Shown here piece by piece: positions 1 through 64,000 of a DNA stretch of 64,000 bases (position 1 is the stretch's first letter; the number at the start of each line of letters is the position of its first letter). The notes beneath the pieces were generated by a model. It was not told where the DNA came from, made no database searches, and saw only the letters and a list, made by a program, of their open reading frames with translations. This DNA comes from Micromonospora sp. WMMD980. GTDB taxonomy: Bacteria > Actinomycetota > Actinomycetes > Mycobacteriales > Micromonosporaceae. The DNA lies in contig NZ_JARUBE010000003.1 of assembly GCF_029626035.1 (NCBI RefSeq), positions 5,084,001 through 5,148,000 on the forward strand, in the 5' to 3' direction. The translations under genes were made by a program, and so were the position numbers.

Positions 1-202
1 CCCCCACGATCACGATGCGCATGTCCGGTGCGGTACCCGCTGAACCGGCCCGCAACCGCCCAGGGGCGGGGGTTCGTGCCTCCCCACCCCTCCCACGGGA
101 CGACCACCGGCGGCGGGCGCACAGCACGGGCAGACGGGGACTGGAGATCGACAGGCGGTGGAAGCCGGAGGCCCGGGCCGGGAAGGTTTCGGTAGCCTGG
201 GC

Positions 203-250
203 GGGCCACTGGCTCAATGGCAGAGCTGTGGACTTCAATTTCCAGAAGCG
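203..250 (+). pseudogene. tRNA-Lys-like 5' fragment (degenerate)
   Basis: The stretch contains GGCTCAATGGCAGAGCTG followed by GTGGACTT. This resembles the D-arm and 5' anticodon stem of the tRNA-Lys fragment at 1153. The anticodon stem does not close properly, and no T-arm or acceptor 3' strand follows. It is read as a degraded tRNA piece left by an integration or recombination event. The assignment rests on resemblance by eye only. Confidence 0.35.
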
Positions 251-317
251 CTTTTTGTCTCTTCTACTTACCGTAGCCTCTTTCAGTCTGGGACTCTTGC
301 GCCCATTTCCAGGAAAA

Positions 318-700
318 TGTCGCCAGGTATCAGCAGGTCAGCGTTGGACTTCCCGCACGCCGTGCAAGCGCTGCGGATCCGGCGTCGCCGACTGAATGCG
401 ACCACCGGCCGCTGGTCCACCGTCACCGTCGACGCGATCACCAACCTGAACGACCTGAACGCCGGCCAGGCCAGCCCCACCGACCTGGCCGACGCCCTAC
501 GCGGGCACTGGGCCATCGAGATCCTGCACCACATCCGCGACACCACCTACGCCGAAGACGCCAGCCGCCAACGCACCCCGCGTCATGGCCACCCGGCGCA
601 ACACCGCGATCAGCCTGCTCCGCCTTGCCTGCGCCCTGCCCGGGACTCCGCTCGAACTGGCGTCTCGTCTCAGCCATGAACCTCTATCCCTCAAGCTCTG
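318..700 (+). pseudogene. ISAs1-family transposase C-terminal remnant
   Basis: The translation from about 345 contains FPHAVQALRIRRRRLN, then an AITNLNDLNAGQASP segment and HWAIEILHHIRDTTYAED. These line up with the C-terminal third of the intact ISAs1-type transposase at 3603-4772 ([33 protein letters not shown]), including the region around its catalytic Glu. After about 570 the frame shifts, and homology resumes with VMATRRNTAISLLRLA. There is no start and no N-terminal two thirds, so this is a dead fragment. It is clearly diverged from the two intact copies in the window, so it came from a different, older element. Confidence 0.75.
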
Positions 701-739
701 GCCCCCACGCTACGAGGGGAAGGGCACCTATCGAACAGC

Positions 740-958
740 GACGGCCCGCAGAGTCCTCGAACCCTCGCCATCCACGCCACGACCGCCCTCGTCCTGCACG
801 ACCTCGGCCACTGCCACGCCGCCCGGACCCTGCTCACCAACACCATCGCCACCCACCGCCAGCAACATCCCGGCCACCCCGCAGCCACCCGCATGACCCG
901 GCAGCTGACCCGCATCCACGACGACTGCGTCGCCAGGGGCCATCAGCACGACACCTGA
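740..958 (+). pseudogene. 3' end of a possible TPR-type protein gene
   Basis: An open frame ending at TGA 956-958 reads LAIHATTALVLHDLGHCHAA followed by RTLLTNTIATHRQQHPGHPA. The heptad-like Leu/Ala pattern and the 'HxDLGxxxxARTLLxxTxAxxxxxxPxHPxT' layout resemble the last repeat of actinobacterial tetratricopeptide proteins. No start or upstream domain is visible because the frame runs into transposase debris. It is therefore annotated as a truncated gene tail. The family is inferred from one repeat and is uncertain. Confidence 0.4.
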
Positions 959-1152
959 CAATCACCCGAACAGGGCCAAACCTGGCGTGGATTACCCGCC
1001 GCTCGGGCCTGGGTTTCCCGCTCCGACGTAGCGTCCAGACGATGATGCGGCGGGCCGCCGCGCGGCCGGCGGTTCTCCCGGTGCCGGCCGCCCGCGCAGG
1101 CTGGGCGGACCTCAACCCCGCAGCCGGTGATCGGGTAGCCTGATGGCCCAAC

Positions 1153-1199
1153 GGGCCGTTAGCTCAATTGGCAGAGCTGAGGACTTTTAATCCATAGTT
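1153..1199 (+). pseudogene. 5' half of a tRNA-Lys(TTT)
   Basis: GGGCCGTTAGCTCAATTGGC begins a normal tRNA acceptor 5' strand and D-arm. The anticodon loop CTTTTAA (anticodon TTT, Lys) follows inside GGACTTTTAATCC. The D-stem GCTC/GAGC pairs. After the anticodon arm, at about 1199, the sequence departs completely: no T-arm, no TTCGA and no acceptor 3' strand. A tRNA cut at the anticodon arm is what remains when the 3' half is exchanged or lost at a tRNA attachment site. It cannot make a functional tRNA. Confidence 0.7.
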
Positions 1200-1671
1200 G
1201 TCATTGCATTCCATCGTCACCTATGAAAGTGACGAGCCGGTTCACCTGCCCCGTTTTGCCCATTAACGCGATGGCTGGCGTCCTATGCGGACGCGGGTGG
1301 CTCGCGGGGTGCTCGACCGCTCAGGATGCGGTTGGGCAGCGGGCGTCTGCGTAGGTGGGCCGTGCGGACCGCCGGCAGGGACGAGCGCTTGACGTCTCCT
1401 TCAACCCGGGCGGGCCGCCAACCGGATGTCGGTTCGGGCGATGGAGGTTGTCCCGTTGCAGATGCTGCGCCGAGGAGTGGCGACGAACAGCGGCAGATGG
1501 CGTGATCGAGGGGCCATGCCCTCGATCGGCGATCCGGGTTCCAACGGCAAAACGGATCGATCAGCGCCGTGACCGAAGACGACGCCTCGACGCGCGGCGG
1601 CGTACCCGGGTTGCGAGCCGGGGCGCGCCGCTATTGGGGCAGGCGGTGGACCTCGGCGGCGGACTGCGAAA
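1200..1671. other. No supported gene
   Basis: Open frames here lack ribosome binding sites and recognisable protein sequence. Nothing beyond the flanking debris is seen. Confidence 0.5.
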
Positions 1672-1845
1672 GTCCGCGCCTTCGTCGACAACAAGCCACA
1701 GCAGGCTCGGGACACCCTGGCTCTCCGGTTGCGCGAACAGCTTGCCGAGACCACCGATGCGAAATTCACCGCTGCGCTGACCGCGTGGAGGACGATAGTG
1801 GACTTGGAGAGGGCCTACGAGGTCATCGCAGCTGGCCGCCACTGA
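1672..1845 (+). pseudogene. C-terminal remnant of an unknown gene
   Basis: A frame ending at TGA 1843-1845 reads as plausible protein: VRAFVDNKPQQARDTLALRL, then REQLAETTDAKFTAALTAW and RTIVDLERAYEVIAAGRH. Helical, mixed-charge composition and the lack of the Arg/Pro-rich look of shadow frames suggest real coding sequence. Upstream of about 1672 the frame degenerates, so only a tail is left. The family is not recognised. Confidence 0.4.
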
Positions 1846-1901
1846 AGGATGAACGCCGGGCATGAGGTCCTGACGCCCGGCCCAGTCAGGGTTCTCGAAC
1901 G

Positions 1902-2774
1902 TCACAAGTCAGCGAAGAAGTCCTTCTCGACGGTCACGTCCTCTACGACGCGCGTGGCCGTCCGTACACCCAGCTCATACTCCTTCAGCAGATCGCATAG
2001 GCGCCGTCCGTCGATCAGGTCTACCGGCGGGGCGCCGTCACGAGTCGCCTCGGCCTTAGCCTCCGCAGTGAAGGTTCCGGTGGTGATCAGCAGGCCCTTG
2101 TCTCCTCGGCCCGCCATAGCACCACGAAAATCCCGGACAGCACCGGATCCAACGCTGCCTCGATACCGCTTGGACTGAAAGAAGACCGGAAACGACACGA
2201 GTGACATGCGGTATATCCCAAGCCCATCGATGCCGCCGTCACCCGTTCGTCCTGTCACCGTCGCACTGATGAAGCCTGCCTCGCGCAGCAGACGCTGGGC
2301 CAGCCGCTCGAACGCATCCGGAGGCACGGACATCAGAACGTCTAGCAACTGTTCCCGCCAGTCCTGCTCGTCGTCTATCTGCTGCTCGTCGCTGCCTGTC
2401 ACTTCTTGGGCCTGCTGCGCGTTGCGCTTGGCTCGCTGTTCATCGCGGAGCTGCGCGACGACCTGAGCGCGAAGACGAGGTATGTCGTCGCGCTGAACCA
2501 AACGGCCCCGCTCAGTCAGCGCCCAGACGCCGCGGCGGCTGTTGACCAAGAGGTTCATGCGCTTCAAGTAGGTACGAGCCCAAGCTAGCCGATACTCGAG
2601 CTCGGTTCGGGGCCCATCCCCGTGAAGAACCTGCTGCTGTTCCTCCGTGAAGTCTTGGCGCTCAAGCACTGCCTCGACGATCTCATCGATGGAGCCGGAA
2701 CCCCCTAGGGCTTGGACTGCCGCGACCGTCGGCCACAGCAGTTGGGAGTAGTCCGGTACCAATGCGCGTGCCAT
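1902..2774 (-). CDS. mrr: Mrr-type restriction endonuclease
   Basis: This 290-residue protein has an N-terminal winged-helix Mrr_N domain (about residues 1-95, starting MARALVPDYSQLLWPTVAAV) and a C-terminal Mrr catalytic domain (about 140-270). The nuclease core is visible as DAFERLAQRLLREAGF, then TGRTGDGGIDG with the catalytic Asp, then FFQSKRY with the Q-x-K pair. Mrr-family enzymes cut modified or foreign DNA, usually methylated, as type IV restriction. ATG 2774 is chosen because the Mrr_N domain starts there; the frame upstream is low-complexity. It is transcribed away from the MZA-like locus A, with about 380 bp between them, and sits in the same island as a cytosine methyltransferase. 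Its target is unknown. Confidence 0.85.
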   Translation of the reverse strand: MARALVPDYSQLLWPTVAAVQALGGSGSIDEIVEAVLERQDFTEEQQQVLHGDGPRTELEYRLAWARTYLKRMNLLVNSRRGVWALTERGRLVQRDDIPRLRAQVVAQLRDEQRAKRNAQQAQEVTGSDEQQIDDEQDWREQLLDVLMSVPPDAFERLAQRLLREAGFISATVTGRTGDGGIDGLGIYRMSLVSFPVFFQSKRYRGSVGSGAVRDFRGAMAGRGDKGLLITTGTFTAEAKAEATRDGAPPVDLIDGRRLCDLLKEYELGVRTATRVVEDVTVEKDFFADL

Positions 2775-3155
2775 GCGCCAAGTCTGCCGTATGACCGGAG
2801 CCCAGACGTTACTGCCGATCACCGAATTCCACGGATGGTGTGGCGGGACTGCCGCCCGGGAGCTCGCAAGCAGCAGCCAGGCCAACCATGGGGTTCCCAA
2901 GGTCGGAAACACGACAGCCCGCAGTGCAGTCGCACGACACCGACGACCTACGACCATGAACATGCCGGACTGGCAGGCACGCGAGGGGCGACAGGCCGCG
3001 GACGGGTCCGCTGCCGAGTCGGGGCACGTGTCGTAACGCGTCTCTATACTGACCGGCGTCGAAGATCGAGGTGATCGAAGTTTTGGCGATCCCCCGCGGC
3101 CAACACCTGGCAGGGCTGCGGGTGCCCGAGAAGTCGGTGCATGAGGGGGCAACGG
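2775..3155. promoter_or_regulatory. Divergent intergenic region, mrr / ATPase A
   Basis: This 381-bp gap separates two divergently oriented genes and presumably holds both promoters. No convincing -10/-35 pair, operator or small gene is recognised by eye. Confidence 0.4.
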
Positions 3156-3460
3156 ATGAGGCGCGAAGAGATCATTCCGAGTGCGGCGAGGTTGACGAAC
3201 TCGCTTCGTGACCTCGGATACGAATTCTCGAACGCGGTCGCGGACCTGATCGACAACAGTGTCACCGCGGGCGCCGGCAAGGTCGGGATCACCTTCCACT
3301 TCGACGGCCCTGAATCCTGGATCCGGATCGTGGACGACGGTAGCGGCATGACCGGCGCGAGCGTGTCCGAGGCCATGCGGCTGGGAACTGCGCAGGACTA
3401 TGGCGAGGGTGACCTCGGCAAGTTCGGCCTCGGTCTCAAGACAGCGAGCCTGTCCCAGTG

Positions 3461-4791
3461 CAGGGCCCCGGCAAAGTCGTAACGGTGTCCGACTTGTGAG
3501 GCTTGGGGTAGAAGCGCCGTTGGTGGTGGCAGCAAGGCGGGCATGACCGGCTCAGAAGATCATCAAGGTTCTCTACGCCATGCTGATCGCCCGAAGTGAG
3601 TCATGCCCGCGCTGCCATCATCGCTGATCTCGTCCCTGTCCTGCGCACCGGCTCTGACCGTTGCCGAAACCGCTGGTGGGCTGCCCGAAGCGCTCGCTGG
3701 TCTGCCTGATCCACGGGCCCGGCGAGGTGTCCGGCATCGGCTGACGGTCGTGGTCACCGCAGCCGTGTGTGCTGTGGTCGCCGGCTACCGCTCGTACGCC
3801 GCGATCGCCGAATGGGTCGCCGACGTGCCGGCCACGACGGCTCTCGCCCTGGGCATGCCTGCCGACCGGCGCCCGTCGGAGGCGATGATCCGCCGGCTGT
3901 TACAGGCCATGGACCCGCAGCTACTGACCGCGGCGATCAGTGTCTGGCTCGCCGGCCGGGCCACCGCCACCACCTCAACGGCCGGCCGGGCGATCGCCGT
4001 CGACGGCAAGACCCTGCGCGGCTCCCGCACCACCGACACCCCTGCCCGGCACGTGATGACCGCCTGCGACCAGGCCACCGGTGTGGTCCTGGCCAGCATC
4101 GACGTCGACGGCAAGACCAACGAGATCACCCGGTTCGCGCCGCTGCTCGACCAGATCAGCGACCTGCGCGACACGGTGATCACCGCCGACGCCCTGCACT
4201 GCCAACGCGAGCATGTCGACTACCTCGCCGAGCGCGGCGCGCACTGGATCCTGACCGTCAAAGGCAACCAACCCCACCTGCACGCCCAGCTCACCGCACT
4301 GCCCTGGCGGGCAGTCCCCGACGCCACCCGCGACACCGACCGCGGACACGGCCGCCGCGAGATCCGCAGCTGCAAGATCCTGACGATCTCCACCGGCATC
4401 GACTTCCCGCACGCCGCCCAAGCCATCCAGATCCGCCGCCGCAGACGCCGCCTCGACCAGCCGAAACGCTTCACCACCGAGACCGTCTACGCCATCACCG
4501 ACCTCCGCGTCCACCAGGCAAAACCAGCACAACTGGCAGCGTGGACCCGCGAGCACTGGTCGATCGAGAACAAGGTCCACTGGGTCCGCGACGTCACCTA
4601 CGACGAGGACCGCAGCCAGATCCGCACCGGCACCGGACCCGAGGTCATGGCCGCTCTACGCAACGCCGCGATCGGCGCACTCCGCACCGCTGGCGTCACC
4701 AACATCGCCGCCGCCAACCGGCATCACGCCCGCGACAGCATCCGCCCGCTGGCACTGCTCGGCATCACCTGACGACTTTGCCGGGGCCCTG
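3461..4791 (+). mobile_element. ISAs1-family insertion sequence, copy 1 (1331 bp)
   Basis: The element is bounded by perfect 20-bp inverted repeats CAGGGCCCCGGCAAAGTCGT (3461-3480) and its complement (4772-4791). It is flanked by a 10-bp direct repeat TGTCCCAGTG at 3451-3460 and 4792-4801, the size expected for ISAs1. It lies inside the ATPase A gene, directly after the LSQC codons. An identical-length copy lies inverted at 43211-44541. Confidence 0.95.
3603..4772 (+). CDS. ISAs1-family transposase
   Basis: This is a 389-residue DDE transposase of the ISAs1 (H-repeat-associated) type. The N-terminal helper region has [20 protein letters not shown]. The catalytic core shows [11 protein letters not shown] (first Asp), [10 protein letters not shown] (second Asp) and [19 protein letters not shown] (Glu). 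The length is normal for the family and there is no frameshift, so it should be active. The stop codon overlaps the right inverted repeat. The copy at 43230-44399 has the same protein sequence. Confidence 0.95.
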
Positions 4792-4992
4792 TGTCCCAGT
4801 GCCGGCGTATCAGCGTGGCCAGCCGTACCGATCCGAACCGCCGCACGATCGAGGTGCGGCGGCTCGATCTGGACCACGTGACGGCGACCGACCGTTGGGA
4901 GATTCTGCACCTCACCGGCGCCGAGCGGCCGGAGCCGCTGATCGCGCCGCTCAGGGAGTCGACGGGGACCGTTGTGATGTGGGAGGACCTAG

Positions 4993-6441
4993 TACGGCAG
5001 CCGCCGTTTGAGATGTTGCTGGTGGGGGTCGGTAGACGAGGTGCGGCCACCGCGTGATCGTCTGTCTGCTGTGGACATAACTTCAGATCTGGCGGTGGCC
5101 GCGTGCCACAGCGTAGACCCTGCCCGGTGGCGGCAGGTCCTGGCCGGGGTGTGCGATGCGTTCGCGGGACGGTTCGGGCGGGTGGAGCCGCGGCGGGCGG
5201 CGGCGGCGTTCGTGACAGGGCTGCTCACGAATATCGAAATCAAGACGTGTTGGCAGTTGGCGGAGCAGGCCGGGCATGGCCGGCCGGACGCGATGCAGAG
5301 GTTGCTGTATCGGGCGAAGTGGGACGCCGACGCGGTGCGTGACGACGTGCGACAGGTCGTCGTCGACCGGCTTGGCGACCCCGACGGGGTCCTCGTCGTT
5401 GACGAGACCGGCGATCTGAAAAAAGGTGTGCACACCGTCGGTGTCCAGCGCCAATACACCGGCACCGCCGGGCGGATCGAGAACGCGCAGGTTGGCGTGT
5501 TCCTGGCCTACGCGAGCAGACACGGCCACACCCTGATCGACCGCCGGGTCTACCTACCGAAGTCCTGGACCGACGATCGACAGCGGTGTGAGCAGGCCGG
5601 CGTCCCGGACGACGTCGCGTTCGCCACCCGATCCGAGCTGGCCGACGACATGATCACCGCCGCTGTTCAAGCCCTGGTCCCGGCCCGATGGGTCGCTGCG
5701 GACGAGGCCTACGGCAACAACACTCGGCTGCGGGGTGAACTGCGCAAACTGCGCCTCGGCTACGTCCTGGCGGTCTCCTGCGATCATCTCGTGCCGATCG
5801 ACGGCGGGAAGACCCGTTGTCGCGCCGACCGGCTGGCCGCCGACCTGCCTGCCACCGCGTGGACCCGGCGCAGTGCCGGCGACGGGTCGAAAGGGCCACG
5901 GTTCTACGACTGGGCATGGCTGACCGACGTCGGCGCCGACGGCGACTCGGACGACGACGGCCGGCACAGTCTGCTGATCCGCCGCAACAACACCACCGGT
6001 GAGCTGGCCTTCTACCGTTGCTGGACACCCGGCCCGGCCACCCTCGCCCAGCTCGTGCGGGTAGCGGGAGTTCGTTGGGTCGTGGAGGAATCGTTCCAGG
6101 CCGGAAAGGGTCAGGTCGGTCTTGACCAGCACCAAGTCCGCCGCTGGACGTCCTGGCACCGGTTCACCACCCTGGCCCTGGCAGCCCTCGCGGTCCTCGC
6201 GATCTGCGCCGCCGACGCCCGAACAGCAGACCGTCACGGTCAACCCGACATGATCGAGCTGACCGTCAACGAGATCCGCCGCCTGATCAACATCCTGCTC
6301 ATCCGGCCGACCCGCAGCATCGCCTACCGTTTGCGCTGGTCAACATGGCGACGCCGACACCAAGCACGAGCCAAACGAGCCCACTACGCCCGCCGCCTCA
6401 ACCTCGAATTCCCACCATGATCACGAATGGCGGCTGCCGTA
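4993..6441 (+). mobile_element. IS701-family insertion sequence (about 1449 bp)
   Basis: Terminal inverted repeats start TACGGCAGCCGCC at 4993 and end with the complement GGCGGCTGCCGTA at 6441. Both ends are flanked by CTAG (4989-4992 and 6442-6445), a 4-bp YTAR-type duplication typical of IS701. The element is the second insertion into the ATPase A gene. Deleting it with one CTAG rejoins GAC CTA GAC CGC in frame. Confidence 0.92.
5041..6420 (+). CDS. IS701-family transposase
   Basis: The protein has about 459 residues and the typical IS701 opening: FAGRFGRVEPRRAAAAFVTG, then GLLTNIEIKTCWQLAEQAGH. The DDE core includes VLVVDETGDLKKG (first Asp), RWVAADEAYGNN (second Asp) and VRWVVEESFQAGKGQVGLDQ (Glu). 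The frame stays open back to about 5008, but only a TTG is available there. GTG 5041 is the first reasonable start and GTG 5071 is an alternative. No internal stops are present, so the enzyme looks functional. Confidence 0.92.
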   Translation: MRPPRDRLSAVDITSDLAVAACHSVDPARWRQVLAGVCDAFAGRFGRVEPRRAAAAFVTGLLTNIEIKTCWQLAEQAGHGRPDAMQRLLYRAKWDADAVRDDVRQVVVDRLGDPDGVLVVDETGDLKKGVHTVGVQRQYTGTAGRIENAQVGVFLAYASRHGHTLIDRRVYLPKSWTDDRQRCEQAGVPDDVAFATRSELADDMITAAVQALVPARWVAADEAYGNNTRLRGELRKLRLGYVLAVSCDHLVPIDGGKTRCRADRLAADLPATAWTRRSAGDGSKGPRFYDWAWLTDVGADGDSDDDGRHSLLIRRNNTTGELAFYRCWTPGPATLAQLVRVAGVRWVVEESFQAGKGQVGLDQHQVRRWTSWHRFTTLALAALAVLAICAADARTADRHGQPDMIELTVNEIRRLINILLIRPTRSIAYRLRWSTWRRRHQARAKRAHYARRLNLEFPP

Positions 6442-7363
6442 CTAGACCGCATACTCAGTTTTCGTGACCCGTGGGGAGGGTGGGCGCAGAAGTATCTGAT
6501 GGCCCTTGCCGAACAGCTCGACCGTCATCTCGGGATGGTCTTCGGGCGCTTCATCTCCGGCCTGGCTCGGCGGCGTAAGAAGCTCCACATCACTATCAAC
6601 GGAACGCCGGTCGAGGCGTGGGATCCGTTCGTCCGAGCGGAACCCCGGGTCGAGTCGCTTCCGGTGGGGGAGTTCCCGGTGGCAGGCGGACTGGTGAGGT
6701 TCAGTCCATTTGTCGTTCCGGCACAGCGTGAGTTCAGTAGCGATGCCGCGTGGCGGCGGGCCAGCGGCCCACAGAACTGGAACCGCCAGCAGGGCTTCTA
6801 CGTCTACCGCGCTGACCGCATGATCCAGTCCGGTGGATGGTCACGGATGCGCACACAGGACGAACACACGAAACTGGCACGGGCGTCCCTGGAGTTCTGG
6901 CCGGACCTGGACGACGCCTTCGAGATCAACATCTCGAAGATGCGGGTACGGCTGCCGGAGGAACTCAAGGAGCAGCTGAACCGGCCTGTCGCCGATCTGC
7001 TCAAGCGGGCGCAGGAACGCTACCGCGGCGGCGACAAGAAAAGGTCCCCTCGCCCTCGGCCGCCCTCGGAACCCCCGTCACCGTCCCCCAACGGTGGTGC
7101 AACCCCGCCCTCGACAGGTGGGGAGCGGCGAGGTGCCGAGCCTGTGGCAAAGCCGTCCACGACCGGCACGCACGGGGGTGGCGGCAGTATCGGCAACGGC
7201 GTCGTGGGCCCGCCTGCGAGCAGGTCCGGCGGTTCGGGACCTCGCGTGTCGGCGCCACCGGCCGTGGCTACAGCCCTGCATCGGGCGGCCGAACGCGCCG
7301 GGCAGTCGGACGCGCTGGGTCTCATCCTCGACGAGCTGCGACGAGAAGACCCGGAGGTGGCCC

Positions 7364-10135
7364 GTGAGTTCGGCCTCTGAACCGGTGGACCAACACGCGC
7401 CGGAAACGTACCTGCGAGCCGTCCGCGCCGTCATGAGCACCGGGCTGACTCTGGAGCAGGCGTTGGCCGGCTTCGTGCCGGAGGAACTACGGGACGAGGT
7501 CGCCCGGCGGTGGAACGCCGACCGCGTGACCCTCGAACCGGTTGCTGTGCTGTCCAGGGGTGGGCCGCGAGCGTGGTTCGACAGCTACGACCCTGCCGGC
7601 GGCTACTACTGGCCGCGGCTGCGAGAATGGCTGCTGGTCGAAAAGGGGCGCACCGAGAGCGCCATCGACGCGATCGACACGGCCACCGACAGAATTTTGT
7701 CGATGCTTGAAGACCCCCGGCCCGCCGGTCCCAGCGGCTTCCAGGTTCGGGGTCTGGTCGTCGGCTACGTGCAGAGCGGAAAGACCGCCAACTTCACCGC
7801 ACTGATCGCTAAGGCGTACGACGCGGGCTATCGCATCGTCATCGTGCTCTCCGGAATCCACAATTCGCTACGTCGACAGACGCAGCTGCGGCTCGAGGAC
7901 GAACTGGGCCTCGCCCCGGACGAGGTCGGCCGCCGAGGTGTCGGCGCTCCCGAGCAGGGGCGCCAGATCATCCGCATGACCGGCGCGGAGGTCTGGCAGG
8001 ACTTCCATCCCGGCACGGCCGACGCCAGTCTCCTGCAGGGCAACGTTCCCCTGATCTTCGTGATCAAGAAGAACGCGAGTGTGCTGCGTCGTCTGGTTGG
8101 CTGGCTCGAGGATCGGCAACCGGTCAGCACACCCGTGCTCGTCATCGACGACGAGGCCGACCAGGCAAGCATCAACACCGGCGGAAACAGACAGCTCCTC
8201 GATGAGGTCGTCGACTTGGTCGCTGACGACGTCGACGCCGCCGCTGACGGCCTGGACCGGGTGTCGGACCACACCCAGGCAGAGGAGATCAACCCCTCGG
8301 TCATCAACGGGCTCGTTCGGCGGCTGCTGCACCGCCTCAGGCGCGCCAGCTACGTCGGATACACTGCCACCCCGTTCGCCAACGTCCTCATCAACCACGA
8401 GGCGATGGACCGGGAGGTCGCCGAGGACCTGTATCCGCGGGATTTCATCGCTTCGCTCCCCCCGCCCCACGGCTACTACGGACCGGAACGCCTCTTCGGC
8501 CGTGAGGCGCTGGCCGGTGAGGGCGGCGAGAACGTCCAGGAGATCGATGTTATCCGTCAGGTGCGCGACCATGAGGCCCGCCTGCTCACGCCAGCCCGGG
8601 GGGCGCCTGCGGTGAACGCCCTTCCGCAGAGTCTCGACCACGCACTCGCAGATTTCATACTCGCCACGGCCGCCCGCGACACCCGCACTGGCGGCTCACC
8701 GGCGAGCGCGATGCTTATCCACGGATCCCAGTACACCTACCAGCAGGACGCCATTGCGGCGCTGGTCCGCGAACGGCTGTCCGTGCTGCGGCAGCGTTGG
8801 CGCTACGACAACGAGCACGCCTCACCCGAGTTCCAACGCCGTTGGGAGGAGAAGTTCGTCCCTGTCACCGACGCCATCGCGCCGGACCGACGCGTCGACT
8901 TTTCCGAGATCGAGCCGGCGGTCGCCCGTCTGTTCCGCGGAGAACTTCCCGTTCTCGTCCTGCACAACAGGTCCGCGGACGAGCTGGACTACGAGCGCAA
9001 CCCCGACCTGCGGGCGGTGGTCGTCGGCGGCAACAAACTGTCGCGCGGTCTGACGATCGAGGGTCTCCTCGTCTCGTACTACGTCCGTAACGCCAACTAT
9101 TTCGACACCCTGCTGCAGATGGGCCGGTGGTTCGGCTACCGCGAGGACTATGTCGACCTGACCCGGCTGTGGACCACCGCGGACCTCAACCAGCGCTTCC
9201 GGGACCTGGCAACCGCGGAGGAGGATCTCAGGCGCGAGATCCGGCTGTACGAGGTACTCGGAAAGACCCCTCGCGACTTCGCCCCCCGGATCCGGGCCCA
9301 TGAGACGATGCGCATCACCGCCCCGAACAGGATGGGCAGCGCACAGGAGATCAGTTACGACTTCTCGGGCACATTGTTTCAAACCATCCTGTTCCGCCTC
9401 GACGACCGGGACTGGCTGCGGTACAACCTCGACGCGACCCGCCGATTCCTGAGCAGACTCGGCCCACCGAACGCGACAGGCGCCGACGGTCTGCCCGCGT
9501 GGAGCGACGTGGACTGGCGCGATGTCGAGGAGTTCCTCGGCGACGCGGGGTACCGGACAGCGCCCGGCTCCCAACGCTCGAGTCTGGCCCTGCGCGAGTA
9601 CATTGCGACGCAGGCCAAGCACCGTGAACTGGCGCGGTGGAGGGTGGCTGTCCGCGGCCGGCAGAACATCGACACGGGCCTGGGCAGCGAGGACCTGCAC
9701 ATTCAGGGATGCGGACCCGTGGCCTGTATCAGCCGCGCCCGCCACGGGCTCTCCGAAACCAGCATTGGCTCGCTCGTCAACCCGGTCAGCCGCGGCAATC
9801 CGGGTGCCGGCGACGAGGACATCGGCCTCGGCGACGAGGACCGCAAGTGGGCGGCGGAGGTCGCGGAGAACAGCGACGTTAGCTACCCCGTCGCGCTGCG
9901 CCACCGGCGGACGCCCACGGAGGGGTTGCTCCTGCTCTACCCGATCAGCGCCTACAGCAGACCCAAGGAGCCGGCGTTGTCCGGCGAACCCAAGGGACAA
10001 CCCAGGCAACCGCTGTTCGACAATCCCGACGAGCAGGGCGAGACAGTCATTGGGATGGCGATCAGCTTCCCGGCCTCGGAGAGCCCGGGAACCATCCGCT
10101 ACGTCGTCGGGTCGCCCGGCCCGGTCACGGCATGA
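7364..10135 (+). CDS. Z1-domain ATPase, locus A
   Basis: This 923-residue Z1 protein belongs to a family of superfamily-II-like ATPases found with MutL/MORC ATPases, DUF4420 and AIPR in defence operons. The P-loop GLVVGYVQSGKTANF lies at about residues 129-143 and the Walker B VLVIDDEADQAS at about 258. YVGYTATPFANV follows at about 330, and late motifs GGNKLSRGLTIEGLL and LQMGRWFGYRED resemble helicase motifs V and VI. GTG 7364 is chosen because it sits 17 nt inside the end of the ATPase A gene, giving translational coupling; the frame further upstream is a shadow. Its stop overlaps the DUF4420 start as ATGA. The gene is intact, but its upstream partner is disrupted, so polar loss of expression is possible. 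Confidence 0.9.
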   Translation: MSSASEPVDQHAPETYLRAVRAVMSTGLTLEQALAGFVPEELRDEVARRWNADRVTLEPVAVLSRGGPRAWFDSYDPAGGYYWPRLREWLLVEKGRTESAIDAIDTATDRILSMLEDPRPAGPSGFQVRGLVVGYVQSGKTANFTALIAKAYDAGYRIVIVLSGIHNSLRRQTQLRLEDELGLAPDEVGRRGVGAPEQGRQIIRMTGAEVWQDFHPGTADASLLQGNVPLIFVIKKNASVLRRLVGWLEDRQPVSTPVLVIDDEADQASINTGGNRQLLDEVVDLVADDVDAAADGLDRVSDHTQAEEINPSVINGLVRRLLHRLRRASYVGYTATPFANVLINHEAMDREVAEDLYPRDFIASLPPPHGYYGPERLFGREALAGEGGENVQEIDVIRQVRDHEARLLTPARGAPAVNALPQSLDHALADFILATAARDTRTGGSPASAMLIHGSQYTYQQDAIAALVRERLSVLRQRWRYDNEHASPEFQRRWEEKFVPVTDAIAPDRRVDFSEIEPAVARLFRGELPVLVLHNRSADELDYERNPDLRAVVVGGNKLSRGLTIEGLLVSYYVRNANYFDTLLQMGRWFGYREDYVDLTRLWTTADLNQRFRDLATAEEDLRREIRLYEVLGKTPRDFAPRIRAHETMRITAPNRMGSAQEISYDFSGTLFQTILFRLDDRDWLRYNLDATRRFLSRLGPPNATGADGLPAWSDVDWRDVEEFLGDAGYRTAPGSQRSSLALREYIATQAKHRELARWRVAVRGRQNIDTGLGSEDLHIQGCGPVACISRARHGLSETSIGSLVNPVSRGNPGAGDEDIGLGDEDRKWAAEVAENSDVSYPVALRHRRTPTEGLLLLYPISAYSRPKEPALSGEPKGQPRQPLFDNPDEQGETVIGMAISFPASESPGTIRYVVGSPGPVTA

Positions 10136-11175
10136 CCGACGCCGACGAGCAGCGCCTGAGTGATCCGGAGGCTCTGGAGATCCTGTGGCGCTCGCTGCCG
10201 ACCCCGACCGGCCTGCAGTTGGAGGCGCAGCGCGTCGCAGACTGGCCCGGTGGACCGGTGCTGGCCGCGGTCGACGCCACCGGACGACGGCACCTGCTGA
10301 TCCCTCTGCCAGCATCCACGGGCTTTCGCGCACCACGACAGAGTCGAGGTCTATACGCCGAGGTCCGCCGACTGAGGGTCCACCGAACGGACGAGGACGA
10401 GAACTACTGGGTAGACCTCAGCTGCCCCGAGCCCGCTCTGCAGAGACTGTTCACGTCCTTCGCGCAGGAAGTTGTCAACGCGTTGTCCGCCAGCTCGTCG
10501 GCCGACCCAGCTGCCATCACTGACACGGCGGAGCGGTGGCGCAAGTTCTGGTCTGTTCCGGCCGAGGGCCTCGGCGTCGGCGCCCAACTCGGACTGATCG
10601 GCGAACTCTGGCTGCTCACCCGCTGGTTGCCGTCTCTCACCCGGTACGCGGTCAGGTCGTGGCAGGGACCGTTGGGCGGAAGGCACGACTTCACCAGCAC
10701 CCGGCTGTCGGTCGAGGTGAAGACGAGCGGCTCCTCTACCGGACCCACAGTCCACCGGATCGGCTCGCTCGATCAGCTGGCTACGCCCGTGTCCGGCGTC
10801 CTGTACCTGATGTCGCTGCGGCTGACGGCCGATCCTCTGGGCGAGATCACTCTCGACGACCTGATCCGGGAGGCTCGCACATCGGTCCGACACGACGATC
10901 TTCTCGCCGACGATTTCGACAAGCGCCTCGCCTCAGCCGGCTGGACTCCGGCCGACCTGGGTAGGTACGACGGATCGTGGCGGCTGCTCCACCAGTCGCT
11001 CTACGAGGTTGGCGAGGGCTTCCCACGCTTGACGTCCGCGACGTTCCCTACAGGCCTACCGACCGGGATCACCGATGTCGGATACACGCTCGACACTACG
11101 GCCTGCCGCGACTGGCTCGTCGCGGATGATCCACGGGCAACTACCGCGCTGTCCGCCCTCGCCTCCGTTCGGTGA
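10132..11175 (+). CDS. DUF4420 PD-(D/E)XK nuclease-like protein, locus A
   Basis: The 347-residue protein matches the DUF4420 family, predicted PD-(D/E)XK nucleases tied to Z1/MutL-like defence operons. The nuclease core is visible at about residues 155-205: LGLIGELWLLTRWL supplies the first Glu, GRHDFTSTRLSVEVKTSGSS the Asp and the E-x-K. The C-terminal half holds a conserved helical region and ends TALSALASVR. ATG 10132 overlaps the Z1 stop (ATGA), so the two are coupled. The start of DUF4268, which converges from the other strand, is far off; its stop is 50 bp away. Intact; the paralogue in locus B is interrupted. Confidence 0.85.
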   Translation: MTDADEQRLSDPEALEILWRSLPTPTGLQLEAQRVADWPGGPVLAAVDATGRRHLLIPLPASTGFRAPRQSRGLYAEVRRLRVHRTDEDENYWVDLSCPEPALQRLFTSFAQEVVNALSASSSADPAAITDTAERWRKFWSVPAEGLGVGAQLGLIGELWLLTRWLPSLTRYAVRSWQGPLGGRHDFTSTRLSVEVKTSGSSTGPTVHRIGSLDQLATPVSGVLYLMSLRLTADPLGEITLDDLIREARTSVRHDDLLADDFDKRLASAGWTPADLGRYDGSWRLLHQSLYEVGEGFPRLTSATFPTGLPTGITDVGYTLDTTACRDWLVADDPRATTALSALASVR

Positions 11176-11224
11176 CCGGGGTGACCGGGCCTTCTGACAC
11201 CTCGGCCGGTCGCCGGTGGGCGGA

Positions 11225-12241
11225 TCACCGTCCCATCGGGGTCATCGACCCGAACACGTTGGTCATCGCCGTACGCAGCCTGGTCTGGCAAGCGATGAAC
11301 CACTCGACATACTCCTGCCAGTCCTCGGTCAACCCGATCTGACCAGTGCGGTAGTCCGCGATCCGGCACCCCTTCTTGCCGATGAGCGGATCGAACCGCA
11401 GAGGTCCGCCGTAGGTGCCCTCGATGGTCTCCCGCTTCGCCTCGGCGGCCGCGAAGCGGGCGTCGTTCAGGGCAGGCTCGGGACTCTCGAAGAAGATCTC
11501 GCTGCATAGACCCGCTCGGCCGAACGAGCACCTGAAGGTAATCCCGGTGGTTCCAGACGGCAGGGCGAGCCAGTTCTGCACAAGCCCCTTGCCCGACCGC
11601 GTCCAGTCGAGTTGGCGACCGGACAGCTCGGCCAACATCTGCGTCCAGAACCTCTGGTACGCCTGGCCCTTCGACGAACCGCCCTCCGCCTGGGCCTTCG
11701 CCCTGACCGACTTACCCCAGTCGTTGGGCTGAGCGACGAGCCGCAGCAGAGGAGCTGGCGGGGAAGCCGCGATGCGGACGACGCCGACCTCGACGCCGAA
11801 GAACCTCGTCGCCTCGTCGGTGCGGGTATTGAGCCAGTCGAGGGCGGCACGGTGCTCCTCACGGAATCGCGTCGCGATCCAGACCACGTTTACCGCGTCG
11901 GTGCCGCCGGCGTAGGTCAACAGCTGGCCGAGATTGGTGTGGTCCGTCGGCGCGAGCTGGTTCTCAACGATCACCAACTCGCCGGTTGCCTGGTCCACGC
12001 CGATGAGATCAAGGGCGAACGTGCCCACCGGATGCTCGGCAGCGGAAAGCTCGAGATCCATGCCCAGCACGTCGCCGAGGGCCCCGGCATTCGCCAACAG
12101 CCACGGTGTGAAGTCGTGGGCCTCGTGCGGCCAGACCTCCCGCGCGTCGACCACCTCCAGCCTTCCCAACTGGAGCCACCCCGCCGTCGGGCCCTCCTCC
12201 GCCGAAGGCGTGCCCGCGCCTCGGGGCGCATCAGCGTGCAT
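11225..12241 (-). CDS. DUF4268-domain protein with endonuclease-like N-terminus, locus B
   Basis: The protein has 338 residues. The N-terminal half (about 25-170) looks like a PD-(D/E)XK fold: DFTPWLLANAGALGDVLGMD, then TFALDLIGVDQATGELVIVE with the Asp, then ENQLAPTDHTNLGQLLTYAG with a Glu-x-Gln in place of the usual E-x-K. The C-terminal half (about 195-330) is the DUF4268 region (YQRFWTQMLAEL ... MTNVFGSMTPMGR). Family members occur in restriction/defence islands; biochemistry is not established. ATG 12241 lies 11 nt inside the end of Z1-B, so it is the last gene of the locus B operon, which suggests it works with that system. Confidence 0.75.
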   Translation of the reverse strand: MHADAPRGAGTPSAEEGPTAGWLQLGRLEVVDAREVWPHEAHDFTPWLLANAGALGDVLGMDLELSAAEHPVGTFALDLIGVDQATGELVIVENQLAPTDHTNLGQLLTYAGGTDAVNVVWIATRFREEHRAALDWLNTRTDEATRFFGVEVGVVRIAASPPAPLLRLVAQPNDWGKSVRAKAQAEGGSSKGQAYQRFWTQMLAELSGRQLDWTRSGKGLVQNWLALPSGTTGITFRCSFGRAGLCSEIFFESPEPALNDARFAAAEAKRETIEGTYGGPLRFDPLIGKKGCRIADYRTGQIGLTEDWQEYVEWFIACQTRLRTAMTNVFGSMTPMGR

Positions 12242-15134
12242 CGACTACCAGCGCTCTCGGGTTCGCCCTGTCCAAGGTCACCCAGTGCATCAGTTTCCCG
12301 CCGGCCGGCGCGGCGGTTAGGGGAGTGACTAAATGGAATCCGATGGTGATCTTCTCGGAGGAGATGACCTCATTCTGGTTGCCGTCAAGGTTGTCCCTCT
12401 CGACGGTCGGGTAGAGGATGACCGATCCGGTGGCCTCGCCCCTGAGCGCATCGGCCCCCGGATCCGGAATCGAGGTGTCGACCCCGGCGATTCTCGTGGC
12501 CGCGTTGCGGTGTCGATCCTCGCTGAAGACCCGGAACGAGGCGCCGGACGAGGTGCGTTGGCGCTCGAAGACGCTGAACGGCCCGTGCCCGGCGACGACG
12601 CGTCGGGTGGTGGACCTGGTCTGTTGGGGTATGAGCACGACCCACCGTGCGAGTTGATCGGGACGCAGTTGGCGTAGCCACGCAAGTTCCGGTTGGAAGG
12701 TGTCGTCGGCCAGCCACTTGATGTTGCCGAGGACGGTCAGGAGTGTTGCGTGACTGACAACTGCCACTCCCGCCTCGTAGGTGGTCTTGGCTCCCGGGAC
12801 TGCGAACTCGACAGTCCGTTGGGTTGCGGCAGCGAGCAGTGGCTTCCACTGCTCGAGGTTGTGCTTGATCTTTGTCGTGGACGTCGGGAAGGCCACGGGT
12901 TCCATGGGCTTGCCCGGTGAGCTCTTCATGACGAGCTTGGCGTTCCACATCTTGTTGCGACCGGTCGGGCGCAGATCCGGGCGGTGTTGGGCGATCAGGG
13001 GTGGGATCTGTCGAGGGGTCAGCTGCGGCGTACCGTCGGCCGGGTCCGCGTACTGGCGCAGTTCGCGACGGAGGAAGTCCTCGTCGCGGCAGGCGGCCTC
13101 GAACATGTCGTGCAGGTCTGGGGTGGTGTAGAGGCGGACCAGGTCTCGGTAGCCGGGTCGGAAGCCGAACCAGCGGCCCATCTGCATGAGGGTGTCGACC
13201 TGAGCCGTGGCGCGCCGGTAGTAGGTGACGGTAAGCCCTTCGACGGTGAAACCACGAGCGAGCTTGTTGCCGCCGACGAGGATGCGCCAGATCTCCCGCT
13301 GGTCGAAGTCGAGGCTCTCCTGCTGCCTCTCAAGGTCGGTGTCGCTGTTCACGACGATGACCGGGCTGCCGTTACGGTCGGCGGGGCTAATGAGTCTGAG
13401 CGCCTCGCCGATGTCGTCGCGCAGGTCGTCGAAATCGGCCGGTGCAAGCAGTGTGGGTGCCTGCGCGCGAGATACGGGCAGGACGTCGGTGATGTACAGG
13501 TCGCGTAGCCGCGCCAATCCGCTAGGCCGGTAGTAGCCGGCGGTGTTCCACAGGTGGCCGATCAGCTCGGCTGTCTGCCGGTGGGAGTCTTTGCCCATTG
13601 CCTCGTGAACGAGCATGGTGTGGTGCCGGTAGGACGTTCCGTGCCGTTGTCGGTACAACTTGAGGGCACCGGTGAGGACGAACATGTCCACGGCGTGGCG
13701 CAGTTCGCCGTCGTCGGGTTCGTCGGCGAGGTACCGGACGTGGGCCCGCTCCTTCGAGGTTTCGAGGGGACGCTGTTCGAGGGCTAGTTCGGCGTCGAAG
13801 TCGTGGAAGTCCTCTGCGCCCATGTAGCCAGCGGGACGCGGCAGGGAGATGAGGAAGTCGCGGGGGAAGATGTCCTCGACGTCGGAGGGGTCGATGAACA
13901 CGTTGGCGTACGGGGTGGCGGTGTAGCCGACGTACTGGGCGCGGGGCATCATTCGCAGCAGTTGCCCGATGAGCCGGTTGATCGCGGTGCGTTTTCTGCT
14001 GTCCTCCTTCCACTTCTTCGGGCTGACGGTGTTGACCGACGCCTGGTCAGACTCGTCGTCGATGATGAGGACGGGCACCTCGCCGAGACGCTCACTGATG
14101 CGACCCAGGTCCGCCACCAGTGCTTCGAGGACGGAGGCGTTCTTCTTGGCGACAACGAGACGGGCGTCGCTGGTGTGAAGATTCGCTGGGTCAAAAAACT
14201 TCCGGTTACGCTCGCGCCCCCTGAACTCGAGGGCGGAGAAACCCATCTTGAGCCGCTTGTAGTCGCCGGCATGGTTGCTCAAGCGGTGGATGTCGGGGTA
14301 TCCGGCGTCGGAGGGTCGCCCCCCATGTCGGACGAAGCAGTCGCCCTTCCAGTCGGGGTCGTTCTGGTACTCGTGGACCTTCTGGTCGTGGGGGGAGATC
14401 TCCCGTTCGATGTTCTCCCGACCGCACAGTTCGATGTCGAGACGCCGCTGGGTCTGTGCGCGCAGCATGTTCGTGGTGCCGGTGAGGACGATGACGAGCC
14501 GGTACCCGGCGTCAACGGCCTTGGCCACGACGCCGGTGAAATTGGCGGTCTTGCCGCTCTGGACGTATCCAACGACGAGGCCCTTGGCCTGGTACGCAAC
14601 GGGTCGAGTCGGGTCGGACAGACGCCGGACGACCTCCTCGGTGGCCCTGTCGAGGTCAGCGACAGCGTCGGGGTTTCGCCACTTGTCGAGCAGGTAACGG
14701 TGATAGTGCGCCCAATAGAAGGTGCGCTCGGTGCGGCGTTGCGGGGTGCGCCACTCCTCCCAGTCGTCGGCGATGACGATGACCCCGTCTGCGACGGCGT
14801 AGGGGAACAGGTCGGCGATTAGGTCCGCCGTCGGGTCGTCGACGGCGAGCGCGGCCATCACCGCCGCGCGCCGTTCGGCGGTGTTGTGGCTGGTGCCATC
14901 GGTCCAAGGGGCGCTGCTCTGCTCATGGTCCCACCCGGCCAGCGTGTGTGCGATCTGCTGGCGTAGGGCATCTTCAGGTCCGGCGTCGCGCAGGTGGGTC
15001 AGAAGCGCGGAGCCGTTGGCAATGTCGGGGGCGTCAGCGCCCAGCATGGCGGCCAAGGCGTGCAGACGCTTGGGGCCCGTGCGCTGCATGGCGGCAAGCG
15101 CCGCACTGTATGCGGTGGTGACGATGTCGCTCAT
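12231..15134 (-). CDS. Z1-domain ATPase, locus B
   Basis: This Z1-family ATPase of 967 residues has P-loop GLVVGYVQSGKTANFTGVV (about 182-200), Walker B VLIIDDESDQASVNT, then YVGYTATPYANVFIDPSDVE. The C-terminal helicase-like motifs are GGNKLARGFTVEGLTVTYY and LMQMGRWFGFRPGYRDLVRL. It is recognisably the same family as Z1-A but diverged and longer at the N-terminus. The ATG overlaps the stop of DUF4420-B (ATGA), and its own stop overlaps the DUF4268 start. The gene is intact, but the IS5-type insertion lies immediately upstream in the operon and may be polar. Confidence 0.9.
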   Translation of the reverse strand: MSDIVTTAYSAALAAMQRTGPKRLHALAAMLGADAPDIANGSALLTHLRDAGPEDALRQQIAHTLAGWDHEQSSAPWTDGTSHNTAERRAAVMAALAVDDPTADLIADLFPYAVADGVIVIADDWEEWRTPQRRTERTFYWAHYHRYLLDKWRNPDAVADLDRATEEVVRRLSDPTRPVAYQAKGLVVGYVQSGKTANFTGVVAKAVDAGYRLVIVLTGTTNMLRAQTQRRLDIELCGRENIEREISPHDQKVHEYQNDPDWKGDCFVRHGGRPSDAGYPDIHRLSNHAGDYKRLKMGFSALEFRGRERNRKFFDPANLHTSDARLVVAKKNASVLEALVADLGRISERLGEVPVLIIDDESDQASVNTVSPKKWKEDSRKRTAINRLIGQLLRMMPRAQYVGYTATPYANVFIDPSDVEDIFPRDFLISLPRPAGYMGAEDFHDFDAELALEQRPLETSKERAHVRYLADEPDDGELRHAVDMFVLTGALKLYRQRHGTSYRHHTMLVHEAMGKDSHRQTAELIGHLWNTAGYYRPSGLARLRDLYITDVLPVSRAQAPTLLAPADFDDLRDDIGEALRLISPADRNGSPVIVVNSDTDLERQQESLDFDQREIWRILVGGNKLARGFTVEGLTVTYYRRATAQVDTLMQMGRWFGFRPGYRDLVRLYTTPDLHDMFEAACRDEDFLRRELRQYADPADGTPQLTPRQIPPLIAQHRPDLRPTGRNKMWNAKLVMKSSPGKPMEPVAFPTSTTKIKHNLEQWKPLLAAATQRTVEFAVPGAKTTYEAGVAVVSHATLLTVLGNIKWLADDTFQPELAWLRQLRPDQLARWVVLIPQQTRSTTRRVVAGHGPFSVFERQRTSSGASFRVFSEDRHRNAATRIAGVDTSIPDPGADALRGEATGSVILYPTVERDNLDGNQNEVISSEKITIGFHLVTPLTAAPAGGKLMHWVTLDRANPRALVVDAR

Positions 15135-15442
15135 GGCAGTTCCCGTTGTCCCCTCGCGAGTACGTCGGTCAGGATTTGCGGCGTCTCATCGTCGCTGAGC
15201 CCGGTCAGGTCCAGCCGGTAGCGGATGTCGGTCACACGGGTGCCGTCGACACCGGCCTGAGTAAGCAGCTGCGTTGTTAGGCGGGGAAACGCTTCGGTAA
15301 CCGCAAATGCCTGAGGACGGGTTCGTAGTCGCCAGCGACGCTGGCAGGTGGCCGTGTACCGGTCACGCCAGCCCGAGGCTTGCAACAGGCCGTCGAATTC
15401 GGTGTGCCGGGTCGTGGTGGGCAGAAGGGCACGGGCTCTACT

Positions 15443-16358
15443 GAGCCATTTCCAAGCTGATTTGGCAGCTCAGGGCGGGTGCGGCGGTCCCGGTGATCGA
15501 TGGGTGCGAGGCTCCAGGTAGGACAGCTGTCGACCAAGACTCGAAGCCCTAACCGGGAGCCTCGCCATGCTGTCCTACCCCGCCACGATTCCGTTGTCCA
15601 GCCGCACCCTGAACCACCTCGCCGAACGCATCCGCGGCCACCGCAAGCAGCACCGATCCCGGTGGCGGCGCCTCACACCCGGCCGGCAGGCGCTGCTGGC
15701 TCTGGCCCATCTGCGCAACGGCGACACCTACACCCGACTCGCGGCCGGCTTCGAGATCGGCGTCGCCACCGCCTGGCGCTACGTCCAGGAGGCGATAGCC
15801 CTGCTCAGCTCGGCAGCCGACGACCTGGACACCGCGATGCGACGCATCCGGCTACTGGCGTACGCGATCCTGGACGGCACGCTGATCCCGATCGACCGAG
15901 TCGCCGAGCAGAAGCCCTACTACAGCGGCAAACACAAACGCCACGGCGTGAACGTGCAGGTCATCGCGGACGCCGCCGGCCGGCTCGTGTGGGCATCACC
16001 GGCACTGCCCGGTTCGGCACACGACCTGAGCGCCGCCCGCCATCACGGCATCATCGATGCCCTGACCAGCGCGGACGTGATGACCTTCGCCGACAAGGGC
16101 TACCAGGGCGCCCACGGTAGTGTCCGCACCCCGTTCAAGCGGCGCCGCTTCCGACCGAAGCTGTCACGCAGGCAGAAGGCCGTGAACCGGGCCCACGCGA
16201 AGATCCGCGCCCGCGGAGAACGAGCGATCGCCACACTCAAGACCTGGAAGATCCTGGTCAAGCTGCGATCCTGCCCACGCCGAGCCACCGCGATCGTCCA
16301 AGCCATTCTCGTCCTGCACCACGTCGAAGCGAACCGCTACGCAGGATGAAAATGGCTC
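15443..16358 (+). mobile_element. IS5-family insertion sequence (about 916 bp)
   Basis: Ends GAGCCATTT (15443) and AAATGGCTC (ending 16358) are inverted repeats. They are flanked by the direct triplet ACT at 15440-15442 and 16359-16361. A 3-bp duplication and sub-1-kb size fit the ISL2-like group of IS5. The insertion splits the DUF4420-B gene. Confidence 0.88.
15567..16349 (+). CDS. IS5-family transposase (DDE_Tnp_4 type)
   Basis: The 260-residue transposase has an N-terminal helix-turn-helix (TYTRLAAGFEIGVATAWRYV, about 53-72). Its DDE core shows YAILDGTLIPIDRV (first Asp), VMTFADKGYQGAHG (second Asp) and RARGERAIATLKTWKIL (Glu). Length and motif spacing are those of single-ORF IS5-group enzymes. 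ATG 15567 is the only good start, and the frame ends 9 nt before the right inverted repeat. There is no visible damage. Confidence 0.9.
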   Translation: MLSYPATIPLSSRTLNHLAERIRGHRKQHRSRWRRLTPGRQALLALAHLRNGDTYTRLAAGFEIGVATAWRYVQEAIALLSSAADDLDTAMRRIRLLAYAILDGTLIPIDRVAEQKPYYSGKHKRHGVNVQVIADAAGRLVWASPALPGSAHDLSAARHHGIIDALTSADVMTFADKGYQGAHGSVRTPFKRRRFRPKLSRRQKAVNRAHAKIRARGERAIATLKTWKILVKLRSCPRRATAIVQAILVLHHVEANRYAG

Positions 16359-17035
16359 ACTGATAAGTTCCGGGAGGGAACAACCGCCGCTGCCCGCCGC
16401 GGTGATCTGCAGGGACACCAGCCAGAGCGGCCGGTCGCCGGTCGCGACCATCTGGGTCAGCGAGGAGATCCAGTGCGCGCGTCGCTCCGACGTCGTGGTC
16501 TTGACCTCGACGTCGTGCTCGTCCAGCCCGAAGTCGTGTTCCTCGGCCTGCCCGCCGCGCCATGCCGTCAGTGCGGCGTCCGGCCCGACGACGTGCACGA
16601 GGCCTGCGAGGAACAGCAGTTCTCCGACAAGCCCGGTTTCCCTTTCCTGCGACAGGACATCCTCCGTCTGCAGGAGGTGGCCCAAGCGACGCAGGGTCTC
16701 GGCGAGCGCGGCAGTCAATGTCTGCTGATCTAGCTGGACTCGATCGGCTACAGCGCACAGCAGCGGGTAGGCGTCAACGAAAAGCCGCGGATCGGTGACG
16801 GCGATCTCGATCATGCGTTGTCCGTCGTGGTGGACGGTGTGCGCGGTGAGGTGTTCGAGGCCGGCTGGTGGAACCTCGTGGGGCGTGGCAGGCCCGCGTA
16901 GCCCGATGCGGGAGGCGTGAGGGTCGACGAAGAGCACGAGCCGCGGCGATCCCGGGATGGGATGGTCGATCGGGGCCCGGGTGCGCAGGTAGGCGTTGAA
17001 GCTGTCGGTGCTGAGGTGACGGTCTGCTGCTGTGG

Positions 17036-18550
17036 TCACTGGCGGGCCTCGAAGGTCGACTTCTCTGCCTTGGCCGCCGCGGTCAGGATCTCCTGCCAGA
17101 GCTCGATGTTGTCCTTGTCGCGCGCACCGAAGTGTGAACCCTCGAAGACGTTGCCGGCGAGAAGGAACAGCGCGGCCTTCAGCACCGGTAGATCGTTGCT
17201 TCCGCCGCGACGTCCACCGAGTAGAGCCTGCCGGTATGTCCGGTTGAGCCACAGAGTCCTGGTGTCGCGGTCAAACTCGAGGAACGCGTCCGTGGTGAAC
17301 CGCTTCCACTGGATGTTTACGGGGTCCTCGTGCAGCAGGGGTAACTCGTCGCGGATCTCGCGGGTGACCTTCGGATGGAAACCCTTGCCGGGTGGTATCG
17401 CGGCACTGCGTCGTGCGGTCCTGCGGCGGTTGGCGGTGGCCCACGCCGCCTCGGCCACCTGGAGGTAGTCGGTGATCGTGGTTCCGTCGTCGGCCTGGGC
17501 AGTGGCAACAGCGGGGGCGAAGCGGGGGCCGGCGGACACCCGCGACTTCTCGGGGTTCATCACGAACATTCCCGCTGTGTCACCGTCGATATCGATGCGA
17601 ACGCGAGCGAGCTGGAGCCGAGTGTCAGGCGCGTGAATGCCCTCCCACCCTCCGGCGTGCAGGAGCCGACCCCGGCGGTAGAAGTAGAGGCCCTGCCGCG
17701 TCTCCGCCCCGCCGGGGAGTCGGTACTCAGGCGTGTTGGAGCGGCGCGACCAGATGTGACAGTCAAGGACAATCTTCGCCCCCTCGATCGGCGCCTTGAG
17801 CTGTTTCGGCCAGCCGGGCAGGGTCTCGGCGTAGGCGAAGGGGTCGATCGGCGCGACCGGGTGACGTACCCCGGCGCCGAGGTCGGCGTCCTCCACGTCG
17901 ATGACGATTCGCACGCCACGGTCGACGAGGATGCGATGGAAGGTCAGGCCGAGGTGCCCCTGCAGATGCGAGATCGTGCGACTCAGGAACTCGTCGACCT
18001 GCTCCGGGTCATCTGTCGAGGGGAATCCATTGACGCTGTCCCACCGCACGACGGTGCCCGACTGGCCGGTCGGGAGCTGCCAGTCGCGGTCAATTTCGGC
18101 GGCGGCGAACGCCTCCGGAACAATGTCGCATCCGAAGGTCTGGCGACCGGCGTCGAGCTGCCAGCGCCGTCCGACCGGTTCCGACCCGGCGGCACGCGAG
18201 AGCACGCTGAGACTGGCCGCCTGACTGAACGATGCCGCCTTCAACCCGAGGCCGAAGTGGCCGAGATCCGCTCCCGTGTAGCGGCGTTGCCCGCCGATCG
18301 TCATCGCGTCGTCGATGCTCTCGGGTGTGATGCCACGACCGTTGTCGACGACGTAGAGGCCGACCAAGCGGGCGTTGCGTTGGACGAACCGGACGAGAAT
18401 GTCGGTCGCGCCGGCGTCGATGGAGTTGTCCACCAGGTCGGCCAGGGCGGTCTCCAACGAGTGGTTACGGCCGAGAGCATCCAAGGCTCGTGGATCGGGT
18501 GGCAGCTCCACCGATCCCTCGGTGGGAACCTCCTGGAACCAGACGGACAT
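17036..18550 (-). CDS. MutL-like GHKL ATPase, locus B
   Basis: This 504-residue protein has an N-terminal HATPase_c domain. ALADLVDNSIDAGAT holds the Asn box (about residues 36-50), VVDNGRGITPESID is G1 (about 70-83) and GHFGLGLKAASFSQA is G2 (about 96-110). The rest resembles MutL/MORC-type transducer sequence (IHAPDTRLQLARVRIDIDGD), without a recognised MutL dimerisation domain. ATPases of this group pair with Z1, DUF4420 and AIPR proteins in MZA-type defence. It is only distantly similar to the two other ATPases here, which share LSQCR after G2. It follows AIPR with a 42-bp gap, and its stop overlaps the GTG of DUF4420-B. Intact. Confidence 0.88.
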   Translation of the reverse strand: MSVWFQEVPTEGSVELPPDPRALDALGRNHSLETALADLVDNSIDAGATDILVRFVQRNARLVGLYVVDNGRGITPESIDDAMTIGGQRRYTGADLGHFGLGLKAASFSQAASLSVLSRAAGSEPVGRRWQLDAGRQTFGCDIVPEAFAAAEIDRDWQLPTGQSGTVVRWDSVNGFPSTDDPEQVDEFLSRTISHLQGHLGLTFHRILVDRGVRIVIDVEDADLGAGVRHPVAPIDPFAYAETLPGWPKQLKAPIEGAKIVLDCHIWSRRSNTPEYRLPGGAETRQGLYFYRRGRLLHAGGWEGIHAPDTRLQLARVRIDIDGDTAGMFVMNPEKSRVSAGPRFAPAVATAQADDGTTITDYLQVAEAAWATANRRRTARRSAAIPPGKGFHPKVTREIRDELPLLHEDPVNIQWKRFTTDAFLEFDRDTRTLWLNRTYRQALLGGRRGGSNDLPVLKAALFLLAGNVFEGSHFGARDKDNIELWQEILTAAAKAEKSTFEARQ

Positions 18551-18592
18551 CTACCGCTCCCGAGTCGTTGACCGGCGGCGCCGGCGAAACCT

Positions 18593-20578
18593 TCAGAATC
18601 CGCTGACTGGACGGAACCCGTTACGTCGGCCGCGACGCATGGCCTCCAGTCCGGTGGCTACGTGTTTGCCGGCGGGGTCCCACCCCTGGTCAATGGCTTG
18701 GGCGATCTCCGCTGCGGATCTGCGGTGCTCGGCGTCGAGGTGCCCGGTCTCGACGCCCCATGCGACGAGGTCGGCCCAGTCGGTCCCGGTGGTGCCCCTG
18801 ATCAGGTCCATGTCCGGGGCGTAGGTGTCGATATCGGCGAGTTCCGCCGCGAGCGGCGGCGGCGTGGCCCAGTCGAGATCCTGCACGGCAGTCCAGCACT
18901 CCGGCCTCTTGGTCCACTCGCCGACGTTGGTGCGGCCCTCGGGCGGGGACGTGATGACCTTGTGCACGAGCAGGGAGAGGTCGGCGACGGCGTCCTGCAG
19001 CGCGAGGGTGAGGTCCTGTGTCCGCCAGATGCGGTCCAGGTCGATTCTTCCCCCGGTCCCTTGGACCAGTTTCGCGATGGTGTAGGTGACGATGTTCGCC
19101 TTGTAGCCGCCGAAGTTCTGCCTGGCGACGAGCTTGTCGATCTTCCGGAACAGGATCGCCTTGGCCACCAGGTGCCGGCAGTACTGCTTGTCCACGGCGG
19201 GCGGCTGCTCTTCAAGGCGTTGCGAGAACAGGGTGAAGTTCTTTTCGGCACCCAGGCTGACCAGGTGTGGTTCCTTTGCCCAGGAGTGTTCGAACTTGGC
19301 GAGGTCCGACTTGGTGAACTTCTGGGCGGGCGGGTTGGCTGCCTTGAAAACCTTCTGCCGGGCAGGCGTGCCCTCACGGGTCAGTGCGTTGGCGTACTGG
19401 CCCCGGGCGCGCTCGTAGAACCAGTGGGTGTCGTGAGGGTGCGATGCACTGGGTGGCGCCCACAGGGTCCGCATGATGCGTTCGACGTCCACGTGGAACG
19501 CACTGTTCGCCTTCAGATCCGAGGCGGTGACACGGTTCTGGGTGTTGGAGTAGGCCGAGATCTGCGGAACGATGTCGTCGAGGCGGTCCGGCGATACAAC
19601 TGTCAGCTTCATCTGCACGTACGCCACGTCGACGTCCACCTTGTTGCGGTGGGCGTGGTGGATGGTCGCGGTGGTTTGCCCGCCGTTAACGATCTGAAGA
19701 TTGTGGATGCGACGGATCACCCGCTGCCCCGATGGGGCATCCTCGAAGTCCACCTTCGACGCGGTGGCCGAGATGCCGTTGTTGTAGGCGAGAAACCGCT
19801 CCGGGTTATCTCTGAGGGTGTCGAGGATTCCTCGGTTGACCGCCCCACGCACTTGCAGGAACGAGCGGACGTTCAGCTCCAGGAGCCTGGCTCCGTGTGT
19901 GGAGTACAGGTCGGCGAGGCCGCGGGCCGGCACGATGGCGAGGAGGACCGAGTAGTCCTCGTCCGTTCGCGGGGTGGCCAGGCAGGGTAGACCTGCGGGA
20001 AACTCCGCCACGATCGGTTCGGCCTTGTTGCCGGACGCCGACCAGTTCGCCAGCCGGCGCAGGTCCCACAACTCCCGGGTGACGTGCCGGCCCTCGAACA
20101 ACATCGGCGGAACGCCTTCACGCGCGACGCTGCGTGCATTGGTAATCAGCACCAGACGGACCGACTCGACCCTGCCGAACTTCTCCGCGACGGCTTCACA
20201 CATGCCGGCCACCTCGGAGGACCGCTCCCGCCTTGCCACGGTGCCTCTCACGCAGCGGGACAGGAAGTTCTCCAAGCGCCGGAACGCCGCCTCGACGTCG
20301 GCACGCCCGATCTTGTGGTCGTCATCGGCCCGAGGACTGTAGTAGGTGAGGAACAGGTCCAGCGACCGGTCATCGGACGCTGCGCCGTAGCCGCTGACCT
20401 CGACGCCGTGGTCCTTGAAGTGCGCAGCTACGGCATCCTCGGTGTGCCCGTCGGCGGCCAACTGGTCGAGCATCAGCTGGGTGAAGGCCTCCGGGAGGTC
20501 GCAACCCTCGATCTCAGCCTGGGCCCTGACGTCCTCAATGAGGCCGTGCGCGTAGGCACCGACGTCCGGTTCAGCCAC
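18593..20578 (-). CDS. AIPR-family protein, first gene of locus B
   Basis: This 661-residue protein contains the AIPR (abortive infection phage resistance) domain over about residues 230-520. Hallmarks are LLELNVRSFLQVRGAVNRGI, then FLAYNNGISATASKV and IHNLQIVNGGQTTATIHHAH. The YNNG and NGGQTT motifs are characteristic of the family. GTG 20578 is preferred: AGAGGGTG lies about 5 nt upstream and conserved sequence begins VAEPDVGAYAHGLIEDVRAQ. It heads the - strand operon AIPR-ATPase-DUF4420-Z1-DUF4268, and the divergent methyltransferase starts 380 bp away. AIPR proteins are implicated in phage resistance; the molecular activity is not settled. Intact. Confidence 0.88.
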   Translation of the reverse strand: MAEPDVGAYAHGLIEDVRAQAEIEGCDLPEAFTQLMLDQLAADGHTEDAVAAHFKDHGVEVSGYGAASDDRSLDLFLTYYSPRADDDHKIGRADVEAAFRRLENFLSRCVRGTVARRERSSEVAGMCEAVAEKFGRVESVRLVLITNARSVAREGVPPMLFEGRHVTRELWDLRRLANWSASGNKAEPIVAEFPAGLPCLATPRTDEDYSVLLAIVPARGLADLYSTHGARLLELNVRSFLQVRGAVNRGILDTLRDNPERFLAYNNGISATASKVDFEDAPSGQRVIRRIHNLQIVNGGQTTATIHHAHRNKVDVDVAYVQMKLTVVSPDRLDDIVPQISAYSNTQNRVTASDLKANSAFHVDVERIMRTLWAPPSASHPHDTHWFYERARGQYANALTREGTPARQKVFKAANPPAQKFTKSDLAKFEHSWAKEPHLVSLGAEKNFTLFSQRLEEQPPAVDKQYCRHLVAKAILFRKIDKLVARQNFGGYKANIVTYTIAKLVQGTGGRIDLDRIWRTQDLTLALQDAVADLSLLVHKVITSPPEGRTNVGEWTKRPECWTAVQDLDWATPPPLAAELADIDTYAPDMDLIRGTTGTDWADLVAWGVETGHLDAEHRRSAAEIAQAIDQGWDPAGKHVATGLEAMRRGRRNGFRPVSGF

Positions 20579-20958
20579 GCGACACCCTCTGCCGCGGGAC
20601 GCAGGCACAGTGCAGCGGGCCACACGTCCCGGGCGGATTGGTGAGGGGCATGCAGTTCTCCGGAGGATCGTTCGGCATGTGCGGTGACAGTAAGCGCCGA
20701 CTCGGTCGCTGATGGCACCAACTCTCCACGATATGGACAGGACCGACAAGACCCACTGGGCCGAGGCACGGTCACCGCATTGGTCCTGTTCCGGGTCAGC
20801 CGAACCAACCACCTCAGGCGCGATCGGAGGCCGAGGAATCTTGTGGTCTCGTCAGGGTCGACGAGCCTGTGGCGACAACGCGGAGCGGCCGGACGCGTGG
20901 CGTCGGACCGCGGAGGTAACCTGCGCAGTGCGTTCTTGCCGATCGGGAGGTGACACGG
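20579..20958. promoter_or_regulatory. Divergent intergenic region, AIPR operon / methyltransferase
   Basis: A 380-bp gap lies between two divergent transcription units and must hold both promoters. A methyltransferase divergent from its restriction-like operon often allows shared control. No operator repeat or clear promoter hexamers are seen by eye. Confidence 0.45.
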
Positions 20959-22917
20959 GTGACGGACGATGCCGTCGAACGACGTCGGGCGGGCTATGGG
21001 GTCAAGCTCGTACGTGGCCCGTTCGTGCGCCTGACACCACACCCTCAGGCATGCAGGGACGACGACGAGTTCCTCCGCTTCGCGGCGACGTGCCGTGATC
21101 GAGGCGACCGGCTGGCGGCGGACCTGTTCAGCGGTGCCGGTGGTCTAAGTCTGGGTCTCTCCGAGGCTGGGTTCCGCGTGGTCCTGTCAGCCGACCGCGA
21201 CCCTGAGTCCGTCGAGACGCACCGGCACCACAACCCCGGCCTCACCCTCGACTGCGACCTCGGCGAATCCGCCAATGTCAGACGGATCGCCGCCTTGGTC
21301 AAGGAGGCGGGGATCGAGCTGCTCGCCGGTGGTCCGCCGTGTCAGCCCTTCTCCCGGGCGGGCCGCTCACTGATCCGTCACCAAGTCCGCCACGGCCTTC
21401 GCCCGGCGCACGACGAACGCCGGGACCTCTGGCGTTCGTTCCTGGAAGTGATCCAGCTGGCAAGACCCGCCGCCGTGATCATGGAAAACGTCCCCGACAT
21501 GGCACTCGACCGGGAGATGTTCATCCTCCGCACCATGGTCCACGAGCTGGAGTCCATCGGTTACGCGGTCGAGGAACGAGTCGTCGACACCCTGCGCTAC
21601 GGCGTACCGCAGTTCCGCCAGCGGCTGATCTTGGTCGCACTGCGAGACGGGATCGCCTTCGACTGGCCGGAGGAGGTACCGGACCGGGTGTCGGTATGGA
21701 ACGCGATCAGCGACCTACCCGAGGTAGAGGGCGGCTGGAGGCCCGAGGGCGGGGCGGACGGCTGGACTGATTACACCGGTCCGATGTTTGCCTTTCAGAA
21801 GCACATGCGCAGGGGTGTCGCACCGTCGGACGCGGGCAAGGTCTTCGACCACATCACCCGACCCGTACGCGAGGACGACCTGCGCGCCTTCGACATGATG
21901 GACGCTGGCACCAGATACTCGGACCTGCCGGACGACGTCAAGCGCTACCGCGACGATATCTTCGACGACAAGTACAAACGCCTGAGCGAGGATACCTACT
22001 CCCGCACCATCACCGCGCACATTGCCAAGGACGGCTACTGGTACATCCATCCCCGTCAGGACCGCACACTGACTGTGCGTGAGGCCGCGCGGCTGCAGAC
22101 CTTTCCCGACTGGTTCCGCTTCGCCGGCCCGCCGTCGGCGGCGTTCCGCCAGATCGGCAACGCCGTACCCCCAGCGCTCGGCACCCAGCTCGGACGAGCC
22201 GTCATGACAGCGCTGGACGCCCTGAGGCCAGCCCTATACCGCAGCCACGACATCGCCCAGGCCCTCGCCACCTGGTTCGACGGCCTAGGCGAGCCGACAC
22301 TTCCGTGGCTGCGCGCCCGGACGCGGTGGCAGGTCATCTCGGCCGAGATGCTCCTCGACCGGGCGGCACCCGAGCAGATCCGAATCCTCTGGTCACTGCT
22401 CGAACGATGGGAGCAGCCGCAGGACACCGTTGACGCCGGCGACGAACTTCTCGAGATCGGGCGGTGGGTCAACCGCGCGCACCGAGCCGAGCGGCTGCTC
22501 GAACTGGCGCGCACGCTCAGGTCGCTACCCGACCCGCTCGACGACGACAAGATTCATAGTCTCCGCGGGGTCGACGCTTCGGTAATCGACCTCGCCGTCC
22601 TCGCGATCCCGACCCGCGGCGAGGACGACGCGGAGGAGCCTGTTCTGATCACCAAGGGCACCCACCGCGTCGCTGCCCGCTTCACCGGCGAGCACGTCGA
22701 ACGAAGCCACAGGATGACCGCTGGGCGTCTGGCCGTCGCCCGGATGATCGGCGATGACACCAACGCACGGCGAGCGCACCTGGGACTCATCGAGCTGGCA
22801 ACCTCCGTATGCCGCCCCACCGACCCCGCCTGTCCCCGCTGCCCGTTGAACAAGACGTGCAGCGAAGCCCCCAAATGGGGCAGTCGGACCGCGCGGCAGC
22901 GGGTGATCAGTCCCTGA
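20959..22917 (+). CDS. DNA cytosine-5 methyltransferase fused to a Nth/MutY-like Fe-S domain
   Basis: The protein has about 652 residues. The first 430 are a complete C5-methyltransferase: ADLFSGAGGLSLGLSEAGF (SAM motif I), GGPPCQPFSRAG (catalytic Cys, motif IV), IMENVPD (motif VI), GVPQFRQRLILVAL (motif VIII) and RQIGNAVPPALG (motif X). From about 435 it continues as a HhH-GPD glycosylase-like domain, with LATWFDGLGEPTLPWLRART resembling MutY. It ends in a Cys-x6-Cys-x2-Cys-x5-Cys cluster (CRPTDPACPRCPLNKTC) that should bind [4Fe-4S]. The usual catalytic Asp region appears altered (VLITKGTHRVAARF). GTG 20959 has GGGAGG 8 nt upstream; GTG 20950 would overlap that site. It overlaps the convergent ATPase C by 11 bp. 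It probably protects host DNA for the island's nucleases. Confidence 0.9.
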   Translation: MTDDAVERRRAGYGVKLVRGPFVRLTPHPQACRDDDEFLRFAATCRDRGDRLAADLFSGAGGLSLGLSEAGFRVVLSADRDPESVETHRHHNPGLTLDCDLGESANVRRIAALVKEAGIELLAGGPPCQPFSRAGRSLIRHQVRHGLRPAHDERRDLWRSFLEVIQLARPAAVIMENVPDMALDREMFILRTMVHELESIGYAVEERVVDTLRYGVPQFRQRLILVALRDGIAFDWPEEVPDRVSVWNAISDLPEVEGGWRPEGGADGWTDYTGPMFAFQKHMRRGVAPSDAGKVFDHITRPVREDDLRAFDMMDAGTRYSDLPDDVKRYRDDIFDDKYKRLSEDTYSRTITAHIAKDGYWYIHPRQDRTLTVREAARLQTFPDWFRFAGPPSAAFRQIGNAVPPALGTQLGRAVMTALDALRPALYRSHDIAQALATWFDGLGEPTLPWLRARTRWQVISAEMLLDRAAPEQIRILWSLLERWEQPQDTVDAGDELLEIGRWVNRAHRAERLLELARTLRSLPDPLDDDKIHSLRGVDASVIDLAVLAIPTRGEDDAEEPVLITKGTHRVAARFTGEHVERSHRMTAGRLAVARMIGDDTNARRAHLGLIELATSVCRPTDPACPRCPLNKTCSEAPKWGSRTARQRVISP

Positions 22918-24223
22918 AGCCGAGCGCGGCGGCGACGTCAGGTGCCTCAGCCCGCAACATCTCCCCGATACGCTGCAGGGCCGCATACTCGCCGGCACGC
23001 ATTGCTGCGGCGCGCAGCGCCAAACCGACAACTGGCATGGGCGGCGCCGCCCCAGACGCCTCACCGCGAGACAAGGCGGCCAATTGCTCGGAGCCTGCCT
23101 TCGAGCCCTCGGCGGCACTGCGCGAGTTCTTGCGGTAGGCGTCGTCCGCACGCATGCACAGCTCGTGAACGGGACGTTCGATCAGCTGACGCAGCTGCGG
23201 CGGCATCGCCACCCTGATCTTCGCCACGTTGATGTTGAACACCACGTCAAGGTCCGTGTCGAAGTCCAGTGCTACCCGCGCGAGCTTCGTGTGCTCGTCG
23301 ATGCCCCGCATCCCGTTCCAGCCGCCCCACTGGACCAACCGCTGGGCGCGGTAGATGTATAGGCCCTGCTGACGGTTCCAGTTCAGCGGGCCCGACAGCC
23401 GCTCGAACTCCGCCTGGGACGTGAACTGATCGCGAGACGGCAGGACGTATCGCTGTAGTGCCACCGTGCCGGCGGCTTCACCGACTGTGACCTCGAAGCG
23501 CAGCGGTGGAAGCACCTCGCGGGCGGGCTCGTCTGGAGCAAATGGGTTCCACGGCCGGACCTTCTCGCCGTTGATCGTGATCACGAGACCACCGCCAACC
23601 TCACCCTCGAGGAAACGGTGGAAAACCGTACCCAAATGGTCTGCCGTCCTGCCTGCCAGCGCCTCCAGTCGGCGACGCGCCCAGCCGCCCTCAGGCTTAC
23701 GTTCCGGCAGAACGCGGTCGAGACCGCGCCAGAGCACAGCGGTCCCTCCCGTGTCCGCCACCGCCTTGCGGGCTCGGGTGACCTGATCGTCGTCTGCCGG
23801 TTCGGCGATGACCCAGTCGTCCACCTCGGCGATCAGGTCAAGATCGATCATTCGCGAGACGGTGCGGGCCGTGGCCGCTCTCCTGCGGCTGACCACCGTC
23901 AGGGACCGGCACTGCGACAGAGAGGCAGTCTTCAACCCCAGCCCGTACCGACCGAGATCACCGCGACCGTAGTCGCGTCGGCTGCCGTAACGCATCGCTT
24001 CCAACAGTCCGTTGGCACTCATCCCCTCGCCGTCGTCGGCGATCATCACCCATGAGTCGGAACCATCGAACACGACGTCAATCTCGACCCGACTCGCGCC
24101 CGCAGCAACGCTGTTGTCCACCACGTCAGCCACCGCAGTCGGAAAGTCGTAACCGATGTCACGCAGCGAGTCGGTCAACCGCGCAGCAGACGGCGCCACG
24201 CTGTACAGGTTTCGCACGCCCAC
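22907..24223 (-). CDS. MORC/MutL-like GHKL ATPase C
   Basis: This intact 438-residue ATPase is closely similar to the broken locus A ATPase. The ATP-binding motifs are AVADVVDNSVAAGAS, IADDGEGMSANGL and LGRYGLGLKTASLSQCRSL. A conserved middle region (GPLNWNRQQGLYIYRAQRLV) matches GPQNWNRQQGFYVYRADRMI of locus A. GTG 24223 is chosen because GGAGGA lies 6-7 nt upstream; a longer frame starts at ATG 24268 without a ribosome site. It lies downstream of the vsr remnant on the same strand and converges on the methyltransferase. It could in principle substitute for the locus A ATPase; that is inference from similarity. Confidence 0.88.
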   Translation of the reverse strand: MGVRNLYSVAPSAARLTDSLRDIGYDFPTAVADVVDNSVAAGASRVEIDVVFDGSDSWVMIADDGEGMSANGLLEAMRYGSRRDYGRGDLGRYGLGLKTASLSQCRSLTVVSRRRAATARTVSRMIDLDLIAEVDDWVIAEPADDDQVTRARKAVADTGGTAVLWRGLDRVLPERKPEGGWARRRLEALAGRTADHLGTVFHRFLEGEVGGGLVITINGEKVRPWNPFAPDEPAREVLPPLRFEVTVGEAAGTVALQRYVLPSRDQFTSQAEFERLSGPLNWNRQQGLYIYRAQRLVQWGGWNGMRGIDEHTKLARVALDFDTDLDVVFNINVAKIRVAMPPQLRQLIERPVHELCMRADDAYRKNSRSAAEGSKAGSEQLAALSRGEASGAAPPMPVVGLALRAAAMRAGEYAALQRIGEMLRAEAPDVAAALGFRD

Positions 24224-24610
24224 GACGCTTCCTCCGTTCGATAACGACGACGGGGACCAGGATGTCATACTCCTGCGCGACCCACCTCATGGGACGCACA
24301 GCGATGCGCCTGAAGCCCAACTTTTGACACGGAAGGCCGGGCGGTCGAGCGGTCGCTTGCGCGCGAACTGGGATGAGATTCCGGTGAACTTTGCCTGCCC
24401 TCGGCAGAGTGGATCAAAGCTTCCCGATGCATGACGGCACCTCCCCTCGACACGCGCGCCAGATTAGAACATGGGTACGACCAGAGTGCTCGACTGGGAC
24501 CAGTCGGACGGACCGCGGTGGATGTGACGATCGGCGGATCGGACCCCATCCGGCTAGCCACCCGTGGGTGGAACAGGTGCGCAGCTTCCGGAACGCAGGA
24601 GGCAGACCAG
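24224..24610. other. Gap between vsr remnant and ATPase C
   Basis: The 387 bp hold no supported gene. The region probably includes the ATPase C promoter, and no motif is clear. Confidence 0.4.
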
Positions 24611-25008
24611 TCACCCAGCGGCGAGGTTCTGACTTGCGGCCGTCCGGGCGACCGGACTCGCGGGGGTGGTGTCCGCGCATGACGGGCCACGCACCTCGAC
24701 AAAAACTCGACGCGCCGGCTCTTCAACCCCTCGACGAACCTCGCACTCCCACACCCTGACCACTCGCCAACCGGCCTCGATCAACTCGTTGTCGACCCGC
24801 TGATCACGGGCCCTGTTCGTGGCGATCTTCGTCCTCCACCTCTCGGCGCGTTGGGACCACGGAATCTGGAGGGTCCGTGCTGCGGACAACCGTGCCAGAA
24901 GCACCCGTTCACGAACACCGCGACGCGCGGACCCCCTCCCTGTCACGCTGATGTGAGACAGCCCGTCTACCAGGGGATACTCTTCCTGGACGGTCCTGAG
25001 GAGAGATC

Positions 25009-25446
25009 ATTAGCATAACGTCGAAGCCCCACGAGAGCCTGGATCCGGACGCCCGGCCCCAGCGGCGGACATTCACCGCAGAGTTCAAGGCGCGGATCCT
25101 GGACGAGTACGACGCGGCGCCGGACGCGGCGGCTCGCGGGGCGATTCTGCGCCGGGAACGGTTGTACGGGTCACACATTCTCGACTGGCGCAAGGCCCGA
25201 GACGCCGGAGCGTCGGCCGGCTTGACGGACCGGCGGCAATCGGCCGCGCGGGCAGCGAAGAAGGCCGAGAGCGCCGAACTTGCCCGTCTTCAGCGGGAGA
25301 ACGCCCGCTTGCAGGCCAAGCTGGCCAAGACTGAGACCGCGTTGCAGATCATGGGAAAAGCGCACGCGCTCTTGGAACTGCTCTCCGAGAGCGCGGATTC
25401 CGCGCCGATGCCGAACCCGTCCTCGCCGAGGCACAGCAGGCGCTGA
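25009..25446 (+). CDS. IS3-family transposase orfA
   Basis: The protein of about 145 residues opens with an HTH_Tnp_1-like domain (RRTFTAEFKARILDEYDA). It continues into a coiled-coil leucine-rich segment (ELARLQRENARLQAKLAKTE). This is the DNA-binding OrfA of IS3 elements. No ATG precedes the conserved region: the frame opens after GAGGAGAG at an ATT near 25009, so an unusual start is likely. An internal ATG at 25162 would remove the HTH. OrfB lies in the -1 frame and overlaps. Confidence 0.75.
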   Translation: MSITSKPHESLDPDARPQRRTFTAEFKARILDEYDAAPDAAARGAILRRERLYGSHILDWRKARDAGASAGLTDRRQSAARAAKKAESAELARLQRENARLQAKLAKTETALQIMGKAHALLELLSESADSAPMPNPSSPRHSRR

Positions 25447-26468
25447 CCCCGGCGTGGGGCATCGCCGGGGCCTGCCGGCTGACCGGTGTTTCCCGCGCGA
25501 CGCTCTACCGGCACCGCGTACCACCGCTAATCTCACGGCCGCGGACCGCGCGCAGGCCACCGCCGTCGGCGTTGTCCGAGGCGGAACGTGAGCAGGTGCT
25601 GCAACTGCTAAACCGGCCCGAGTACCAAGATCTGGCGCCGGCGCAGGTGTGGGCCCGCGAGCTCGACGAGGGCCGCTGGTGGTGCTCGGAGTCCACGATG
25701 TACCGGATCTTGCGGGCTGCCGGGCAGAGCGGCGAACGCCGCAGCCAGGCCAGCCATCCGGCCCGCACCAAACCCGAACTCGTGGCCGACGCGGCGAACC
25801 AGGTCTGGTCCTGGGACATCACCAAGCTGCGCGGCCCGCAGAAGGGCGTCTGGTTCCACCTCTACACCGTGATCGACATCTGGTCCCGTTACGTCGTCGG
25901 GCACCTGGTCGCCGCGCACGAGGACGGCCAGCTCGCCGAGGCGCTGATCGCTGACGCGGCCGCCCGCGAACGCGTCGATGCCGATCAGTTGACCGTGCAC
26001 GCCGACCGTGGCGCCGCGATGACCAGCAAGACCGTCACCCAGCTGCTGACCGATCTGAAGATCGGCCGTAGCCACAGCCGTCCGAAGACATCGAACGACA
26101 ATCCGTACATCGAGGCGAGCTTCAAGACGTTGAAGTACGACCCGACGTTTCCCGAGCGGTTCGGGTCGATCCAGCACGCCCGGCAGCACTGCGAGGCGTT
26201 CTACACCTACTACAACCACGAGCACCGGCACTCCGGGGTCGGCCTGCACACCCCGGCATCGGTGCATCACGGCACCGCCGGGCAGATCCGTGAACAGCGG
26301 CAACAGACCCTCGACGCGGCCTGGGCAGCGCACCCGCAACGGTTCGGCCGCCGCCGTCCACGCCCGCCCCGCCTCCCGGACCGGGCATGGATCAACAAAC
26401 CCGACAACAGCGACCCCGAACAGACCACCGCCTCGCCCGTGCCCAACCAACCAGCAGCACAAAGCTAA
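25404..26468 (+). CDS. IS3-family transposase orfB (integrase core)
   Basis: OrfB is probably made as an OrfAB fusion by -1 frameshifting within the overlap with orfA. The in-frame sequence reads DAEPVLAEAQQALTPAWGIA, then a HTH_21-like region (PEYQDLAPAQVWARELDEGR). The rve catalytic core shows VWSWDITKLRGPQ (first Asp), TVHADRGAAMTSK (second Asp) and NDNPYIEASFKTLKY (Glu). The first in-frame ATG/GTG is well inside the protein, so the left coordinate is approximate. The core is intact and the element could be active. Confidence 0.85.
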   Translation, partial: ADAEPVLAEAQQALTPAWGIAGACRLTGVSRATLYRHRVPPLISRPRTARRPPPSALSEAEREQVLQLLNRPEYQDLAPAQVWARELDEGRWWCSESTMYRILRAAGQSGERRSQASHPARTKPELVADAANQVWSWDITKLRGPQKGVWFHLYTVIDIWSRYVVGHLVAAHEDGQLAEALIADAAARERVDADQLTVHADRGAAMTSKTVTQLLTDLKIGRSHSRPKTSNDNPYIEASFKTLKYDPTFPERFGSIQHARQHCEAFYTYYNHEHRHSGVGLHTPASVHHGTAGQIREQRQQTLDAAWAAHPQRFGRRRPRPPRLPDRAWINKPDNSDPEQTTASPVPNQPAAQS

Positions 26469-26719
26469 ACAAAATCAAGAAAATGTCTCAGTTGACTTGA
26501 CAGGCTCCGACCGGGGAACACGAGGTCCGGCCGGCAACGGTTGAACAGGGTCCGCCCCAGGCGAAATCGGAGACCCAGTGCGTGTACGGCGCGGCGCAAC
26601 GCCATTTCGGGTGCGGTGTCTCGTGTACGCCGTCCTCGCAAATGAGATCCCTGGGCTGTGGCCACCCAGGCTCGAGACCCTTCCCGAGACGGCGGGGCGC
26701 CGCCGTCGGCACTCGTCAT

Positions 26720-27100
26720 CACAATCGCCTCCTCGGTATCTCGGTAGAGGGCCACCCGGGTTCCCAGCCAACTTTCACCCTGTTTACCAGTACCCATTGG
26801 GCTCGACCGACGTCGACGGACGGCCCGAATGCAGCTCACTTCGAGGGCATACCTGGCGATCCCCCTGCGGTCGAGGCCCTCGGCTGCAGGGGAGACGACG
26901 CTGCGTGAGCCCTGGCTCGCCGCCTATCCCAACGATGACGCGGGCGCAGGTCGACGGCCAGGTATTCTCGGCGCCGTCGCACGGGCGGTCCGGCGCTGGC
27001 CCGACGCTGAGGAGACGACGATTGATCAGGCCAGGTCCACGGCCCGGTCCTATATGCGGGCAATCGCTGGCGGATCTTGCGGGTCAGGTCGGGCGTCGTC
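26720..27100. other. No supported gene
   Basis: The 381 bp upstream of vsr carry only Arg/Pro-rich shadow frames and no recognisable site. Confidence 0.45.
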
Positions 27101-27478
27101 CTATGCAACCGTCGGTGCCGAAAAGGAGGGCTGAGGAGATCGCTGCGGGAGCCTGCCCGCCGCTGGTTGTGCAGGCGAGGTGGTGAACCAGCCACGAAAT
27201 GGCAGCGGCCGGAGGGCGGCCACAGTCGCGCGCCGGTGCGGTCGCCGGCTCGTGGGCGGGGTGGCGGATGGCCCTGCTGGCCGGGCGAGGTTCATGGCTC
27301 GGCGGGCGGTGCGGGCGGCGGCGCACATGCCGCGCTGGCCGGCGCACTGCAGGTTGCGGCAGTTGCCGTGGCTGTCGGGTTGGTGGGCGGCGGTGACATC
27401 AAGGGCGAGCCGCCACAGGAGTGGGTCGGTCACATCGCCGTGGATCACGGCGAGCAGGCTGAGGCGTTCACGAGGCAT
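27101..27478 (-). CDS. Small Cys-containing actinobacterial hypothetical protein
   Basis: This 125-residue protein has a recognisable core DPLLWRLALDVTAAHQPDSH, then GNCRNLQCAGQRGMCAAART. The Cys-x4-Cys-x6-Cys pattern after a Leu-rich helix is common in small proteins of actinomycete genomic islands and may bind metal. The C-terminal 60 residues are Arg/Pro/Ala-rich and low-complexity. ATG 27478 has AAAGGGAC upstream. Function is unknown. It is the first likely gene of the integrative-element remnant to the right of the defence island. Confidence 0.6.
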   Translation of the reverse strand: MPRERLSLLAVIHGDVTDPLLWRLALDVTAAHQPDSHGNCRNLQCAGQRGMCAAARTARRAMNLARPAGPSATPPTSRRPHRRATVAALRPLPFRGWFTTSPAQPAAGRLPQRSPQPSFSAPTVA

Positions 27479-28007
27479 GGCGAAGTCCCTTTCGTCGACG
27501 GTTACGTCGTCCGGGACGGACTACCGGACGGACGGTGGACACGATCGACGCTCACCTTCGCCCGGAGATCAAGCCGTCCGGTCTCTTCGGCTTTCCGGCC
27601 GGCGGCGCGAAGGTTGTTGTGACCGATCAGCTGCAACTGTCACTTTTCGGCGATAGTTAGCACTGCGGCTGATCCGCCGCTCCGGGCGGTGGTAGGAATT
27701 CGTTGAAGATTGATCGCTGGGTTCCGCCGGCCGGAGTCGGCGGCGGGTCGCGTGAAGACGTTCGCCACTCACAGGAACTCACAGCGGCGTGCCGCCGTGT
27801 GAGTGCGGGCGCGGGCGCTGTGGCCGGACAGCGTGGCTGACAGACTCTGACAGCTTCCGGTCGGGCGCAGTTCGCTTCCGGTCGCCTCGGTGCGTGCCCG
27901 TAGGGCGGGTGACGGTTACCGGACCGGCGAGCTGGCGGATGGGGGTGGGTTCGGCGGCGTGTGCGGCCGGCATGCACCGCACGGGGCCGTGTGTTCCGAT
28001 CCCCTCA
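27479..28007. other. Non-coding stretch with iterons at 27768-27787
   Basis: The 529 bp contain no supported gene. Two tandem 10-bp CTCACAGNNN units lie at 27768-27787 and are annotated separately. Confidence 0.5.
27768..27787. repeat. Two 10-bp CTCAC iterons
   Basis: CTCACAGGAA and CTCACAGCGG are adjacent. They match the units at 30840, 31900, 32101 and 38707 and lie upstream of the - strand gene at 27101-27478. Confidence 0.6.
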
Positions 28008-28943
28008 TTAGGCGGCCCGCTCGTCGGGGGTGGGCTGGTGGTGGGTGGGGTATCGGTCGTCGTGATCGGTGTCGGTGTAGGGCAGGTCGATGAGTCGGTG
28101 ACGGCCGGTACGGCCGCGTACTTGCCAGATCTGGTTGGCGGGGCTGGCGGCGAGTGCAGTGCGCAGTTCGGCGGTGGTGGTGGCGATGACCGTCTCCAGG
28201 CTGATCCCGGCGAGGCGGTGGTGCAGGTTCGCCTCGCGTCGTGCAGAGGGGAGGTGAAACAGCACCGGCCACGCCCAGGTGCTCATGGTGTACAGCCGCT
28301 CGTACTTGATGACTTTGTCCATGAGGACCTGCAGGTTTTCCCCGCTGGTGTCGTACTCGAGGAAGAACGGCACGGACCGCCCGTGCTCGGCCCACACCCC
28401 GGCGCCGTCCGGCCGGGGGAAGCCGGTCGGTCCGGCGAGGATGAACTGCGGGTCGTCGCCTTTGCGGTAGAGGGTGCCGGGTTCGTGGTAGGCCGATGCG
28501 GGCTGCCAGCGGACCAGCTCGGTGTCGGGGTGGGTGCGGGCGTGGGCGGCGAGGTCGATGAAGACCTGGTTGCCGCCGAGCAGGTGCGGCAGGTCCGGCC
28601 GGCGGGTGAGTGATTGTTTGCGGCGGCGGGCTTGGTCCCGGCGGCCTCGTGGGAGTCCGCGTTGGGCGTGGACGTGGTCGTAGCCGAGTTGGTCCAGGAC
28701 GTAGTGGTAGGGGTAGGAGCCGCCGTCGGCTTTGTTGGGTCGGAACCGGTCCGCCGCCCGCAGCAGGGTGAGGCGGCGTAGGCGGCGTTGGGTGAAGTCC
28801 AGGGACGGGAATAGGGCGGCGGCGATCTGGTCGGTGGTGAGCACGCCGTGGTCGTAGAGCCAGCCGAGGAGGCGGTCGTCGCGGGCGGTGATGCTGGCCT
28901 GCAGCCGCAGTAGCGGATCCGCTGCTGGTAGGTGTCTACCCAT
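28008..28943 (-). CDS. Replication-relaxation family protein 1
   Basis: The 311-residue protein has the Replic_Relax layout seen in actinomycete plasmids and integrative elements. An N-terminal winged-helix reads DRLLGWLYDHGVLTTDQIAA then ALFPSLDFTQRRLRRLTLLR (about 22-62). A nuclease-like central part follows (FFLEYDTSGENLQVLMDKVI, about 200-220), with a Glu-Tyr-Asp that recalls PD-(D/E)XK folds. Family members are thought to act on replication or transfer of mobile DNA; the activity is inferred. ATG 28943 is chosen because conserved sequence begins there. It lies 3' of a second family member on the same strand, 627 bp apart. Confidence 0.75.
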   Translation of the reverse strand: MGRHLPAADPLLRLQASITARDDRLLGWLYDHGVLTTDQIAAALFPSLDFTQRRLRRLTLLRAADRFRPNKADGGSYPYHYVLDQLGYDHVHAQRGLPRGRRDQARRRKQSLTRRPDLPHLLGGNQVFIDLAAHARTHPDTELVRWQPASAYHEPGTLYRKGDDPQFILAGPTGFPRPDGAGVWAEHGRSVPFFLEYDTSGENLQVLMDKVIKYERLYTMSTWAWPVLFHLPSARREANLHHRLAGISLETVIATTTAELRTALAASPANQIWQVRGRTGRHRLIDLPYTDTDHDDRYPTHHQPTPDERAA

Positions 28944-29519
28944 CGGCACAAACCCCTGGGGAGAGACCCGAGACTGGAGGGTCTTTCTGGAGCGGTCCCA
29001 GACTCCTGACAGCGGGGCTGGCCTGGGGTGTGAGCGGCCGTGAGGGGTCAGGTTGGGGGTCAGGATCAAGACGGACGGTAGAACGGAGGTCGGCACTGAC
29101 TGCTGAAGCGCCGGGCACAGCGGGTCTCGTGTGACCGTGCGGTGCGAGTGGGTGTGAGTCGGGCCGGTGACGCTGGTGAGGTTCGCGGTGCGAGGTGATC
29201 ATCGTTGTTGCTCCAAGGTCGCAGGTGCGAGTGGGTGAGAGGTTAGGGCGTTCCGCGGCCGCAGCCGGCGGGAGCAACCGGAGCTCCGCAGTCGCGGTAC
29301 GGAGGCCTGGTTGGAGATGGCAGCCTCCCTGGTCTCGCGCGTTTGGCCGAGTTTCGGGGACAGGGACATGCCAGTCGCCTGCCGGTCGAAATTGGTCACA
29401 ACGGCTGCGGCCTGCGGTGTGAGAGCCGCCAGCGACACCGTTTCGGGTTCGAATCAAACGGCAACCTCCGTAGTCCCCCTGGCAGCGAGCGGGTAGGCGC
29501 TTCGTGGGGCCGCCCTGGT
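28944..29519. other. Gap between the two replication-relaxation genes
   Basis: No gene is supported. Two GTGAG units (GTGAGCGGCC, GTGAGGGGTC) occur near 29031-29050, inverted relative to the other iterons. Confidence 0.4.
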
Positions 29520-29559
29520 CTGCTCCTCGACCGGCCCGGATGACGCGGTCGAGGAGCAG
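29520..29559 (-). terminator. Perfect 14-bp-stem hairpin after the second replication-relaxation gene
   Basis: CTGCTCCTCGACCG (29520-29533) pairs perfectly with CGGTCGAGGAGCAG (29546-29559) around a 12-nt loop. It starts 12 bp after the stop of the - strand gene at 29571, as expected for a terminator. No U-tract follows, which is common in GC-rich actinomycetes. Confidence 0.7.
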
Positions 29560-29570
29560 CGGTCGGTTGG

Positions 29571-30539
29571 TCAGGGGCGCGGCGGGTAGTGGTACTCGCC
29601 GTTGGCGACGGATTCGTCGTAGGGGCGCTCGGGGTCGTAGATGGGGTGTGGGGCTCGGGGCCGTACCTCCTTGAGGGTCACGGTGGCGGGCGGCCACTGC
29701 TCGGGGGTGTGGGGAAGGTCGGTCAGGGCGAGGCGGTGTGTCTCGCCGATCGGCTGCCAGACCGGCTCGGCGGGGTGGCCGTGCTCGGGGTTGGTGGTGA
29801 CGACGGTGAGGTGCCGCGTGTTGCGGCGCTCGAGGTGGCGGCGCAGTTCCTGCTCGCGCTGCGGGTCGGCGGCGTGGAACAGCAGGGTCGCCAGGCCGGT
29901 CTGTTCGGCCAGCCGCCGGTAGCCGTGGACGCGGTCGGCGAAGTCGGTGGGGCGGATCTGGCCGGGGTCGGGCTGGTACCAGAACGCGTGGCGGTCGCGG
30001 TCGTGGATGTACTCGCCGTGCCACGCCGCATGTCGTGCGCCGGTGACGTATCGGCAGGTGCGCGGTGACCACCAGGTGCGCAGGTCGCTCCCGGGGTTGG
30101 TGAGCGAGTGGGTGGCCAGGTCGACGAAGAACTCGTTGGCCTGCAGCAGGCCGGGCAGGCCGGCATGCTCGCGGAGCCGGTCGCGGGCGCGGTACACCTG
30201 CGCCGGTGTGACGTCGCGGTCTTCGGCGAGTGGGGTGAGTTGGGTGCCGATCGGGCCAAGGCACCACGAGGTGTCGGCGGTGGCCGCGGCGTCGGTGTTC
30301 CAGAGGCGGTCGATCCAGCCGCGGCGGGCGAGGATCGCCAGACGTCGGGTGGCTGACGCCGTGGTGGTGGCGAAGCCGAGTGCGGTGAGTTGCGCGGTGG
30401 TCAGGACGCGGTGCTCGGCGAGCATCTCGACGGCCCACCAGTCGGGCAGGCGCAGGCGGCTGCTCTCGGCCAGGAGCAGTTCCGCGGGGATCGGTCGGGT
30501 GGACGGGGCAGTGAACTGGGGATGGTAGGTGGTCGCCAT
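29571..30539 (-). CDS. Replication-relaxation family protein 2
   Basis: This 322-residue Replic_Relax-like protein has a winged-helix region at about 25-75 (LPDWWAVEMLAEHRVLTTAQ, then LTALGFATTTASATRRLAIL). A central part with HAFWYQPDPGQIRPTDFADR may correspond to the family's nuclease-like core. It is diverged from protein 1 and is unlikely to be a recent duplicate. ATG 30539 has GGAGG about 8 nt upstream (TTGGAGGTACCGGTC). Upstream, at 30809-30869, lies an operator-like block shared with the excisionase-integrase promoter region, which suggests common control. Confidence 0.7.
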   Translation of the reverse strand: MATTYHPQFTAPSTRPIPAELLLAESSRLRLPDWWAVEMLAEHRVLTTAQLTALGFATTTASATRRLAILARRGWIDRLWNTDAAATADTSWCLGPIGTQLTPLAEDRDVTPAQVYRARDRLREHAGLPGLLQANEFFVDLATHSLTNPGSDLRTWWSPRTCRYVTGARHAAWHGEYIHDRDRHAFWYQPDPGQIRPTDFADRVHGYRRLAEQTGLATLLFHAADPQREQELRRHLERRNTRHLTVVTTNPEHGHPAEPVWQPIGETHRLALTDLPHTPEQWPPATVTLKEVRPRAPHPIYDPERPYDESVANGEYHYPPRP

Positions 30540-30808
30540 GACCGGTACCTCCAAGGTGGTGCCATCCCCGGCTTCGGGGGTGGCAGGGGTGGATGAATGC
30601 CTGTGCGACCGCATCGGTACGGCCCACGGGTGCGGATTACGCCACCGCGGCGACTGCGTCGCGGCGGGTGACAGTGCGCGCCGGCTCGCCGGTTGGTGCC
30701 CGCAAGCGCCGCCCGGCCGGTCAGCGCGGCCGGCTCGACGGCTGAGGCATGCGGCACGGCGTGAAGCCGAGCGCACCGCGGTCTCCGGCGCCGTCATCAA
30801 GAAACCGC

Positions 30809-30869
30809 CGTTTGTGTGCTCTGGCGAACGCCTGTCCCACTCACAACCGCTCACAGCCACTCACAGCGG
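30809..30869 (-). promoter_or_regulatory. Iterons plus 26-bp block shared with the xis-int upstream region
   Basis: Three tandem 10-bp units, CTCACAACCG, CTCACAGCCA and CTCACAGCGG, occupy 30840-30869. Beside them, 30809-30834 is a perfect inverted match to 38729-38754 and contains the palindrome GGCGTTCGCC. In both places the order relative to the downstream gene is iterons then the 26-bp block. This points to a regulator-binding region. The regulator is unknown. Confidence 0.7.
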
Positions 30870-30957
30870 GCGGCTTTCTCAGTCGAGGTCATCCGGGTCA
30901 GCAGCTTCAGCTGGGAGGGTGACGGCGCCGCGAGACGGGGTTCGGGGGACATCGGAT

Positions 30958-31818
30958 CTACGCCGCTGCCGTCGACGTGGTGGTGGGGAGGCGACGGCGG
31001 CTGGCGGCGCGCAGGCTGGCCCGGCGTTCGGCTCGTGCCGCCAACGCCTCGGCGGCCTGCGGGGATACCGCGCCGGTCAGGATTCCTGAGGCGAGGGCTT
31101 CGGCGAGGCGGGTGTCGATACGGCCCAGCCGCATGCGCAGGGCGTCGGTGCTGATGCCCATGCGAGCCGCGATCGGGTCCATGGCCCGCCGTCCCAGCCG
31201 CACGTCGATGTAGGCCTGCTCGTCGTCGGCGTCGAGGATCCCCAGGCGCACCGCGCGGCGTACCAGTACGTCCGGATGCCCGTAGGGCACCCGCGGGGTC
31301 CGCGGACCCGTGACGCGCTCCACGTCCTCAACCGTGAGGTACTCGCGGGCCTGCTGACGCAACGCGTAGCCCGCGCGCCATCCGGCCCGGCACAACGACG
31401 CGTACGGTGCCCGGCTGGCCACATCCACGTGGTCACGCAGCGCCGCCAGGAAACCCGCGAGGATCTCCGCGCCGATGTCGTCGGGATCATCGCGGTAGCC
31501 GTCGGACAACCGCCTCGCGTAGCGGCGCAGCGCCGGCATCGCCATGCCGGCCGCGGCGATGACCCACTGCGGTCCGTCCAGGCGGGCGCGACGGATCAAC
31601 TCCCGCCACACCGCGTCCCGGGCGCAGTAGGCACGCGGGTTCGCCAACAGCCACTCCCGCAGCGCCGGCAACGCCACGACACCCGCCGGTAGACCGTCGA
31701 CCGGACCGACCACGTCAAGGTCGATGGACAGGGGCGCGGGTTCGCCGCTCAACGCGGCGAACGCGGCCTCGACGGCGTCCAGAGGCGCGGTGGGCCAGAT
31801 CGTGTCGGACACACTCAT
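30958..31818 (-). CDS. Sigma-region-4-like hypothetical protein of the integrative element
   Basis: This 286-residue protein occurs beside replication-relaxation genes. The middle (about 150-175) reads RAGYALRQQAREYLTVEDVE. The C-terminal part ends in a helix-turn-helix-like stretch, MDPIAARMGISTDALRMRLG (about 212-231), which resembles sigma-70 region 4. There is no region 2, so it is not a normal sigma factor. ATG 31818 has CGGGAGT about 7 nt upstream. Two CTCAC iterons lie about 80-100 bp upstream. A regulatory role is inferred only from the HTH-like segment. Confidence 0.6.
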   Translation of the reverse strand: MSVSDTIWPTAPLDAVEAAFAALSGEPAPLSIDLDVVGPVDGLPAGVVALPALREWLLANPRAYCARDAVWRELIRRARLDGPQWVIAAAGMAMPALRRYARRLSDGYRDDPDDIGAEILAGFLAALRDHVDVASRAPYASLCRAGWRAGYALRQQAREYLTVEDVERVTGPRTPRVPYGHPDVLVRRAVRLGILDADDEQAYIDVRLGRRAMDPIAARMGISTDALRMRLGRIDTRLAEALASGILTGAVSPQAAEALAARAERRASLRAASRRRLPTTTSTAAA

Positions 31819-31899
31819 GATCAGTACTCCCGGGTCAGCAAGACCATCAGGCGCCGCCGCGTCCCGGCGGCGCTGGAACGCCGATTACGCCACGACCCA

Positions 31900-31919
31900 C
31901 TCACAGCCGCTCACAACGC
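31900..31919 (-). repeat. Two CTCAC iterons upstream of the sigma-like gene
   Basis: CTCACAGCCG and CTCACAACGC are adjacent in 10-bp register, upstream of the gene at 30958-31818. They have the same sequence family and orientation as the block at 30840-30869. Confidence 0.6.
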
Positions 31920-32100
31920 AGGTCAACGCCGGTATGCCACCGCTACTCGCCCTGTCACCCCCCGCCCGCAACGACCGCGTCCACGGCCATTCGGCGACAG
32001 CGAATACGCCTCTGACCAGGACTGTGAGCGGCTAGCCAGCCAGGAACGCACCCCGTCGCAGCACACAACCGTCTACAGCCGATTCCCCATGCATATGCCG

Positions 32101-32140
32101 CTCACAGCGACTCACGGAAACTCACAGCGGCTCACAGCGG
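32101..32140 (-). repeat. Four tandem 10-bp CTCAC iterons
   Basis: CTCACAGCGA, CTCACGGAAA, CTCACAGCGG and CTCACAGCGG follow each other without gaps. It is the largest array of this repeat in the window and lies 34 bp left of the Tn7-like transposon. Confidence 0.7.
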
Positions 32141-32274
32141 ACGGCCCACACTCGCTCCCGGCGGCGTCCGCCCTGTCCGTTGCCAGCGAAGTTGAACTCC
32201 TTGCCATCGAATCTGGTTCGGATGGATTTTCTGCCACTACAGTTGGCCCACCCCGGTGATCGAGTCTGGAGTGG

Positions 32275-33039
32275 ATGGTGGGATTGGCTCGGTCTGTGGC
32301 GGTGGAGCCCGGCCAGCAGGAGGTGGTGCTGGAGTTCGTCGGTGCCGCCGGGCGGCAGCGTGAGCCGTTGCTGGCGTGCCGGGCGATGGCGTTCGAGGAC
32401 GTTGAGCCGGTGCGGCGTTTCCGCTGGTCGAGGGGTCGGCGGGATTTCGCCGGGTGGTGGTGGTCGGCCACGACGGGCCGGCACGTGGGCTACGAGTCCT
32501 GGCTCGAACGTGACCATGTGATGTTGCTGGACTTCGACCAGGAGGTGGTGGGTGTCGCGTCGCAGCCGTTCTGGTTGCACTGGTCGGACGGGACGCGGTC
32601 GCGTCGGCACGCGCCCGACTACTTCGCGCGGAGCGTGGACGGGACCGGCGTGGTGATCGATGTGCGGCCGGACGAGCGAGTCGCACCTGCTGACGAAGAG
32701 GCGTTCGCCGTGACGGCGTGGGCTTGCGCGCAGGTGGGGTGGGAGTTCCGCCGGGTTGGGGTGCTACCTGGTGTGTTGCTGAGTAACGTGCGGTGGTTGT
32801 CGCGGTATCGGCATCCCCGGTGCGGCCAGGACATCGATCTGGCGGACCGGTTGGGTGAGGTGTGTCAGCGGCCGAGGCCGTTGTTCGAGGCCGCCGCGGA
32901 GGTCGGTGACCGGCTCGCGGTGCTGCCGGTGCTGTTCCACCTGCTGTGGTGGCGGGTGCTTCGGGTTGATCTGGAGATCGAGTTGTTGCATCCGGGCAGC
33001 CTGGTGAGCGTCGCCGCCCAGGGCGGGGCCCTGCGGTGA
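32275..33039 (+). CDS. tnsA: TnsA-like transposon endonuclease
   Basis: The 254-residue protein has a TnsA N-terminal nuclease core: GYESWLERDHVMLLDFDQEV (catalytic Glu, about 75-95), RRHAPDYFARSVDG (catalytic Asp) and TGVVIDVRPDERV (V-x-D-V-x-P in place of the usual Lys motif). A C-terminal winged-helix region follows (DLADRLGEVCQRPRPLFEAA) for contact with TnsC/TnsB. TnsA cuts the 5' strands so that the element moves by cut-and-paste. ATG 32275 has GGAG 5 nt upstream. GTGA overlaps the start of tnsB. Confidence 0.85.
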   Translation: MVGLARSVAVEPGQQEVVLEFVGAAGRQREPLLACRAMAFEDVEPVRRFRWSRGRRDFAGWWWSATTGRHVGYESWLERDHVMLLDFDQEVVGVASQPFWLHWSDGTRSRRHAPDYFARSVDGTGVVIDVRPDERVAPADEEAFAVTAWACAQVGWEFRRVGVLPGVLLSNVRWLSRYRHPRCGQDIDLADRLGEVCQRPRPLFEAAAEVGDRLAVLPVLFHLLWWRVLRVDLEIELLHPGSLVSVAAQGGALR

Positions 33040-35081
33040 CCGGGCGGGGAAGGTTGGGGCCTGGTGATCGGGTCCGGGTCGACGGGGCGGTGTTGACGGT
33101 GGTCGGTGTCGCGGGGCCGGCGGTCCGGCTGGCCGATGCGATGGGCGTGGTCAGCACGGTGCCGTTGGCGGTGTTGCAGGCGTCACCGGGTTTCGCCGTG
33201 GTCGGCGCGGGAGCGCCGGCGGTGGTGCCGGCGGCTGGCCAGTTGGAGGATGTCCCGGCTGCCGTGCTCGAGCAGGCGCTCTGGTGGGAGCAGCACATTC
33301 TGGAAGTGCTGCATGGCCGCCGTCGTGACGGTGACGTCGGCGAGGGGCCGCGTCCGGAGTATGACCCGGTGGTGCAGTCGCTGGCCCGCAGGGAGCGGGC
33401 GAAGGTGGCCGAGCTGAACGCCGCTGGTTGCCCGGCGGCGATTAGTACGGTGCGTCGGTATCGGCTGCGTTATCAGGCGCAGGGGTTGTTCGGGCTGGTT
33501 GATCAGCGGGCGGCGCGGCGCACGCCGGTGTTCGGGCGGGTGGACGAGGCGGTGGTGGAAGCGATGCGCGCGGCGATCGCCGAGACCACGGACGCGTCCT
33601 CACGCACGGCCGGTTTCGTGCTCTGGCGCACCGAGCAGCTGCTCGCCGCCCGCGGTGATGCGGTGGTGGTGCCGTCGCAGCGCACGCTCTACCGGCTGTT
33701 CGACAAGCTCGCCGCGGGCAAGCACGTGACCGGGGCTGCGCGCACCCGCCGGTCGTTGGCCAACCGCCCGGACGGGCCGTTCGGGCAGGTGACGGTTTCC
33801 GCACCGGGTGAGCTGATGCAGATCGACTCGACCCCACTGGACGTGCTGGTCCTGCTCGATGACGGGGTGGTCGGCCGGGTGGAGCTGACCGGCATGATCG
33901 ATGTCGCGACCCGCACGGTCACCGCCGCGGTGTTGCGTCCGACGACGAAGGCGGTGGACGCGTCGGTGCTGCTGGCGCGCACGGTGACGCCCGAGCCGAT
34001 GCGTCCGGGGTGGGTCGACGCGCTGCGGATGTCCCGTTCGGTGCTGCCGCACCAGCGGCTGCTGAGCATCGATGAGCGGCTGGAACACGCCGCTGCCCGT
34101 CCGGTGATCGTTCCGGAGACGATCGTGTGTGATCACGGCAAGGTGTTCGTGTCGCACAACTTCCGGGCGTCCTGCCGGTTCCTGGGGATCAACTTCCAGC
34201 CGGCGCATAAGGCAACGCCGACCGACAAACCCCACATCGAGCGGATGCTGGCGTCGGTCGCGACCGGGTTCACGCAGTTCGTCGCCGGTTACACGGGCGC
34301 GAACGCCGAACGTCGCGGACGCAAGGTCGAGGACGGACCGTTGTGGTCGCTGCTTGAGCTGCAGGAACTACTCGACGAGTGGATCGTCGCGGCATGGCAG
34401 AACCGGCCGCATGACGGCCTGCGGGATCCGGTCAGCCCGGGGCGGGCGTTCACCCCGAACGAGAAGTACGCGGCGCTGATCGAAGCGGCCGGCTACGTCC
34501 CGGTGGCGCTGTCCGGCGCCGACTACATCGAGCTGCTACCGGCCCGCTGGCAGGCGATCAACGCCTACGGCATCCGAATCAACTACCGCACCTACGACGC
34601 CGAGGCGCTCAACCCGCTGCGCGGGCAGCCCTCCGGGGTGACGGCCAAGAACGACCGGTGGGAGATTCACTACGACCCTTACGACGTGTCCCGGGTCTGG
34701 GTGCGTGACCCGGCCGGCGGCTGGATCCGGGCGGGCTGGAAACACCTGGACAGGGTCATCAGTCCGTTCGGGGAACTCGCCTGGGACCACGTCCGCAAGG
34801 GCCTGCCGGAGGCCACCGAGGCCGAGCTCGCCGACGCGGTCAACGCCCTGCTGCAACGCGCGCATCGCGGACCGCCTGAGTCTTCCGCTGCTGCCGCGCC
34901 CTCGCGGCGAGACAGGCGGGTCGTCGCCCGCACCCGCGCCGCGACCCCTGCCGTCCCTCTGCCGTCGCCGCCCTTCGACGGCGCTCAGGACGAGGCGGAC
35001 GGCGAGGACACCGGCCCGATCGCCCCGGTGATCCCGCTGGGAGTGTTCGACGCTCACGAGGAAGCGAAGAAACGCTGGTGA
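33036..35081 (+). CDS. tnsB: TnsB-like transposase (rve/Mu-type DDE)
   Basis: The 681-residue transposase has an N-terminal HTH region (about 125-160, AAISTVRRYRLRYQAQGLFG). The central integrase core shows GELMQIDSTPLDVLVLLDDG (first Asp, about 255-275), PETIVCDHGKVFVSHN (second Asp, about 365) and TPTDKPHIERMLASVATGF (Glu). A Mu-transposase C-terminal beta-barrel follows (about 500-600). It joins the 3' ends of the element to target DNA and binds the terminal repeats. Overlaps of 4 nt on both sides tie it to tnsA and tnsC. The length is close to Tn7 TnsB. Confidence 0.9.
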   Translation: MTGRGRLGPGDRVRVDGAVLTVVGVAGPAVRLADAMGVVSTVPLAVLQASPGFAVVGAGAPAVVPAAGQLEDVPAAVLEQALWWEQHILEVLHGRRRDGDVGEGPRPEYDPVVQSLARRERAKVAELNAAGCPAAISTVRRYRLRYQAQGLFGLVDQRAARRTPVFGRVDEAVVEAMRAAIAETTDASSRTAGFVLWRTEQLLAARGDAVVVPSQRTLYRLFDKLAAGKHVTGAARTRRSLANRPDGPFGQVTVSAPGELMQIDSTPLDVLVLLDDGVVGRVELTGMIDVATRTVTAAVLRPTTKAVDASVLLARTVTPEPMRPGWVDALRMSRSVLPHQRLLSIDERLEHAAARPVIVPETIVCDHGKVFVSHNFRASCRFLGINFQPAHKATPTDKPHIERMLASVATGFTQFVAGYTGANAERRGRKVEDGPLWSLLELQELLDEWIVAAWQNRPHDGLRDPVSPGRAFTPNEKYAALIEAAGYVPVALSGADYIELLPARWQAINAYGIRINYRTYDAEALNPLRGQPSGVTAKNDRWEIHYDPYDVSRVWVRDPAGGWIRAGWKHLDRVISPFGELAWDHVRKGLPEATEAELADAVNALLQRAHRGPPESSAAAAPSRRDRRVVARTRAATPAVPLPSPPFDGAQDEADGEDTGPIAPVIPLGVFDAHEEAKKRW

Positions 35082-36133
35082 CCGCCCGGCCCCAAAACTC
35101 CGACGACGGCACGCACCGGCAGCTGACCACCCTGGCCGGCTGGCGGGCGTTCGTGCAGGAGGCCCCGGTCGCGTCGAAGTTGCTCCCTGAGCGGGACTGG
35201 AACCAGCTGTCCGACCACGATCGCCTGACTTACGACGAGCGGCGCCTGAACTATCACGCCTACCTGCTGGTGGTGGCCACACCCACGATCCGGCAGGTCA
35301 TCACCGAGGGACGCCGCCTTACCTACCTCAACCGCAACGCCCACTCCGGCCGCAGCGGACTGATCCTGTCCGGGGCCGCCCGCACCGGCAAGACCACCGC
35401 CCTGACGCAACTGGGCAAAACCCTCGACGTCATCCACCGGGGACGCCGCCCTGAATCCGCCGGTGACATTCCGACCGTCTACATCACCGTCCCACCGGCC
35501 GCGACGGCGAAGATGATCGCGATCGAGTTCGCCCGGTTCCTCGGCCTGCCCACGGCCCCACGAGCGAACATCACCGACATCATCGAGGCCGTCTGCGGGG
35601 TCTGCATCGACGCGCGCACCGCTCTGATGGCCGTCGACGAGATACACAACCTCGCCCTGGCCACCCGCACCGGCGCCGAGGCCTCCGACATGCTCAAGTA
35701 CTTCTCCGAACGCATCCCCGCCACATTCGTCTACGCCGGCATCGACGTCGAACGCGCCGGTCTGCTGGCCGGCACCCGCGGCGAGCAGATCGCCGGACGC
35801 TTCAGCATGATCCGCACCGAGGCGTTCGCACCCGGCGAGCACTGGACCGGGCTCATCGCCGTCCTGGAAGACAGCCTCCGCCTGCACCGCCACCACCCCG
35901 ACACCCTCACCGGCCTGGGCGACTACCTGCACCAACGCACAAGCGGCATGATCGGCAGCCTGCTGAGGCTCATCCGCGGCGCCGCGGTCCAAGCCGTCCT
36001 CGACGGCACCGAACGCATCACCCGCCGCAGCCTGGACTCCATCCAGATCGACATCGCCGCGCAGACCGCCGCCAGCAGGGCCACCCGCAGACCCCGCCAG
36101 CCCGCGAGCAGGCAAACCGCCCCGATCCCATGA
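35078..36133 (+). CDS. tnsC: TnsC/TniB-like AAA+ regulator ATPase
   Basis: The 351-residue AAA+ protein has Walker A LSGAARTGKTTALTQLGKTL (about 91-110) and Walker B TALMAVDEIHNLALAT (about 180-195). A sensor-like region is present (IPATFVYAGIDVERAGLLAG). In Tn7-like elements TnsC forms filaments on target DNA and links target selectors to TnsA/TnsB. GTG 35078 overlaps the tnsB stop, and its own stop overlaps the tniQ-like ATG. No TnsA-binding extension can be identified by eye. Confidence 0.88.
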   Translation: MTARPQNSDDGTHRQLTTLAGWRAFVQEAPVASKLLPERDWNQLSDHDRLTYDERRLNYHAYLLVVATPTIRQVITEGRRLTYLNRNAHSGRSGLILSGAARTGKTTALTQLGKTLDVIHRGRRPESAGDIPTVYITVPPAATAKMIAIEFARFLGLPTAPRANITDIIEAVCGVCIDARTALMAVDEIHNLALATRTGAEASDMLKYFSERIPATFVYAGIDVERAGLLAGTRGEQIAGRFSMIRTEAFAPGEHWTGLIAVLEDSLRLHRHHPDTLTGLGDYLHQRTSGMIGSLLRLIRGAAVQAVLDGTERITRRSLDSIQIDIAAQTAASRATRRPRQPASRQTAPIP

Positions 36134-37164
36134 GCCGCGACACCACGCCCGACCGTCCGCAGCGGCTACCCCGGCACGTTGCGCTGAGCCCAGGGGAAAG
36201 CCCAGAGTCGTTCCTGCGGCGTCTAGCCACCGCCAACCACCTGCGCCCCAGCTACCTGCGCACCTATCTCAGTTCCACGCCGGGAACCGTTGGTGGTCTC
36301 CAGGTCTCACGCCTGGCGGCCGTGACAGGCCGCACGACCGACGAGCTCACCCGGGTGATGCCCGCCCTCCGACCGGCAGCGCCCGGCCCCCCACTGCGCA
36401 CACCGCGGCCAACCGACGCGACGCCCGTCACGCGGGAACCCCACGATCCGGCGGGCCTGCCCTCGGCCCTGCGCCGCGCAGCCGGCGCAGACGAAACCGT
36501 CAACCGACTGAGCAGGCAATTCGCGGTCCCGCGACGCACGATCATCCGAGCGCTAACGAACCAGACCGGGCCCCGCCACCACAACCGCAGCCCATGGAAC
36601 AACCCCGTGCTGAACCACGTCGCCGGCCACCTCGACCACCTCATCGCCCAGAACCCGACGGCGACGATCTGGTCGATCTGGCAGCAGCTGCAAGCCGAGC
36701 AGGCCCTGACGGTCTCCTACTGGACCGTCCGCAACTACGTCAACCGCGCCCGCGCTGACCCCGCCGACACCGCATCCGCCCAATTCCTACTCAGCAGAGC
36801 CGAACTGTTCACCGCGATTCGCGCACACGCAGCCGGCCACGACCTCATCACCGCACTGGCCAGCCAGTTCCTCACCGACCCCGCAGTCGTCGAGCAAGCC
36901 CTCACCGGCCGGGCACCGGAACCAGCCACACCAAAAGCGCAGAGCACCTACAGCAACCCCATCCTGGATCGGCTCCGCCCCCACATCGACCAGATGATCA
37001 CCACCGAACCAGACATCACGATCGTGTCCATCTGGCAGCGCCTCGTCGACGACCACCACGCCGAGACCTCGTATCACACCGTCCGTGACTACGTCTCCCG
37101 CGAACACCGCCAGCACTCCATCGGCAGCCGAACCCGTCAACGACCGAACCCGAACGCTCCCTAA
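36130..37164 (+). CDS. TniQ-like target-selection protein with two IstA-like repeats
   Basis: The 344-residue protein starts with a TniQ signature: LSPGESPESFLRRLATANHL, then RPSYLRTYLS (about 18-48). It has no cysteine, so the zinc finger usual in TniQ/TnsD is missing. The rest holds two similar segments, NNPVLNHVAGHLDHLI ... IWSIWQQLQAE ... SYWTVRNYVNRA (about 157-210) and SNPILDRLRPHIDQMI ... IVSIWQRLVDD ... SYHTVRDYVSRE (about 280-330). They resemble the DNA-binding HTH of IS21 IstA. Each is preceded by an HTH-like 'LSRQFAVPRRTIIRAL' or 'LASQFLTDPAVVEQAL' stretch. It probably chooses the target site by binding DNA. It is the last gene before the right end. Confidence 0.75.
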   Translation: MSRDTTPDRPQRLPRHVALSPGESPESFLRRLATANHLRPSYLRTYLSSTPGTVGGLQVSRLAAVTGRTTDELTRVMPALRPAAPGPPLRTPRPTDATPVTREPHDPAGLPSALRRAAGADETVNRLSRQFAVPRRTIIRALTNQTGPRHHNRSPWNNPVLNHVAGHLDHLIAQNPTATIWSIWQQLQAEQALTVSYWTVRNYVNRARADPADTASAQFLLSRAELFTAIRAHAAGHDLITALASQFLTDPAVVEQALTGRAPEPATPKAQSTYSNPILDRLRPHIDQMITTEPDITIVSIWQRLVDDHHAETSYHTVRDYVSREHRQHSIGSRTRQRPNPNAP

Positions 37165-37331
37165 CCCGGTCGCAGCGCGACGGCCAACACCACGATCAGG
37201 TTCAGATTCGGTGGCACAGATCTCAAGCCCGACGGCCACATCTGAGCACGCGAACCAACTTCTTTGCCATCGAAGATGAACCGTCCCTGGTCACGACGAC
37301 CAACACGGTTCAACTTCGCTGTCAACGGACA

Positions 37332-39006
37332 CGCCCTGACTGAAGCCGCAGCCGTCACCGCACTCGGCCAGCCGTCTCCGCCCCGCCACTCGACGACGAC
37401 AGCGCGTCTGAGCAGGACTGTGAGCAGCGAACTGCTGACGCCCGCACGGTCACGGCAGCGCTCGCAGAAACCCGCGGCCATCGACTCCCGCCACTCACAC
37501 CCCTTGCCGGAGGCCGTCCGCCTGTCGGCCGCAGCGGTGCGCGGCAGGCCCCGGTCGGCGGGCCGCCAACGCGCCATCCCGCCGGCAGGCGACCGATCGC
37601 CGCGCGCGGCCCGGACACCGATGACGATCGGACGCCTGCGGCGATGACATTTCGGCGTCGTCGACGGAGTGAGCCGCAGTCGGCCGTGAGGTGCGCACGG
37701 TCGCGGCGACACCGGCGGCCGCCGCCGACGCCCCGGCCGCCGCCGAGATCGCCGACAGTCGTGCGCTGGCCGGGAGGTGTCACCGATGCCGGGTGCGCAC
37801 TGGTGGCGCGATGACCGTCCCAACGATGTTTGTCGATTTAGGTGGACACGGCGGCAATGCCGGCGGCCATGACAGCGGTACCGCCGTGGACGTGTCATCG
37901 AGACCACCGGCGCCGTGTCCCGATGACAGTGACAGCGACCGGACGCCTATGCCTGCGGACATGTCGGCGGTCGCGATGACCGTGTCGCCGCGAGGGGCCG
38001 CCGGATGGCATCTCACGCCGCGCTGTGACGATCCGGCATCCACACACGTCGTTGACGTGCTGTCCGAGCAGCTCGCTGAGCTGCACTTTGACATCTCGGG
38101 CGGCCACGCCGTGCCCGTGACCGGCGCGCCGCAGTCACATCGTCAAGACCGGCGCCGGGCACGACGGGCGTCACAGTCACGCCGCCCGCGCAGTCATTGC
38201 GCTGCGGCAGGTCGGTCACGCCGGCGGGTGGTGTCATGACATCAGCGCATGTCCCGCGCGGACGCGGCGAGACAACCATGACATCCACTCTGGTGGATGA
38301 CACGTGACATGCCAGTGGCCGCCCTTCTGGTGTCCGCGGCGGTCGCCCCGCCACCGGTGGCCATGCTGCCGCGCGGATCGGATCCGCGAGAGCGACGGCA
38401 TAGACCGGTGGTTCCTTCCCCAGGCCGTTGTGCCCCGCGTGGCCCGGGCTGAACGTCAAGCGTCTGTGTCTGGACAGCCCTGCGCACGACGGCCTCGGGC
38501 AGTTTGTGTCGTCGAGCCCCGGGCGCGAGTGGGCGTCTCCCTCCGACGACCCGGTCCTCGTCGCACCGGCGGACGCGTCGCCCCGGCTGGGCTGAGGTGT
38601 CGCCGGCCTCGCTGCGGCACCTCGACCCCGGGAAGCCCGCGTCCGGAGCCTCTGTGAGCGCGAATGATCAGGTCAACGCCGTCGGAGCCAGCCGGCCGGG
38701 TGTGCGCTGTGAGTTTTCGTGAGCGAGGCAGGCGTTCGCCAGAGCACACAAACGCGGCCTTTTAGGTGTCAGCGCACACCACGCCCGCACCGCAGCCCGC
38801 AGCACCACGGCGCCCGTTCAACTCGCCGGGTCGTCCCAGCCTCCACCCATCCCCGTGCCGGTTCGGCGTCGTCGATGATCCGCCGTCGTCCGGGCGACGG
38901 CGCGGGGATGGCCTGGTGGCGGCCTGCGAGCCACTGCACCGGCTGGCCGCCCAGAGGCGGCACGGCCGCCTCTGCTGTCTCCATCACCGGAAGGACCGCC
39001 CGCACG
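37332..39006. other. 1.7-kb non-coding region, ATGACA cluster and regulatory repeats
   Basis: No supported gene is seen; frames are Arg/Pro/Ser-rich and lack ribosome sites. Eight ATGACA/TGTCAT words lie at 37644, 37869, 37893, 37923, 38232, 38236, 38278 and 38297. CATCCAC/GTGGATG forms a hairpin near 38282-38299. The right end holds the iteron block at 38707-38754 upstream of xis-int. It may be an origin or control region of the integrative element. Confidence 0.5.
38707..38754 (+). promoter_or_regulatory. Iterons plus 26-bp block upstream of xis-int
   Basis: On the complementary strand the units CTCACGAAAA and CTCACAGCGC are adjacent. The 26 bp at 38729-38754 match 30809-30834 perfectly in inverse orientation and contain GGCGTTCGCC. 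The order relative to the downstream genes is the same at both sites. It lies about 250 bp upstream of the excisionase start. Confidence 0.68.
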
Positions 39007-39402
39007 ATGAGCACCCCTGACCAGCACGCCACCCACACGACCCCTACCCACTCCACCGGCGACGGCTCGCGCGAGACGTGGACCGCGGCGCGGATCCGCG
39101 CCCTGGGCGCGGTCACCGATCTGGGCACCGCCGCCAGGATCTTCGGGCTGTCCCGATCCGTCGCCTACGACCTGGCCAAACGCGACCGGTTCCCCGTACC
39201 GGTGCTGCGCTTCGGCAGCCGCTACCGCGTACCGGTCGCGGCGATCCTGACCGCCCTGCACCTGCCCACCACCGACAACCCCGGGCCTCCGACAGGGCCG
39301 ACCGAGGGCGACTTGACCCCGGGTGGAAGTCACGCGTCGATCACCCCGTACCGAATCCGCAGCCCCCGGCTGCCGCACACCCCGACCGAAGGGAACACCT
39401 GA
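39007..39402 (+). CDS. xis: Excisionase-like HTH protein
   Basis: The 131-residue protein has a MerR-type helix-turn-helix, VTDLGTAARIFGLSRSVAYD then LAKRDRFPVPVLRFGSRYRV (about 37-78). This is the form seen in excisionases that sit next to actinomycete integrases. It would bend attachment-site DNA and favour excision. ATG 39007 has GGAAGGA about 10 nt upstream. The integrase ATG follows its stop by 2 nt, so the two are cotranscribed. The tail after residue 90 is low-complexity. Confidence 0.8.
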   Translation: MSTPDQHATHTTPTHSTGDGSRETWTAARIRALGAVTDLGTAARIFGLSRSVAYDLAKRDRFPVPVLRFGSRYRVPVAAILTALHLPTTDNPGPPTGPTEGDLTPGGSHASITPYRIRSPRLPHTPTEGNT

Positions 39403-39404
39403 TC

Positions 39405-40883
39405 ATGGCGGACGGATCCGTCTTCAAACGCTGCTCCTGCCGCGACCGCGACGGCCGTAAAATCGGCAACCGCTGCCCCCAGCTACGCCGCCCCAGCGGG
39501 GCGTGGAGCCCCACCCACGGCCGGTGGGCCTACCAACTCGAACTGCCCACCCACCCCGGCAAACCCCGCCGGCAACTACGCCGCAGCACCTTCGACACCC
39601 GCGACGCCGCCACCGCCGACCGCGACCACGCCAAAGCGCTCCTCGCACTCGCCGCCGACGACCCGGCCGTCGCCGCCGAGATCGCCGACCTGCTGCTCAC
39701 CGTCACCTCCGGCGCCCCGCTGCCGGACCGCGACACCATCGCCCGCCGCGTCCGCGCCGGACTACCGGCCACCGTCACCACCACCGTCGGCGAGTACCTC
39801 GAGTCGTGGCTGGCGTCGCGCCGCAACCTGCGCAGCGTCCAACCCAACACCCTGCTCGCCTACGAGTCCCACATCCGCACCCACCTGATCCCCCACCTCG
39901 GCGCCATCCCGCTGGTCAAGCTACGGGTGGAGCACATCGAGGCCATGTTCACCGCGATCGCCGACCGCTCCACCGCCATCGAGATCGCCCGGCAGAGCGA
40001 CAAGCCGTGGATCCGCGCCACGGTCCGCGGCCGACGCACCACCAGACCGGCCAGCATGCACCGCATCCGCGCCACCCTGCGCAAGGCGCTCAACGACGCC
40101 ATCCGCCGCGGCAACCACCGGCTCATCGACTTCAACCCCGCCGCCCACATCGAGCTGCCCTCCGGCGTACGCCCCAAAGCCCGCGTCTGGACCGCCAACG
40201 CCGTCCAACGCTGGCGCGACACCGGCGAGCGGCCCAGCCCCGTCATGGTGTGGACACCGCAGCAGGCCGGCGAGTTCCTCGACCACGCCGAAGAACACGA
40301 CCCCGTCCTCTACCCGCTGTTCACGCTGATCCTGCACCGGGGCCTGCGCCGAGGCGAAGCCGTCGGACTCACCGACACCGCCGTCGACCTCGACAACTCC
40401 CTGATCCACGTCACCCAACAGATGGCCACCCACGGCTACACCCCCGTGATCAAGAAGGTCAAGTCCGAGTCCGGTAACCGGATCATGGCCCTGGCCAGCA
40501 TCACCCGGGCCGTCCTGCGCGCCCACCACACCCGGCGCGCCCAATGGAAACTCGCCGCCGGCCCGGCCTGGCCCGACACCGGGCTGTTCTTCGTCCAACC
40601 CGACGGGCAGCCCTGGCACCCCAACGCCGTCACCGACCGCTTCGAGAACCTCGTCCGCGACGCCGGCCTACCCCCGATCCGGCTGCACGACCTGCGCCAC
40701 TGCGCCGCCACCTACCTCAAAGCCGCCGGCGCCGACCTCAAAGACATCCAGGAACTCCTCGGCCACTCCTCCGCCGCCATGACCGACGTCTACACCTCCG
40801 TCATCGCCGAACTCGACGTCGAACGCGCCAAAGCCGAAGCCGCCGCCAAACTCCTCCCCCGCCGGCGCAGACGCGCAGCCTAG
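39405..40883 (+). CDS. int: Tyrosine site-specific integrase
   Basis: The 492-residue recombinase has an N-terminal Cys-containing basic segment (MADGSVFKRCSCRDRDGRKI) and a SAM-like core-binding domain at about 125-245. The catalytic domain shows LILHRGLRRGEAVGLTDTAV (Arg), PPIRLHDLRHCAATYLKAAG (His-x-x-Arg), IQELLGHSSAAMTDVYTSV (His and nucleophilic Tyr). It matches integrases of actinomycete integrative and conjugative elements, which usually insert into tRNA genes. ATG 39405 follows xis directly. No tRNA-type attachment site is seen just after the stop, so the element has probably been rearranged or truncated on this side. Confidence 0.92.
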   Translation: MADGSVFKRCSCRDRDGRKIGNRCPQLRRPSGAWSPTHGRWAYQLELPTHPGKPRRQLRRSTFDTRDAATADRDHAKALLALAADDPAVAAEIADLLLTVTSGAPLPDRDTIARRVRAGLPATVTTTVGEYLESWLASRRNLRSVQPNTLLAYESHIRTHLIPHLGAIPLVKLRVEHIEAMFTAIADRSTAIEIARQSDKPWIRATVRGRRTTRPASMHRIRATLRKALNDAIRRGNHRLIDFNPAAHIELPSGVRPKARVWTANAVQRWRDTGERPSPVMVWTPQQAGEFLDHAEEHDPVLYPLFTLILHRGLRRGEAVGLTDTAVDLDNSLIHVTQQMATHGYTPVIKKVKSESGNRIMALASITRAVLRAHHTRRAQWKLAAGPAWPDTGLFFVQPDGQPWHPNAVTDRFENLVRDAGLPPIRLHDLRHCAATYLKAAGADLKDIQELLGHSSAAMTDVYTSVIAELDVERAKAEAAAKLLPRRRRRAA

Positions 40884-41393
40884 GGAAGTTCCGTGCCAAG
40901 GTCGGGCGGCAGCCACGGCTCCCGCCCGGCTCTCGTCCTCGAAGACCGGCCGCAACGAGGACATCCCACCCATCTGCGGCGGCGGCCCGCCCGAATCTCG
41001 GCCGGGATCCTGGACACACATCACCATCGCGCAGGAACGGCGGCGACCCTCAAAGCCGATCGCGAAGCTGCCACCAAGTTCGAGACCATGGACCACGGCG
41101 GGGCTCGGCGAAGTCATCGCCTCCCCCGCGCCGCTGGACATCGGCGTCAACCGCGGCCACGTCATGTTCACCCACAACGCCGCCGTCGGATGAGCGGCGC
41201 AGTGAGCGGCTCCGGCAGCTCCACAACGAGCCGTCGAAGCAGAGGAGACAGGATCAAGAGCAACAAGGATGGACTTCTGCCATCGACCCTCCCCGCCCGG
41301 GAAGCGCGCCAGCCGCTCCGGCCTGTGCAATACGTCTACTCACCCAAGTCCTGGACGCCCGCCCGCCAGTTCCCGTGATGACCTGGAGAAGCG
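40884..41393. other. Region with an unidentified C-terminal remnant
   Basis: A frame ending at TGA 41191-41193 reads GLGEVIASPAPLDIGVNRGH then VMFTHNAAVG, which looks like genuine protein. No start or family is recognisable. The rest of the 510 bp shows nothing. Confidence 0.35.
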
Positions 41394-42026
41394 ATGACAG
41401 TTCCGCACAGCAACAGCATCCGCAACCACTGGTACTGGCGGCCGGGCTGGGGCGTCGGCTCCCGCTTCTACGCCTGGCACATCACCTTCGACGGGCAACC
41501 CGAGGTCGCCGAGCTCGCCGACCGGCACCGCCCACTACTCTCCCCGCACCCCAGCCTCGACGTGATCCCGAGCCGGTGGCTTCACCTCACCATGCAGGGC
41601 CTCGGCTTCGTCCAGGACGTCGCCGCCGCCGACGTCAACGCCATCGTCGCCGCCGCACGGGACCGCTGCGGACAGCTCGCGCCCTTCGCGCTCACCATCG
41701 GCGCGCCTCACGTCGACCCCGAGTCCATCCAGATCGCCGTCGCCCCGGTCGAACCCGTGCGGCAGCTACGCGCCGCGATCCGCGCCGTGATCGCCGATGT
41801 CTGGGGAGCCGACCGGGTTCCGGAGGCCGTCGAGCCGTACCACCCGCACCTCAGCCTGGCGTACACCAACACCGACGCTTCCGCGGTGCCGCTGATCGAG
41901 ACTCTGAAGGACGCACCGAAGATCCACGCCGACGCCGTCATCGACTCATGCCAGCTCATCGTCCTCCATCGCGACGAAGGCATGTATGTCTGGGAGCCCT
42001 ACGCCACCGTGAAGCTCGGATCGTGA
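41394..42026 (+). CDS. 2H phosphoesterase / 2'-5' RNA ligase-like protein
   Basis: The 210-residue protein carries the two H-x-T/S-x motifs of the 2H superfamily: SRWLHLTMQGLGFV (about 62-75) and YHPHLSLAYTNTD (about 149-161). The family includes RNA 2',3'-cyclic phosphodiesterases and related hydrolases acting on RNA ends or small nucleotides. Which substrate applies here cannot be told from sequence. ATG 41394 has GGAGAAG 6-7 nt upstream. It stands alone on the + strand downstream of the integrase and may be passenger DNA of the element or the chromosomal flank. Confidence 0.82.
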   Translation: MTVPHSNSIRNHWYWRPGWGVGSRFYAWHITFDGQPEVAELADRHRPLLSPHPSLDVIPSRWLHLTMQGLGFVQDVAAADVNAIVAAARDRCGQLAPFALTIGAPHVDPESIQIAVAPVEPVRQLRAAIRAVIADVWGADRVPEAVEPYHPHLSLAYTNTDASAVPLIETLKDAPKIHADAVIDSCQLIVLHRDEGMYVWEPYATVKLGS

Positions 42027-42451
42027 CATCGGCCGCGGCAGCGGGCGGTGGAACAGAGCTGAAGCTAAGGCGTGCGCACCACAAGATCATGGCGTGGGGC
42101 TGTGAACTGGTTTTCCGCCAGCACGTGAGCATCCATGGAGCCGGTCGCGGGGCGAGCCCTGTTGCGCAGGGGTGCACCCAGAACAGTTGACGATCATGTA
42201 GGTCAGGACCGAGACGACTTCAGCTCGCTCGCCACGCCGCAGGCCGCAAACTCTGGCCCGGTCCTTGTGCAAGAACGGGCAGCGGCGAACGGCCGGGACG
42301 ACGTCTCTGCGATAGCGCTGGGACACGCCAGCTCAAGAGGCTTCGGCCTAACAGTGCAGGGTGAATGGTGATCGGAGCCGATCTCGCTGCGCGCTGACTC
42401 GTTCTCGACACTCGGACGCCGCGGGGTTCGCGGCTATGAGCGTGTGTCGGC
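42027..42451. other. No supported gene
   Basis: The 425 bp between the convergent 2H and hydrolase genes hold no recognisable gene or repeat. Confidence 0.45.
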
Positions 42452-43165
42452 TTATCCGGCTGGTGAAGTCCACCCTGCGGTAAGGGCGATGATGTGAGCG
42501 GTCACCAATTCAGGGTCGATGAGTTGATGAAGGTGTCCGCCGGGCGCCTCCGCGATGCTCCAGCCCCGTGTCCGTGACTCCTGCGCCATGCGGTCGTACG
42601 GCGGCCCGAACAGCAGGTAGGCGCATGGCCGGTGGTCCCAGCCCGGGGGCACCGGGATTTGCTGCTCGTAGTAGCTCACCGGGAGCCGGGGCTGCTCGGC
42701 CGCGACCAGTGCTCTGGTCCGAGGGTCAGGAAACAGTGATGCGACGGTCTCCTCTTCCCACCATTTCGTCCATTGCGGCAGCCGGCCCTCCGCGGCGATC
42801 GACCGCAGGTAGGCCAGGCGCTCGGGTGACGCGGCAGGCGTCGGCCCGCAACGCGAGGGCAGACTGGCATCGACGAACACGCACCCCACGACCGGCCGGC
42901 CGACCGCCGCTACGACAGGTGGAACCACAACGCCGGCGTTGCTGTGGGCAACCAGCACGATCGGCTGGTCCTGCGGCAGGTCGGAGACGCTGTCTTTGAC
43001 CACGGCGCCGATCTGTGGCCAGAACGGCGGGTCGTCGACATCGGTCACGTGGACCATCGACGGGACCACCGTAGCCACGCCCAGTGCCCTCAGCTTGGCC
43101 GCCACCGGAGCCCAGGTCAGGGGCCCCAGCAACAGGCTGTGCAGAAGTACAAGCGTGGGCTTCAC
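42452..43165 (-). CDS. Alpha/beta-fold hydrolase
   Basis: The 237-residue protein has the alpha/beta hydrolase layout: VKPTLVLLHSLLLGPLTWAP (oxyanion region), IVLVAHSNAGVVVPPVVAAV (nucleophile elbow A-H-S-N-A-G, Ser at about 90), CVFVDASLPSR (strand before the acid) and APGGHLHQLIDPE (catalytic His near the C-terminus). The substrate is unknown; close relatives are annotated as esterases or signalling-ester hydrolases. GTG 43165 is chosen because GGAGGG lies 7 nt upstream; ATG 43180 would overlap that site. The second ISAs1-family copy starts 46 bp upstream and may have separated it from its promoter. Confidence 0.8.
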   Translation of the reverse strand: MKPTLVLLHSLLLGPLTWAPVAAKLRALGVATVVPSMVHVTDVDDPPFWPQIGAVVKDSVSDLPQDQPIVLVAHSNAGVVVPPVVAAVGRPVVGCVFVDASLPSRCGPTPAASPERLAYLRSIAAEGRLPQWTKWWEEETVASLFPDPRTRALVAAEQPRLPVSYYEQQIPVPPGWDHRPCAYLLFGPPYDRMAQESRTRGWSIAEAPGGHLHQLIDPELVTAHIIALTAGWTSPAG

Positions 43166-43210
43166 ACATCCACCCTCCACGACGGCGCCGGGCGACCGCC
43201 ACCCACATGG

Positions 43211-44541
43211 CAGGGCCCCGGCAAAGTCGTCAGGTGATGCCGAGCAGTGCCAGCGGGCGGATGCTGTCGCGGGCGTGATGCCGGTTGGCGGCGGCGATGT
43301 TGGTGACGCCAGCGGTGCGGAGTGCGCCGATCGCGGCGTTGCGTAGAGCGGCCATGACCTCGGGTCCGGTGCCGGTGCGGATCTGGCTGCGGTCCTCGTC
43401 GTAGGTGACGTCGCGGACCCAGTGGACCTTGTTCTCGATCGACCAGTGCTCGCGGGTCCACGCTGCCAGTTGTGCTGGTTTTGCCTGGTGGACGCGGAGG
43501 TCGGTGATGGCGTAGACGGTCTCGGTGGTGAAGCGTTTCGGCTGGTCGAGGCGGCGTCTGCGGCGGCGGATCTGGATGGCTTGGGCGGCGTGCGGGAAGT
43601 CGATGCCGGTGGAGATCGTCAGGATCTTGCAGCTGCGGATCTCGCGGCGGCCGTGTCCGCGGTCGGTGTCGCGGGTGGCGTCGGGGACTGCCCGCCAGGG
43701 CAGTGCGGTGAGCTGGGCGTGCAGGTGGGGTTGGTTGCCTTTGACGGTCAGGATCCAGTGCGCGCCGCGCTCGGCGAGGTAGTCGACATGCTCGCGTTGG
43801 CAGTGCAGGGCGTCGGCGGTGATCACCGTGTCGCGCAGGTCGCTGATCTGGTCGAGCAGCGGCGCGAACCGGGTGATCTCGTTGGTCTTGCCGTCGACGT
43901 CGATGCTGGCCAGGACCACACCGGTGGCCTGGTCGCAGGCGGTCATCACGTGCCGGGCAGGGGTGTCGGTGGTGCGGGAGCCGCGCAGGGTCTTGCCGTC
44001 GACGGCGATCGCCCGGCCGGCCGTTGAGGTGGTGGCGGTGGCCCGGCCGGCGAGCCAGACACTGATCGCCGCGGTCAGTAGCTGCGGGTCCATGGCCTGT
44101 AACAGCCGGCGGATCATCGCCTCCGACGGGCGCCGGTCGGCAGGCATGCCCAGGGCGAGAGCCGTCGTGGCCGGCACGTCGGCGACCCATTCGGCGATCG
44201 CGGCGTACGAGCGGTAGCCGGCGACCACAGCACACACGGCTGCGGTGACCACGACCGTCAGCCGATGCCGGACACCTCGCCGGGCCCGTGGATCAGGCAG
44301 ACCAGCGAGCGCTTCGGGCAGCCCACCAGCGGTTTCGGCAACGGTCAGAGCCGGTGCGCAGGACAGGGACGAGATCAGCGATGATGGCAGCGCGGGCATG
44401 ACTCACTTCGGGCGATCAGCATGGCGTAGAGAACCTTGATGATCTTCTGAGCCGGTCATGCCCGCCTTGCTGCCACCACCAACGGCGCTTCTACCCCAAG
44501 CCTCACAAGTCGGACACCGTTACGACTTTGCCGGGGCCCTG
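43211..44541 (-). mobile_element. ISAs1-family insertion sequence, copy 2 (1331 bp, inverted)
   Basis: Perfect 20-bp inverted repeats identical to copy 1 lie at 43211-43230 and 44522-44541. A 10-bp direct repeat ACCCACATGG flanks them (43201-43210 and 44542-44551). Length and all reading frames equal copy 1, so the copies are recent. Orientation is opposite to copy 1. Confidence 0.95.
43230..44399 (-). CDS. ISAs1-family transposase, copy 2
   Basis: The 389-residue protein is identical to the transposase at 3603-4772, with the same catalytic motifs [21 protein letters not shown] and [10 protein letters not shown]. The stop overlaps the inverted repeat. Identity of the two copies implies recent movement or gene conversion in this genome. 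Confidence 0.95.
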
Positions 44542-44878
44542 ACCCACATGGGCGGCGTCCGATAATTTCACCTATCACACCCCCGCCCGACCTGCGGCAG
44601 ATGTGCGCGCCGCTGCGCCAGGGTCGAATGCCGAAGTACACTTCAGGGACCGCTTCCAGTTGAACGTGAACGAGTTCGGCGGTGGAAATCTGACAAGCAT
44701 TCCACGGGGCCGCCGGGTCCTCAGTGATCCGGTGATCGATGCTTGGCAGTACGCATGTCGAGGCACCACACCACTTAACCGCCCTACCCGAGACACGTAA
44801 GAAAACCGGTTGTTGCCCGACAACGAAAGAACTAGGGTCCGCTCAGCATCGAAGCACCAACGAGCGGAGTCGCATTTC
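44542..44878. other. Upstream region of the hypothetical gene; possible small remnant
   Basis: A frame at about 44603-44800 reads HFRDRFQLNVNEFGGGNLTS then IPRGRRVLSDPVIDAWQYAC. It is more protein-like than a shadow frame but has no ribosome site or recognisable family. It may be a gene remnant cut by the ISAs1 element. Confidence 0.3.
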
Positions 44879-45694
44879 ATGTTCGACGACCTCCTCCGCG
44901 CCAGCGCGGCACTACTCCATGAGATCAGCGTGCAGGTTCAGGACGTGCGCCACAACGAGCCCGCCCCCGGCTCGGTGTGGCGTCTTGAGACGGCGCTGGA
45001 TGCGACAGTTGGCGACGAGGGTTTCCCAGTGCCTTACAGCTTCGCCCATCACGTGCACCGCACGCTCAACTACGCTGCTGCCGAACGCCTCGAAACTCTT
45101 TCGTGGTGTGTGCAGCCCGGCTTCCCGCAAATCCTCAGCGCCATCGACTTGGCACGCGCCGCAGCAGAAACAGCGAGTTTGGCGGCGTGGCTGGGTCGTC
45201 CGGAAGCGGACGGCGAGGCCCGGCTTCGTCGTCTGATGTACATGGTGCAACGGGCGGATGGGGAGCAACGTGGATTGCAGACAGCGCTGGGCGTAAAGCT
45301 GTCATCGAGTTCGAAGGCGATCCTCGACTGGGCTGGCCGCAGGAGGCTGCGTGCCGAGCGATACCCGTCTCGTGAGGCGCTGCTAGCTGCCGTCGATGAG
45401 GATGCCGGCTCCATACATTACAAGCGGCTGAGTTCGTTTACTCACGGCAACCTCGACGCCATGATGGCCCTCTACATCGAGATTGAGAAGGCTCAGAAGG
45501 GCGATAGCCGGCTCCTTGAGGTGCATGCCCTGTCGGTTGCGACTGTGGCAGCGAGTTACATGCTCGGGGGGTTAGCCTCGCTGGTCCGAATTACTGGTAT
45601 CGGGCAGCCGGAGCTGGCGGCTCTCGACGAGAGGGCCGAGGAGATGGAGGAGGCTTTGGAGTGGGCTGCGGAACAGGTGCCCGACTTGGCGTAG
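44879..45694 (+). CDS. Hypothetical protein, mostly helical
   Basis: The 271-residue protein begins MFDDLLRASAALLHEISVQV. It contains LSWCVQPGFPQILSAIDLAR and AAAETASLAAWLGRPEADGE, then KRLSSFTHGNLDAMMALYIE near residue 190. It ends with an acidic helix (ERAEEMEEALEWAAEQVPDL). A single Ala-rich stretch (SVATVAASYMLGGLASLVRI, about 225-245) could be a buried or membrane helix. ATG 44879 has CGGAG about 10 nt upstream. The family is not recognised. The 'SSFTHG' motif resembles those of uncharacterised phage/defence-linked DUF proteins, but that is not enough for a call. Confidence 0.6.
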   Translation: MFDDLLRASAALLHEISVQVQDVRHNEPAPGSVWRLETALDATVGDEGFPVPYSFAHHVHRTLNYAAAERLETLSWCVQPGFPQILSAIDLARAAAETASLAAWLGRPEADGEARLRRLMYMVQRADGEQRGLQTALGVKLSSSSKAILDWAGRRRLRAERYPSREALLAAVDEDAGSIHYKRLSSFTHGNLDAMMALYIEIEKAQKGDSRLLEVHALSVATVAASYMLGGLASLVRITGIGQPELAALDERAEEMEEALEWAAEQVPDLA

Positions 45695-45895
45695 TAATTG
45701 GCGCCCGGTCCTCCATCTCTCTACGGCAGAAGTGGCTGATCACCAATATTGGGTCCGATTCGCAGCACACGCACCACGGCAGATCCGGGCGTCCGGCGAT
45801 GGGTGTTGCAGCGTGATGCTTGGTCACCCCGGGGGGCTGGCGAGGTGGACGGCTTGCCTTGCCGAGTGTGTCGCCCCGTGTGATGGAATGACTGC

Positions 45896-47076
45896 ATGAC
45901 GATCTTCTCTGTCGCACCCCGAACGGATCCGTCACCGGCCGGCCATAGAGACAGTCACTTCCAATTCCTCGATCGCGTGTCTGGGTCGTATTGGGACCAG
46001 GTCCGCGACCTGGTCGAAGACTGGTTCTCCCGCCTATGCTCCGACGCGCAAGCCGACGTTCAGGGCCGTCTACGGTCCAAGGCGACCGCCAGTTCAGGGG
46101 AGCTTTCTTTGAGCTGTACCTTCACGAGTGCCTACTCCGGATGGGCTACTCCGTAACCTGCCACCCGCAACTTGAGGGGACGAGCAGGCGGCCGGACTTC
46201 CTTGCCCAGAAGGACGGTCGGTCCGTCTATATCGAAGCTCGGTCGGCCTCACCCAGCGACGTCGTGGTCGGCAAGTCGGCCCGGGTAAACGCGGTATACG
46301 AGTCGCTCGACAAGTTGGTTAGCCCAAACTTCTTCCTCTGGATCAACGTTGCTATGCACGGTGAAGCCCCGCTCCGCGTGCGGCCGCTGCGGGGCCGTTT
46401 GGAGAAGTGGCTTGGCGGGTTGGACCCGGACGACCACACCCTGGAGGGCAAGCATCGCGACGACCTTCCTGGGTTCATCCACGAGGACGCGGGTTGGAAA
46501 ATCGACTTCCGTGCGATCCCCAAGTCGCCCAAGGCCCGCGGCAGGAAGGGTGCAAGGCCGCTCGGCATCTTCGGGGGTGGCGAGGCCCAATGGGTACAAG
46601 ACGAAGAGGGGATCCGAGGCGCGTTGGCCGACAAGGGCTCGGCCTACGGCTCGCTCGATGCGCCGTTCGTCGTCGCAGTCGCCTCGAGCAGCATCTCTCT
46701 GGATGACTACGACGTGATCAACGCCCTGTACGGCACCGAGGTCGTCGAGATCCGCACCTACGCCGACGGTACGCAGTCAACCGCAATGGCCCGCAAGCCC
46801 GACGGTTACTGGTACAGGGGCAACCGCTGGGATCACCGTGGTGTGTCAGGGGTCCTCGTGGTCAAGAATCTTCACCCCGCCTTCGTCGGCAAGCAGCAGC
46901 ATACGATCTGGGAGCACCCTAGCCCAGAGCAAGCCGTTGATGCGTTGCCGATGTGGCGGCGTGCTGTCCCGGGTGCGGACGGGGACATGACGTTCGTCGA
47001 GCCCGAGCGCTCGCAAGCTTATTGGTTCGGCGTTGGCGACCCGTGGCCCGTGGGCGAGCCCTTTCCGACAGAGTGA
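45896..47076 (+). pseudogene. PD-(D/E)XK nuclease-like protein with a frameshift
   Basis: The N-terminal part lies in one frame from ATG 45896 (MTIFSVAPRTDPSPAGHRDS ... SYWDQVRDLVEDWFSRL). From about 46080 the sensible sequence moves to another frame, DRQFRGAFFELYLHECLLRM, and runs to 47076. A single-base shift near 46075-46090 joins them into about 390 residues. The nuclease core is RQFRGAFFELYLHE (first Glu), TSRRPDFLAQKDG (P-D) and SVYIEARSASPS (E-x-R, an altered E-x-K). The shift may be a real inactivating mutation or a sequencing error. It lies between mobile debris and a defence operon, so a defence role is plausible but unproven. Confidence 0.7.
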
Positions 47077-47380
47077 GCGCTCGCGGACGCCCGGCGGCTT
47101 CAGCATCTTCAACACGGTTCCCGCGACACGGACCGGAGCGGGCAGAGTACCCGAGGTCGACTTACTCACATCGGCCATGAGCGGATATCCACTGCGTTCG
47201 TGGGCTCAGGCTGCAGCAGAGGGGGGTCAGCGCCGAGATGGCCGCTCCCTCCAGGTACCCAACCGATCTGCCATCGGTCGCGAGACCATCACGGCTGAAA
47301 GGTCCGCACGCACCAAGCCGCAACGCGCACGGACCGGCTACAGGCGCCCGCTGGAGCCGGGCGGGCAAATCAGGCATATG
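47077..47380. other. No supported gene
   Basis: The 304 bp downstream of the nuclease-like gene and before the tRNA-like remnant show nothing recognisable. Confidence 0.45.
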
Positions 47381-47453
47381 TGGGCCGCCTGGGACTCGAA
47401 CCCAGAACCTAAGGATTAAAAGACCACAGCTTTGTCGTAATTACATCTACGGC
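47381..47453 (-). pseudogene. tRNA-Lys(TTT)-like remnant with intact 3' half; probable attachment-site scar
   Basis: Read on the - strand, the sequence has anticodon loop CTTTTAA. A perfect T-arm follows (CTGGG-TTCGAGT-CCCAG), then the acceptor 3' strand GCGGCCCA. The 5' acceptor side (GGCCGT) still pairs partly, but the D-arm (AGATGTAATTACGACAAAGC) has no proper stem, and the anticodon stem has mismatches. A tRNA whose 3' half is perfect and 5' half degraded is typical of the duplicated end left by an element that integrated at a tRNA-Lys gene. It is unlikely to be a working tRNA. Confidence 0.65.
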
Positions 47454-47733
47454 CAACGATATAAAACCCGCCTTGACCAGCGCATTAGCTAAGGATCTTG
47501 GTGCTGGCGTCGGGGCTGGGTGATCCCCGGGTGATCGTCCGTCTGGTGCGGTCCCGATCCGGCCACCACTGGTCAGTCCGGGCCCGTGTGCATCAGTCCG
47601 GCCGCGAGATGCCCTTGCACTAGGGCGCGACGGTGGATCCGGGCCGACCTCCGCAACGCGTTCGAGGGTCGCCTCGGAGAGGGCGTCGTGCGCCTCGGCC
47701 GCCTCTCTTTGACCAAGCTCCCCCGAGTCTGCG
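47454..47733. other. No supported gene
   Basis: This 280-bp stretch downstream of the ABC-3C ATPase gene has only shadow frames. Confidence 0.4.
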
Positions 47734-49476
47734 TCAGAAGCGGAAGCCAAAAAGTCCACCTTCATCAAAGCTGTCGGTGAGCCGTTGTTCGAGGACGTGG
47801 CCGGCCGGATCGAAGCCGCGGCGTACGGCTTTGTCAAGTTCGTCGGAGTTCAGCGTGACGATGTACTGGAGCCCTTCCTGACGACTCACTTCGGCTGCGA
47901 GGGTGAGGGCGCGGGCGAGCTGGCGCTCGTCGACGCCGTCATAGAGGTGGCTGTCGTGGACGAAGAAGTCCGGTGCTCGCCCGCTTCGGTGCGCTAGGAC
48001 GGCGACGGTCAGGTCGAAGCAGAAGATGACCATATTGCCGATGCCGCCGCTGTTGTCGCTCGCGATGTGTGTCTCGATCTTTAGGCTGGTTTCGCCTGGA
48101 CCGATACGGAGGTACGCCTCGCGGTTGGCGCCGTAGAGGGCCTGGGCGTACTGAGCGAACAGGACGACCGCATCGTTGACGATGGGTCGCCGCTCTTCGA
48201 TGTCGGTCTCCATCTCCTGTTGGAGACTGACGCGCTGTTGTTTGATCTCGCGACGGTTCGATTCGAGCGCCTGTGCTGCGTCGAAGCGGTGTCGTAGGGC
48301 TCCGAGTTGTGCCTGTTCCTGGGCGAGGATCTGTTGAAGGGTGGTCAGTGCGTCGAGCGCGCCGCCTTCGTTAAGGGTGCGCAAGGTTGCAGCGAGTCGG
48401 TCACCGAGTTGTTCTCGCTCGGCTTCGCGTTCCTGGAGCCGTGATCTGATCGCCGAGGCCTCTTCGTCCAGGTACTGGCGCCGGTTGCGGACAACGGATC
48501 CGTGGAACGCCCGGACGTCGTCGAAACTTCGGCGCACCTGGTCGCCGAGCACCACGCCGAGCTCTGCGTAGGCCGTTTCGAGGTAAGCGAGATCGGGATC
48601 TATGGTTTCGTCGACGGCCCGTTCCAGGTCGGCGAGGTTGCGCCGGTCGATGACGTCGTCGTTGCGGAGCTGGCGGATTCGCTGGTCGGTCTGGTCGGCT
48701 TGGGCGCGGAGGTTGTCGTACTCCGGAACCACTCGGAAGTTCTCGATCCGTCGTTGAATCTCCGCAACGCGGTGTTCTGCGATGGCGATCTGGCCTCGGA
48801 GCTCTGCGGTCTGACCGATGATTCGTCCGAGAACCGGGTCGGAAGCGGCTTTACGGAGCTGCTTGCTGACGGCTTCGCGGGCCTGTAGCTCGCGGTAGCG
48901 ATCGGCAAGCCGCCAGTCCAGTCCGAGTAGGTATGCCAGCGACGTGGCCGCTTCAGCATTCGCTTGGCGGGCGAAGCTGCGGGTGGCCTCGTTGAAGGCG
49001 TGCGATCCGACTCTCCGCATGAGGAAGCTAAAGAGGCTGCGGCCGGTGATGCCCGGGTGGTCGGCAGGAAGGTTGAAAAGATCCCTTTCGATAAGTGTTT
49101 GCCACTCAGGCAGCGTGACCTGACCGTCGCCGAAATCAAGTTGGTCCGAGCCGACACCCGAAGGCAAGGGCCGTAGGCGGATGGCGCCGGCATTCGCTCC
49201 AGTGCGTTCGACGGTCAGCTCTTCGAGCAGGCCGGGCCAGTCCAGGCTCAGCGCGAACGTTGTCTGCCGAAGCCTCGGGTGAGCCGGTAATGAGTTCTTG
49301 TCTGCGCCGCTGCCCAGCAGGAAGTGCAACAGTTCGATCATGCTGGACTTGCCGGCACTGTTACGGCTGTCGGTCTCGGCCGAAGCGCCGGTGGTATCCG
49401 CGACCAGGATGTTTAGGCCAGGGTGAAAAGTCAGGGCCTTGAAACGTGGATCATCCGCGGTCAAGTGCCGCAGCAT
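47734..49476 (-). CDS. ABC-three-component ATPase (DUF2326-type, SMC-like)
   Basis: The 580-residue SMC/Rad50-like ATPase has Walker A SRNSAGKSSMIELLHFLLGS at about 40-58. A long coiled coil follows from about 215 to 430 (AELRGQIAIAEHRVAEIQRR; ERRPIVNDAVVLF follows). The C-terminal DUF2326 region includes NMVIFCFDLTVAVLAHRSGR and PDFFVHDSHLYDGVDERQLA, standing in for Walker B/D-loop. In ABC-three-component (ABC-3C) systems this ATPase works with a middle component and a CTD protein in biological conflict. ATG 49476 has GGAGGAGG 5 nt upstream. It overlaps the middle component by 26 nt. Confidence 0.88.
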   Translation of the reverse strand: MLRHLTADDPRFKALTFHPGLNILVADTTGASAETDSRNSAGKSSMIELLHFLLGSGADKNSLPAHPRLRQTTFALSLDWPGLLEELTVERTGANAGAIRLRPLPSGVGSDQLDFGDGQVTLPEWQTLIERDLFNLPADHPGITGRSLFSFLMRRVGSHAFNEATRSFARQANAEAATSLAYLLGLDWRLADRYRELQAREAVSKQLRKAASDPVLGRIIGQTAELRGQIAIAEHRVAEIQRRIENFRVVPEYDNLRAQADQTDQRIRQLRNDDVIDRRNLADLERAVDETIDPDLAYLETAYAELGVVLGDQVRRSFDDVRAFHGSVVRNRRQYLDEEASAIRSRLQEREAEREQLGDRLAATLRTLNEGGALDALTTLQQILAQEQAQLGALRHRFDAAQALESNRREIKQQRVSLQQEMETDIEERRPIVNDAVVLFAQYAQALYGANREAYLRIGPGETSLKIETHIASDNSGGIGNMVIFCFDLTVAVLAHRSGRAPDFFVHDSHLYDGVDERQLARALTLAAEVSRQEGLQYIVTLNSDELDKAVRRGFDPAGHVLEQRLTDSFDEGGLFGFRF

Positions 49477-49720
49477 CTGCCCTCCTCCTGACCAGGAGTT
49501 CGTTGTCCAGCTCGACAACTCCGAGGGCATACAATAGATCAAGAGCTAGCACAAACCACCAGAAAGGTACAGGGGCATGGTGATTATGACTGCGACGCCA
49601 TTGCTGCAGTCTCGCCCATGCCTGGCTCACCGTGAGCGGCCCGTCAATGATCTCCAGGATCTGGGCGCCCACGGCGATGAGCGAACGCTGCGGCGTGATG
49701 CCCTTGGTTGGGATGATCAT
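49451..49720 (-). CDS. ABC-three-component middle component
   Basis: The 89-residue protein is PQRSLIAVGAQILEIIDGPL, then TVSQAWARLQQWRRSHNHHA and PFWWFVLALDLLYALGVVEL. This matches the small winged-helix middle component (ABC-3C MC) that ends in 'LDLLYALGxVELDNEL'. It likely bridges the ATPase and the CTD protein. The ATG overlaps the upstream stop as ATGA and it overlaps the ATPase start by 26 nt, so all three are translated together. Confidence 0.85.
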   Translation of the reverse strand: MIIPTKGITPQRSLIAVGAQILEIIDGPLTVSQAWARLQQWRRSHNHHAPVPFWWFVLALDLLYALGVVELDNELLVRRRADAAALDRG

Positions 49721-50679
49721 GTCAGCGAAGGTTCCCGGGCTGGCGGGGTCCAACCGGTTGGCGGCTCCGCGAGGATGTCGCAGGTCTCGAAGAAGTAGGC
49801 CAAGACAACGGAGAGGGCTCTCGCACTCGCGCGGTCGAGGTGGCGGTTGCCCGCTACGTACTTTTCAAGCTCGTAGATTACGTCGGCCGCCGCCGGGTAG
49901 ACCGTCGCGATCTCGCGGTAGTAGGCGTTGAAGTCGGCTGCAACCTCGTCTCGCTCGGTGACGTCCGTAAGCCCCTGGTAGTACTCCTCCACGAGGTGGG
50001 TGTGGAGCATCCCGCGGCGGAGCATCTCCCGATCATCCTCGTCGAGCTGGTTATAGTCCATCTTCAGCGCAGACACCTCCCGCGGCGACTGCTGTCCGTT
50101 GGCCTGCCGCCGGCGTTCGACGAGATGGTCCAGGAGGGGCTTGAGGTCTTCCAAGCCCACGCCGTAGACGACGTCCTCTACCGGGATGGGAGCGGCGAAG
50201 ACCTCTTCGATCTGATACTTCACCAGCCGAAACAGCTCGCCAAGCAGCTGACGCGGCCCTAGGGTTTCGAACGCCAGCGGGGCGTGACTGCGGCGCGCTT
50301 GCGCCAGCAGTTGGGTGATCTCCGGGTGCAGTCCGCGCCGCGGGTCGTTATAGACAAAGACGAACGTCTGGAACTCACCCGCTCGTTTGGCCAGCGCGCC
50401 GGTCAGGTCTCCGGTGAACTTCTTCTTCACGTCTCGGGCGCTGTCCGCGTCGAAGGTTTCGGGCGCATAGCAGGCGTACAACTTGCCGTCGTGAAGGCGC
50501 AGGCCGTCCGACGAGAGATCGCCGATGTTCCCGTGGGTCCGAACCTCGACGAAGTCGCTGTAGCGGGCGGTCATGATGCGGATGAAGAAGTCCTCGAACG
50601 CGGATCCGTTCAGGTCCGCCATCCGATCGCGGAACATGGTCTTTACGAACATGCGTTCCGTGAAGCTGAGGACCTCCAC
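49717..50679 (-). CDS. ABC-three-component CTD protein
   Basis: This protein of about 320 residues has an N-terminal nuclease-like region, LNGSAFEDFFIRIMTARYSD then LSSDGLRLHDGKLYACYAPE. This pattern (E...D-G-x...Y-A-C-Y-A-P-E) is reminiscent of PD-(D/E)XK effectors. A helical C-terminal domain from about 175 reads VEDVVYGVGLEDLKPLLDHL. The ABC-3C C-terminal-dimerisation type fits the context. GTG 50679 has GGAGG 5 nt upstream; ATG 50652 is an alternative. It is the first gene of the ABC-3C operon and probably its effector. Confidence 0.78.
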   Translation of the reverse strand: MEVLSFTERMFVKTMFRDRMADLNGSAFEDFFIRIMTARYSDFVEVRTHGNIGDLSSDGLRLHDGKLYACYAPETFDADSARDVKKKFTGDLTGALAKRAGEFQTFVFVYNDPRRGLHPEITQLLAQARRSHAPLAFETLGPRQLLGELFRLVKYQIEEVFAAPIPVEDVVYGVGLEDLKPLLDHLVERRRQANGQQSPREVSALKMDYNQLDEDDREMLRRGMLHTHLVEEYYQGLTDVTERDEVAADFNAYYREIATVYPAAADVIYELEKYVAGNRHLDRASARALSVVLAYFFETCDILAEPPTGWTPPAREPSLT

Positions 50680-51017
50680 GAACACCTCCAACCCGACAGC
50701 GAGTACCGAACGTATCCGGTCAGTGTGGATGGGTAAATGACCAGAACGGCCAATGGCTCCCAAGCAGTGTCGCGTCGGGCGCGCGCATGACCGACGTCGG
50801 CGGACATGGTGTGGTCTGTTACCCAATCTCGGTGCGGCTCGCCGCGTTCCTCGGCTATACCCGCGATCGACACCTTGTTCGCCCTGTGGTGGCTGATCGT
50901 TCGATGTGGCCTGCCGCTACGAGTCCACGAAGGCCCACTGAAGGCTGCCATCAATCGCCGCACCATCGCCCGGGATCGACCCCACCGTATGGATCCTGCG
51001 TCTGGGCAGGTTCGCCT
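50680..51017. other. Gap upstream of the ABC-3C operon
   Basis: The 338 bp presumably include the ABC-3C promoter. No clear hexamers, repeats or small gene are seen. Confidence 0.4.
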
Positions 51018-51446
51018 CTACCTTGTGGGCGGAGTCCTGTCGCTGCCGTTGTCGCGTGCGGCCTCCTCAAGCTGAAGGAACTCGTCAATGATCTTTGCCA
51101 GGCTGCGGCGCGCTCCGGGAGTTTGCAGTCTGTCGAAGGAACGGGCCATTACGCGGGCTTCACGACTGGCGGTATCGGGTTCGTCGTCGCCAAGGAGGTA
51201 GCCGGCGGGCACGCCGAAGAAGGCAGCGAGAGCGCGCAGGGTGGTGGCGGTGGGGTTGATGCGGGGCGCGACGAGGAGTTTGCGGAGACCTTCAGCAGTC
51301 ACGCGGTGACCGCGGGTCGCCATCTCGCGGGCGATCTCGGTGTAGGGCGGCGTGCCCCGATACCGCTCCTCGAAGAGTTCGCGCAGTCGGGCCTGGATCA
51401 CGCGCGAGGCGACCTGTTCCGCCCGGTCGTCAGCCTGATCAGCCAT
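51018..51446 (-). CDS. EspR-like XRE-family transcriptional regulator
   Basis: The 142-residue protein has a helix-turn-helix at about 35-80, YTEIAREMATRGHRVTAEGL then RINPTATTLRALAAFFGVPA. The 'RxNPTxxTLxALAxFFxVPAxYLLxDD' layout is that of EspR-like actinobacterial nucleoid/transcription regulators. A C-terminal dimerisation helix follows (ARRSLAKIIDEFLQLEEAAR). It is on the same strand as the ABC-3C operon, 338 bp upstream, and could regulate it; that is inference from position. ATG 51446 is the first start. Confidence 0.82.
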   Translation of the reverse strand: MADQADDRAEQVASRVIQARLRELFEERYRGTPPYTEIAREMATRGHRVTAEGLRKLLVAPRINPTATTLRALAAFFGVPAGYLLGDDEPDTASREARVMARSFDRLQTPGARRSLAKIIDEFLQLEEAARDNGSDRTPPTR

Positions 51447-52077
51447 CCGACGCTCCCAACTCTGGTTGCTCCTTCGCCAACCATGGTTGACGTAGTGAAG
51501 GTTCCGTGCTTAGCTCTGCACATCGCTGCGGCAACTGTGGTTCGGTGTAATCGAACTGAAGTTGTTTGCAGCGTAGCGGATCGGGGCTGTTGTGCGCGAG
51601 CGAGTACCCCCGGTCTGTCGGTGTCGACGTCTGAGGGGGACCCGTCGTCGCCGTTGACGCGCCTCACCTCCCATCCGGCGAGGTCTGTATAGACATCGCA
51701 GGCTGGCCAACCAGACGAGGCGGGTCAGCTAGACGCCGGCCTCATCCCGCCCGGGGTGCGGCGGCGAGCAGGGACCGGCGTGCGGGAGAGGGCCGGCGCC
51801 GGTCCCTTGCCCCCGATGAACGACGTCACATCACGTCCTGGCAGCGCCTCAAGAATCCGGCCTCGTGTCAGGCCGACCGAGCAACTGCCGGTACACCAGT
51901 GGAGGGAGATGTCTCGTGATCAGACACCGGCAGGTAAGCGCAGACGCCTCGGGCGCAGGCCACCACAGGCGTCGGGTCATCCGACGTCGCCTGGGTGGTC
52001 CAAGCGTCGCGCTCGGCAAACCAGTCGACGCAGTCACCAGCGATCTCCGGCAGCTACGACGTGACATCGATGTACTT
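51447..52077. other. Non-coding region with one hairpin
   Basis: No supported gene is found. GGGACCGGCG (51771-51780) pairs with CGCCGGTCCC (51797-51806), a 10-bp stem about 270 bp upstream of the APC permease. It may be a terminator or leader structure. Confidence 0.45.
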
Positions 52078-53379
52078 ATGGACGCCCGGGGCGAGCCGCT
52101 CTCAGATCCGCTGCGCCACGGCCCGGGTGTGCTGGTCCTGCCGGCGGTAGCGGTGGATGTAGCGGGGCCAGCCTCGCTGCTTGCCTGGGCGGCGCTGCTG
52201 TGCGTGTCTGCGCTGATCGCGACCTCGTTCGCGGCGTTGGGCAGCCACTACCCGGACTCGGGTGGGGTGTCGTCGTTCGTCGGGCGAGCGTTCGGTGATA
52301 GCGCGGCGACGGTCGTGGGGTGGTGGCTCGTGGCGGCGGTGCCCGCGGGTGTGGTCGCGGGAGCGGTCACCGCCGCTGGCTATCTGGGCGCCGTGTTCCA
52401 CGCCACCCGCCCAGCTCTCATCGGCATCGCGGTCAGCGTGCTGGGCGCGGTGTACGGGGCGAACCTGCTGCGGTTGCGCGTGTCGGCCCGGGCCCAGGTC
52501 GTGCTGACCGCCTTAGTGGTGGCGATGCTCGTCATGGTCCTCGTCGTGTCAGCGCCGCACGTGGACCCGGACAACGCCACCCCGTTTGCACCACACGGCC
52601 TGGCCGGTGTCGGCAGCGCCGCCGCAGTCCTGTTCACCTGCGTCTGCGGGTGGGAGGCCACGGCCAATCTGTCCGCCGATTTCACTAGCGCACGGCAGGT
52701 ACGCCGCACGGCCTTGGTGAGCGTCGTGGTCGTCGTCGTTCTCTACGCAGGCTTGGCCGTCTGTACTGTCGGCGTCCTCGGCGCACAGGCCGGCCGCGCC
52801 CCGGCGCCGCTCATGCGGCTACTCGGCTCAACTGAGAGCGCCTGGACGGCCGGCGCGGTCTCCATGACCGCCGTACTGCTCACGGTCGCAGCTAGCGTCA
52901 CCTTCGTCGCAGCCAGCGCGCGGACCGCGTTGTCCGTCGCCCGGCGTCGCCACCCAACTCTACTGATGGCCACGCACCACAGCGCCCTGCAGCGCTCGGT
53001 GACCCGGCAGAGCGCCGCCGCTGCCGTCGTCGCCGCAGCCGTCGCCCTCACGCCGAGCCTGGTGACCGTGGAGACCTTGATGCGCATCTTCGCGGTGCTG
53101 CTGGCATGCGTCACTCTGGCCGGCCTCGCCGCCGCGGTACGGCTCCTCCCGACTGTCCGCCACCGTGGATGCGCCGTTACCGCGGCACTCGCGGTCGGGG
53201 CCGTCACCGTGTTCGCCGGCCTGTTCCTCCTCGCTCCCGCAGCGGTCGCGACAGCAGCGATGCTGGCTCGCCGCAGACGATCGCCTGAACCGTCCTCACC
53301 ACCACTGCAGGAAAAGGGTTCCCGGATTGACGACGCGACCAGTCTCTACGCGGCATCCATGAAAGCACAGATCCGATGA
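52078..53379 (+). CDS. APC-superfamily amino acid permease
   Basis: The 433-residue membrane protein has about 11-12 hydrophobic segments. The first holds the APC signature GPGVLVLPAVAVDVAGPASL. Next come LLCVSALIATSFAALGSHYP and the conserved DSGGVSSFVGRAFGDSAATV. The usual leader of TM1 ahead of GPGVLVLP (commonly about 10 more hydrophobic residues) is missing, so the N-terminus may be truncated or altered. ATG 52078 is the first start close to the conserved region, with no strong ribosome site. The stop overlaps the MFS gene (ATGA), so the pair are cotranslated, perhaps for amino acid or metabolite export/import. Confidence 0.78.
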   Translation: MDARGEPLSDPLRHGPGVLVLPAVAVDVAGPASLLAWAALLCVSALIATSFAALGSHYPDSGGVSSFVGRAFGDSAATVVGWWLVAAVPAGVVAGAVTAAGYLGAVFHATRPALIGIAVSVLGAVYGANLLRLRVSARAQVVLTALVVAMLVMVLVVSAPHVDPDNATPFAPHGLAGVGSAAAVLFTCVCGWEATANLSADFTSARQVRRTALVSVVVVVVLYAGLAVCTVGVLGAQAGRAPAPLMRLLGSTESAWTAGAVSMTAVLLTVAASVTFVAASARTALSVARRRHPTLLMATHHSALQRSVTRQSAAAAVVAAAVALTPSLVTVETLMRIFAVLLACVTLAGLAAAVRLLPTVRHRGCAVTAALAVGAVTVFAGLFLLAPAAVATAAMLARRRRSPEPSSPPLQEKGSRIDDATSLYAASMKAQIR

Positions 53380-54698
53380 CGACCGCGACCTCCACGTCAC
53401 TAGCGCTACCTACGGCGTGGCCCCGAGCAGCGGGTTGGCGGCTGGCGGCCCTTTACGGGCCGGGCGTCTACGGCGTTACCGCCGCAGCAGTCGCTCTCCC
53501 CGCGGCTGCCGGCCCGCTGCGCAGCGGTGGGGCGGGAATCGCCTGGATCTTGACCGCCTACGCCGCTGGCATGGGCGTCGGAGCCGTCACTGCGGGCCGC
53601 CTTATTGACCTGAAGGGTGATCGTGATGTTCTTGTTGTCACGGTTTTGATCCTCATCGCCGGCGCGATGCTCTGCCTGATGGCGCCGAGCCTGCCTGTTC
53701 TCGTCGCCGGACGCGTCGTGCTGGCAATCGGCTCAGGCGCAGCTAAAGCAATCGCCCTGGCCGGCATCGCCCGGTTGCCGCCGGCGAGGCGTCCAGCCGG
53801 GCTAACTGCCTTCGGAGTCTGTCTCGCAATGTTCTGCGCCACCGCCCCCCTCGCGGGTGCTGTAGCTGCACATCTGAGCTGGCGAGCACCACTAATCCTG
53901 CCTGTACTCTCCATCGCCGTCGCCCCGGTGGGCTGGTCACTGACGACCAGACTGGCCACGCCAAGACCGATCGATTGGAAGGGAGCTGGTCTGTGTGCCG
54001 TCACTGCTGCTGGACTGCTATTGGCCGTGCAAACTCTCTCTTATCAAACACACGCGGTACCTGCTACTGCTGCCGCTCTGACCGCAGCCACCGGCATCGC
54101 CCTCGCCGCGCGCTCCCGGCACAGCCAACTGCATCAGTTCGTCCCGGGCGAAGTCATACGCGCGGGCTGGTTCTGGTGGGCAGCCGCCACGGGTGCCGGA
54201 GCTTACGCCGGCTTGTTCGCCATCTGCTACGCCGGCCCGTCCCTACTCCACCAGCACGGCTTTACCACGATGGGCATAGGCGTACTCCTGCTGCCCAGTG
54301 CCGCGATCGCCGCAGGCTTGACCCGCACCGTAGGTCGCCTCGCCCGCCGTGTGTCAGCTCGACGGCTGCTAACAACTACGAGCGTCCTACTTGCCGTCGC
54401 ACTCAGTTGCACCGCTGCCGCACCCCATCCCATCACCATCGTCTGCTGCGCAGCCGTCGCATTCACGGCGTCAGCTTCCGCACAGATGCTGCTCAACGTG
54501 CATGTAAGCGGGCACAGCCACGACGCGGCACGCAGCGCTGCGGTCGGGCTGCTCGCGCTCACCCTCTTCCTCGGTGGCGGCTGCGGCACCGCAATCCTTG
54601 TGGCCATTTGGCAACTGCATGGGCTCGTAGCAGCAATGGCCGCCGTAGCGGGCCTGGCGCTCATCGGCGCCGTTGCCGCCCGTCAGCTACGTGACTGA
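53376..54698 (+). CDS. MFS transporter
   Basis: The 440-residue protein has 12 or more hydrophobic segments. The inter-TM2/3 loop YAAGMGVGAVTAGRLIDLKG carries the MFS G-x-x-x-D-R/K-type motif in degenerate form (GRLIDLKGDR). The TM4 region GSGAAKAIALAGIARLPPAR fits a drug-efflux-like MFS protein. ATG 53376 overlaps the APC permease stop by 4 nt. The substrate cannot be inferred. Confidence 0.85.
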   Translation: MTTATSTSLALPTAWPRAAGWRLAALYGPGVYGVTAAAVALPAAAGPLRSGGAGIAWILTAYAAGMGVGAVTAGRLIDLKGDRDVLVVTVLILIAGAMLCLMAPSLPVLVAGRVVLAIGSGAAKAIALAGIARLPPARRPAGLTAFGVCLAMFCATAPLAGAVAAHLSWRAPLILPVLSIAVAPVGWSLTTRLATPRPIDWKGAGLCAVTAAGLLLAVQTLSYQTHAVPATAAALTAATGIALAARSRHSQLHQFVPGEVIRAGWFWWAAATGAGAYAGLFAICYAGPSLLHQHGFTTMGIGVLLLPSAAIAAGLTRTVGRLARRVSARRLLTTTSVLLAVALSCTAAAPHPITIVCCAAVAFTASASAQMLLNVHVSGHSHDAARSAAVGLLALTLFLGGGCGTAILVAIWQLHGLVAAMAAVAGLALIGAVAARQLRD

Positions 54699-54976
54699 AG
54701 AGCAAATTCGGTGAGCTAACCGACCACGAACCCGCGGAGCGAACACGACGCCGCCGCGCCGCCGGGAGCACCATTGTCCAGCCGGACCAGCGTGCGGATC
54801 TGGGCGGGCTGCAGCCCAGTGAACGGAAATATCCAAGCCGAGCGAGCTGCCGAGATCACCTGCACCCCCGGCATCCTGCCCCACCCTCCTCAACAGACAG
54901 ATTCCTGGGGCTGCGAGGTGTCGCTTCGCAGAGTTTCGTCTGTCCGGTCTCAGGGGGTCACTTCACAGTCAGTCAG

Positions 54977-55222
54977 TCAGTCAGCGCCTGCGCCGGCCCG
55001 CCTTGCATAGCCGCATACGTCGTGCACCCAGTAGTCCAGATACCTGGCCACGGCCTCGCGATCGGCAAGGTCCAGCGATAGCCACTCCCGCGCCGCCCGG
55101 GCCATCTCAGCTGCGGCCTGCTCATGCTCATCAGGCTTGAGCTCCACCCAGTCGGTAAGTTCGCCCCAGATGAGGTACACGTAGCCAGCCGGATCCACCT
55201 CGATCGACGCATGCGCAGACAC
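54977..55222 (-). CDS. Small acidic hypothetical protein
   Basis: The 81-residue protein is MSAHASIEVDPAGYVYLIWG, then ELTDWVELKPDEHEQAAAEM and WLSLDLADREAVARYLDYWV. It has a normal, non-shadow composition with a likely beta-hairpin followed by helices. No family is recognised. ATG 55222 has a weak GGGGTG upstream. IS debris lies directly upstream and may have replaced its promoter. Confidence 0.55.
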   Translation of the reverse strand: MSAHASIEVDPAGYVYLIWGELTDWVELKPDEHEQAAAEMARAAREWLSLDLADREAVARYLDYWVHDVCGYARRAGAGAD

Positions 55223-55225
55223 CCC

Positions 55226-55370
55226 ATGGATGTAGACGCCGAGCGATGGTCTGGGCTGTTCGACGAGCTGATGGACGTGGTGGGTTACGTTTCGGCCGGC
55301 CGGAGCCGCGCCGGCGGGTACGGGACTTCATGACCGGGCTGCTGGCGCCGTTGCCGGCCGAAACCATTGA
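55226..55370 (+). pseudogene. IS701-family transposase N-terminal remnant
   Basis: MDVDAERWSGLFDELMDVVG begins like an IS701 transposase. After a frameshift RRVRDFMTGLLAPLPAET continues the conserved N-terminal domain (compare RRAAAAFVTGLLTN in the intact IS701 protein of this window). It ends where IS5-type debris starts. Confidence 0.6.
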
Positions 55371-55530
55371 AGTAGCGCGGCGATGGTGACGGTGACGGCT
55401 TGGTACGAGGTGGCGGTCTTGTTGAAGCGGGTGGCGACGCTGCGGAACTGCTTTAGCCGGTTGAAGCACCGTCGACGACGTTGCGCCGCTTGTAGAGCTG
55501 TTTGTCGTACATCGGCGGCCGGCCGTCGTG
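55331..55530 (-). pseudogene. IS5-family transposase C-terminal remnant
   Basis: On the - strand, PPMYDKQLYKRRNVVD is followed, after a one-base shift, by RCFNRLKQFRSVATRFNKTA and TSYQAVTVTIAALLQWF. This is the typical C-terminus of IS427-type IS5 transposases, including the region around the catalytic Glu (here lost). It abuts the truncated gene starting at 55691. Confidence 0.7.
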
Positions 55531-55691
55531 ACGGCGGTCATGTGCGCCACCACCAGGGGCACGGTGGTGCCGGTGCCGGTGCCGGTGCCGGTGCCGGTGC
55601 CGTCGCCGGAGGACAGGTCGACGTCGAGCCGGGAACCCACCTCCGAACGGGCGAGCACGAGGACCGGCCCCGGCGGCATCGGCTGACTCAC
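55531..55691 (-). pseudogene. Truncated gene coupled to the XRE/ImmA regulator
   Basis: GTG 55691 overlaps the regulator's stop as GTGA, so a downstream gene was translated in step with it. The first 30 residues read MSQPMPPGPVLVLARSEVGS then RLDVDLSSGDG. A Gly-Thr run encoded by six GGTGCC units (55566-55601) follows, and then sequence runs into IS5 debris near 55530. The remaining product is a stub. Its original identity is unknown. Confidence 0.55.
55566..55601. repeat. (GGTGCC)6 hexanucleotide repeat
   Basis: Six perfect tandem GGTGCC units lie inside the truncated gene. On the - strand they encode alternating Gly-Thr. Unit-number change would keep the frame. Confidence 0.9.
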
Positions 55692-56788
55692 GGAGCCGTA
55701 TCCAGGTCATCCTCCTCGGGCAGATCCGCATCCGTCAGCTCGCCGTACATCAGCTCGATCGCTCTTGCTCTGGTGATTCGGCTGGCTCGCCATGCCTCGA
55801 TGACCGCCTTCGCATAGCCGGGCGATACGCGCACCGAGGCAAGATCCGGCTGCGGCGCCCAGGCCAGGGCTTCCATGAACTCCGCCCGGGTGGGCCGACG
55901 GAAGCTCCAGGCCTGGCGTGTCGCGGCATCGATCAGCCCGGCCCGCTCAGCCTGTCGCAGCGCCAACACCCAGGAGGTGCGGTAGCGAGCTGCGTAGGAA
56001 ATCAGGCGTTCCCGACTCGCGTGCCCACCGCGCCGGGCCCCGGTCATCGCATCGACCGGTAGCAGCAACTCCGCGGCGAATGCGTCGATCACCCCTTCGC
56101 GTTCCGCGCGAGACGTGCTGACTCCAAGGTCACTAGAATATTCGTCGCCTACAACCAGATGGCCCAGCTCATGTGCGACGGTGGCTCGCCGGCTAGCAGG
56201 ATCGGCTTCCGTGCTCACCACCGCGACGGCCAGATCTCCCTCGACGAGGGACGCGCCATCGCCCGGCAGGTCGGTCACCAGCACCCACTGACCTGTGCGC
56301 TCGCAGAGATCCATCACGCTGCCGACCGGCTCACTGCCGAGACCGATCTGCTGTCGTAGCCACCGGGCCGCTTGCCTCGCGTCAGCCTCGGATGCCACCG
56401 TACCGGGGTATCGTAGTAGCGGAGCTGTCCGCAACGCGCCGACGGCTACGAGTTGCTGCACGTTACGCAGCCACTCGACCAGGGCGATCTCCATTCGCTC
56501 CGAGGATCGTGCGGCCGTCGTGTCGGTCTCTTCGGTCAACATCGCGGCCCGTCGGGACAGCACCGCCGGCCGCGGCTCGATCAGGTACTCCATCGACACC
56601 CTGAGCGCACGGGACAGACGTGCCAACTCCACCCCGTCGAGACGCCTGCTGCCCGCCTCAACCTTGGCCAGCATGGTTCGGTCGAGCCCCACGCGGTCGG
56701 CGAGATCCTGCTGCGACATGCCCACTGACAGACGCGCCTGTCGCACCTGCTCTCCGATGCGGCGCCAGTCCTGCTGCTCCCCGGCCAT
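55688..56788 (-). CDS. XRE-family regulator with ImmA/IrrE metallopeptidase domain
   Basis: The 366-residue protein has an N-terminal XRE helix-turn-helix (about 10-65: IGEQVRQARLSVGMSQQDLA, then GLDRTMLAKVEAGSRRLDGV). A C-terminal ImmA/IrrE-type zinc peptidase carries H-E-x-x-H in RRATVAHELGHLVVG (about 207-221) and a downstream Glu in EREGVIDAFAAELLLPVDAM. Such fusions control mobile elements or toxin-antitoxin-like modules by cleaving or sensing a partner. ATG 56788 lies 2 bp from a perfect palindrome (TGCGATAATCGCA), a likely autoregulatory operator on a very short leader. Its coupled partner gene (GTG 55691) is truncated. Confidence 0.85.
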   Translation of the reverse strand: MAGEQQDWRRIGEQVRQARLSVGMSQQDLADRVGLDRTMLAKVEAGSRRLDGVELARLSRALRVSMEYLIEPRPAVLSRRAAMLTEETDTTAARSSERMEIALVEWLRNVQQLVAVGALRTAPLLRYPGTVASEADARQAARWLRQQIGLGSEPVGSVMDLCERTGQWVLVTDLPGDGASLVEGDLAVAVVSTEADPASRRATVAHELGHLVVGDEYSSDLGVSTSRAEREGVIDAFAAELLLPVDAMTGARRGGHASRERLISYAARYRTSWVLALRQAERAGLIDAATRQAWSFRRPTRAEFMEALAWAPQPDLASVRVSPGYAKAVIEAWRASRITRARAIELMYGELTDADLPEEDDLDTAP

Positions 56789-56790
56789 GG

Positions 56791-56803
56791 TGCGATAATC
56801 GCA
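56791..56803. promoter_or_regulatory. Palindromic operator at the XRE/ImmA start
   Basis: TGCGATAATCGCA is a perfect 6-1-6 palindrome ending 2 bp before the ATG. On the - strand it contains GATTAT, a fair -10-like hexamer, which would give a nearly leaderless transcript repressed by its own product. That is inference from position. Confidence 0.6.
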
Positions 56804-56911
56804 CAACTTGAGCACGGAATGGGTCAACGCAAAGTCTGAGATTGCGACCAGGGGCAGGGGCCACACGCGGACAGCCACCACGCCGCCAGTTCGGGTGATG
56901 AGCTCAGCGCC

Positions 56912-56951
56912 CACCGGGGCCCCCGCCTAGCGCTAGGCGGGGGCCCCGGTG
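56912..56951 (-). terminator. Perfect 40-bp palindrome after the secreted-protein gene
   Basis: Each 20-nt arm (56912-56931 and 56932-56951) is the exact complement of the other, giving a stem with no required loop and extreme GC content. It lies 31 bp after the stop of the - strand gene at 56983. It probably ends the NOS-TDO operon transcript. Confidence 0.85.
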
Positions 56952-56982
56952 AGGGCGTGACCTTCATTTTGAGCTCGCCGGC

Positions 56983-57450
56983 CTACCAATCGCCTACGGC
57001 GGTGTAGCCGTAGTACTCGCCCATGTCGATCCGGATCCAGATGTAGAACCTGGTGCCGTCGGCGACATTGGTGGCGATGTTGCGCCATTGGCCGGCCGGG
57101 ACGCGGGTCCAGCCGTTGCAGGTTGCGCGTCCGTAGAAGTTGACGCAGGCGTCGAAGGGACCGAAGTCGTCGTTGTCTCCGGTGTTGCGGACCTGGATGT
57201 CGCGGCACTGGCTGGTGGTGCGGTAGTAGCTGGGGTACGACGGGTAGCTGAAGACCTCCGGTCCGTTGTACTGCTGGTAATAGTCGGCGGCGCCGAGTTT
57301 CGCGCTGTACGGGGCGGTGCGGCAGCCGGCGGCCTGCGCGGGAGCGTTGACGGCGACGAGGCCGGCGGTGACTGTCGTTAGGGTGAGCGTGGCCGCCGCA
57401 AGAAGCCGGGTTAGACGTCGCCGTGGCGGTGTGGTGGTGCGTGCGGACAT
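56983..57450 (-). CDS. Small secreted protein with four cysteines
   Basis: The 155-residue protein has a typical signal peptide: basic n-region PPRRRLTRL, hydrophobic LAAATLTLTTVTAGLVAV and an APAQAAG cleavage site at about residue 41. The mature part is aromatic-rich (ADYYQQYNGPEVFSYPSYPS) with Cys at about 43, 82, 101 and 110, likely two disulfides. It ends YGYTAVGDW. There is no enzyme motif. ATG 57450 has a strong AGGGAGG site 5 nt upstream and lies 40 nt inside the end of the NOS gene. It is therefore the last gene of the operon and just before the terminator. It may be an exported product or a substrate of the cluster's oxidases; that is speculative. Confidence 0.8.
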   Translation of the reverse strand: MSARTTTPPRRRLTRLLAAATLTLTTVTAGLVAVNAPAQAAGCRTAPYSAKLGAADYYQQYNGPEVFSYPSYPSYYRTTSQCRDIQVRNTGDNDDFGPFDACVNFYGRATCNGWTRVPAGQWRNIATNVADGTRFYIWIRIDMGEYYGYTAVGDW

Positions 57451-58664
57451 GTGTCCTCCCTGGGTTGGTGACGGGTGGCGTCAGTGGCCGGGGGGACGTC
57501 GGCGTGCTGACGTGGTGAGGGTCGGTGGCCGGGCGGCGCCGCGGCTGTGAGGGTGACGCTGTACGGGTCTGGACGTAGGGCTGGGCTGGGCTGGCGGCGG
57601 TCGTAGTAGCGGCTCCAGGAAGGGTCCTGGGGAGTCATGGGGTAGGAGTTGAGCCAGCTCCAATCGCCCGTGACGGCACGGCCAGCGGCCTCTTCGTGCT
57701 CGACGAAATGGGCGAAGGAGCGGCTTTCCCGGTGGTGGTCGGTGACGGAGATTCCTGCGACGTCGAAGCTGTGAAGTACGGCCTCGTAGAGGGTCAGCAG
57801 TGCCTTGTCCGCGCGTAGCCGGTCGCGCTCGGGCAGGCCGAGGCCAGCGACGATGACCGGAAGTTGGTGGTAGCGCTGCCGGTCGGCGAGATTGCGGGTG
57901 GCGATCTCGCTGGCCATGAATGTGCCGCTGAACGGGGCAGGGAATCTCAGCCCGCCGAGGTGCAGCGTCATGTTGCTGATCACAGGTATGGCGGGCCAGC
58001 GCAGTCCGAGGTCGCCGATCCAGGGGTGGTCGGGGTGGATGATTGGTACTTCCCGGATCCGATCGTGTGCCGAGGGCAGCAGGTGGAGTCGGCCGTCGGC
58101 AGTGGCGGCAATCCAGGGCAGGAGGTCGAATCCACTGCGGCGGGTGGGACCAGGCCAGCCGAGGCGGGTGGCCAGTGCGGTCAGGGGGCCGTTGGCGGCG
58201 TCGCCGATGGTTCCGACGTCGTCGGTCCAAGCCGCATAACGGGCCAGTTGCGGGCTGACGATGCGCCAAGGCGGCGCGGTTGTGCTGGTGGCGGGTGCGA
58301 GAACGGTGAGCACCGGGCGGACATGGCCGCCGCCGGTTGCCTCGTCGAGGTGCCCGGCCAGCGCGCCGCGGAGGCCCTCGAGAGTGATGATGTGGCGGTG
58401 GTCGCGGACGGTGAGGCTGGACCACCGGGACCGGCCGATGCAACGGTCGGAGTTGCGCCAGGCCACCTGCGCTCCGAAGTTCAGCTCGTCACGTGTCGGC
58501 TGCCAGGTGCCGGTAGCCGCGATGTCGGCGCGCACGGCCCGCCATCGATCAACGAACCCGGTCTCGGCGGTCTCGTCATGTCGCTGTCGGAGAAAGGCAT
58601 GCGCCTCAAGAAGTAGAAGGTCCACGCCGACATCAGCGGCAGCAATCCGTCCCGCATTGGTCAT
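57411..58664 (-). CDS. nos: Nitric oxide synthase oxygenase
   Basis: The 417-residue protein is a bacterial NOS oxygenase domain without reductase. The heme-ligand signature is NFGAQVAWRNSDRCIGRSRW (Cys at about 76). Substrate-site sequence FSGTFMASEIATRNLADRQR carries the Glu that binds L-arginine. The conserved C-terminal GDWSWLNSYPMTPQDPSW matches NOS pterin-site sequence, where G-D-W-x-W-x-x-P-P is usual. It oxidises L-arginine to citrulline and NO using external reductases. ATG 58664 has GGAGG 6-7 nt upstream and overlaps the stop of the dioxygenase-like gene (ATGA). The last 20 or so residues are low-complexity and overlap the next gene. In known clusters NOS supplies NO for tryptophan nitration; here no P450 is present. 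Confidence 0.93.
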   Translation of the reverse strand: MTNAGRIAAADVGVDLLLLEAHAFLRQRHDETAETGFVDRWRAVRADIAATGTWQPTRDELNFGAQVAWRNSDRCIGRSRWSSLTVRDHRHIITLEGLRGALAGHLDEATGGGHVRPVLTVLAPATSTTAPPWRIVSPQLARYAAWTDDVGTIGDAANGPLTALATRLGWPGPTRRSGFDLLPWIAATADGRLHLLPSAHDRIREVPIIHPDHPWIGDLGLRWPAIPVISNMTLHLGGLRFPAPFSGTFMASEIATRNLADRQRYHQLPVIVAGLGLPERDRLRADKALLTLYEAVLHSFDVAGISVTDHHRESRSFAHFVEHEEAAGRAVTGDWSWLNSYPMTPQDPSWSRYYDRRQPSPALRPDPYSVTLTAAAPPGHRPSPRQHADVPPATDATRHQPREDTCPHAPPHRHGDV

Positions 58665-59896
58665 CGAAAACCTCCGCGAGGGCTGGAACCGGGGTCCTCG
58701 AATACGGCGCTGTCGCGGCCGTGTAGGAGGTAAGGGGTGCCCGGTGTGGCACCAGTGCCGCGCTGCCGCGTACCGAGCATCCGAACCGCAAGGCGGTAGT
58801 GGGTACGCCGCCACTGGTGCACCGCGCCCGTGAACTGGCGCATCCCGTCGGCGAGGACCGGCGCTTCGGCCAGGACGTTCCGGTCGACCTGCAGGGCAGT
58901 GAGGGCGTCGACGACGCTGACCTGCCCGTCGTGGATGCGGGCGCCCACGTCCGGCACAGATCGGTATGCCGGCGAGAGCAGACGCTCCGCCTCGGGGATT
59001 CGGCACAGCGATTCGACCAGTTTGTAGGCGCGGGACTGGATCGCGCTGGCGCCGTCGGTATGGATCCGGAAGCGGTGAAAGGCGTCGGGCTGCATGGTCG
59101 CCAGCAAGGACCATAAAGGCGCGGTCTCGCGTAGCAGGGTGGCGGCCAGGGTTAGCCGCACCCCCGCCGAGGTCAGTCGGTCGTGTTGCACGGCGCTGAT
59201 GGCGGCGGTGAGGTCGACGGACAGTAGCCCGAAGGTCACCTCGAATGCTTGCAGGGTGCGGATGAACAGCAACTCGTCGTGAACCGTCGACACCGGCAGC
59301 AGGCTCGTGCGCAGCGTCAGCCCCTCGGCGGGGGTGCGGTCGATGCAGACCATCGTGACGAGCCGGCGCGCCAGCGCCACCGGGTCGTCGACGTCTCGGA
59401 TCGGGACGCTGAGCCGGCGTAGGGCGGCAGCGGCAGCCCGCACAGCGTGGTGCAGCCGTTTACGCGCCAAGAGCGGCGAAGGAGGAAGATCACGCGTTGG
59501 CTGGGGTGGACCTTCGAGGGCACGCAGCTCGGCGGCGACAAGATCACTGATTAGTAGGACGTGGAGCCGGTCCCGGCGGGCCAGCAACCGGTCCGCCGGT
59601 TCCGTGGCCGTGTCTGGGTCCGGCACGGCCAGTAGGCGCAGGGCCAGGTAGGTGCGGTAGTCGAAGCGGTGGTCTGTTCTGTCAAGCGCAGTGTCCAGGA
59701 ACGTGGCCAGGAAGTCTGTGGGCCCGGCGTACTCGGGCAGTCGTTCTCGGGTGCGACTGAGCAGCGAGGTCCACTCCTGCGGCACGAAGCGCTTGCCGTG
59801 GTGGTGATAGGCGTCGACCACTCGGTCGTAAGGGAAGTGGGCGGCGCGGGGCGTGCCCTGCGCAAGCCAGTGCCGAAGCGGCGCCGGATCCATCAT
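58661..59896 (-). CDS. Tryptophan dioxygenase-like protein (second)
   Basis: The 411-residue protein is a TDO-superfamily homologue with a long N-terminal region. From about 205 it reads VSTVHDELLFIRTLQAFEVT (distal-side helix), FHRFRIHTDGASAIQSRAYK and HQWRRTHYRLAVRMLGTRQR, with the His likely binding heme. GTGATPGTPYLL follows as the substrate loop. It is diverged from classical tryptophan 2,3-dioxygenases and longer than them, so it may oxidise a different indole. It sits between the PLP enzyme and NOS, overlapping both by 4 nt. Confidence 0.78.
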   Translation of the reverse strand: MMDPAPLRHWLAQGTPRAAHFPYDRVVDAYHHHGKRFVPQEWTSLLSRTRERLPEYAGPTDFLATFLDTALDRTDHRFDYRTYLALRLLAVPDPDTATEPADRLLARRDRLHVLLISDLVAAELRALEGPPQPTRDLPPSPLLARKRLHHAVRAAAAALRRLSVPIRDVDDPVALARRLVTMVCIDRTPAEGLTLRTSLLPVSTVHDELLFIRTLQAFEVTFGLLSVDLTAAISAVQHDRLTSAGVRLTLAATLLRETAPLWSLLATMQPDAFHRFRIHTDGASAIQSRAYKLVESLCRIPEAERLLSPAYRSVPDVGARIHDGQVSVVDALTALQVDRNVLAEAPVLADGMRQFTGAVHQWRRTHYRLAVRMLGTRQRGTGATPGTPYLLHGRDSAVFEDPGSSPRGGFR

Positions 59897-61047
59897 CGCC
59901 CTCCGCTCTGGTTACGGTGGTGACGCCGGTAGCTGACGACCGACGCGCACGCTGCGTCGATGTCGTCGTCAGTGGTGTAGGCGTGCGTGGCCAGTCGCAG
60001 CACCCGACCACGTGGGGCGGCGAGAATTCCACGGTCACCGAGCCAGGCTGCGATCGCGTCGGCGTCGGGGTCGAACAGGGCCACGTGCGCGCCTTGCGCG
60101 TCAGGGTGCGCCGCCGTTCGTAGGACCTCGCCGTGGGCGGACAGTCGTCGGGTGGCTGCGGTGATCAGTTGCTGGGTGTGGCGGCGGACCTGCCAGAGGT
60201 CGAGGCCGTTGACCAGGGTCAGGCCGGCGACAGCGGCGTACATCGCCGCTGCGGCTGGGGTGCCGGTCTCGTAGCGGCGGGCGTGCGTGGGAAAGTCCAC
60301 GACGGTGGCCCGGAAGTCGAAGGGCCGTACGCGGCCGAGCCAGCCGGTCAACGTCGGTGGCGGACCATCCGGATCGCGGACGTAGAGGAATGCCAGTCCG
60401 GGGAGTCCCAGGAGGTACTTGCCGGTGCCAGCGACGAGGTAGTCGCAGCGCAGCCCATCGACGGTCAGGGGCATCACGCCGGCCGCCTGGTAGGCGTCGA
60501 CGAAGACCGTCGCACCCACGCTGTGGGCGGCGTCGGCGATGCGCGCGACATTGAGGTGAACCGCGTCCCGGTAGGTGACCGCGGGAACCGACACCATGCC
60601 GATGCGGGGGGTGATCTGCGGCAGGTAGTCGTCCGTCTGCGCGACACCGTCGCAGGAACCGACCCACCGCACCCGGGCCTGCAGCCGGTTCAGCCAGGTG
60701 TGCGCGATGCCGGGGAACTCGGCAGTCGAGGCGAGCAACTCTCGGCGGCGCCGCCACCGGCGGCTGCTTGCCACCTGATAGGCCGCGACGCTGGCGTTGG
60801 GCAGGATCGCGATCTGGTCGGGGTGGGCGCCGATGAGCTGCGCGAACAATCGCCGAGCCTGGTCGGCCTGCTCTTCGCATGCCCGCCAGAAACCCGGTCG
60901 GGCCAGATCATCGAACATCCGGCAGAGAGCTTGCTCGACCTCGATGGTGCGAGGCGCAATGCTGCATGCCGCCAGGTGCGACGCCCCGTCGGCGGTAATT
61001 AGCCGCTGGCGCAGCGCTGCGGAGCTGGTCAGGGTTGCCGGCTTCAT
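59893..61047 (-). CDS. Kynureninase-like class V PLP-dependent enzyme
   Basis: The 384-residue fold-type-I PLP enzyme has class V aminotransferase/cysteine-desulfurase/kynureninase features. They are ILPNASVAAYQVASSRRW (phosphate loop region, about 76-93), ATVFVDAYQAAGVMPLTVDG (PLP Asp and Gln, about 178-197) and CDYLVAGTGKYLLGLPGLAF (PLP Lys in GTGKYLLG, about 200-219). Next to a tryptophan dioxygenase the natural reading is kynurenine cleavage or transamination, but the substrate cannot be fixed from sequence. ATG 61047 overlaps the TDO stop and its own stop overlaps the next ATG (both ATGA). Confidence 0.82.
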   Translation of the reverse strand: MKPATLTSSAALRQRLITADGASHLAACSIAPRTIEVEQALCRMFDDLARPGFWRACEEQADQARRLFAQLIGAHPDQIAILPNASVAAYQVASSRRWRRRRELLASTAEFPGIAHTWLNRLQARVRWVGSCDGVAQTDDYLPQITPRIGMVSVPAVTYRDAVHLNVARIADAAHSVGATVFVDAYQAAGVMPLTVDGLRCDYLVAGTGKYLLGLPGLAFLYVRDPDGPPPTLTGWLGRVRPFDFRATVVDFPTHARRYETGTPAAAAMYAAVAGLTLVNGLDLWQVRRHTQQLITAATRRLSAHGEVLRTAAHPDAQGAHVALFDPDADAIAAWLGDRGILAAPRGRVLRLATHAYTTDDDIDAACASVVSYRRHHRNQSGGR

Positions 61048-61763
61048 TGCGGCTGCCGCTGCGGGCAGGAGTCGGCGGGCGCCTGCGTCAGCGTCGACCG
61101 TGCTTCCCATAGGGTCGGGAATCGCCGGTGGCTGATCAGGGCGGGCAGGCTGTCGATCGGGGTGTGGCGGGTGCCCAGCACGCCCTGGCCGATGACGCGG
61201 GTGGCGATGCTGTAGTGCTCGGTACGCCAGAGCGCGATCCGCTCGTCCAAGTCCACCAGCGCTTCGGCCAGCCGGTACAGCGGATCCCACGCCGCTGCCT
61301 GGTACACCTCGACCGTGGTGAGGCGACGCGCGGACAGCAGGCGGCTGAACGCGATGTCCAGTTCCGTCGTGGCCGTGCGCAGTAGCCGCCACCCGGGGGA
61401 CTCAAATCCCGATCCGGTGCCCAATGCGGGTCTGATCGTCGCGAAGTGCGCGGGCGGCAGGGACCGCAGGATGCGCAGATGTTCGGTGATCAGCCGCAGC
61501 GCCTCCGACGCGCGGTCGATGAGCAGCTCCGCCGCGCTGACCTGGCCGGCGCCGAGGTGCGCCAGTGCACGGGACAGGTGAGATCGGGTGAGCTTGAGCC
61601 ACAGCTCGCTGCTTTGGTGCACGATCTGGAACAGCAGCTCATCCGGGTGGACCCACTGCGCCGGCTCCTTCTGCAACGCCAGCAGCTCATCGGTACGCAT
61701 GTAGCGGGCGTAATCAGTGGGAGCGGCACCCGGCAGCACCGCGTCCAGCGGTGATACGGACAT
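61044..61763 (-). CDS. Tryptophan 2,3-dioxygenase
   Basis: The 239-residue protein aligns by motif with bacterial TDO. DYARYMRTDELLALQKEPAQ opens it, and FQIVHQSSELWLKLTRSHLS holds the distal His. HFATIRPALGTGSGFESPGW is the substrate-carboxylate Arg and loop, and LWRTEHYSIATRVIG holds the heme-binding His. It is shorter than most TDOs (about 280) and the GTGGT loop reads GVLGTRHTPID. It cleaves tryptophan to N-formylkynurenine in the known family. It starts 42 bp after the lipoprotein gene and is coupled to the PLP enzyme by ATGA. Confidence 0.88.
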   Translation of the reverse strand: MSVSPLDAVLPGAAPTDYARYMRTDELLALQKEPAQWVHPDELLFQIVHQSSELWLKLTRSHLSRALAHLGAGQVSAAELLIDRASEALRLITEHLRILRSLPPAHFATIRPALGTGSGFESPGWRLLRTATTELDIAFSRLLSARRLTTVEVYQAAAWDPLYRLAEALVDLDERIALWRTEHYSIATRVIGQGVLGTRHTPIDSLPALISHRRFPTLWEARSTLTQAPADSCPQRQPQ

Positions 61764-61805
61764 AGTCGGGCCTCCAATGGTGTTAGTAGGAAAGGATGGC
61801 TTCGC

Positions 61806-62489
61806 TCATGCGCGCAACGCGTCTAGCGCGGATGCCGCGGCAGCAGTCAGCCCGGCGTTCAGGCCTTGCGGTGGATCGGCACCGGGCCGCAGCGGCACCG
61901 CGCTCACCGTGAGGTACAGGTTGGCGTCGTAGGTCACGACCGTGACGCCGGTCAACGCATCGGTGTAGGTGTAGGCGGCGGATCCCAAACCCGCTATGTC
62001 GACGACTGGGCCGGCGCTTTGCTGCACCTGCCGCAACCCCTCGTACATCACCTGGCCCGAGTCCGTGTCCCCGAGATCGGCGCGCACCGTCACGACCAGA
62101 CCGTCAGGTGCCCGCCCGAGCGTGATCGAGCAGGCCACATTGGCACGGCCCGTTCCGGCGGGGACGTCCCGCCGGTCATCGTTCGGTGCCACGCGGGCGG
62201 CGAGGTCGCGGACGTCCAGGCGAGCGCACAGTGAGCTGACCGACCGGTAGGTTGATCCAGGCCGAGCCTTCGTGGGCTGACCACCGGCGGACGGCGCGAC
62301 TCCGGGCGCGGATGACGACCTGCCGGGGGTTGAGGATGGCCCACTTCCGTCGGCCCCGGCGCATCCTGTGGCGAGGGCGCCGACCAGGCCGAGAGCCGCC
62401 AGCCTTAGCACAAGCGGCCGGCCATTCGGCGCGCTCTGCGGAAGTGACGGTGCTATCTGTTGGTGTGCGATCATGCTCTGAACAGGCAT
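61806..62489 (-). CDS. DUF3558-like lipoprotein
   Basis: The 227-residue protein has a signal and lipobox, LRLAALGLVGALATGCAGAD (Cys at about 43), then a Ser/Pro-rich linker. A DUF3558-like domain from about 80 reads SVSSLCARLDVRDLAARVAP then ACSITLGRAPDGLVVTVRAD, with the paired Cys common in the family. It would be anchored outside the membrane. ATG 62489 has GGAG about 8 nt upstream. Located 42 bp upstream of TDO on the same strand, it may be the first gene of that operon. Confidence 0.78.
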   Translation of the reverse strand: MPVQSMIAHQQIAPSLPQSAPNGRPLVLRLAALGLVGALATGCAGADGSGPSSTPGRSSSAPGVAPSAGGQPTKARPGSTYRSVSSLCARLDVRDLAARVAPNDDRRDVPAGTGRANVACSITLGRAPDGLVVTVRADLGDTDSGQVMYEGLRQVQQSAGPVVDIAGLGSAAYTYTDALTGVTVVTYDANLYLTVSAVPLRPGADPPQGLNAGLTAAAASALDALRA

Positions 62490-62847
62490 CGTGGCGGCTC
62501 CAGGACATGCGCCATCAGCCCATCGCAGATGCTGCGGCCGGGCCGATGAAGTCGGATTGTCTGGCGATGGCGGATGGTGCCGCCAACGACATCTAATCGA
62601 CCATGGGAGGGCCCGCGCCGTCCAGGATTGCTGCTAGCCCTAGCAGCTTTCTCAGTCTGCGGGCACCCCGGCGACGGAAGGCTGAACTGCTGTAAGAGCT
62701 GCTCTGGCTGGCGGCCGGCTTCATGCCGACATGCGCTTCCTCAGCCCAGAGCACGAGGCGGTTCGGTCGCTCTCTTCGATATGTGGCGGGACTGTCCGTT
62801 CAGGTCCCGCATCCGGCTGAGTTCCCCCCGCTTTGATGGAGCGGTGG
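62490..62847. other. Region upstream of the lipoprotein
   Basis: The 358 bp contain the probable promoter of the lipoprotein-TDO operon and the inner end of the IS3-family element. No distinct motif is seen. Confidence 0.4.
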
Positions 62848-63774
62848 TTACCTGCTGCCGGCTGGCGCAGGGGTGGCGGTAGTTGGCTCGGCTGGCTGCG
62901 TCTGGCGGGTGTGCCAGGCGGTCTCGTATTCGTTCGGGCTGAGGTAGCCCAGCTCGCGTTGGATGCGGCGGGTGTTGTACCAGCCGTCGATGTAGGCGAA
63001 GATCGCGTTCTCGGCCTCGTCGCGGGTCCGCCATGAGGTGCGGTAGACGAGTTCGATCTTCAGCGTGGACCAGAAGTTCTCCATCAGGGCGTTGTCGTAG
63101 GAGTCGCCGACGGAGCCCATCGAGGGCAGGATCCCGTTGTCTTGTAAGCGTTCGGAGAAGCGGAACGACGTGTAGTTCGACCCGCGGTCCGAGTGGTGGA
63201 TCAACTGGCCGTCGCGGACATCGCGGGACCAGATGCCGTATTCGAGGGCGGCGAGGATCAGGTCGGTGTCGCAGCGGTCAGACGTCTTCCACCCCACGAT
63301 CCGGCGGGAGAAAACGTCGCGGACGGCGGCGAGCCAGAACACGCCCTCGCCGCACGGGATGCGGGTGGCGTCGGCGACCCAGAGCCGGTTCGGCCCATTG
63401 GCGGTGAACTGCCGGTTCACCAGATCCGGCGCCGGCGTGTGCCGCGGGTCCTGCTTCGTGGAGCCGCCGCGCCAGCCTCGACGCAGGAACGCCCCCTGCC
63501 AGCCGTGGGCGGCCATCAGCCGCTCTACCCGTTTGCGGCCCACGTAGATGCCGTCGCGGCGTAGCTGCCGGTGGACCCGGTCCGCGCCGTAGGTGCGCCC
63601 GGAGGTCTCCCAGATCTCGTGGATGTTGGAGATCAGCCCCAGGTCGACCACGTTCCGGTCACAGGGCAGCTCGGCCTGCTTGACCCACGCGTAGTAGGTC
63701 GAGGCGCCGATGTTGAGGACCCGTAGCAGGAGCGCGACCGCGAACTGGTCACGGTGTTCGTGGATGAACCTCAT
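62848..63774 (-). CDS. IS3-family transposase orfB
   Basis: The 308-residue integrase-core protein has a HTH_21-like region (SGRTYGADRVHRQLRRDGIY). The DDE triad sits in LWVADATRIPCGEGVF (first Asp), LIHHSDRGSNYTSFRF (second Asp) and DSYDNALMENFWSTLKIELV (Glu). It differs from the IS3 protein at 25404-26468, so it is a separate element. ATG 63774 overlaps the orfA stop by 4 nt (ATGA). The left end of the element lies just below 62848, but its inverted repeat is not resolved. Confidence 0.9.
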   Translation of the reverse strand: MRFIHEHRDQFAVALLLRVLNIGASTYYAWVKQAELPCDRNVVDLGLISNIHEIWETSGRTYGADRVHRQLRRDGIYVGRKRVERLMAAHGWQGAFLRRGWRGGSTKQDPRHTPAPDLVNRQFTANGPNRLWVADATRIPCGEGVFWLAAVRDVFSRRIVGWKTSDRCDTDLILAALEYGIWSRDVRDGQLIHHSDRGSNYTSFRFSERLQDNGILPSMGSVGDSYDNALMENFWSTLKIELVYRTSWRTRDEAENAIFAYIDGWYNTRRIQRELGYLSPNEYETAWHTRQTQPAEPTTATPAPAGSR

Positions 63775-64000
63775 GACCGTCGCCGGGTCGGGTCGAGCTC
63801 CGCCGCGAAATACGCGCTCGCAGCCTTCAAGATCTCGTTCGCCCGTCGAAGCTCGGCGTTCTCCTTCACCAGCCGCCGATTCTCCTCCAGCATCTCGCTG
63901 GTCGGCCGGTCAGTGCGCTCGCCCGCATCGGCCTCGGCCTGACGGATCCAGTTCCTGAGCGCCTCGTGATGAACACCGAGCTGCTCGGCCAGGCGCCGGA
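63771..64000 (-). CDS. IS3-family transposase orfA (partial, runs off the window)
   Basis: The visible C-terminal part, about 76 residues, has RRLAEQLGVHHEALRNWIRQ (HTH recognition helix). A leucine-zipper-like RRLVKENAELRRANEILKAA follows, typical of IS3 OrfA. It ends FAAELDPTRRRS at TGA 63771. The 5' end lies beyond position 64000. Confidence 0.85.
   Translation of the reverse strand, partial: RRLAEQLGVHHEALRNWIRQAEADAGERTDRPTSEMLEENRRLVKENAELRRANEILKAASAYFAAELDPTRRRS

Follow-up and report, generated by a model that had tools for sequence, protein, structure and literature searches.

Organization of the locus

The window, by which we mean the whole 64-kb stretch of DNA analysed, carries six genes on the minus strand, from a lipoprotein gene to a gene for a small secreted protein, which form one operon (Table 1). 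Between them lie genes for two proteins related to tryptophan dioxygenase (TDO1 and TDO2), a pyridoxal phosphate (PLP) enzyme and a nitric oxide synthase (NOS) oxygenase. A preliminary description had reported six genes in one direction, with 4-nt overlaps from TDO1 to NOS and the last gene starting within nos; our coordinates agree on each point, the TDO1/PLP, PLP/TDO2 and TDO2/NOS junctions each consisting of an ATGA overlap and the secreted-protein gene starting 40 nt inside nos. The description had also noted the lack of a P450, and indeed none was found within the window; of 21 P450 places in the genome, the nearest is about 1.8 Mb away.

Table 1. Features of the TDO–NOS operon and its surroundings.
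Feature	Position	Strand	Length; basis or remarks
Lipoprotein	61806..62489	-	Lipobox LATGC (assigned by eye); weak likeness to DUF3558
TDO1	61044..61763	-	239 aa; compact TDO/MarE-like His-ligated heme protein
PLP enzyme, kynureninase-like, aminotransferase class V	59893..61047	-	384 aa
TDO2, long TDO-like protein	58661..59896	-	411 aa
NOS oxygenase with remodelled arginine pocket	57411..58664	-	417 aa
Small secreted all-beta protein	56983..57450	-	155 aa
GC-rich hairpin, 20-pair stem, 3' of last gene (probable operon end)	56910..56953	-	Folding compared with shuffles
MFS exporter, probable partner on opposite strand	53376..54698	+	NCBIfam likeness; homologues beside tdo2 elsewhere

The hairpin downstream of the last gene had a z-score of -4.4, and none of 200 shuffles folded equally well. 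It probably marks the end of the operon; no T-run terminator was listed at this position, and the hairpin extends over the first codons of the next gene when that gene is read from its assigned GTG start. No sigma-70-type promoters were found, in a search that is uninformative for an actinomycete. Identical gene order recurs across other Micromonospora genomes, and in comparison with the related locus L203, dN (0.12-0.19) was lower than dS (0.38-0.61) in the five genes compared (TDO1 over 121 codons only, the lipoprotein left out), which together argue that the operon is not a chance arrangement.

The TDO1, PLP enzyme and TDO2 cassette

Both TDO-like proteins match the Pfam family Trp_dioxygenase (PF03301; 83.2 bits for TDO1 and 56.3 bits for TDO2, cut-off 34.9), and both miss the TDO equivalog TIGR03036 (116.1 and 74.8 bits, cut-off 390.7). 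TDO1 matches XcTDO at 89 bits and the MarE chains at 42 bits, the latter match spanning residues 24-226 of its 239. Its distal His49 and axial His183 are present in 67 of 67 rows, and Arg111 is replaced by Gln in 20 of these, implying that substrates may differ between clusters. In TDO2, the distal histidine position (His55 in XcTDO) is occupied by leucine (Leu215) in all 80 rows, and the axial His366 is kept in all 80. TDO2 also retains the arginine expected to hold the substrate carboxylate, has about 120 residues between its YxxYL and HDE motifs, and gave an AlphaFold2 model (pLDDT 89.2) that matches TDO structures.

The PLP enzyme qualifies for the class V family by its fold family (Aminotran_5, PF00266; 94.9 bits) and by the Schiff-base Lys210, conserved in 59 of 59 rows. 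Its best PDB match is the kynureninase 1qz9 (71.9 bits) and its KYNU_C score lies just under the cut-off (24.9 versus 27 bits); the kynureninase equivalog TIGR01814 (cut-off 246.4 bits) is absent among its 19 matches at E <= 1. The host genome encodes a further TDO-family protein, whose gene directly adjoins that of a kynureninase scoring 395 bits against TIGR01814, above the cut-off. The operon is therefore not the host's housekeeping route, and housekeeping kynurenine catabolism was ruled out as an explanation.

Distribution of NOS among TDO cassettes

TDO1 was encoded within 3 kb and on the same strand as TDO2 at 70 of 81 TDO2 loci in six-frame translation, and a PLP relative was present at 59 of 80 loci (the best 80 of 141 confirmed TDO2 relatives). 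This pairing of two TDO-like heme proteins is apparently widespread and so far undescribed. NOS occurred at 7 of the best 80 loci; at the other 73, the retrieved flanking sequence (up to 10 kb) contained none. The AT-rich locus L106 is included in the six-frame counts (70/81 and 7/80), and is absent from the cluster set, the TDO2 tree and the residue rows (80 for TDO2, 67 for TDO1 and 59 for the PLP enzyme).

Among the matches listed for 160 Micromonospora genomes, 15 genomes carry the operon type of the window (type III), nine with NOS, one of them frameshifted (on a contig that appears as both L035 and L202), and six without. Three of the six NOS-less genomes have no NOS match anywhere among those listed. 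The named loci and the whole-genome loci overlap (L032 and L203, for example, are one contig), and their counts are not additive. Given these homologous operons without NOS in 6 of the 15 genomes, NOS is an accessory to the cassette of TDO1, PLP enzyme and TDO2. A part for NOS as the indispensable core is ruled out by the same six operons and by the three genomes devoid of it. The preliminary description had stated that homologous operons lacking NOS or the PLP enzyme would refute its proposal, and such loci occur: NOS is missing from these operons and from the flanks of most TDO2 loci, and around a TDO1-TDO2 pair inside a nonribosomal peptide synthetase (NRPS) cluster, the 25 kb displayed include no PLP enzyme.

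Ten of the 44 NOS genes listed for the 160 genomes are within 5 kb of TDO2, and the remaining 34 are at least 77 kb from it or on another contig. These distances refer to 65 TDO2 places (E <= 1e-50) and to a set of NOS places that omits G364:C134, which matched at 23 bits, and counts the frameshifted copy of G328 once, without its second piece. Several of the seemingly unlinked NOS genes lie close to the end of a contig, so that a neighbour might go unnoticed. A Micromonospora zamorensis plasmid provides an additional NOS/TDO2 linkage beyond the ten.

One NOS clade, characterized by a remodelled pocket, adjoins TDO cassettes in all 11 contexts examined, two of which have a remote TDO2 (the sister proteins P0143, P0145, P0146, P0148-P0150, P0152, P0153, P0202 and further type III NOS proteins are excluded from this count). 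In the NOS tree, which leaves out P0134, P0135, P0142, P0204 and P0215-P0218, the NOS of the type III operons, M. nigra and M. zamorensis form this single clade, whereas their TDO2 proteins do not form one in the TDO2 tree; an AU test on the TDO2 grouping was borderline (p 0.0433), for a group named after the tree had been seen. A single NOS clade against scattered TDO2 would be expected if NOS had joined cassettes more than once. The earlier proposal of two TDOs, a PLP enzyme and NOS coupled in a new route therefore holds in part: the operon is genuine and the NOS link recurs beside distant cassettes, but NOS is often missing.

Neighbouring genes and related clusters

The lipoprotein scored 16.5 bits against DUF3558 (cut-off 34.1). 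Homologues lie 5' of TDO1 in seven of eight NOS-bearing relatives, the eighth, L203, running off its contig; the M. nigra locus has a 31% match, which hits no Pfam family and, read from the start used, lacks a signal sequence. The MFS gene, although outside the span given in the preliminary description, probably belongs to the same system as the operon. Its best NCBIfam match, BagJ/FevB, scored 181.6 bits against a cut-off of 800, which excludes membership. In M. nigra and M. zamorensis, homologues (33-39%) either overlap tdo2 or lie after it. Four NOS-bearing loci (L037, L038, L040 and L041) have an SDR-GNAT fusion 3' of the secreted-protein gene; in the M. nigra locus, its two halves have their counterparts in an SDR gene at one end and a GNAT gene at the other. 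SDR relatives are likewise found in NOS-less settings: beside the cassettes L072 (42%) and L097 (34%), and within the type III operon L200.

In Streptomyces, TDO1/TDO2 clusters include genes for an FAD monooxygenase, a class IV aminotransferase, a formamidase-like cyclase, a methyltransferase and an ATP-grasp protein; no paper naming the product of such a cluster was found in the open-access literature.

Proposed function of the operon

Our preferred reading, to which we assign a probability of about 50% from the sequence evidence, is that the operon would convert tryptophan into a specialised metabolite, with NOS as an optional NO or N-oxygenation step. This reading draws on the retention of the core without NOS, its presence in biosynthetic-looking clusters (Streptomyces and the NRPS cluster), the separate TDO-family and kynureninase genes of the host, the recurrent NOS link, and the SDR-GNAT fusion of four NOS-bearing loci with its counterparts in M. 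nigra. TDO1, with its distal histidine, would oxygenate the indole ring of tryptophan, and TDO2, which has lost this residue, may be an obligate partner of TDO1 or perform a second oxygenation. The PLP enzyme would then act on a kynurenine-type product, most simply by side-chain cleavage to an anthranilate-type aryl amine. Where present, NOS might tailor the aromatic intermediate with NO or another oxidised nitrogen, yielding a nitro, nitroso or N-N product that the MFS protein would export. The absence of NOS from six type III operons speaks against this reading, as does the fact that no SDR or GNAT gene was found beside the window operon, the best match in the genome being a distant GNAT half. 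Further points against it are the SDR relatives at NOS-less loci, the Gln in place of Arg111 in some TDO1 rows, the borderline AU test, the NOS genes near contig ends, and the position of the M. zamorensis locus next to another, nucleotide-type cluster for which NO might equally be used.

The NOS pocket and alternative roles of NOS

The NOS matched Pfam NO_synthase (PF02898) at 325.9 bits, above the cut-off; the query in Pfam, NCBIfam and one later comparison had one extra codon before the start. Its pocket departs from the canonical arginine site: GWYMGTEIG is changed to GTFMASEIA and KWY to RWP, placing Thr, Phe and Pro at Trp366, Tyr367 and Tyr341 (iNOS numbers). Arginine-derived NO is therefore not to be taken for granted. 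These changes might indicate that NOS has moved off L-arginine and takes an arylamine or amino-acid intermediate from the TDO/PLP steps, N-oxygenating it directly, although we consider such a substrate change unlikely. In its favour, Tyr341 is Pro and Trp366 is replaced in 23 of 23 rows of this group and Tyr367 is Phe in 20, with the heme Cys and the pterin Trp457 each kept in 22 (one gap each); the change also looks stepwise, a sister group having lost Trp366 and kept Tyr367 in 11 of 11 rows. However, Glu371, which binds the guanidinium, is kept in all 23 rows and Gln257 in 22 (one gap). Moreover, among 60 other NOS rows, Tyr341 is kept in 21, Trp366 in 34 and Phe occurs at 367 in 3, so that these pocket residues are not a strict family mark (P0215-P0218 are left out of the residue counts). 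A fuller version, to which we also give a low probability, would combine a NOS off arginine with TDO1 and TDO2 as a composite, two-component heme oxygenase and the PLP enzyme in a P450-free route, through an N-oxygenated or nitrosated kynurenine/anthranilate amine, to a nitroso, nitro or N-N aromatic (e.g., cinnoline or benzotriazinone).

Heme dioxygenases bind NO, and NOS might instead supply NO for signalling, for regulating the heme oxygenases or for protection, with no nitrogen entering the product. This role would be consistent with another NOS clade, which lies next to a flavohaemoglobin in each of three regions examined (L210, L211 and L257), and with the M. zamorensis locus, where NOS, flavohaemoglobin and a TDO cassette occur together. 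We nevertheless regard it as rather improbable, given that the TDO-cassette link was observed in a single NOS clade and that the 34 other listed NOS genes are not near TDO2. NOS as a mere passenger undergoing loss, quite improbable in our judgement, would account for the NOS-less operons, the frameshifted copy and the changes at conserved sites in P0133, P0135 and P0142, but not for dN being lower than dS in each of four NOS pairs (0.154 versus 0.548 between the window and L203) or for the recurrence of the clade beside distant cassettes.

The secreted protein has 26 relatives besides itself, with Micromonospora accounting for 16 of 18 named; its mature part is modelled mostly at pLDDT > 90, and its fold has no PDB match at E <= 0.001. 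That its Trp or Tyr residues are nitrated or cleaved by the enzymes, as the preliminary description had suggested, seems extremely improbable: its gene overlaps nos in the window and is kept without NOS in L200 and L201, but its relatives are almost confined to one genus, the M. nigra locus and most cassettes lack the gene, and the resemblance of P0247, a small protein next to the M. zamorensis NOS, is limited to the region of the signal peptide and a 7-residue match at chance level.

Returning to the tryptophan-converting reading, the operon suggests an undescribed way from tryptophan to small molecules that contain nitrogen oxides. The nine type III operons with NOS and six without, all in one genus, constitute a natural experiment in which matched strains can show the contribution of NOS, and the remodelled pocket makes a substrate change in a bacterial NOS directly testable.

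Comparison with known systems

No paper on the TDO1/PLP/TDO2/NOS gene set was found in the open-access literature, outside which most subscription papers fall. The operon shares its enzyme families and the logic of tryptophan to anthranilate with tryptophan 2,3-dioxygenase and kynureninase of the kynurenine pathway, but both TDO proteins score far under the cut-off for the TDO equivalog, and the matches of the PLP enzyme do not include the kynureninase model. MarE is a tryptophan 2-oxindole-forming monooxygenase (PMC11904535), and TDO1 resembles it in compactness, in keeping both histidines and in the extent of the match. Unlike MarE, TDO1 is paired with a long TDO-like partner, usually with a PLP enzyme, and scores higher against XcTDO.

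In the 8-azaguanine cluster ptn, NO derived from the NOS PtnF supplies a nitrogen of the N-N bonded ring, with a non-enzymatic step suggested (PMC11705231, PMC10831120); the substrate class differs, and there are no purine genes among the six of the operon. TxtD/TxtE and RufN/RufO (IlaM/IlaN) are NOS and P450 nitration pairs (PMC10831120). Like these, the operon places NOS in a biosynthetic setting around an aromatic amino acid; unlike them, it combines an optional NOS of altered arginine pocket with TDO-like heme partners in a window without P450. If our reading is true, NO-using biosynthesis reaches beyond NOS-P450 pairs.

Operon organisation and protein families

The gene positions confirm the six-gene operon at the place given in the preliminary description, here assigned to the minus strand, and likewise the 4-nt ATGA overlaps that join TDO1 to the PLP enzyme gene, the latter to TDO2, and TDO2 to nos; the secreted-protein gene overlaps nos by 40 nt. 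Both TDO1 and TDO2 belong to PF03301, the PLP enzyme to Aminotran_5 and the nitric oxide synthase oxygenase (NOS) to NO_synthase. TDO1 (116.1 bits) and TDO2 (74.8 bits) fall below the TDO equivalog cut-off of 390.7 bits, and the kynureninase equivalog model did not match the PLP enzyme of the operon; by model scores, none of the three is classed as an equivalog. Another TDO-family gene of the host directly adjoins a kynureninase gene (contig C3:82962-85021), far from the operon at C3:5.14 Mb, and the window NOS is the sole NOS in the host genome. The operon's last gene is followed on its 3' side by a GC-rich hairpin whose stem spans 20 pairs.

The IS3-like transposase gene separates the lipoprotein gene from a relative of a PF04672 methyltransferase; several related operons have this methyltransferase on their upstream side. 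Two ORFs in the window are perhaps copies of one insertion sequence, judging from their shared N-terminal residues.

Features of the window and their positions
Feature	Position	Strand	Description
ORF	3774-4772	+	Same length and first 45 residues as the ORF at 43230-44228
Transposition genes	33099-37164		TniA/TniB/TniQ-like; Mu-transposase C-terminal domain, TniB; TniQ match just under cut-off
ORF	43230-44228	-	Same length and first 45 residues as the ORF at 3774-4772
PDC-M68B match	47734-49476		Candidate defence model, full length, 479.6 bits; ABC-3C C-terminal domain 10
MFS	53376-54698	+	Exporter gene
XRE-family regulator	55688-56914	-	Peptidase_M78 domain; directly downstream of operon, same strand
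Secreted protein	56983-57450	-	Operon
NOS	57411-58664	-	Operon
TDO2	58661-59896	-	Operon; long TDO-like protein
PLP enzyme	59893-61047	-	Operon; kynureninase-like, class V
TDO1	61044-61763	-	Operon; compact TDO-like heme protein
Lipoprotein	61806-62489	-	Operon
IS3-like transposase	62848-63774		rve, HTH_21; just upstream of operon

The TDO1-TDO2 core and its genomic settings

Loci were fetched for the best 80 of 141 confirmed TDO2 relatives, with flanks of up to 10 kb per side and some shorter contigs. With the window added to these best 80, 70 of 81 loci had a TDO1 gene within 3 kb on the TDO2 strand, and 11 had TDO2 without an adjoining TDO1. Among the best 80, a PLP relative was present in 59 loci, ordered TDO1-PLP-TDO2 in 39 and TDO1-TDO2-PLP in 20, and NOS in the fetched flanks of 7. 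On a Streptomyces plasmid, TDO1 and TDO2 overlap by 4 nt within an NRPS cluster, and no PLP enzyme was found in the 25 kb viewed. Given these pairing counts and this PLP-less pair, TDO1 and TDO2 are therefore the most constant unit of the cassette (TDO1, PLP enzyme, TDO2). From the gene pairing, TDO1 and TDO2 may form a single complex.

We distinguished three arrangements, labelled here types I to III. Type I, in Streptomyces and others, includes genes for an FAD monooxygenase, class IV aminotransferase, formamidase-like cyclase, methyltransferase, FMN reductase and ATP-grasp protein; type II, in Micromonospora and Hamadaea, has a PF00891-kind methyltransferase in most cases; type III is that of the window. 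At four loci (L063, L066, L076 and L216), TDO1-TDO2 pairs lie near long genes of one family, annotated in L216 as amino acid adenylation proteins, and these pairs may be the source of an unusual Trp-derived residue.

NOS as an accessory but linked gene

Type III TDO2 (at least 52% identity; next match 48%) was found in 15 of 160 Micromonospora genomes among the matches listed. The operon NOS, always beside TDO2, occurred in nine of the 160 among the matches listed, and is frameshifted in one (G328). NOS is absent from the locus in 6 of the 15 (G310, G354, G212, G248, G332 and G321), and G354, G212 and G321 gave zero NOS matches genome-wide; NOS is accessory to the operon. Members with and without NOS are interleaved within the type III TDO2 clade (support 100/99), which fits repeated NOS loss, in a tree that gives no direction.

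NOS, though accessory, is linked to TDO cassettes: 10 of the 44 NOS genes in the 160 genomes lie within 5 kb of TDO2 among the matches listed. Each of the remaining genes is separated from TDO2 by 77 kb or more, or sits on a different contig, in some cases near a contig end. Nine of the ten are in type III operons; the tenth is in G299, presumably M. nigra, where TDO1-PLP-TDO2-MFS, with a 4-nt TDO2/MFS overlap, diverges from NOS. On a M. zamorensis plasmid, NOS, flavohaemoglobin, a hypothetical gene, TDO1, PLP, TDO2 and MFS run in a single direction. The TDO2 of these two species is distant from type III in the tree, and grouping them with type III, a constraint chosen after viewing that tree, was rejected at the borderline (AU p 0.0433). 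The NOS of type III, M. nigra and M. zamorensis form one clade (SH-aLRT 99 in a quick tree without bootstrap). The flanks of the closest TDO2 relative of M. nigra, in Salinispora vitiensis (L089), lack NOS. No TDO cassette was found in 13 regions around other NOS genes, some of them short (L259, 4.5 kb), nor in the three NOS regions L210-L212.

In L210, L211 and L257, a separate NOS clade with a GHYLGDEIG motif adjoins a flavohaemoglobin-like gene, possibly as a NOS-reductase or NOS-NO-dioxygenase pair. Beside the M. zamorensis plasmid locus (L215:1-7251) are genes for GTP cyclohydrolase I, a phosphoribosyltransferase, a radical SAM protein and a SAICAR-synthase-like protein, which we take to resemble a modified-nucleoside cluster.

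Active sites of the TDO-like proteins and NOS

The distal-His and Arg positions of TDO1 and TDO2 correspond to His55 and Arg118 of MarE. Among the best 80 of 141 loci, TDO1 keeps distal His49 and axial His183 in 67/67 rows, with Arg (45/67), Gln (20) or Lys (2) at position 111, and TDO2 keeps axial His366 and Arg277 in 80/80 rows, with Leu at the distal position in all 80. The TDO2 structure model (pLDDT 89.2) matches TDO structures. In MarE, His55 is described as touching the indole nitrogen and Arg118 the carboxylate (PMC11904535). That TDO2 lacks the distal His so uniformly points to a fixed, specialised function of this protein.

The NOS family set held 98 proteins including the query, with residues counted in 23 operon-group, 11 sister-group and 60 remaining rows. 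We assume individual arginine-binding roles for Trp366, Tyr367, Glu371 and Gln257, and take Tyr341 to be a further pocket residue (iNOS numbering). The operon group has the heme Cys in 22/23 rows, with one gap, and Glu371 in 23/23; Tyr341 is replaced by Pro and Trp366 by Thr, Ala, Val or Phe in all 23, and position 367 is Phe (20), Tyr (2) or Ser (1). The sister group keeps Tyr367 and has lost Trp366 in 11/11 rows, and the remaining 60 keep Tyr367 in 56, Trp366 in 34 and Tyr341 in 21. Single-position changes thus occur in other NOS too, and it is the combination of Pro341 and Phe367 that, in this alignment, distinguishes the operon group. An inhibitor-docking study includes Trp366, Tyr367, Glu371 and Gln257 in the iNOS active pocket (PMC3472740).

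Secreted protein and neighbouring genes

The secreted protein has 26 relatives besides itself (E <= 0.001), and the 18 with named organisms are from Micromonospora (16), Plantactinospora (1) and Lentzea (1). Its predicted fold is all-beta, with no PDB match at E <= 0.001. Of the NOS-less operons, L200 and L201 retain the gene and four others (L198, L199, L213 and L214) lack it. No feature points to the protein as a substrate of the operon enzymes, a role suggested earlier.

Downstream of this gene, four NOS-bearing type III loci (L037, L038, L040 and L041; from whole genomes, L207, L209, L205 and L208) have a continuous SDR-GNAT match, whose halves match separate SDR (58-63%) and GNAT (45-59%) proteins at opposite ends of the M. 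nigra locus. At the threshold applied, the SDR part alone occurs in L206, with NOS, and L200, without; more distant SDR relatives are in L072 and L097, both without NOS. The best match in the window genome is to the GNAT-like half (48%), 1.7 Mb away.

Proposed chemistry and known systems

NOS-guided genome mining has identified NOS-P450 pairs and others (PMC10831120), and that paper nowhere uses the terms dioxygenase, kynuren-, TDO or aminotransferase. No report of a TDO-PLP-TDO-NOS gene set was found in the mostly open-access literature searched. From the observed genes, their conservation and their links, our favoured reading is an operon making a Trp-derived specialised metabolite, in which TDO1 and TDO2 would oxygenate the Trp ring, the PLP enzyme would process a kynurenine-type product, NOS would contribute an optional nitrogen-oxide step and the MFS protein would export the product. 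NO-derived species can react with an ortho-amino ketone or anthranilate-type amine to give diazotised, cinnoline- or triazine-type products. For such a nitrogen step, the triazole of 8-azaguanine, described as carrying an NO-derived ring nitrogen, provides a precedent (PMC11705231).
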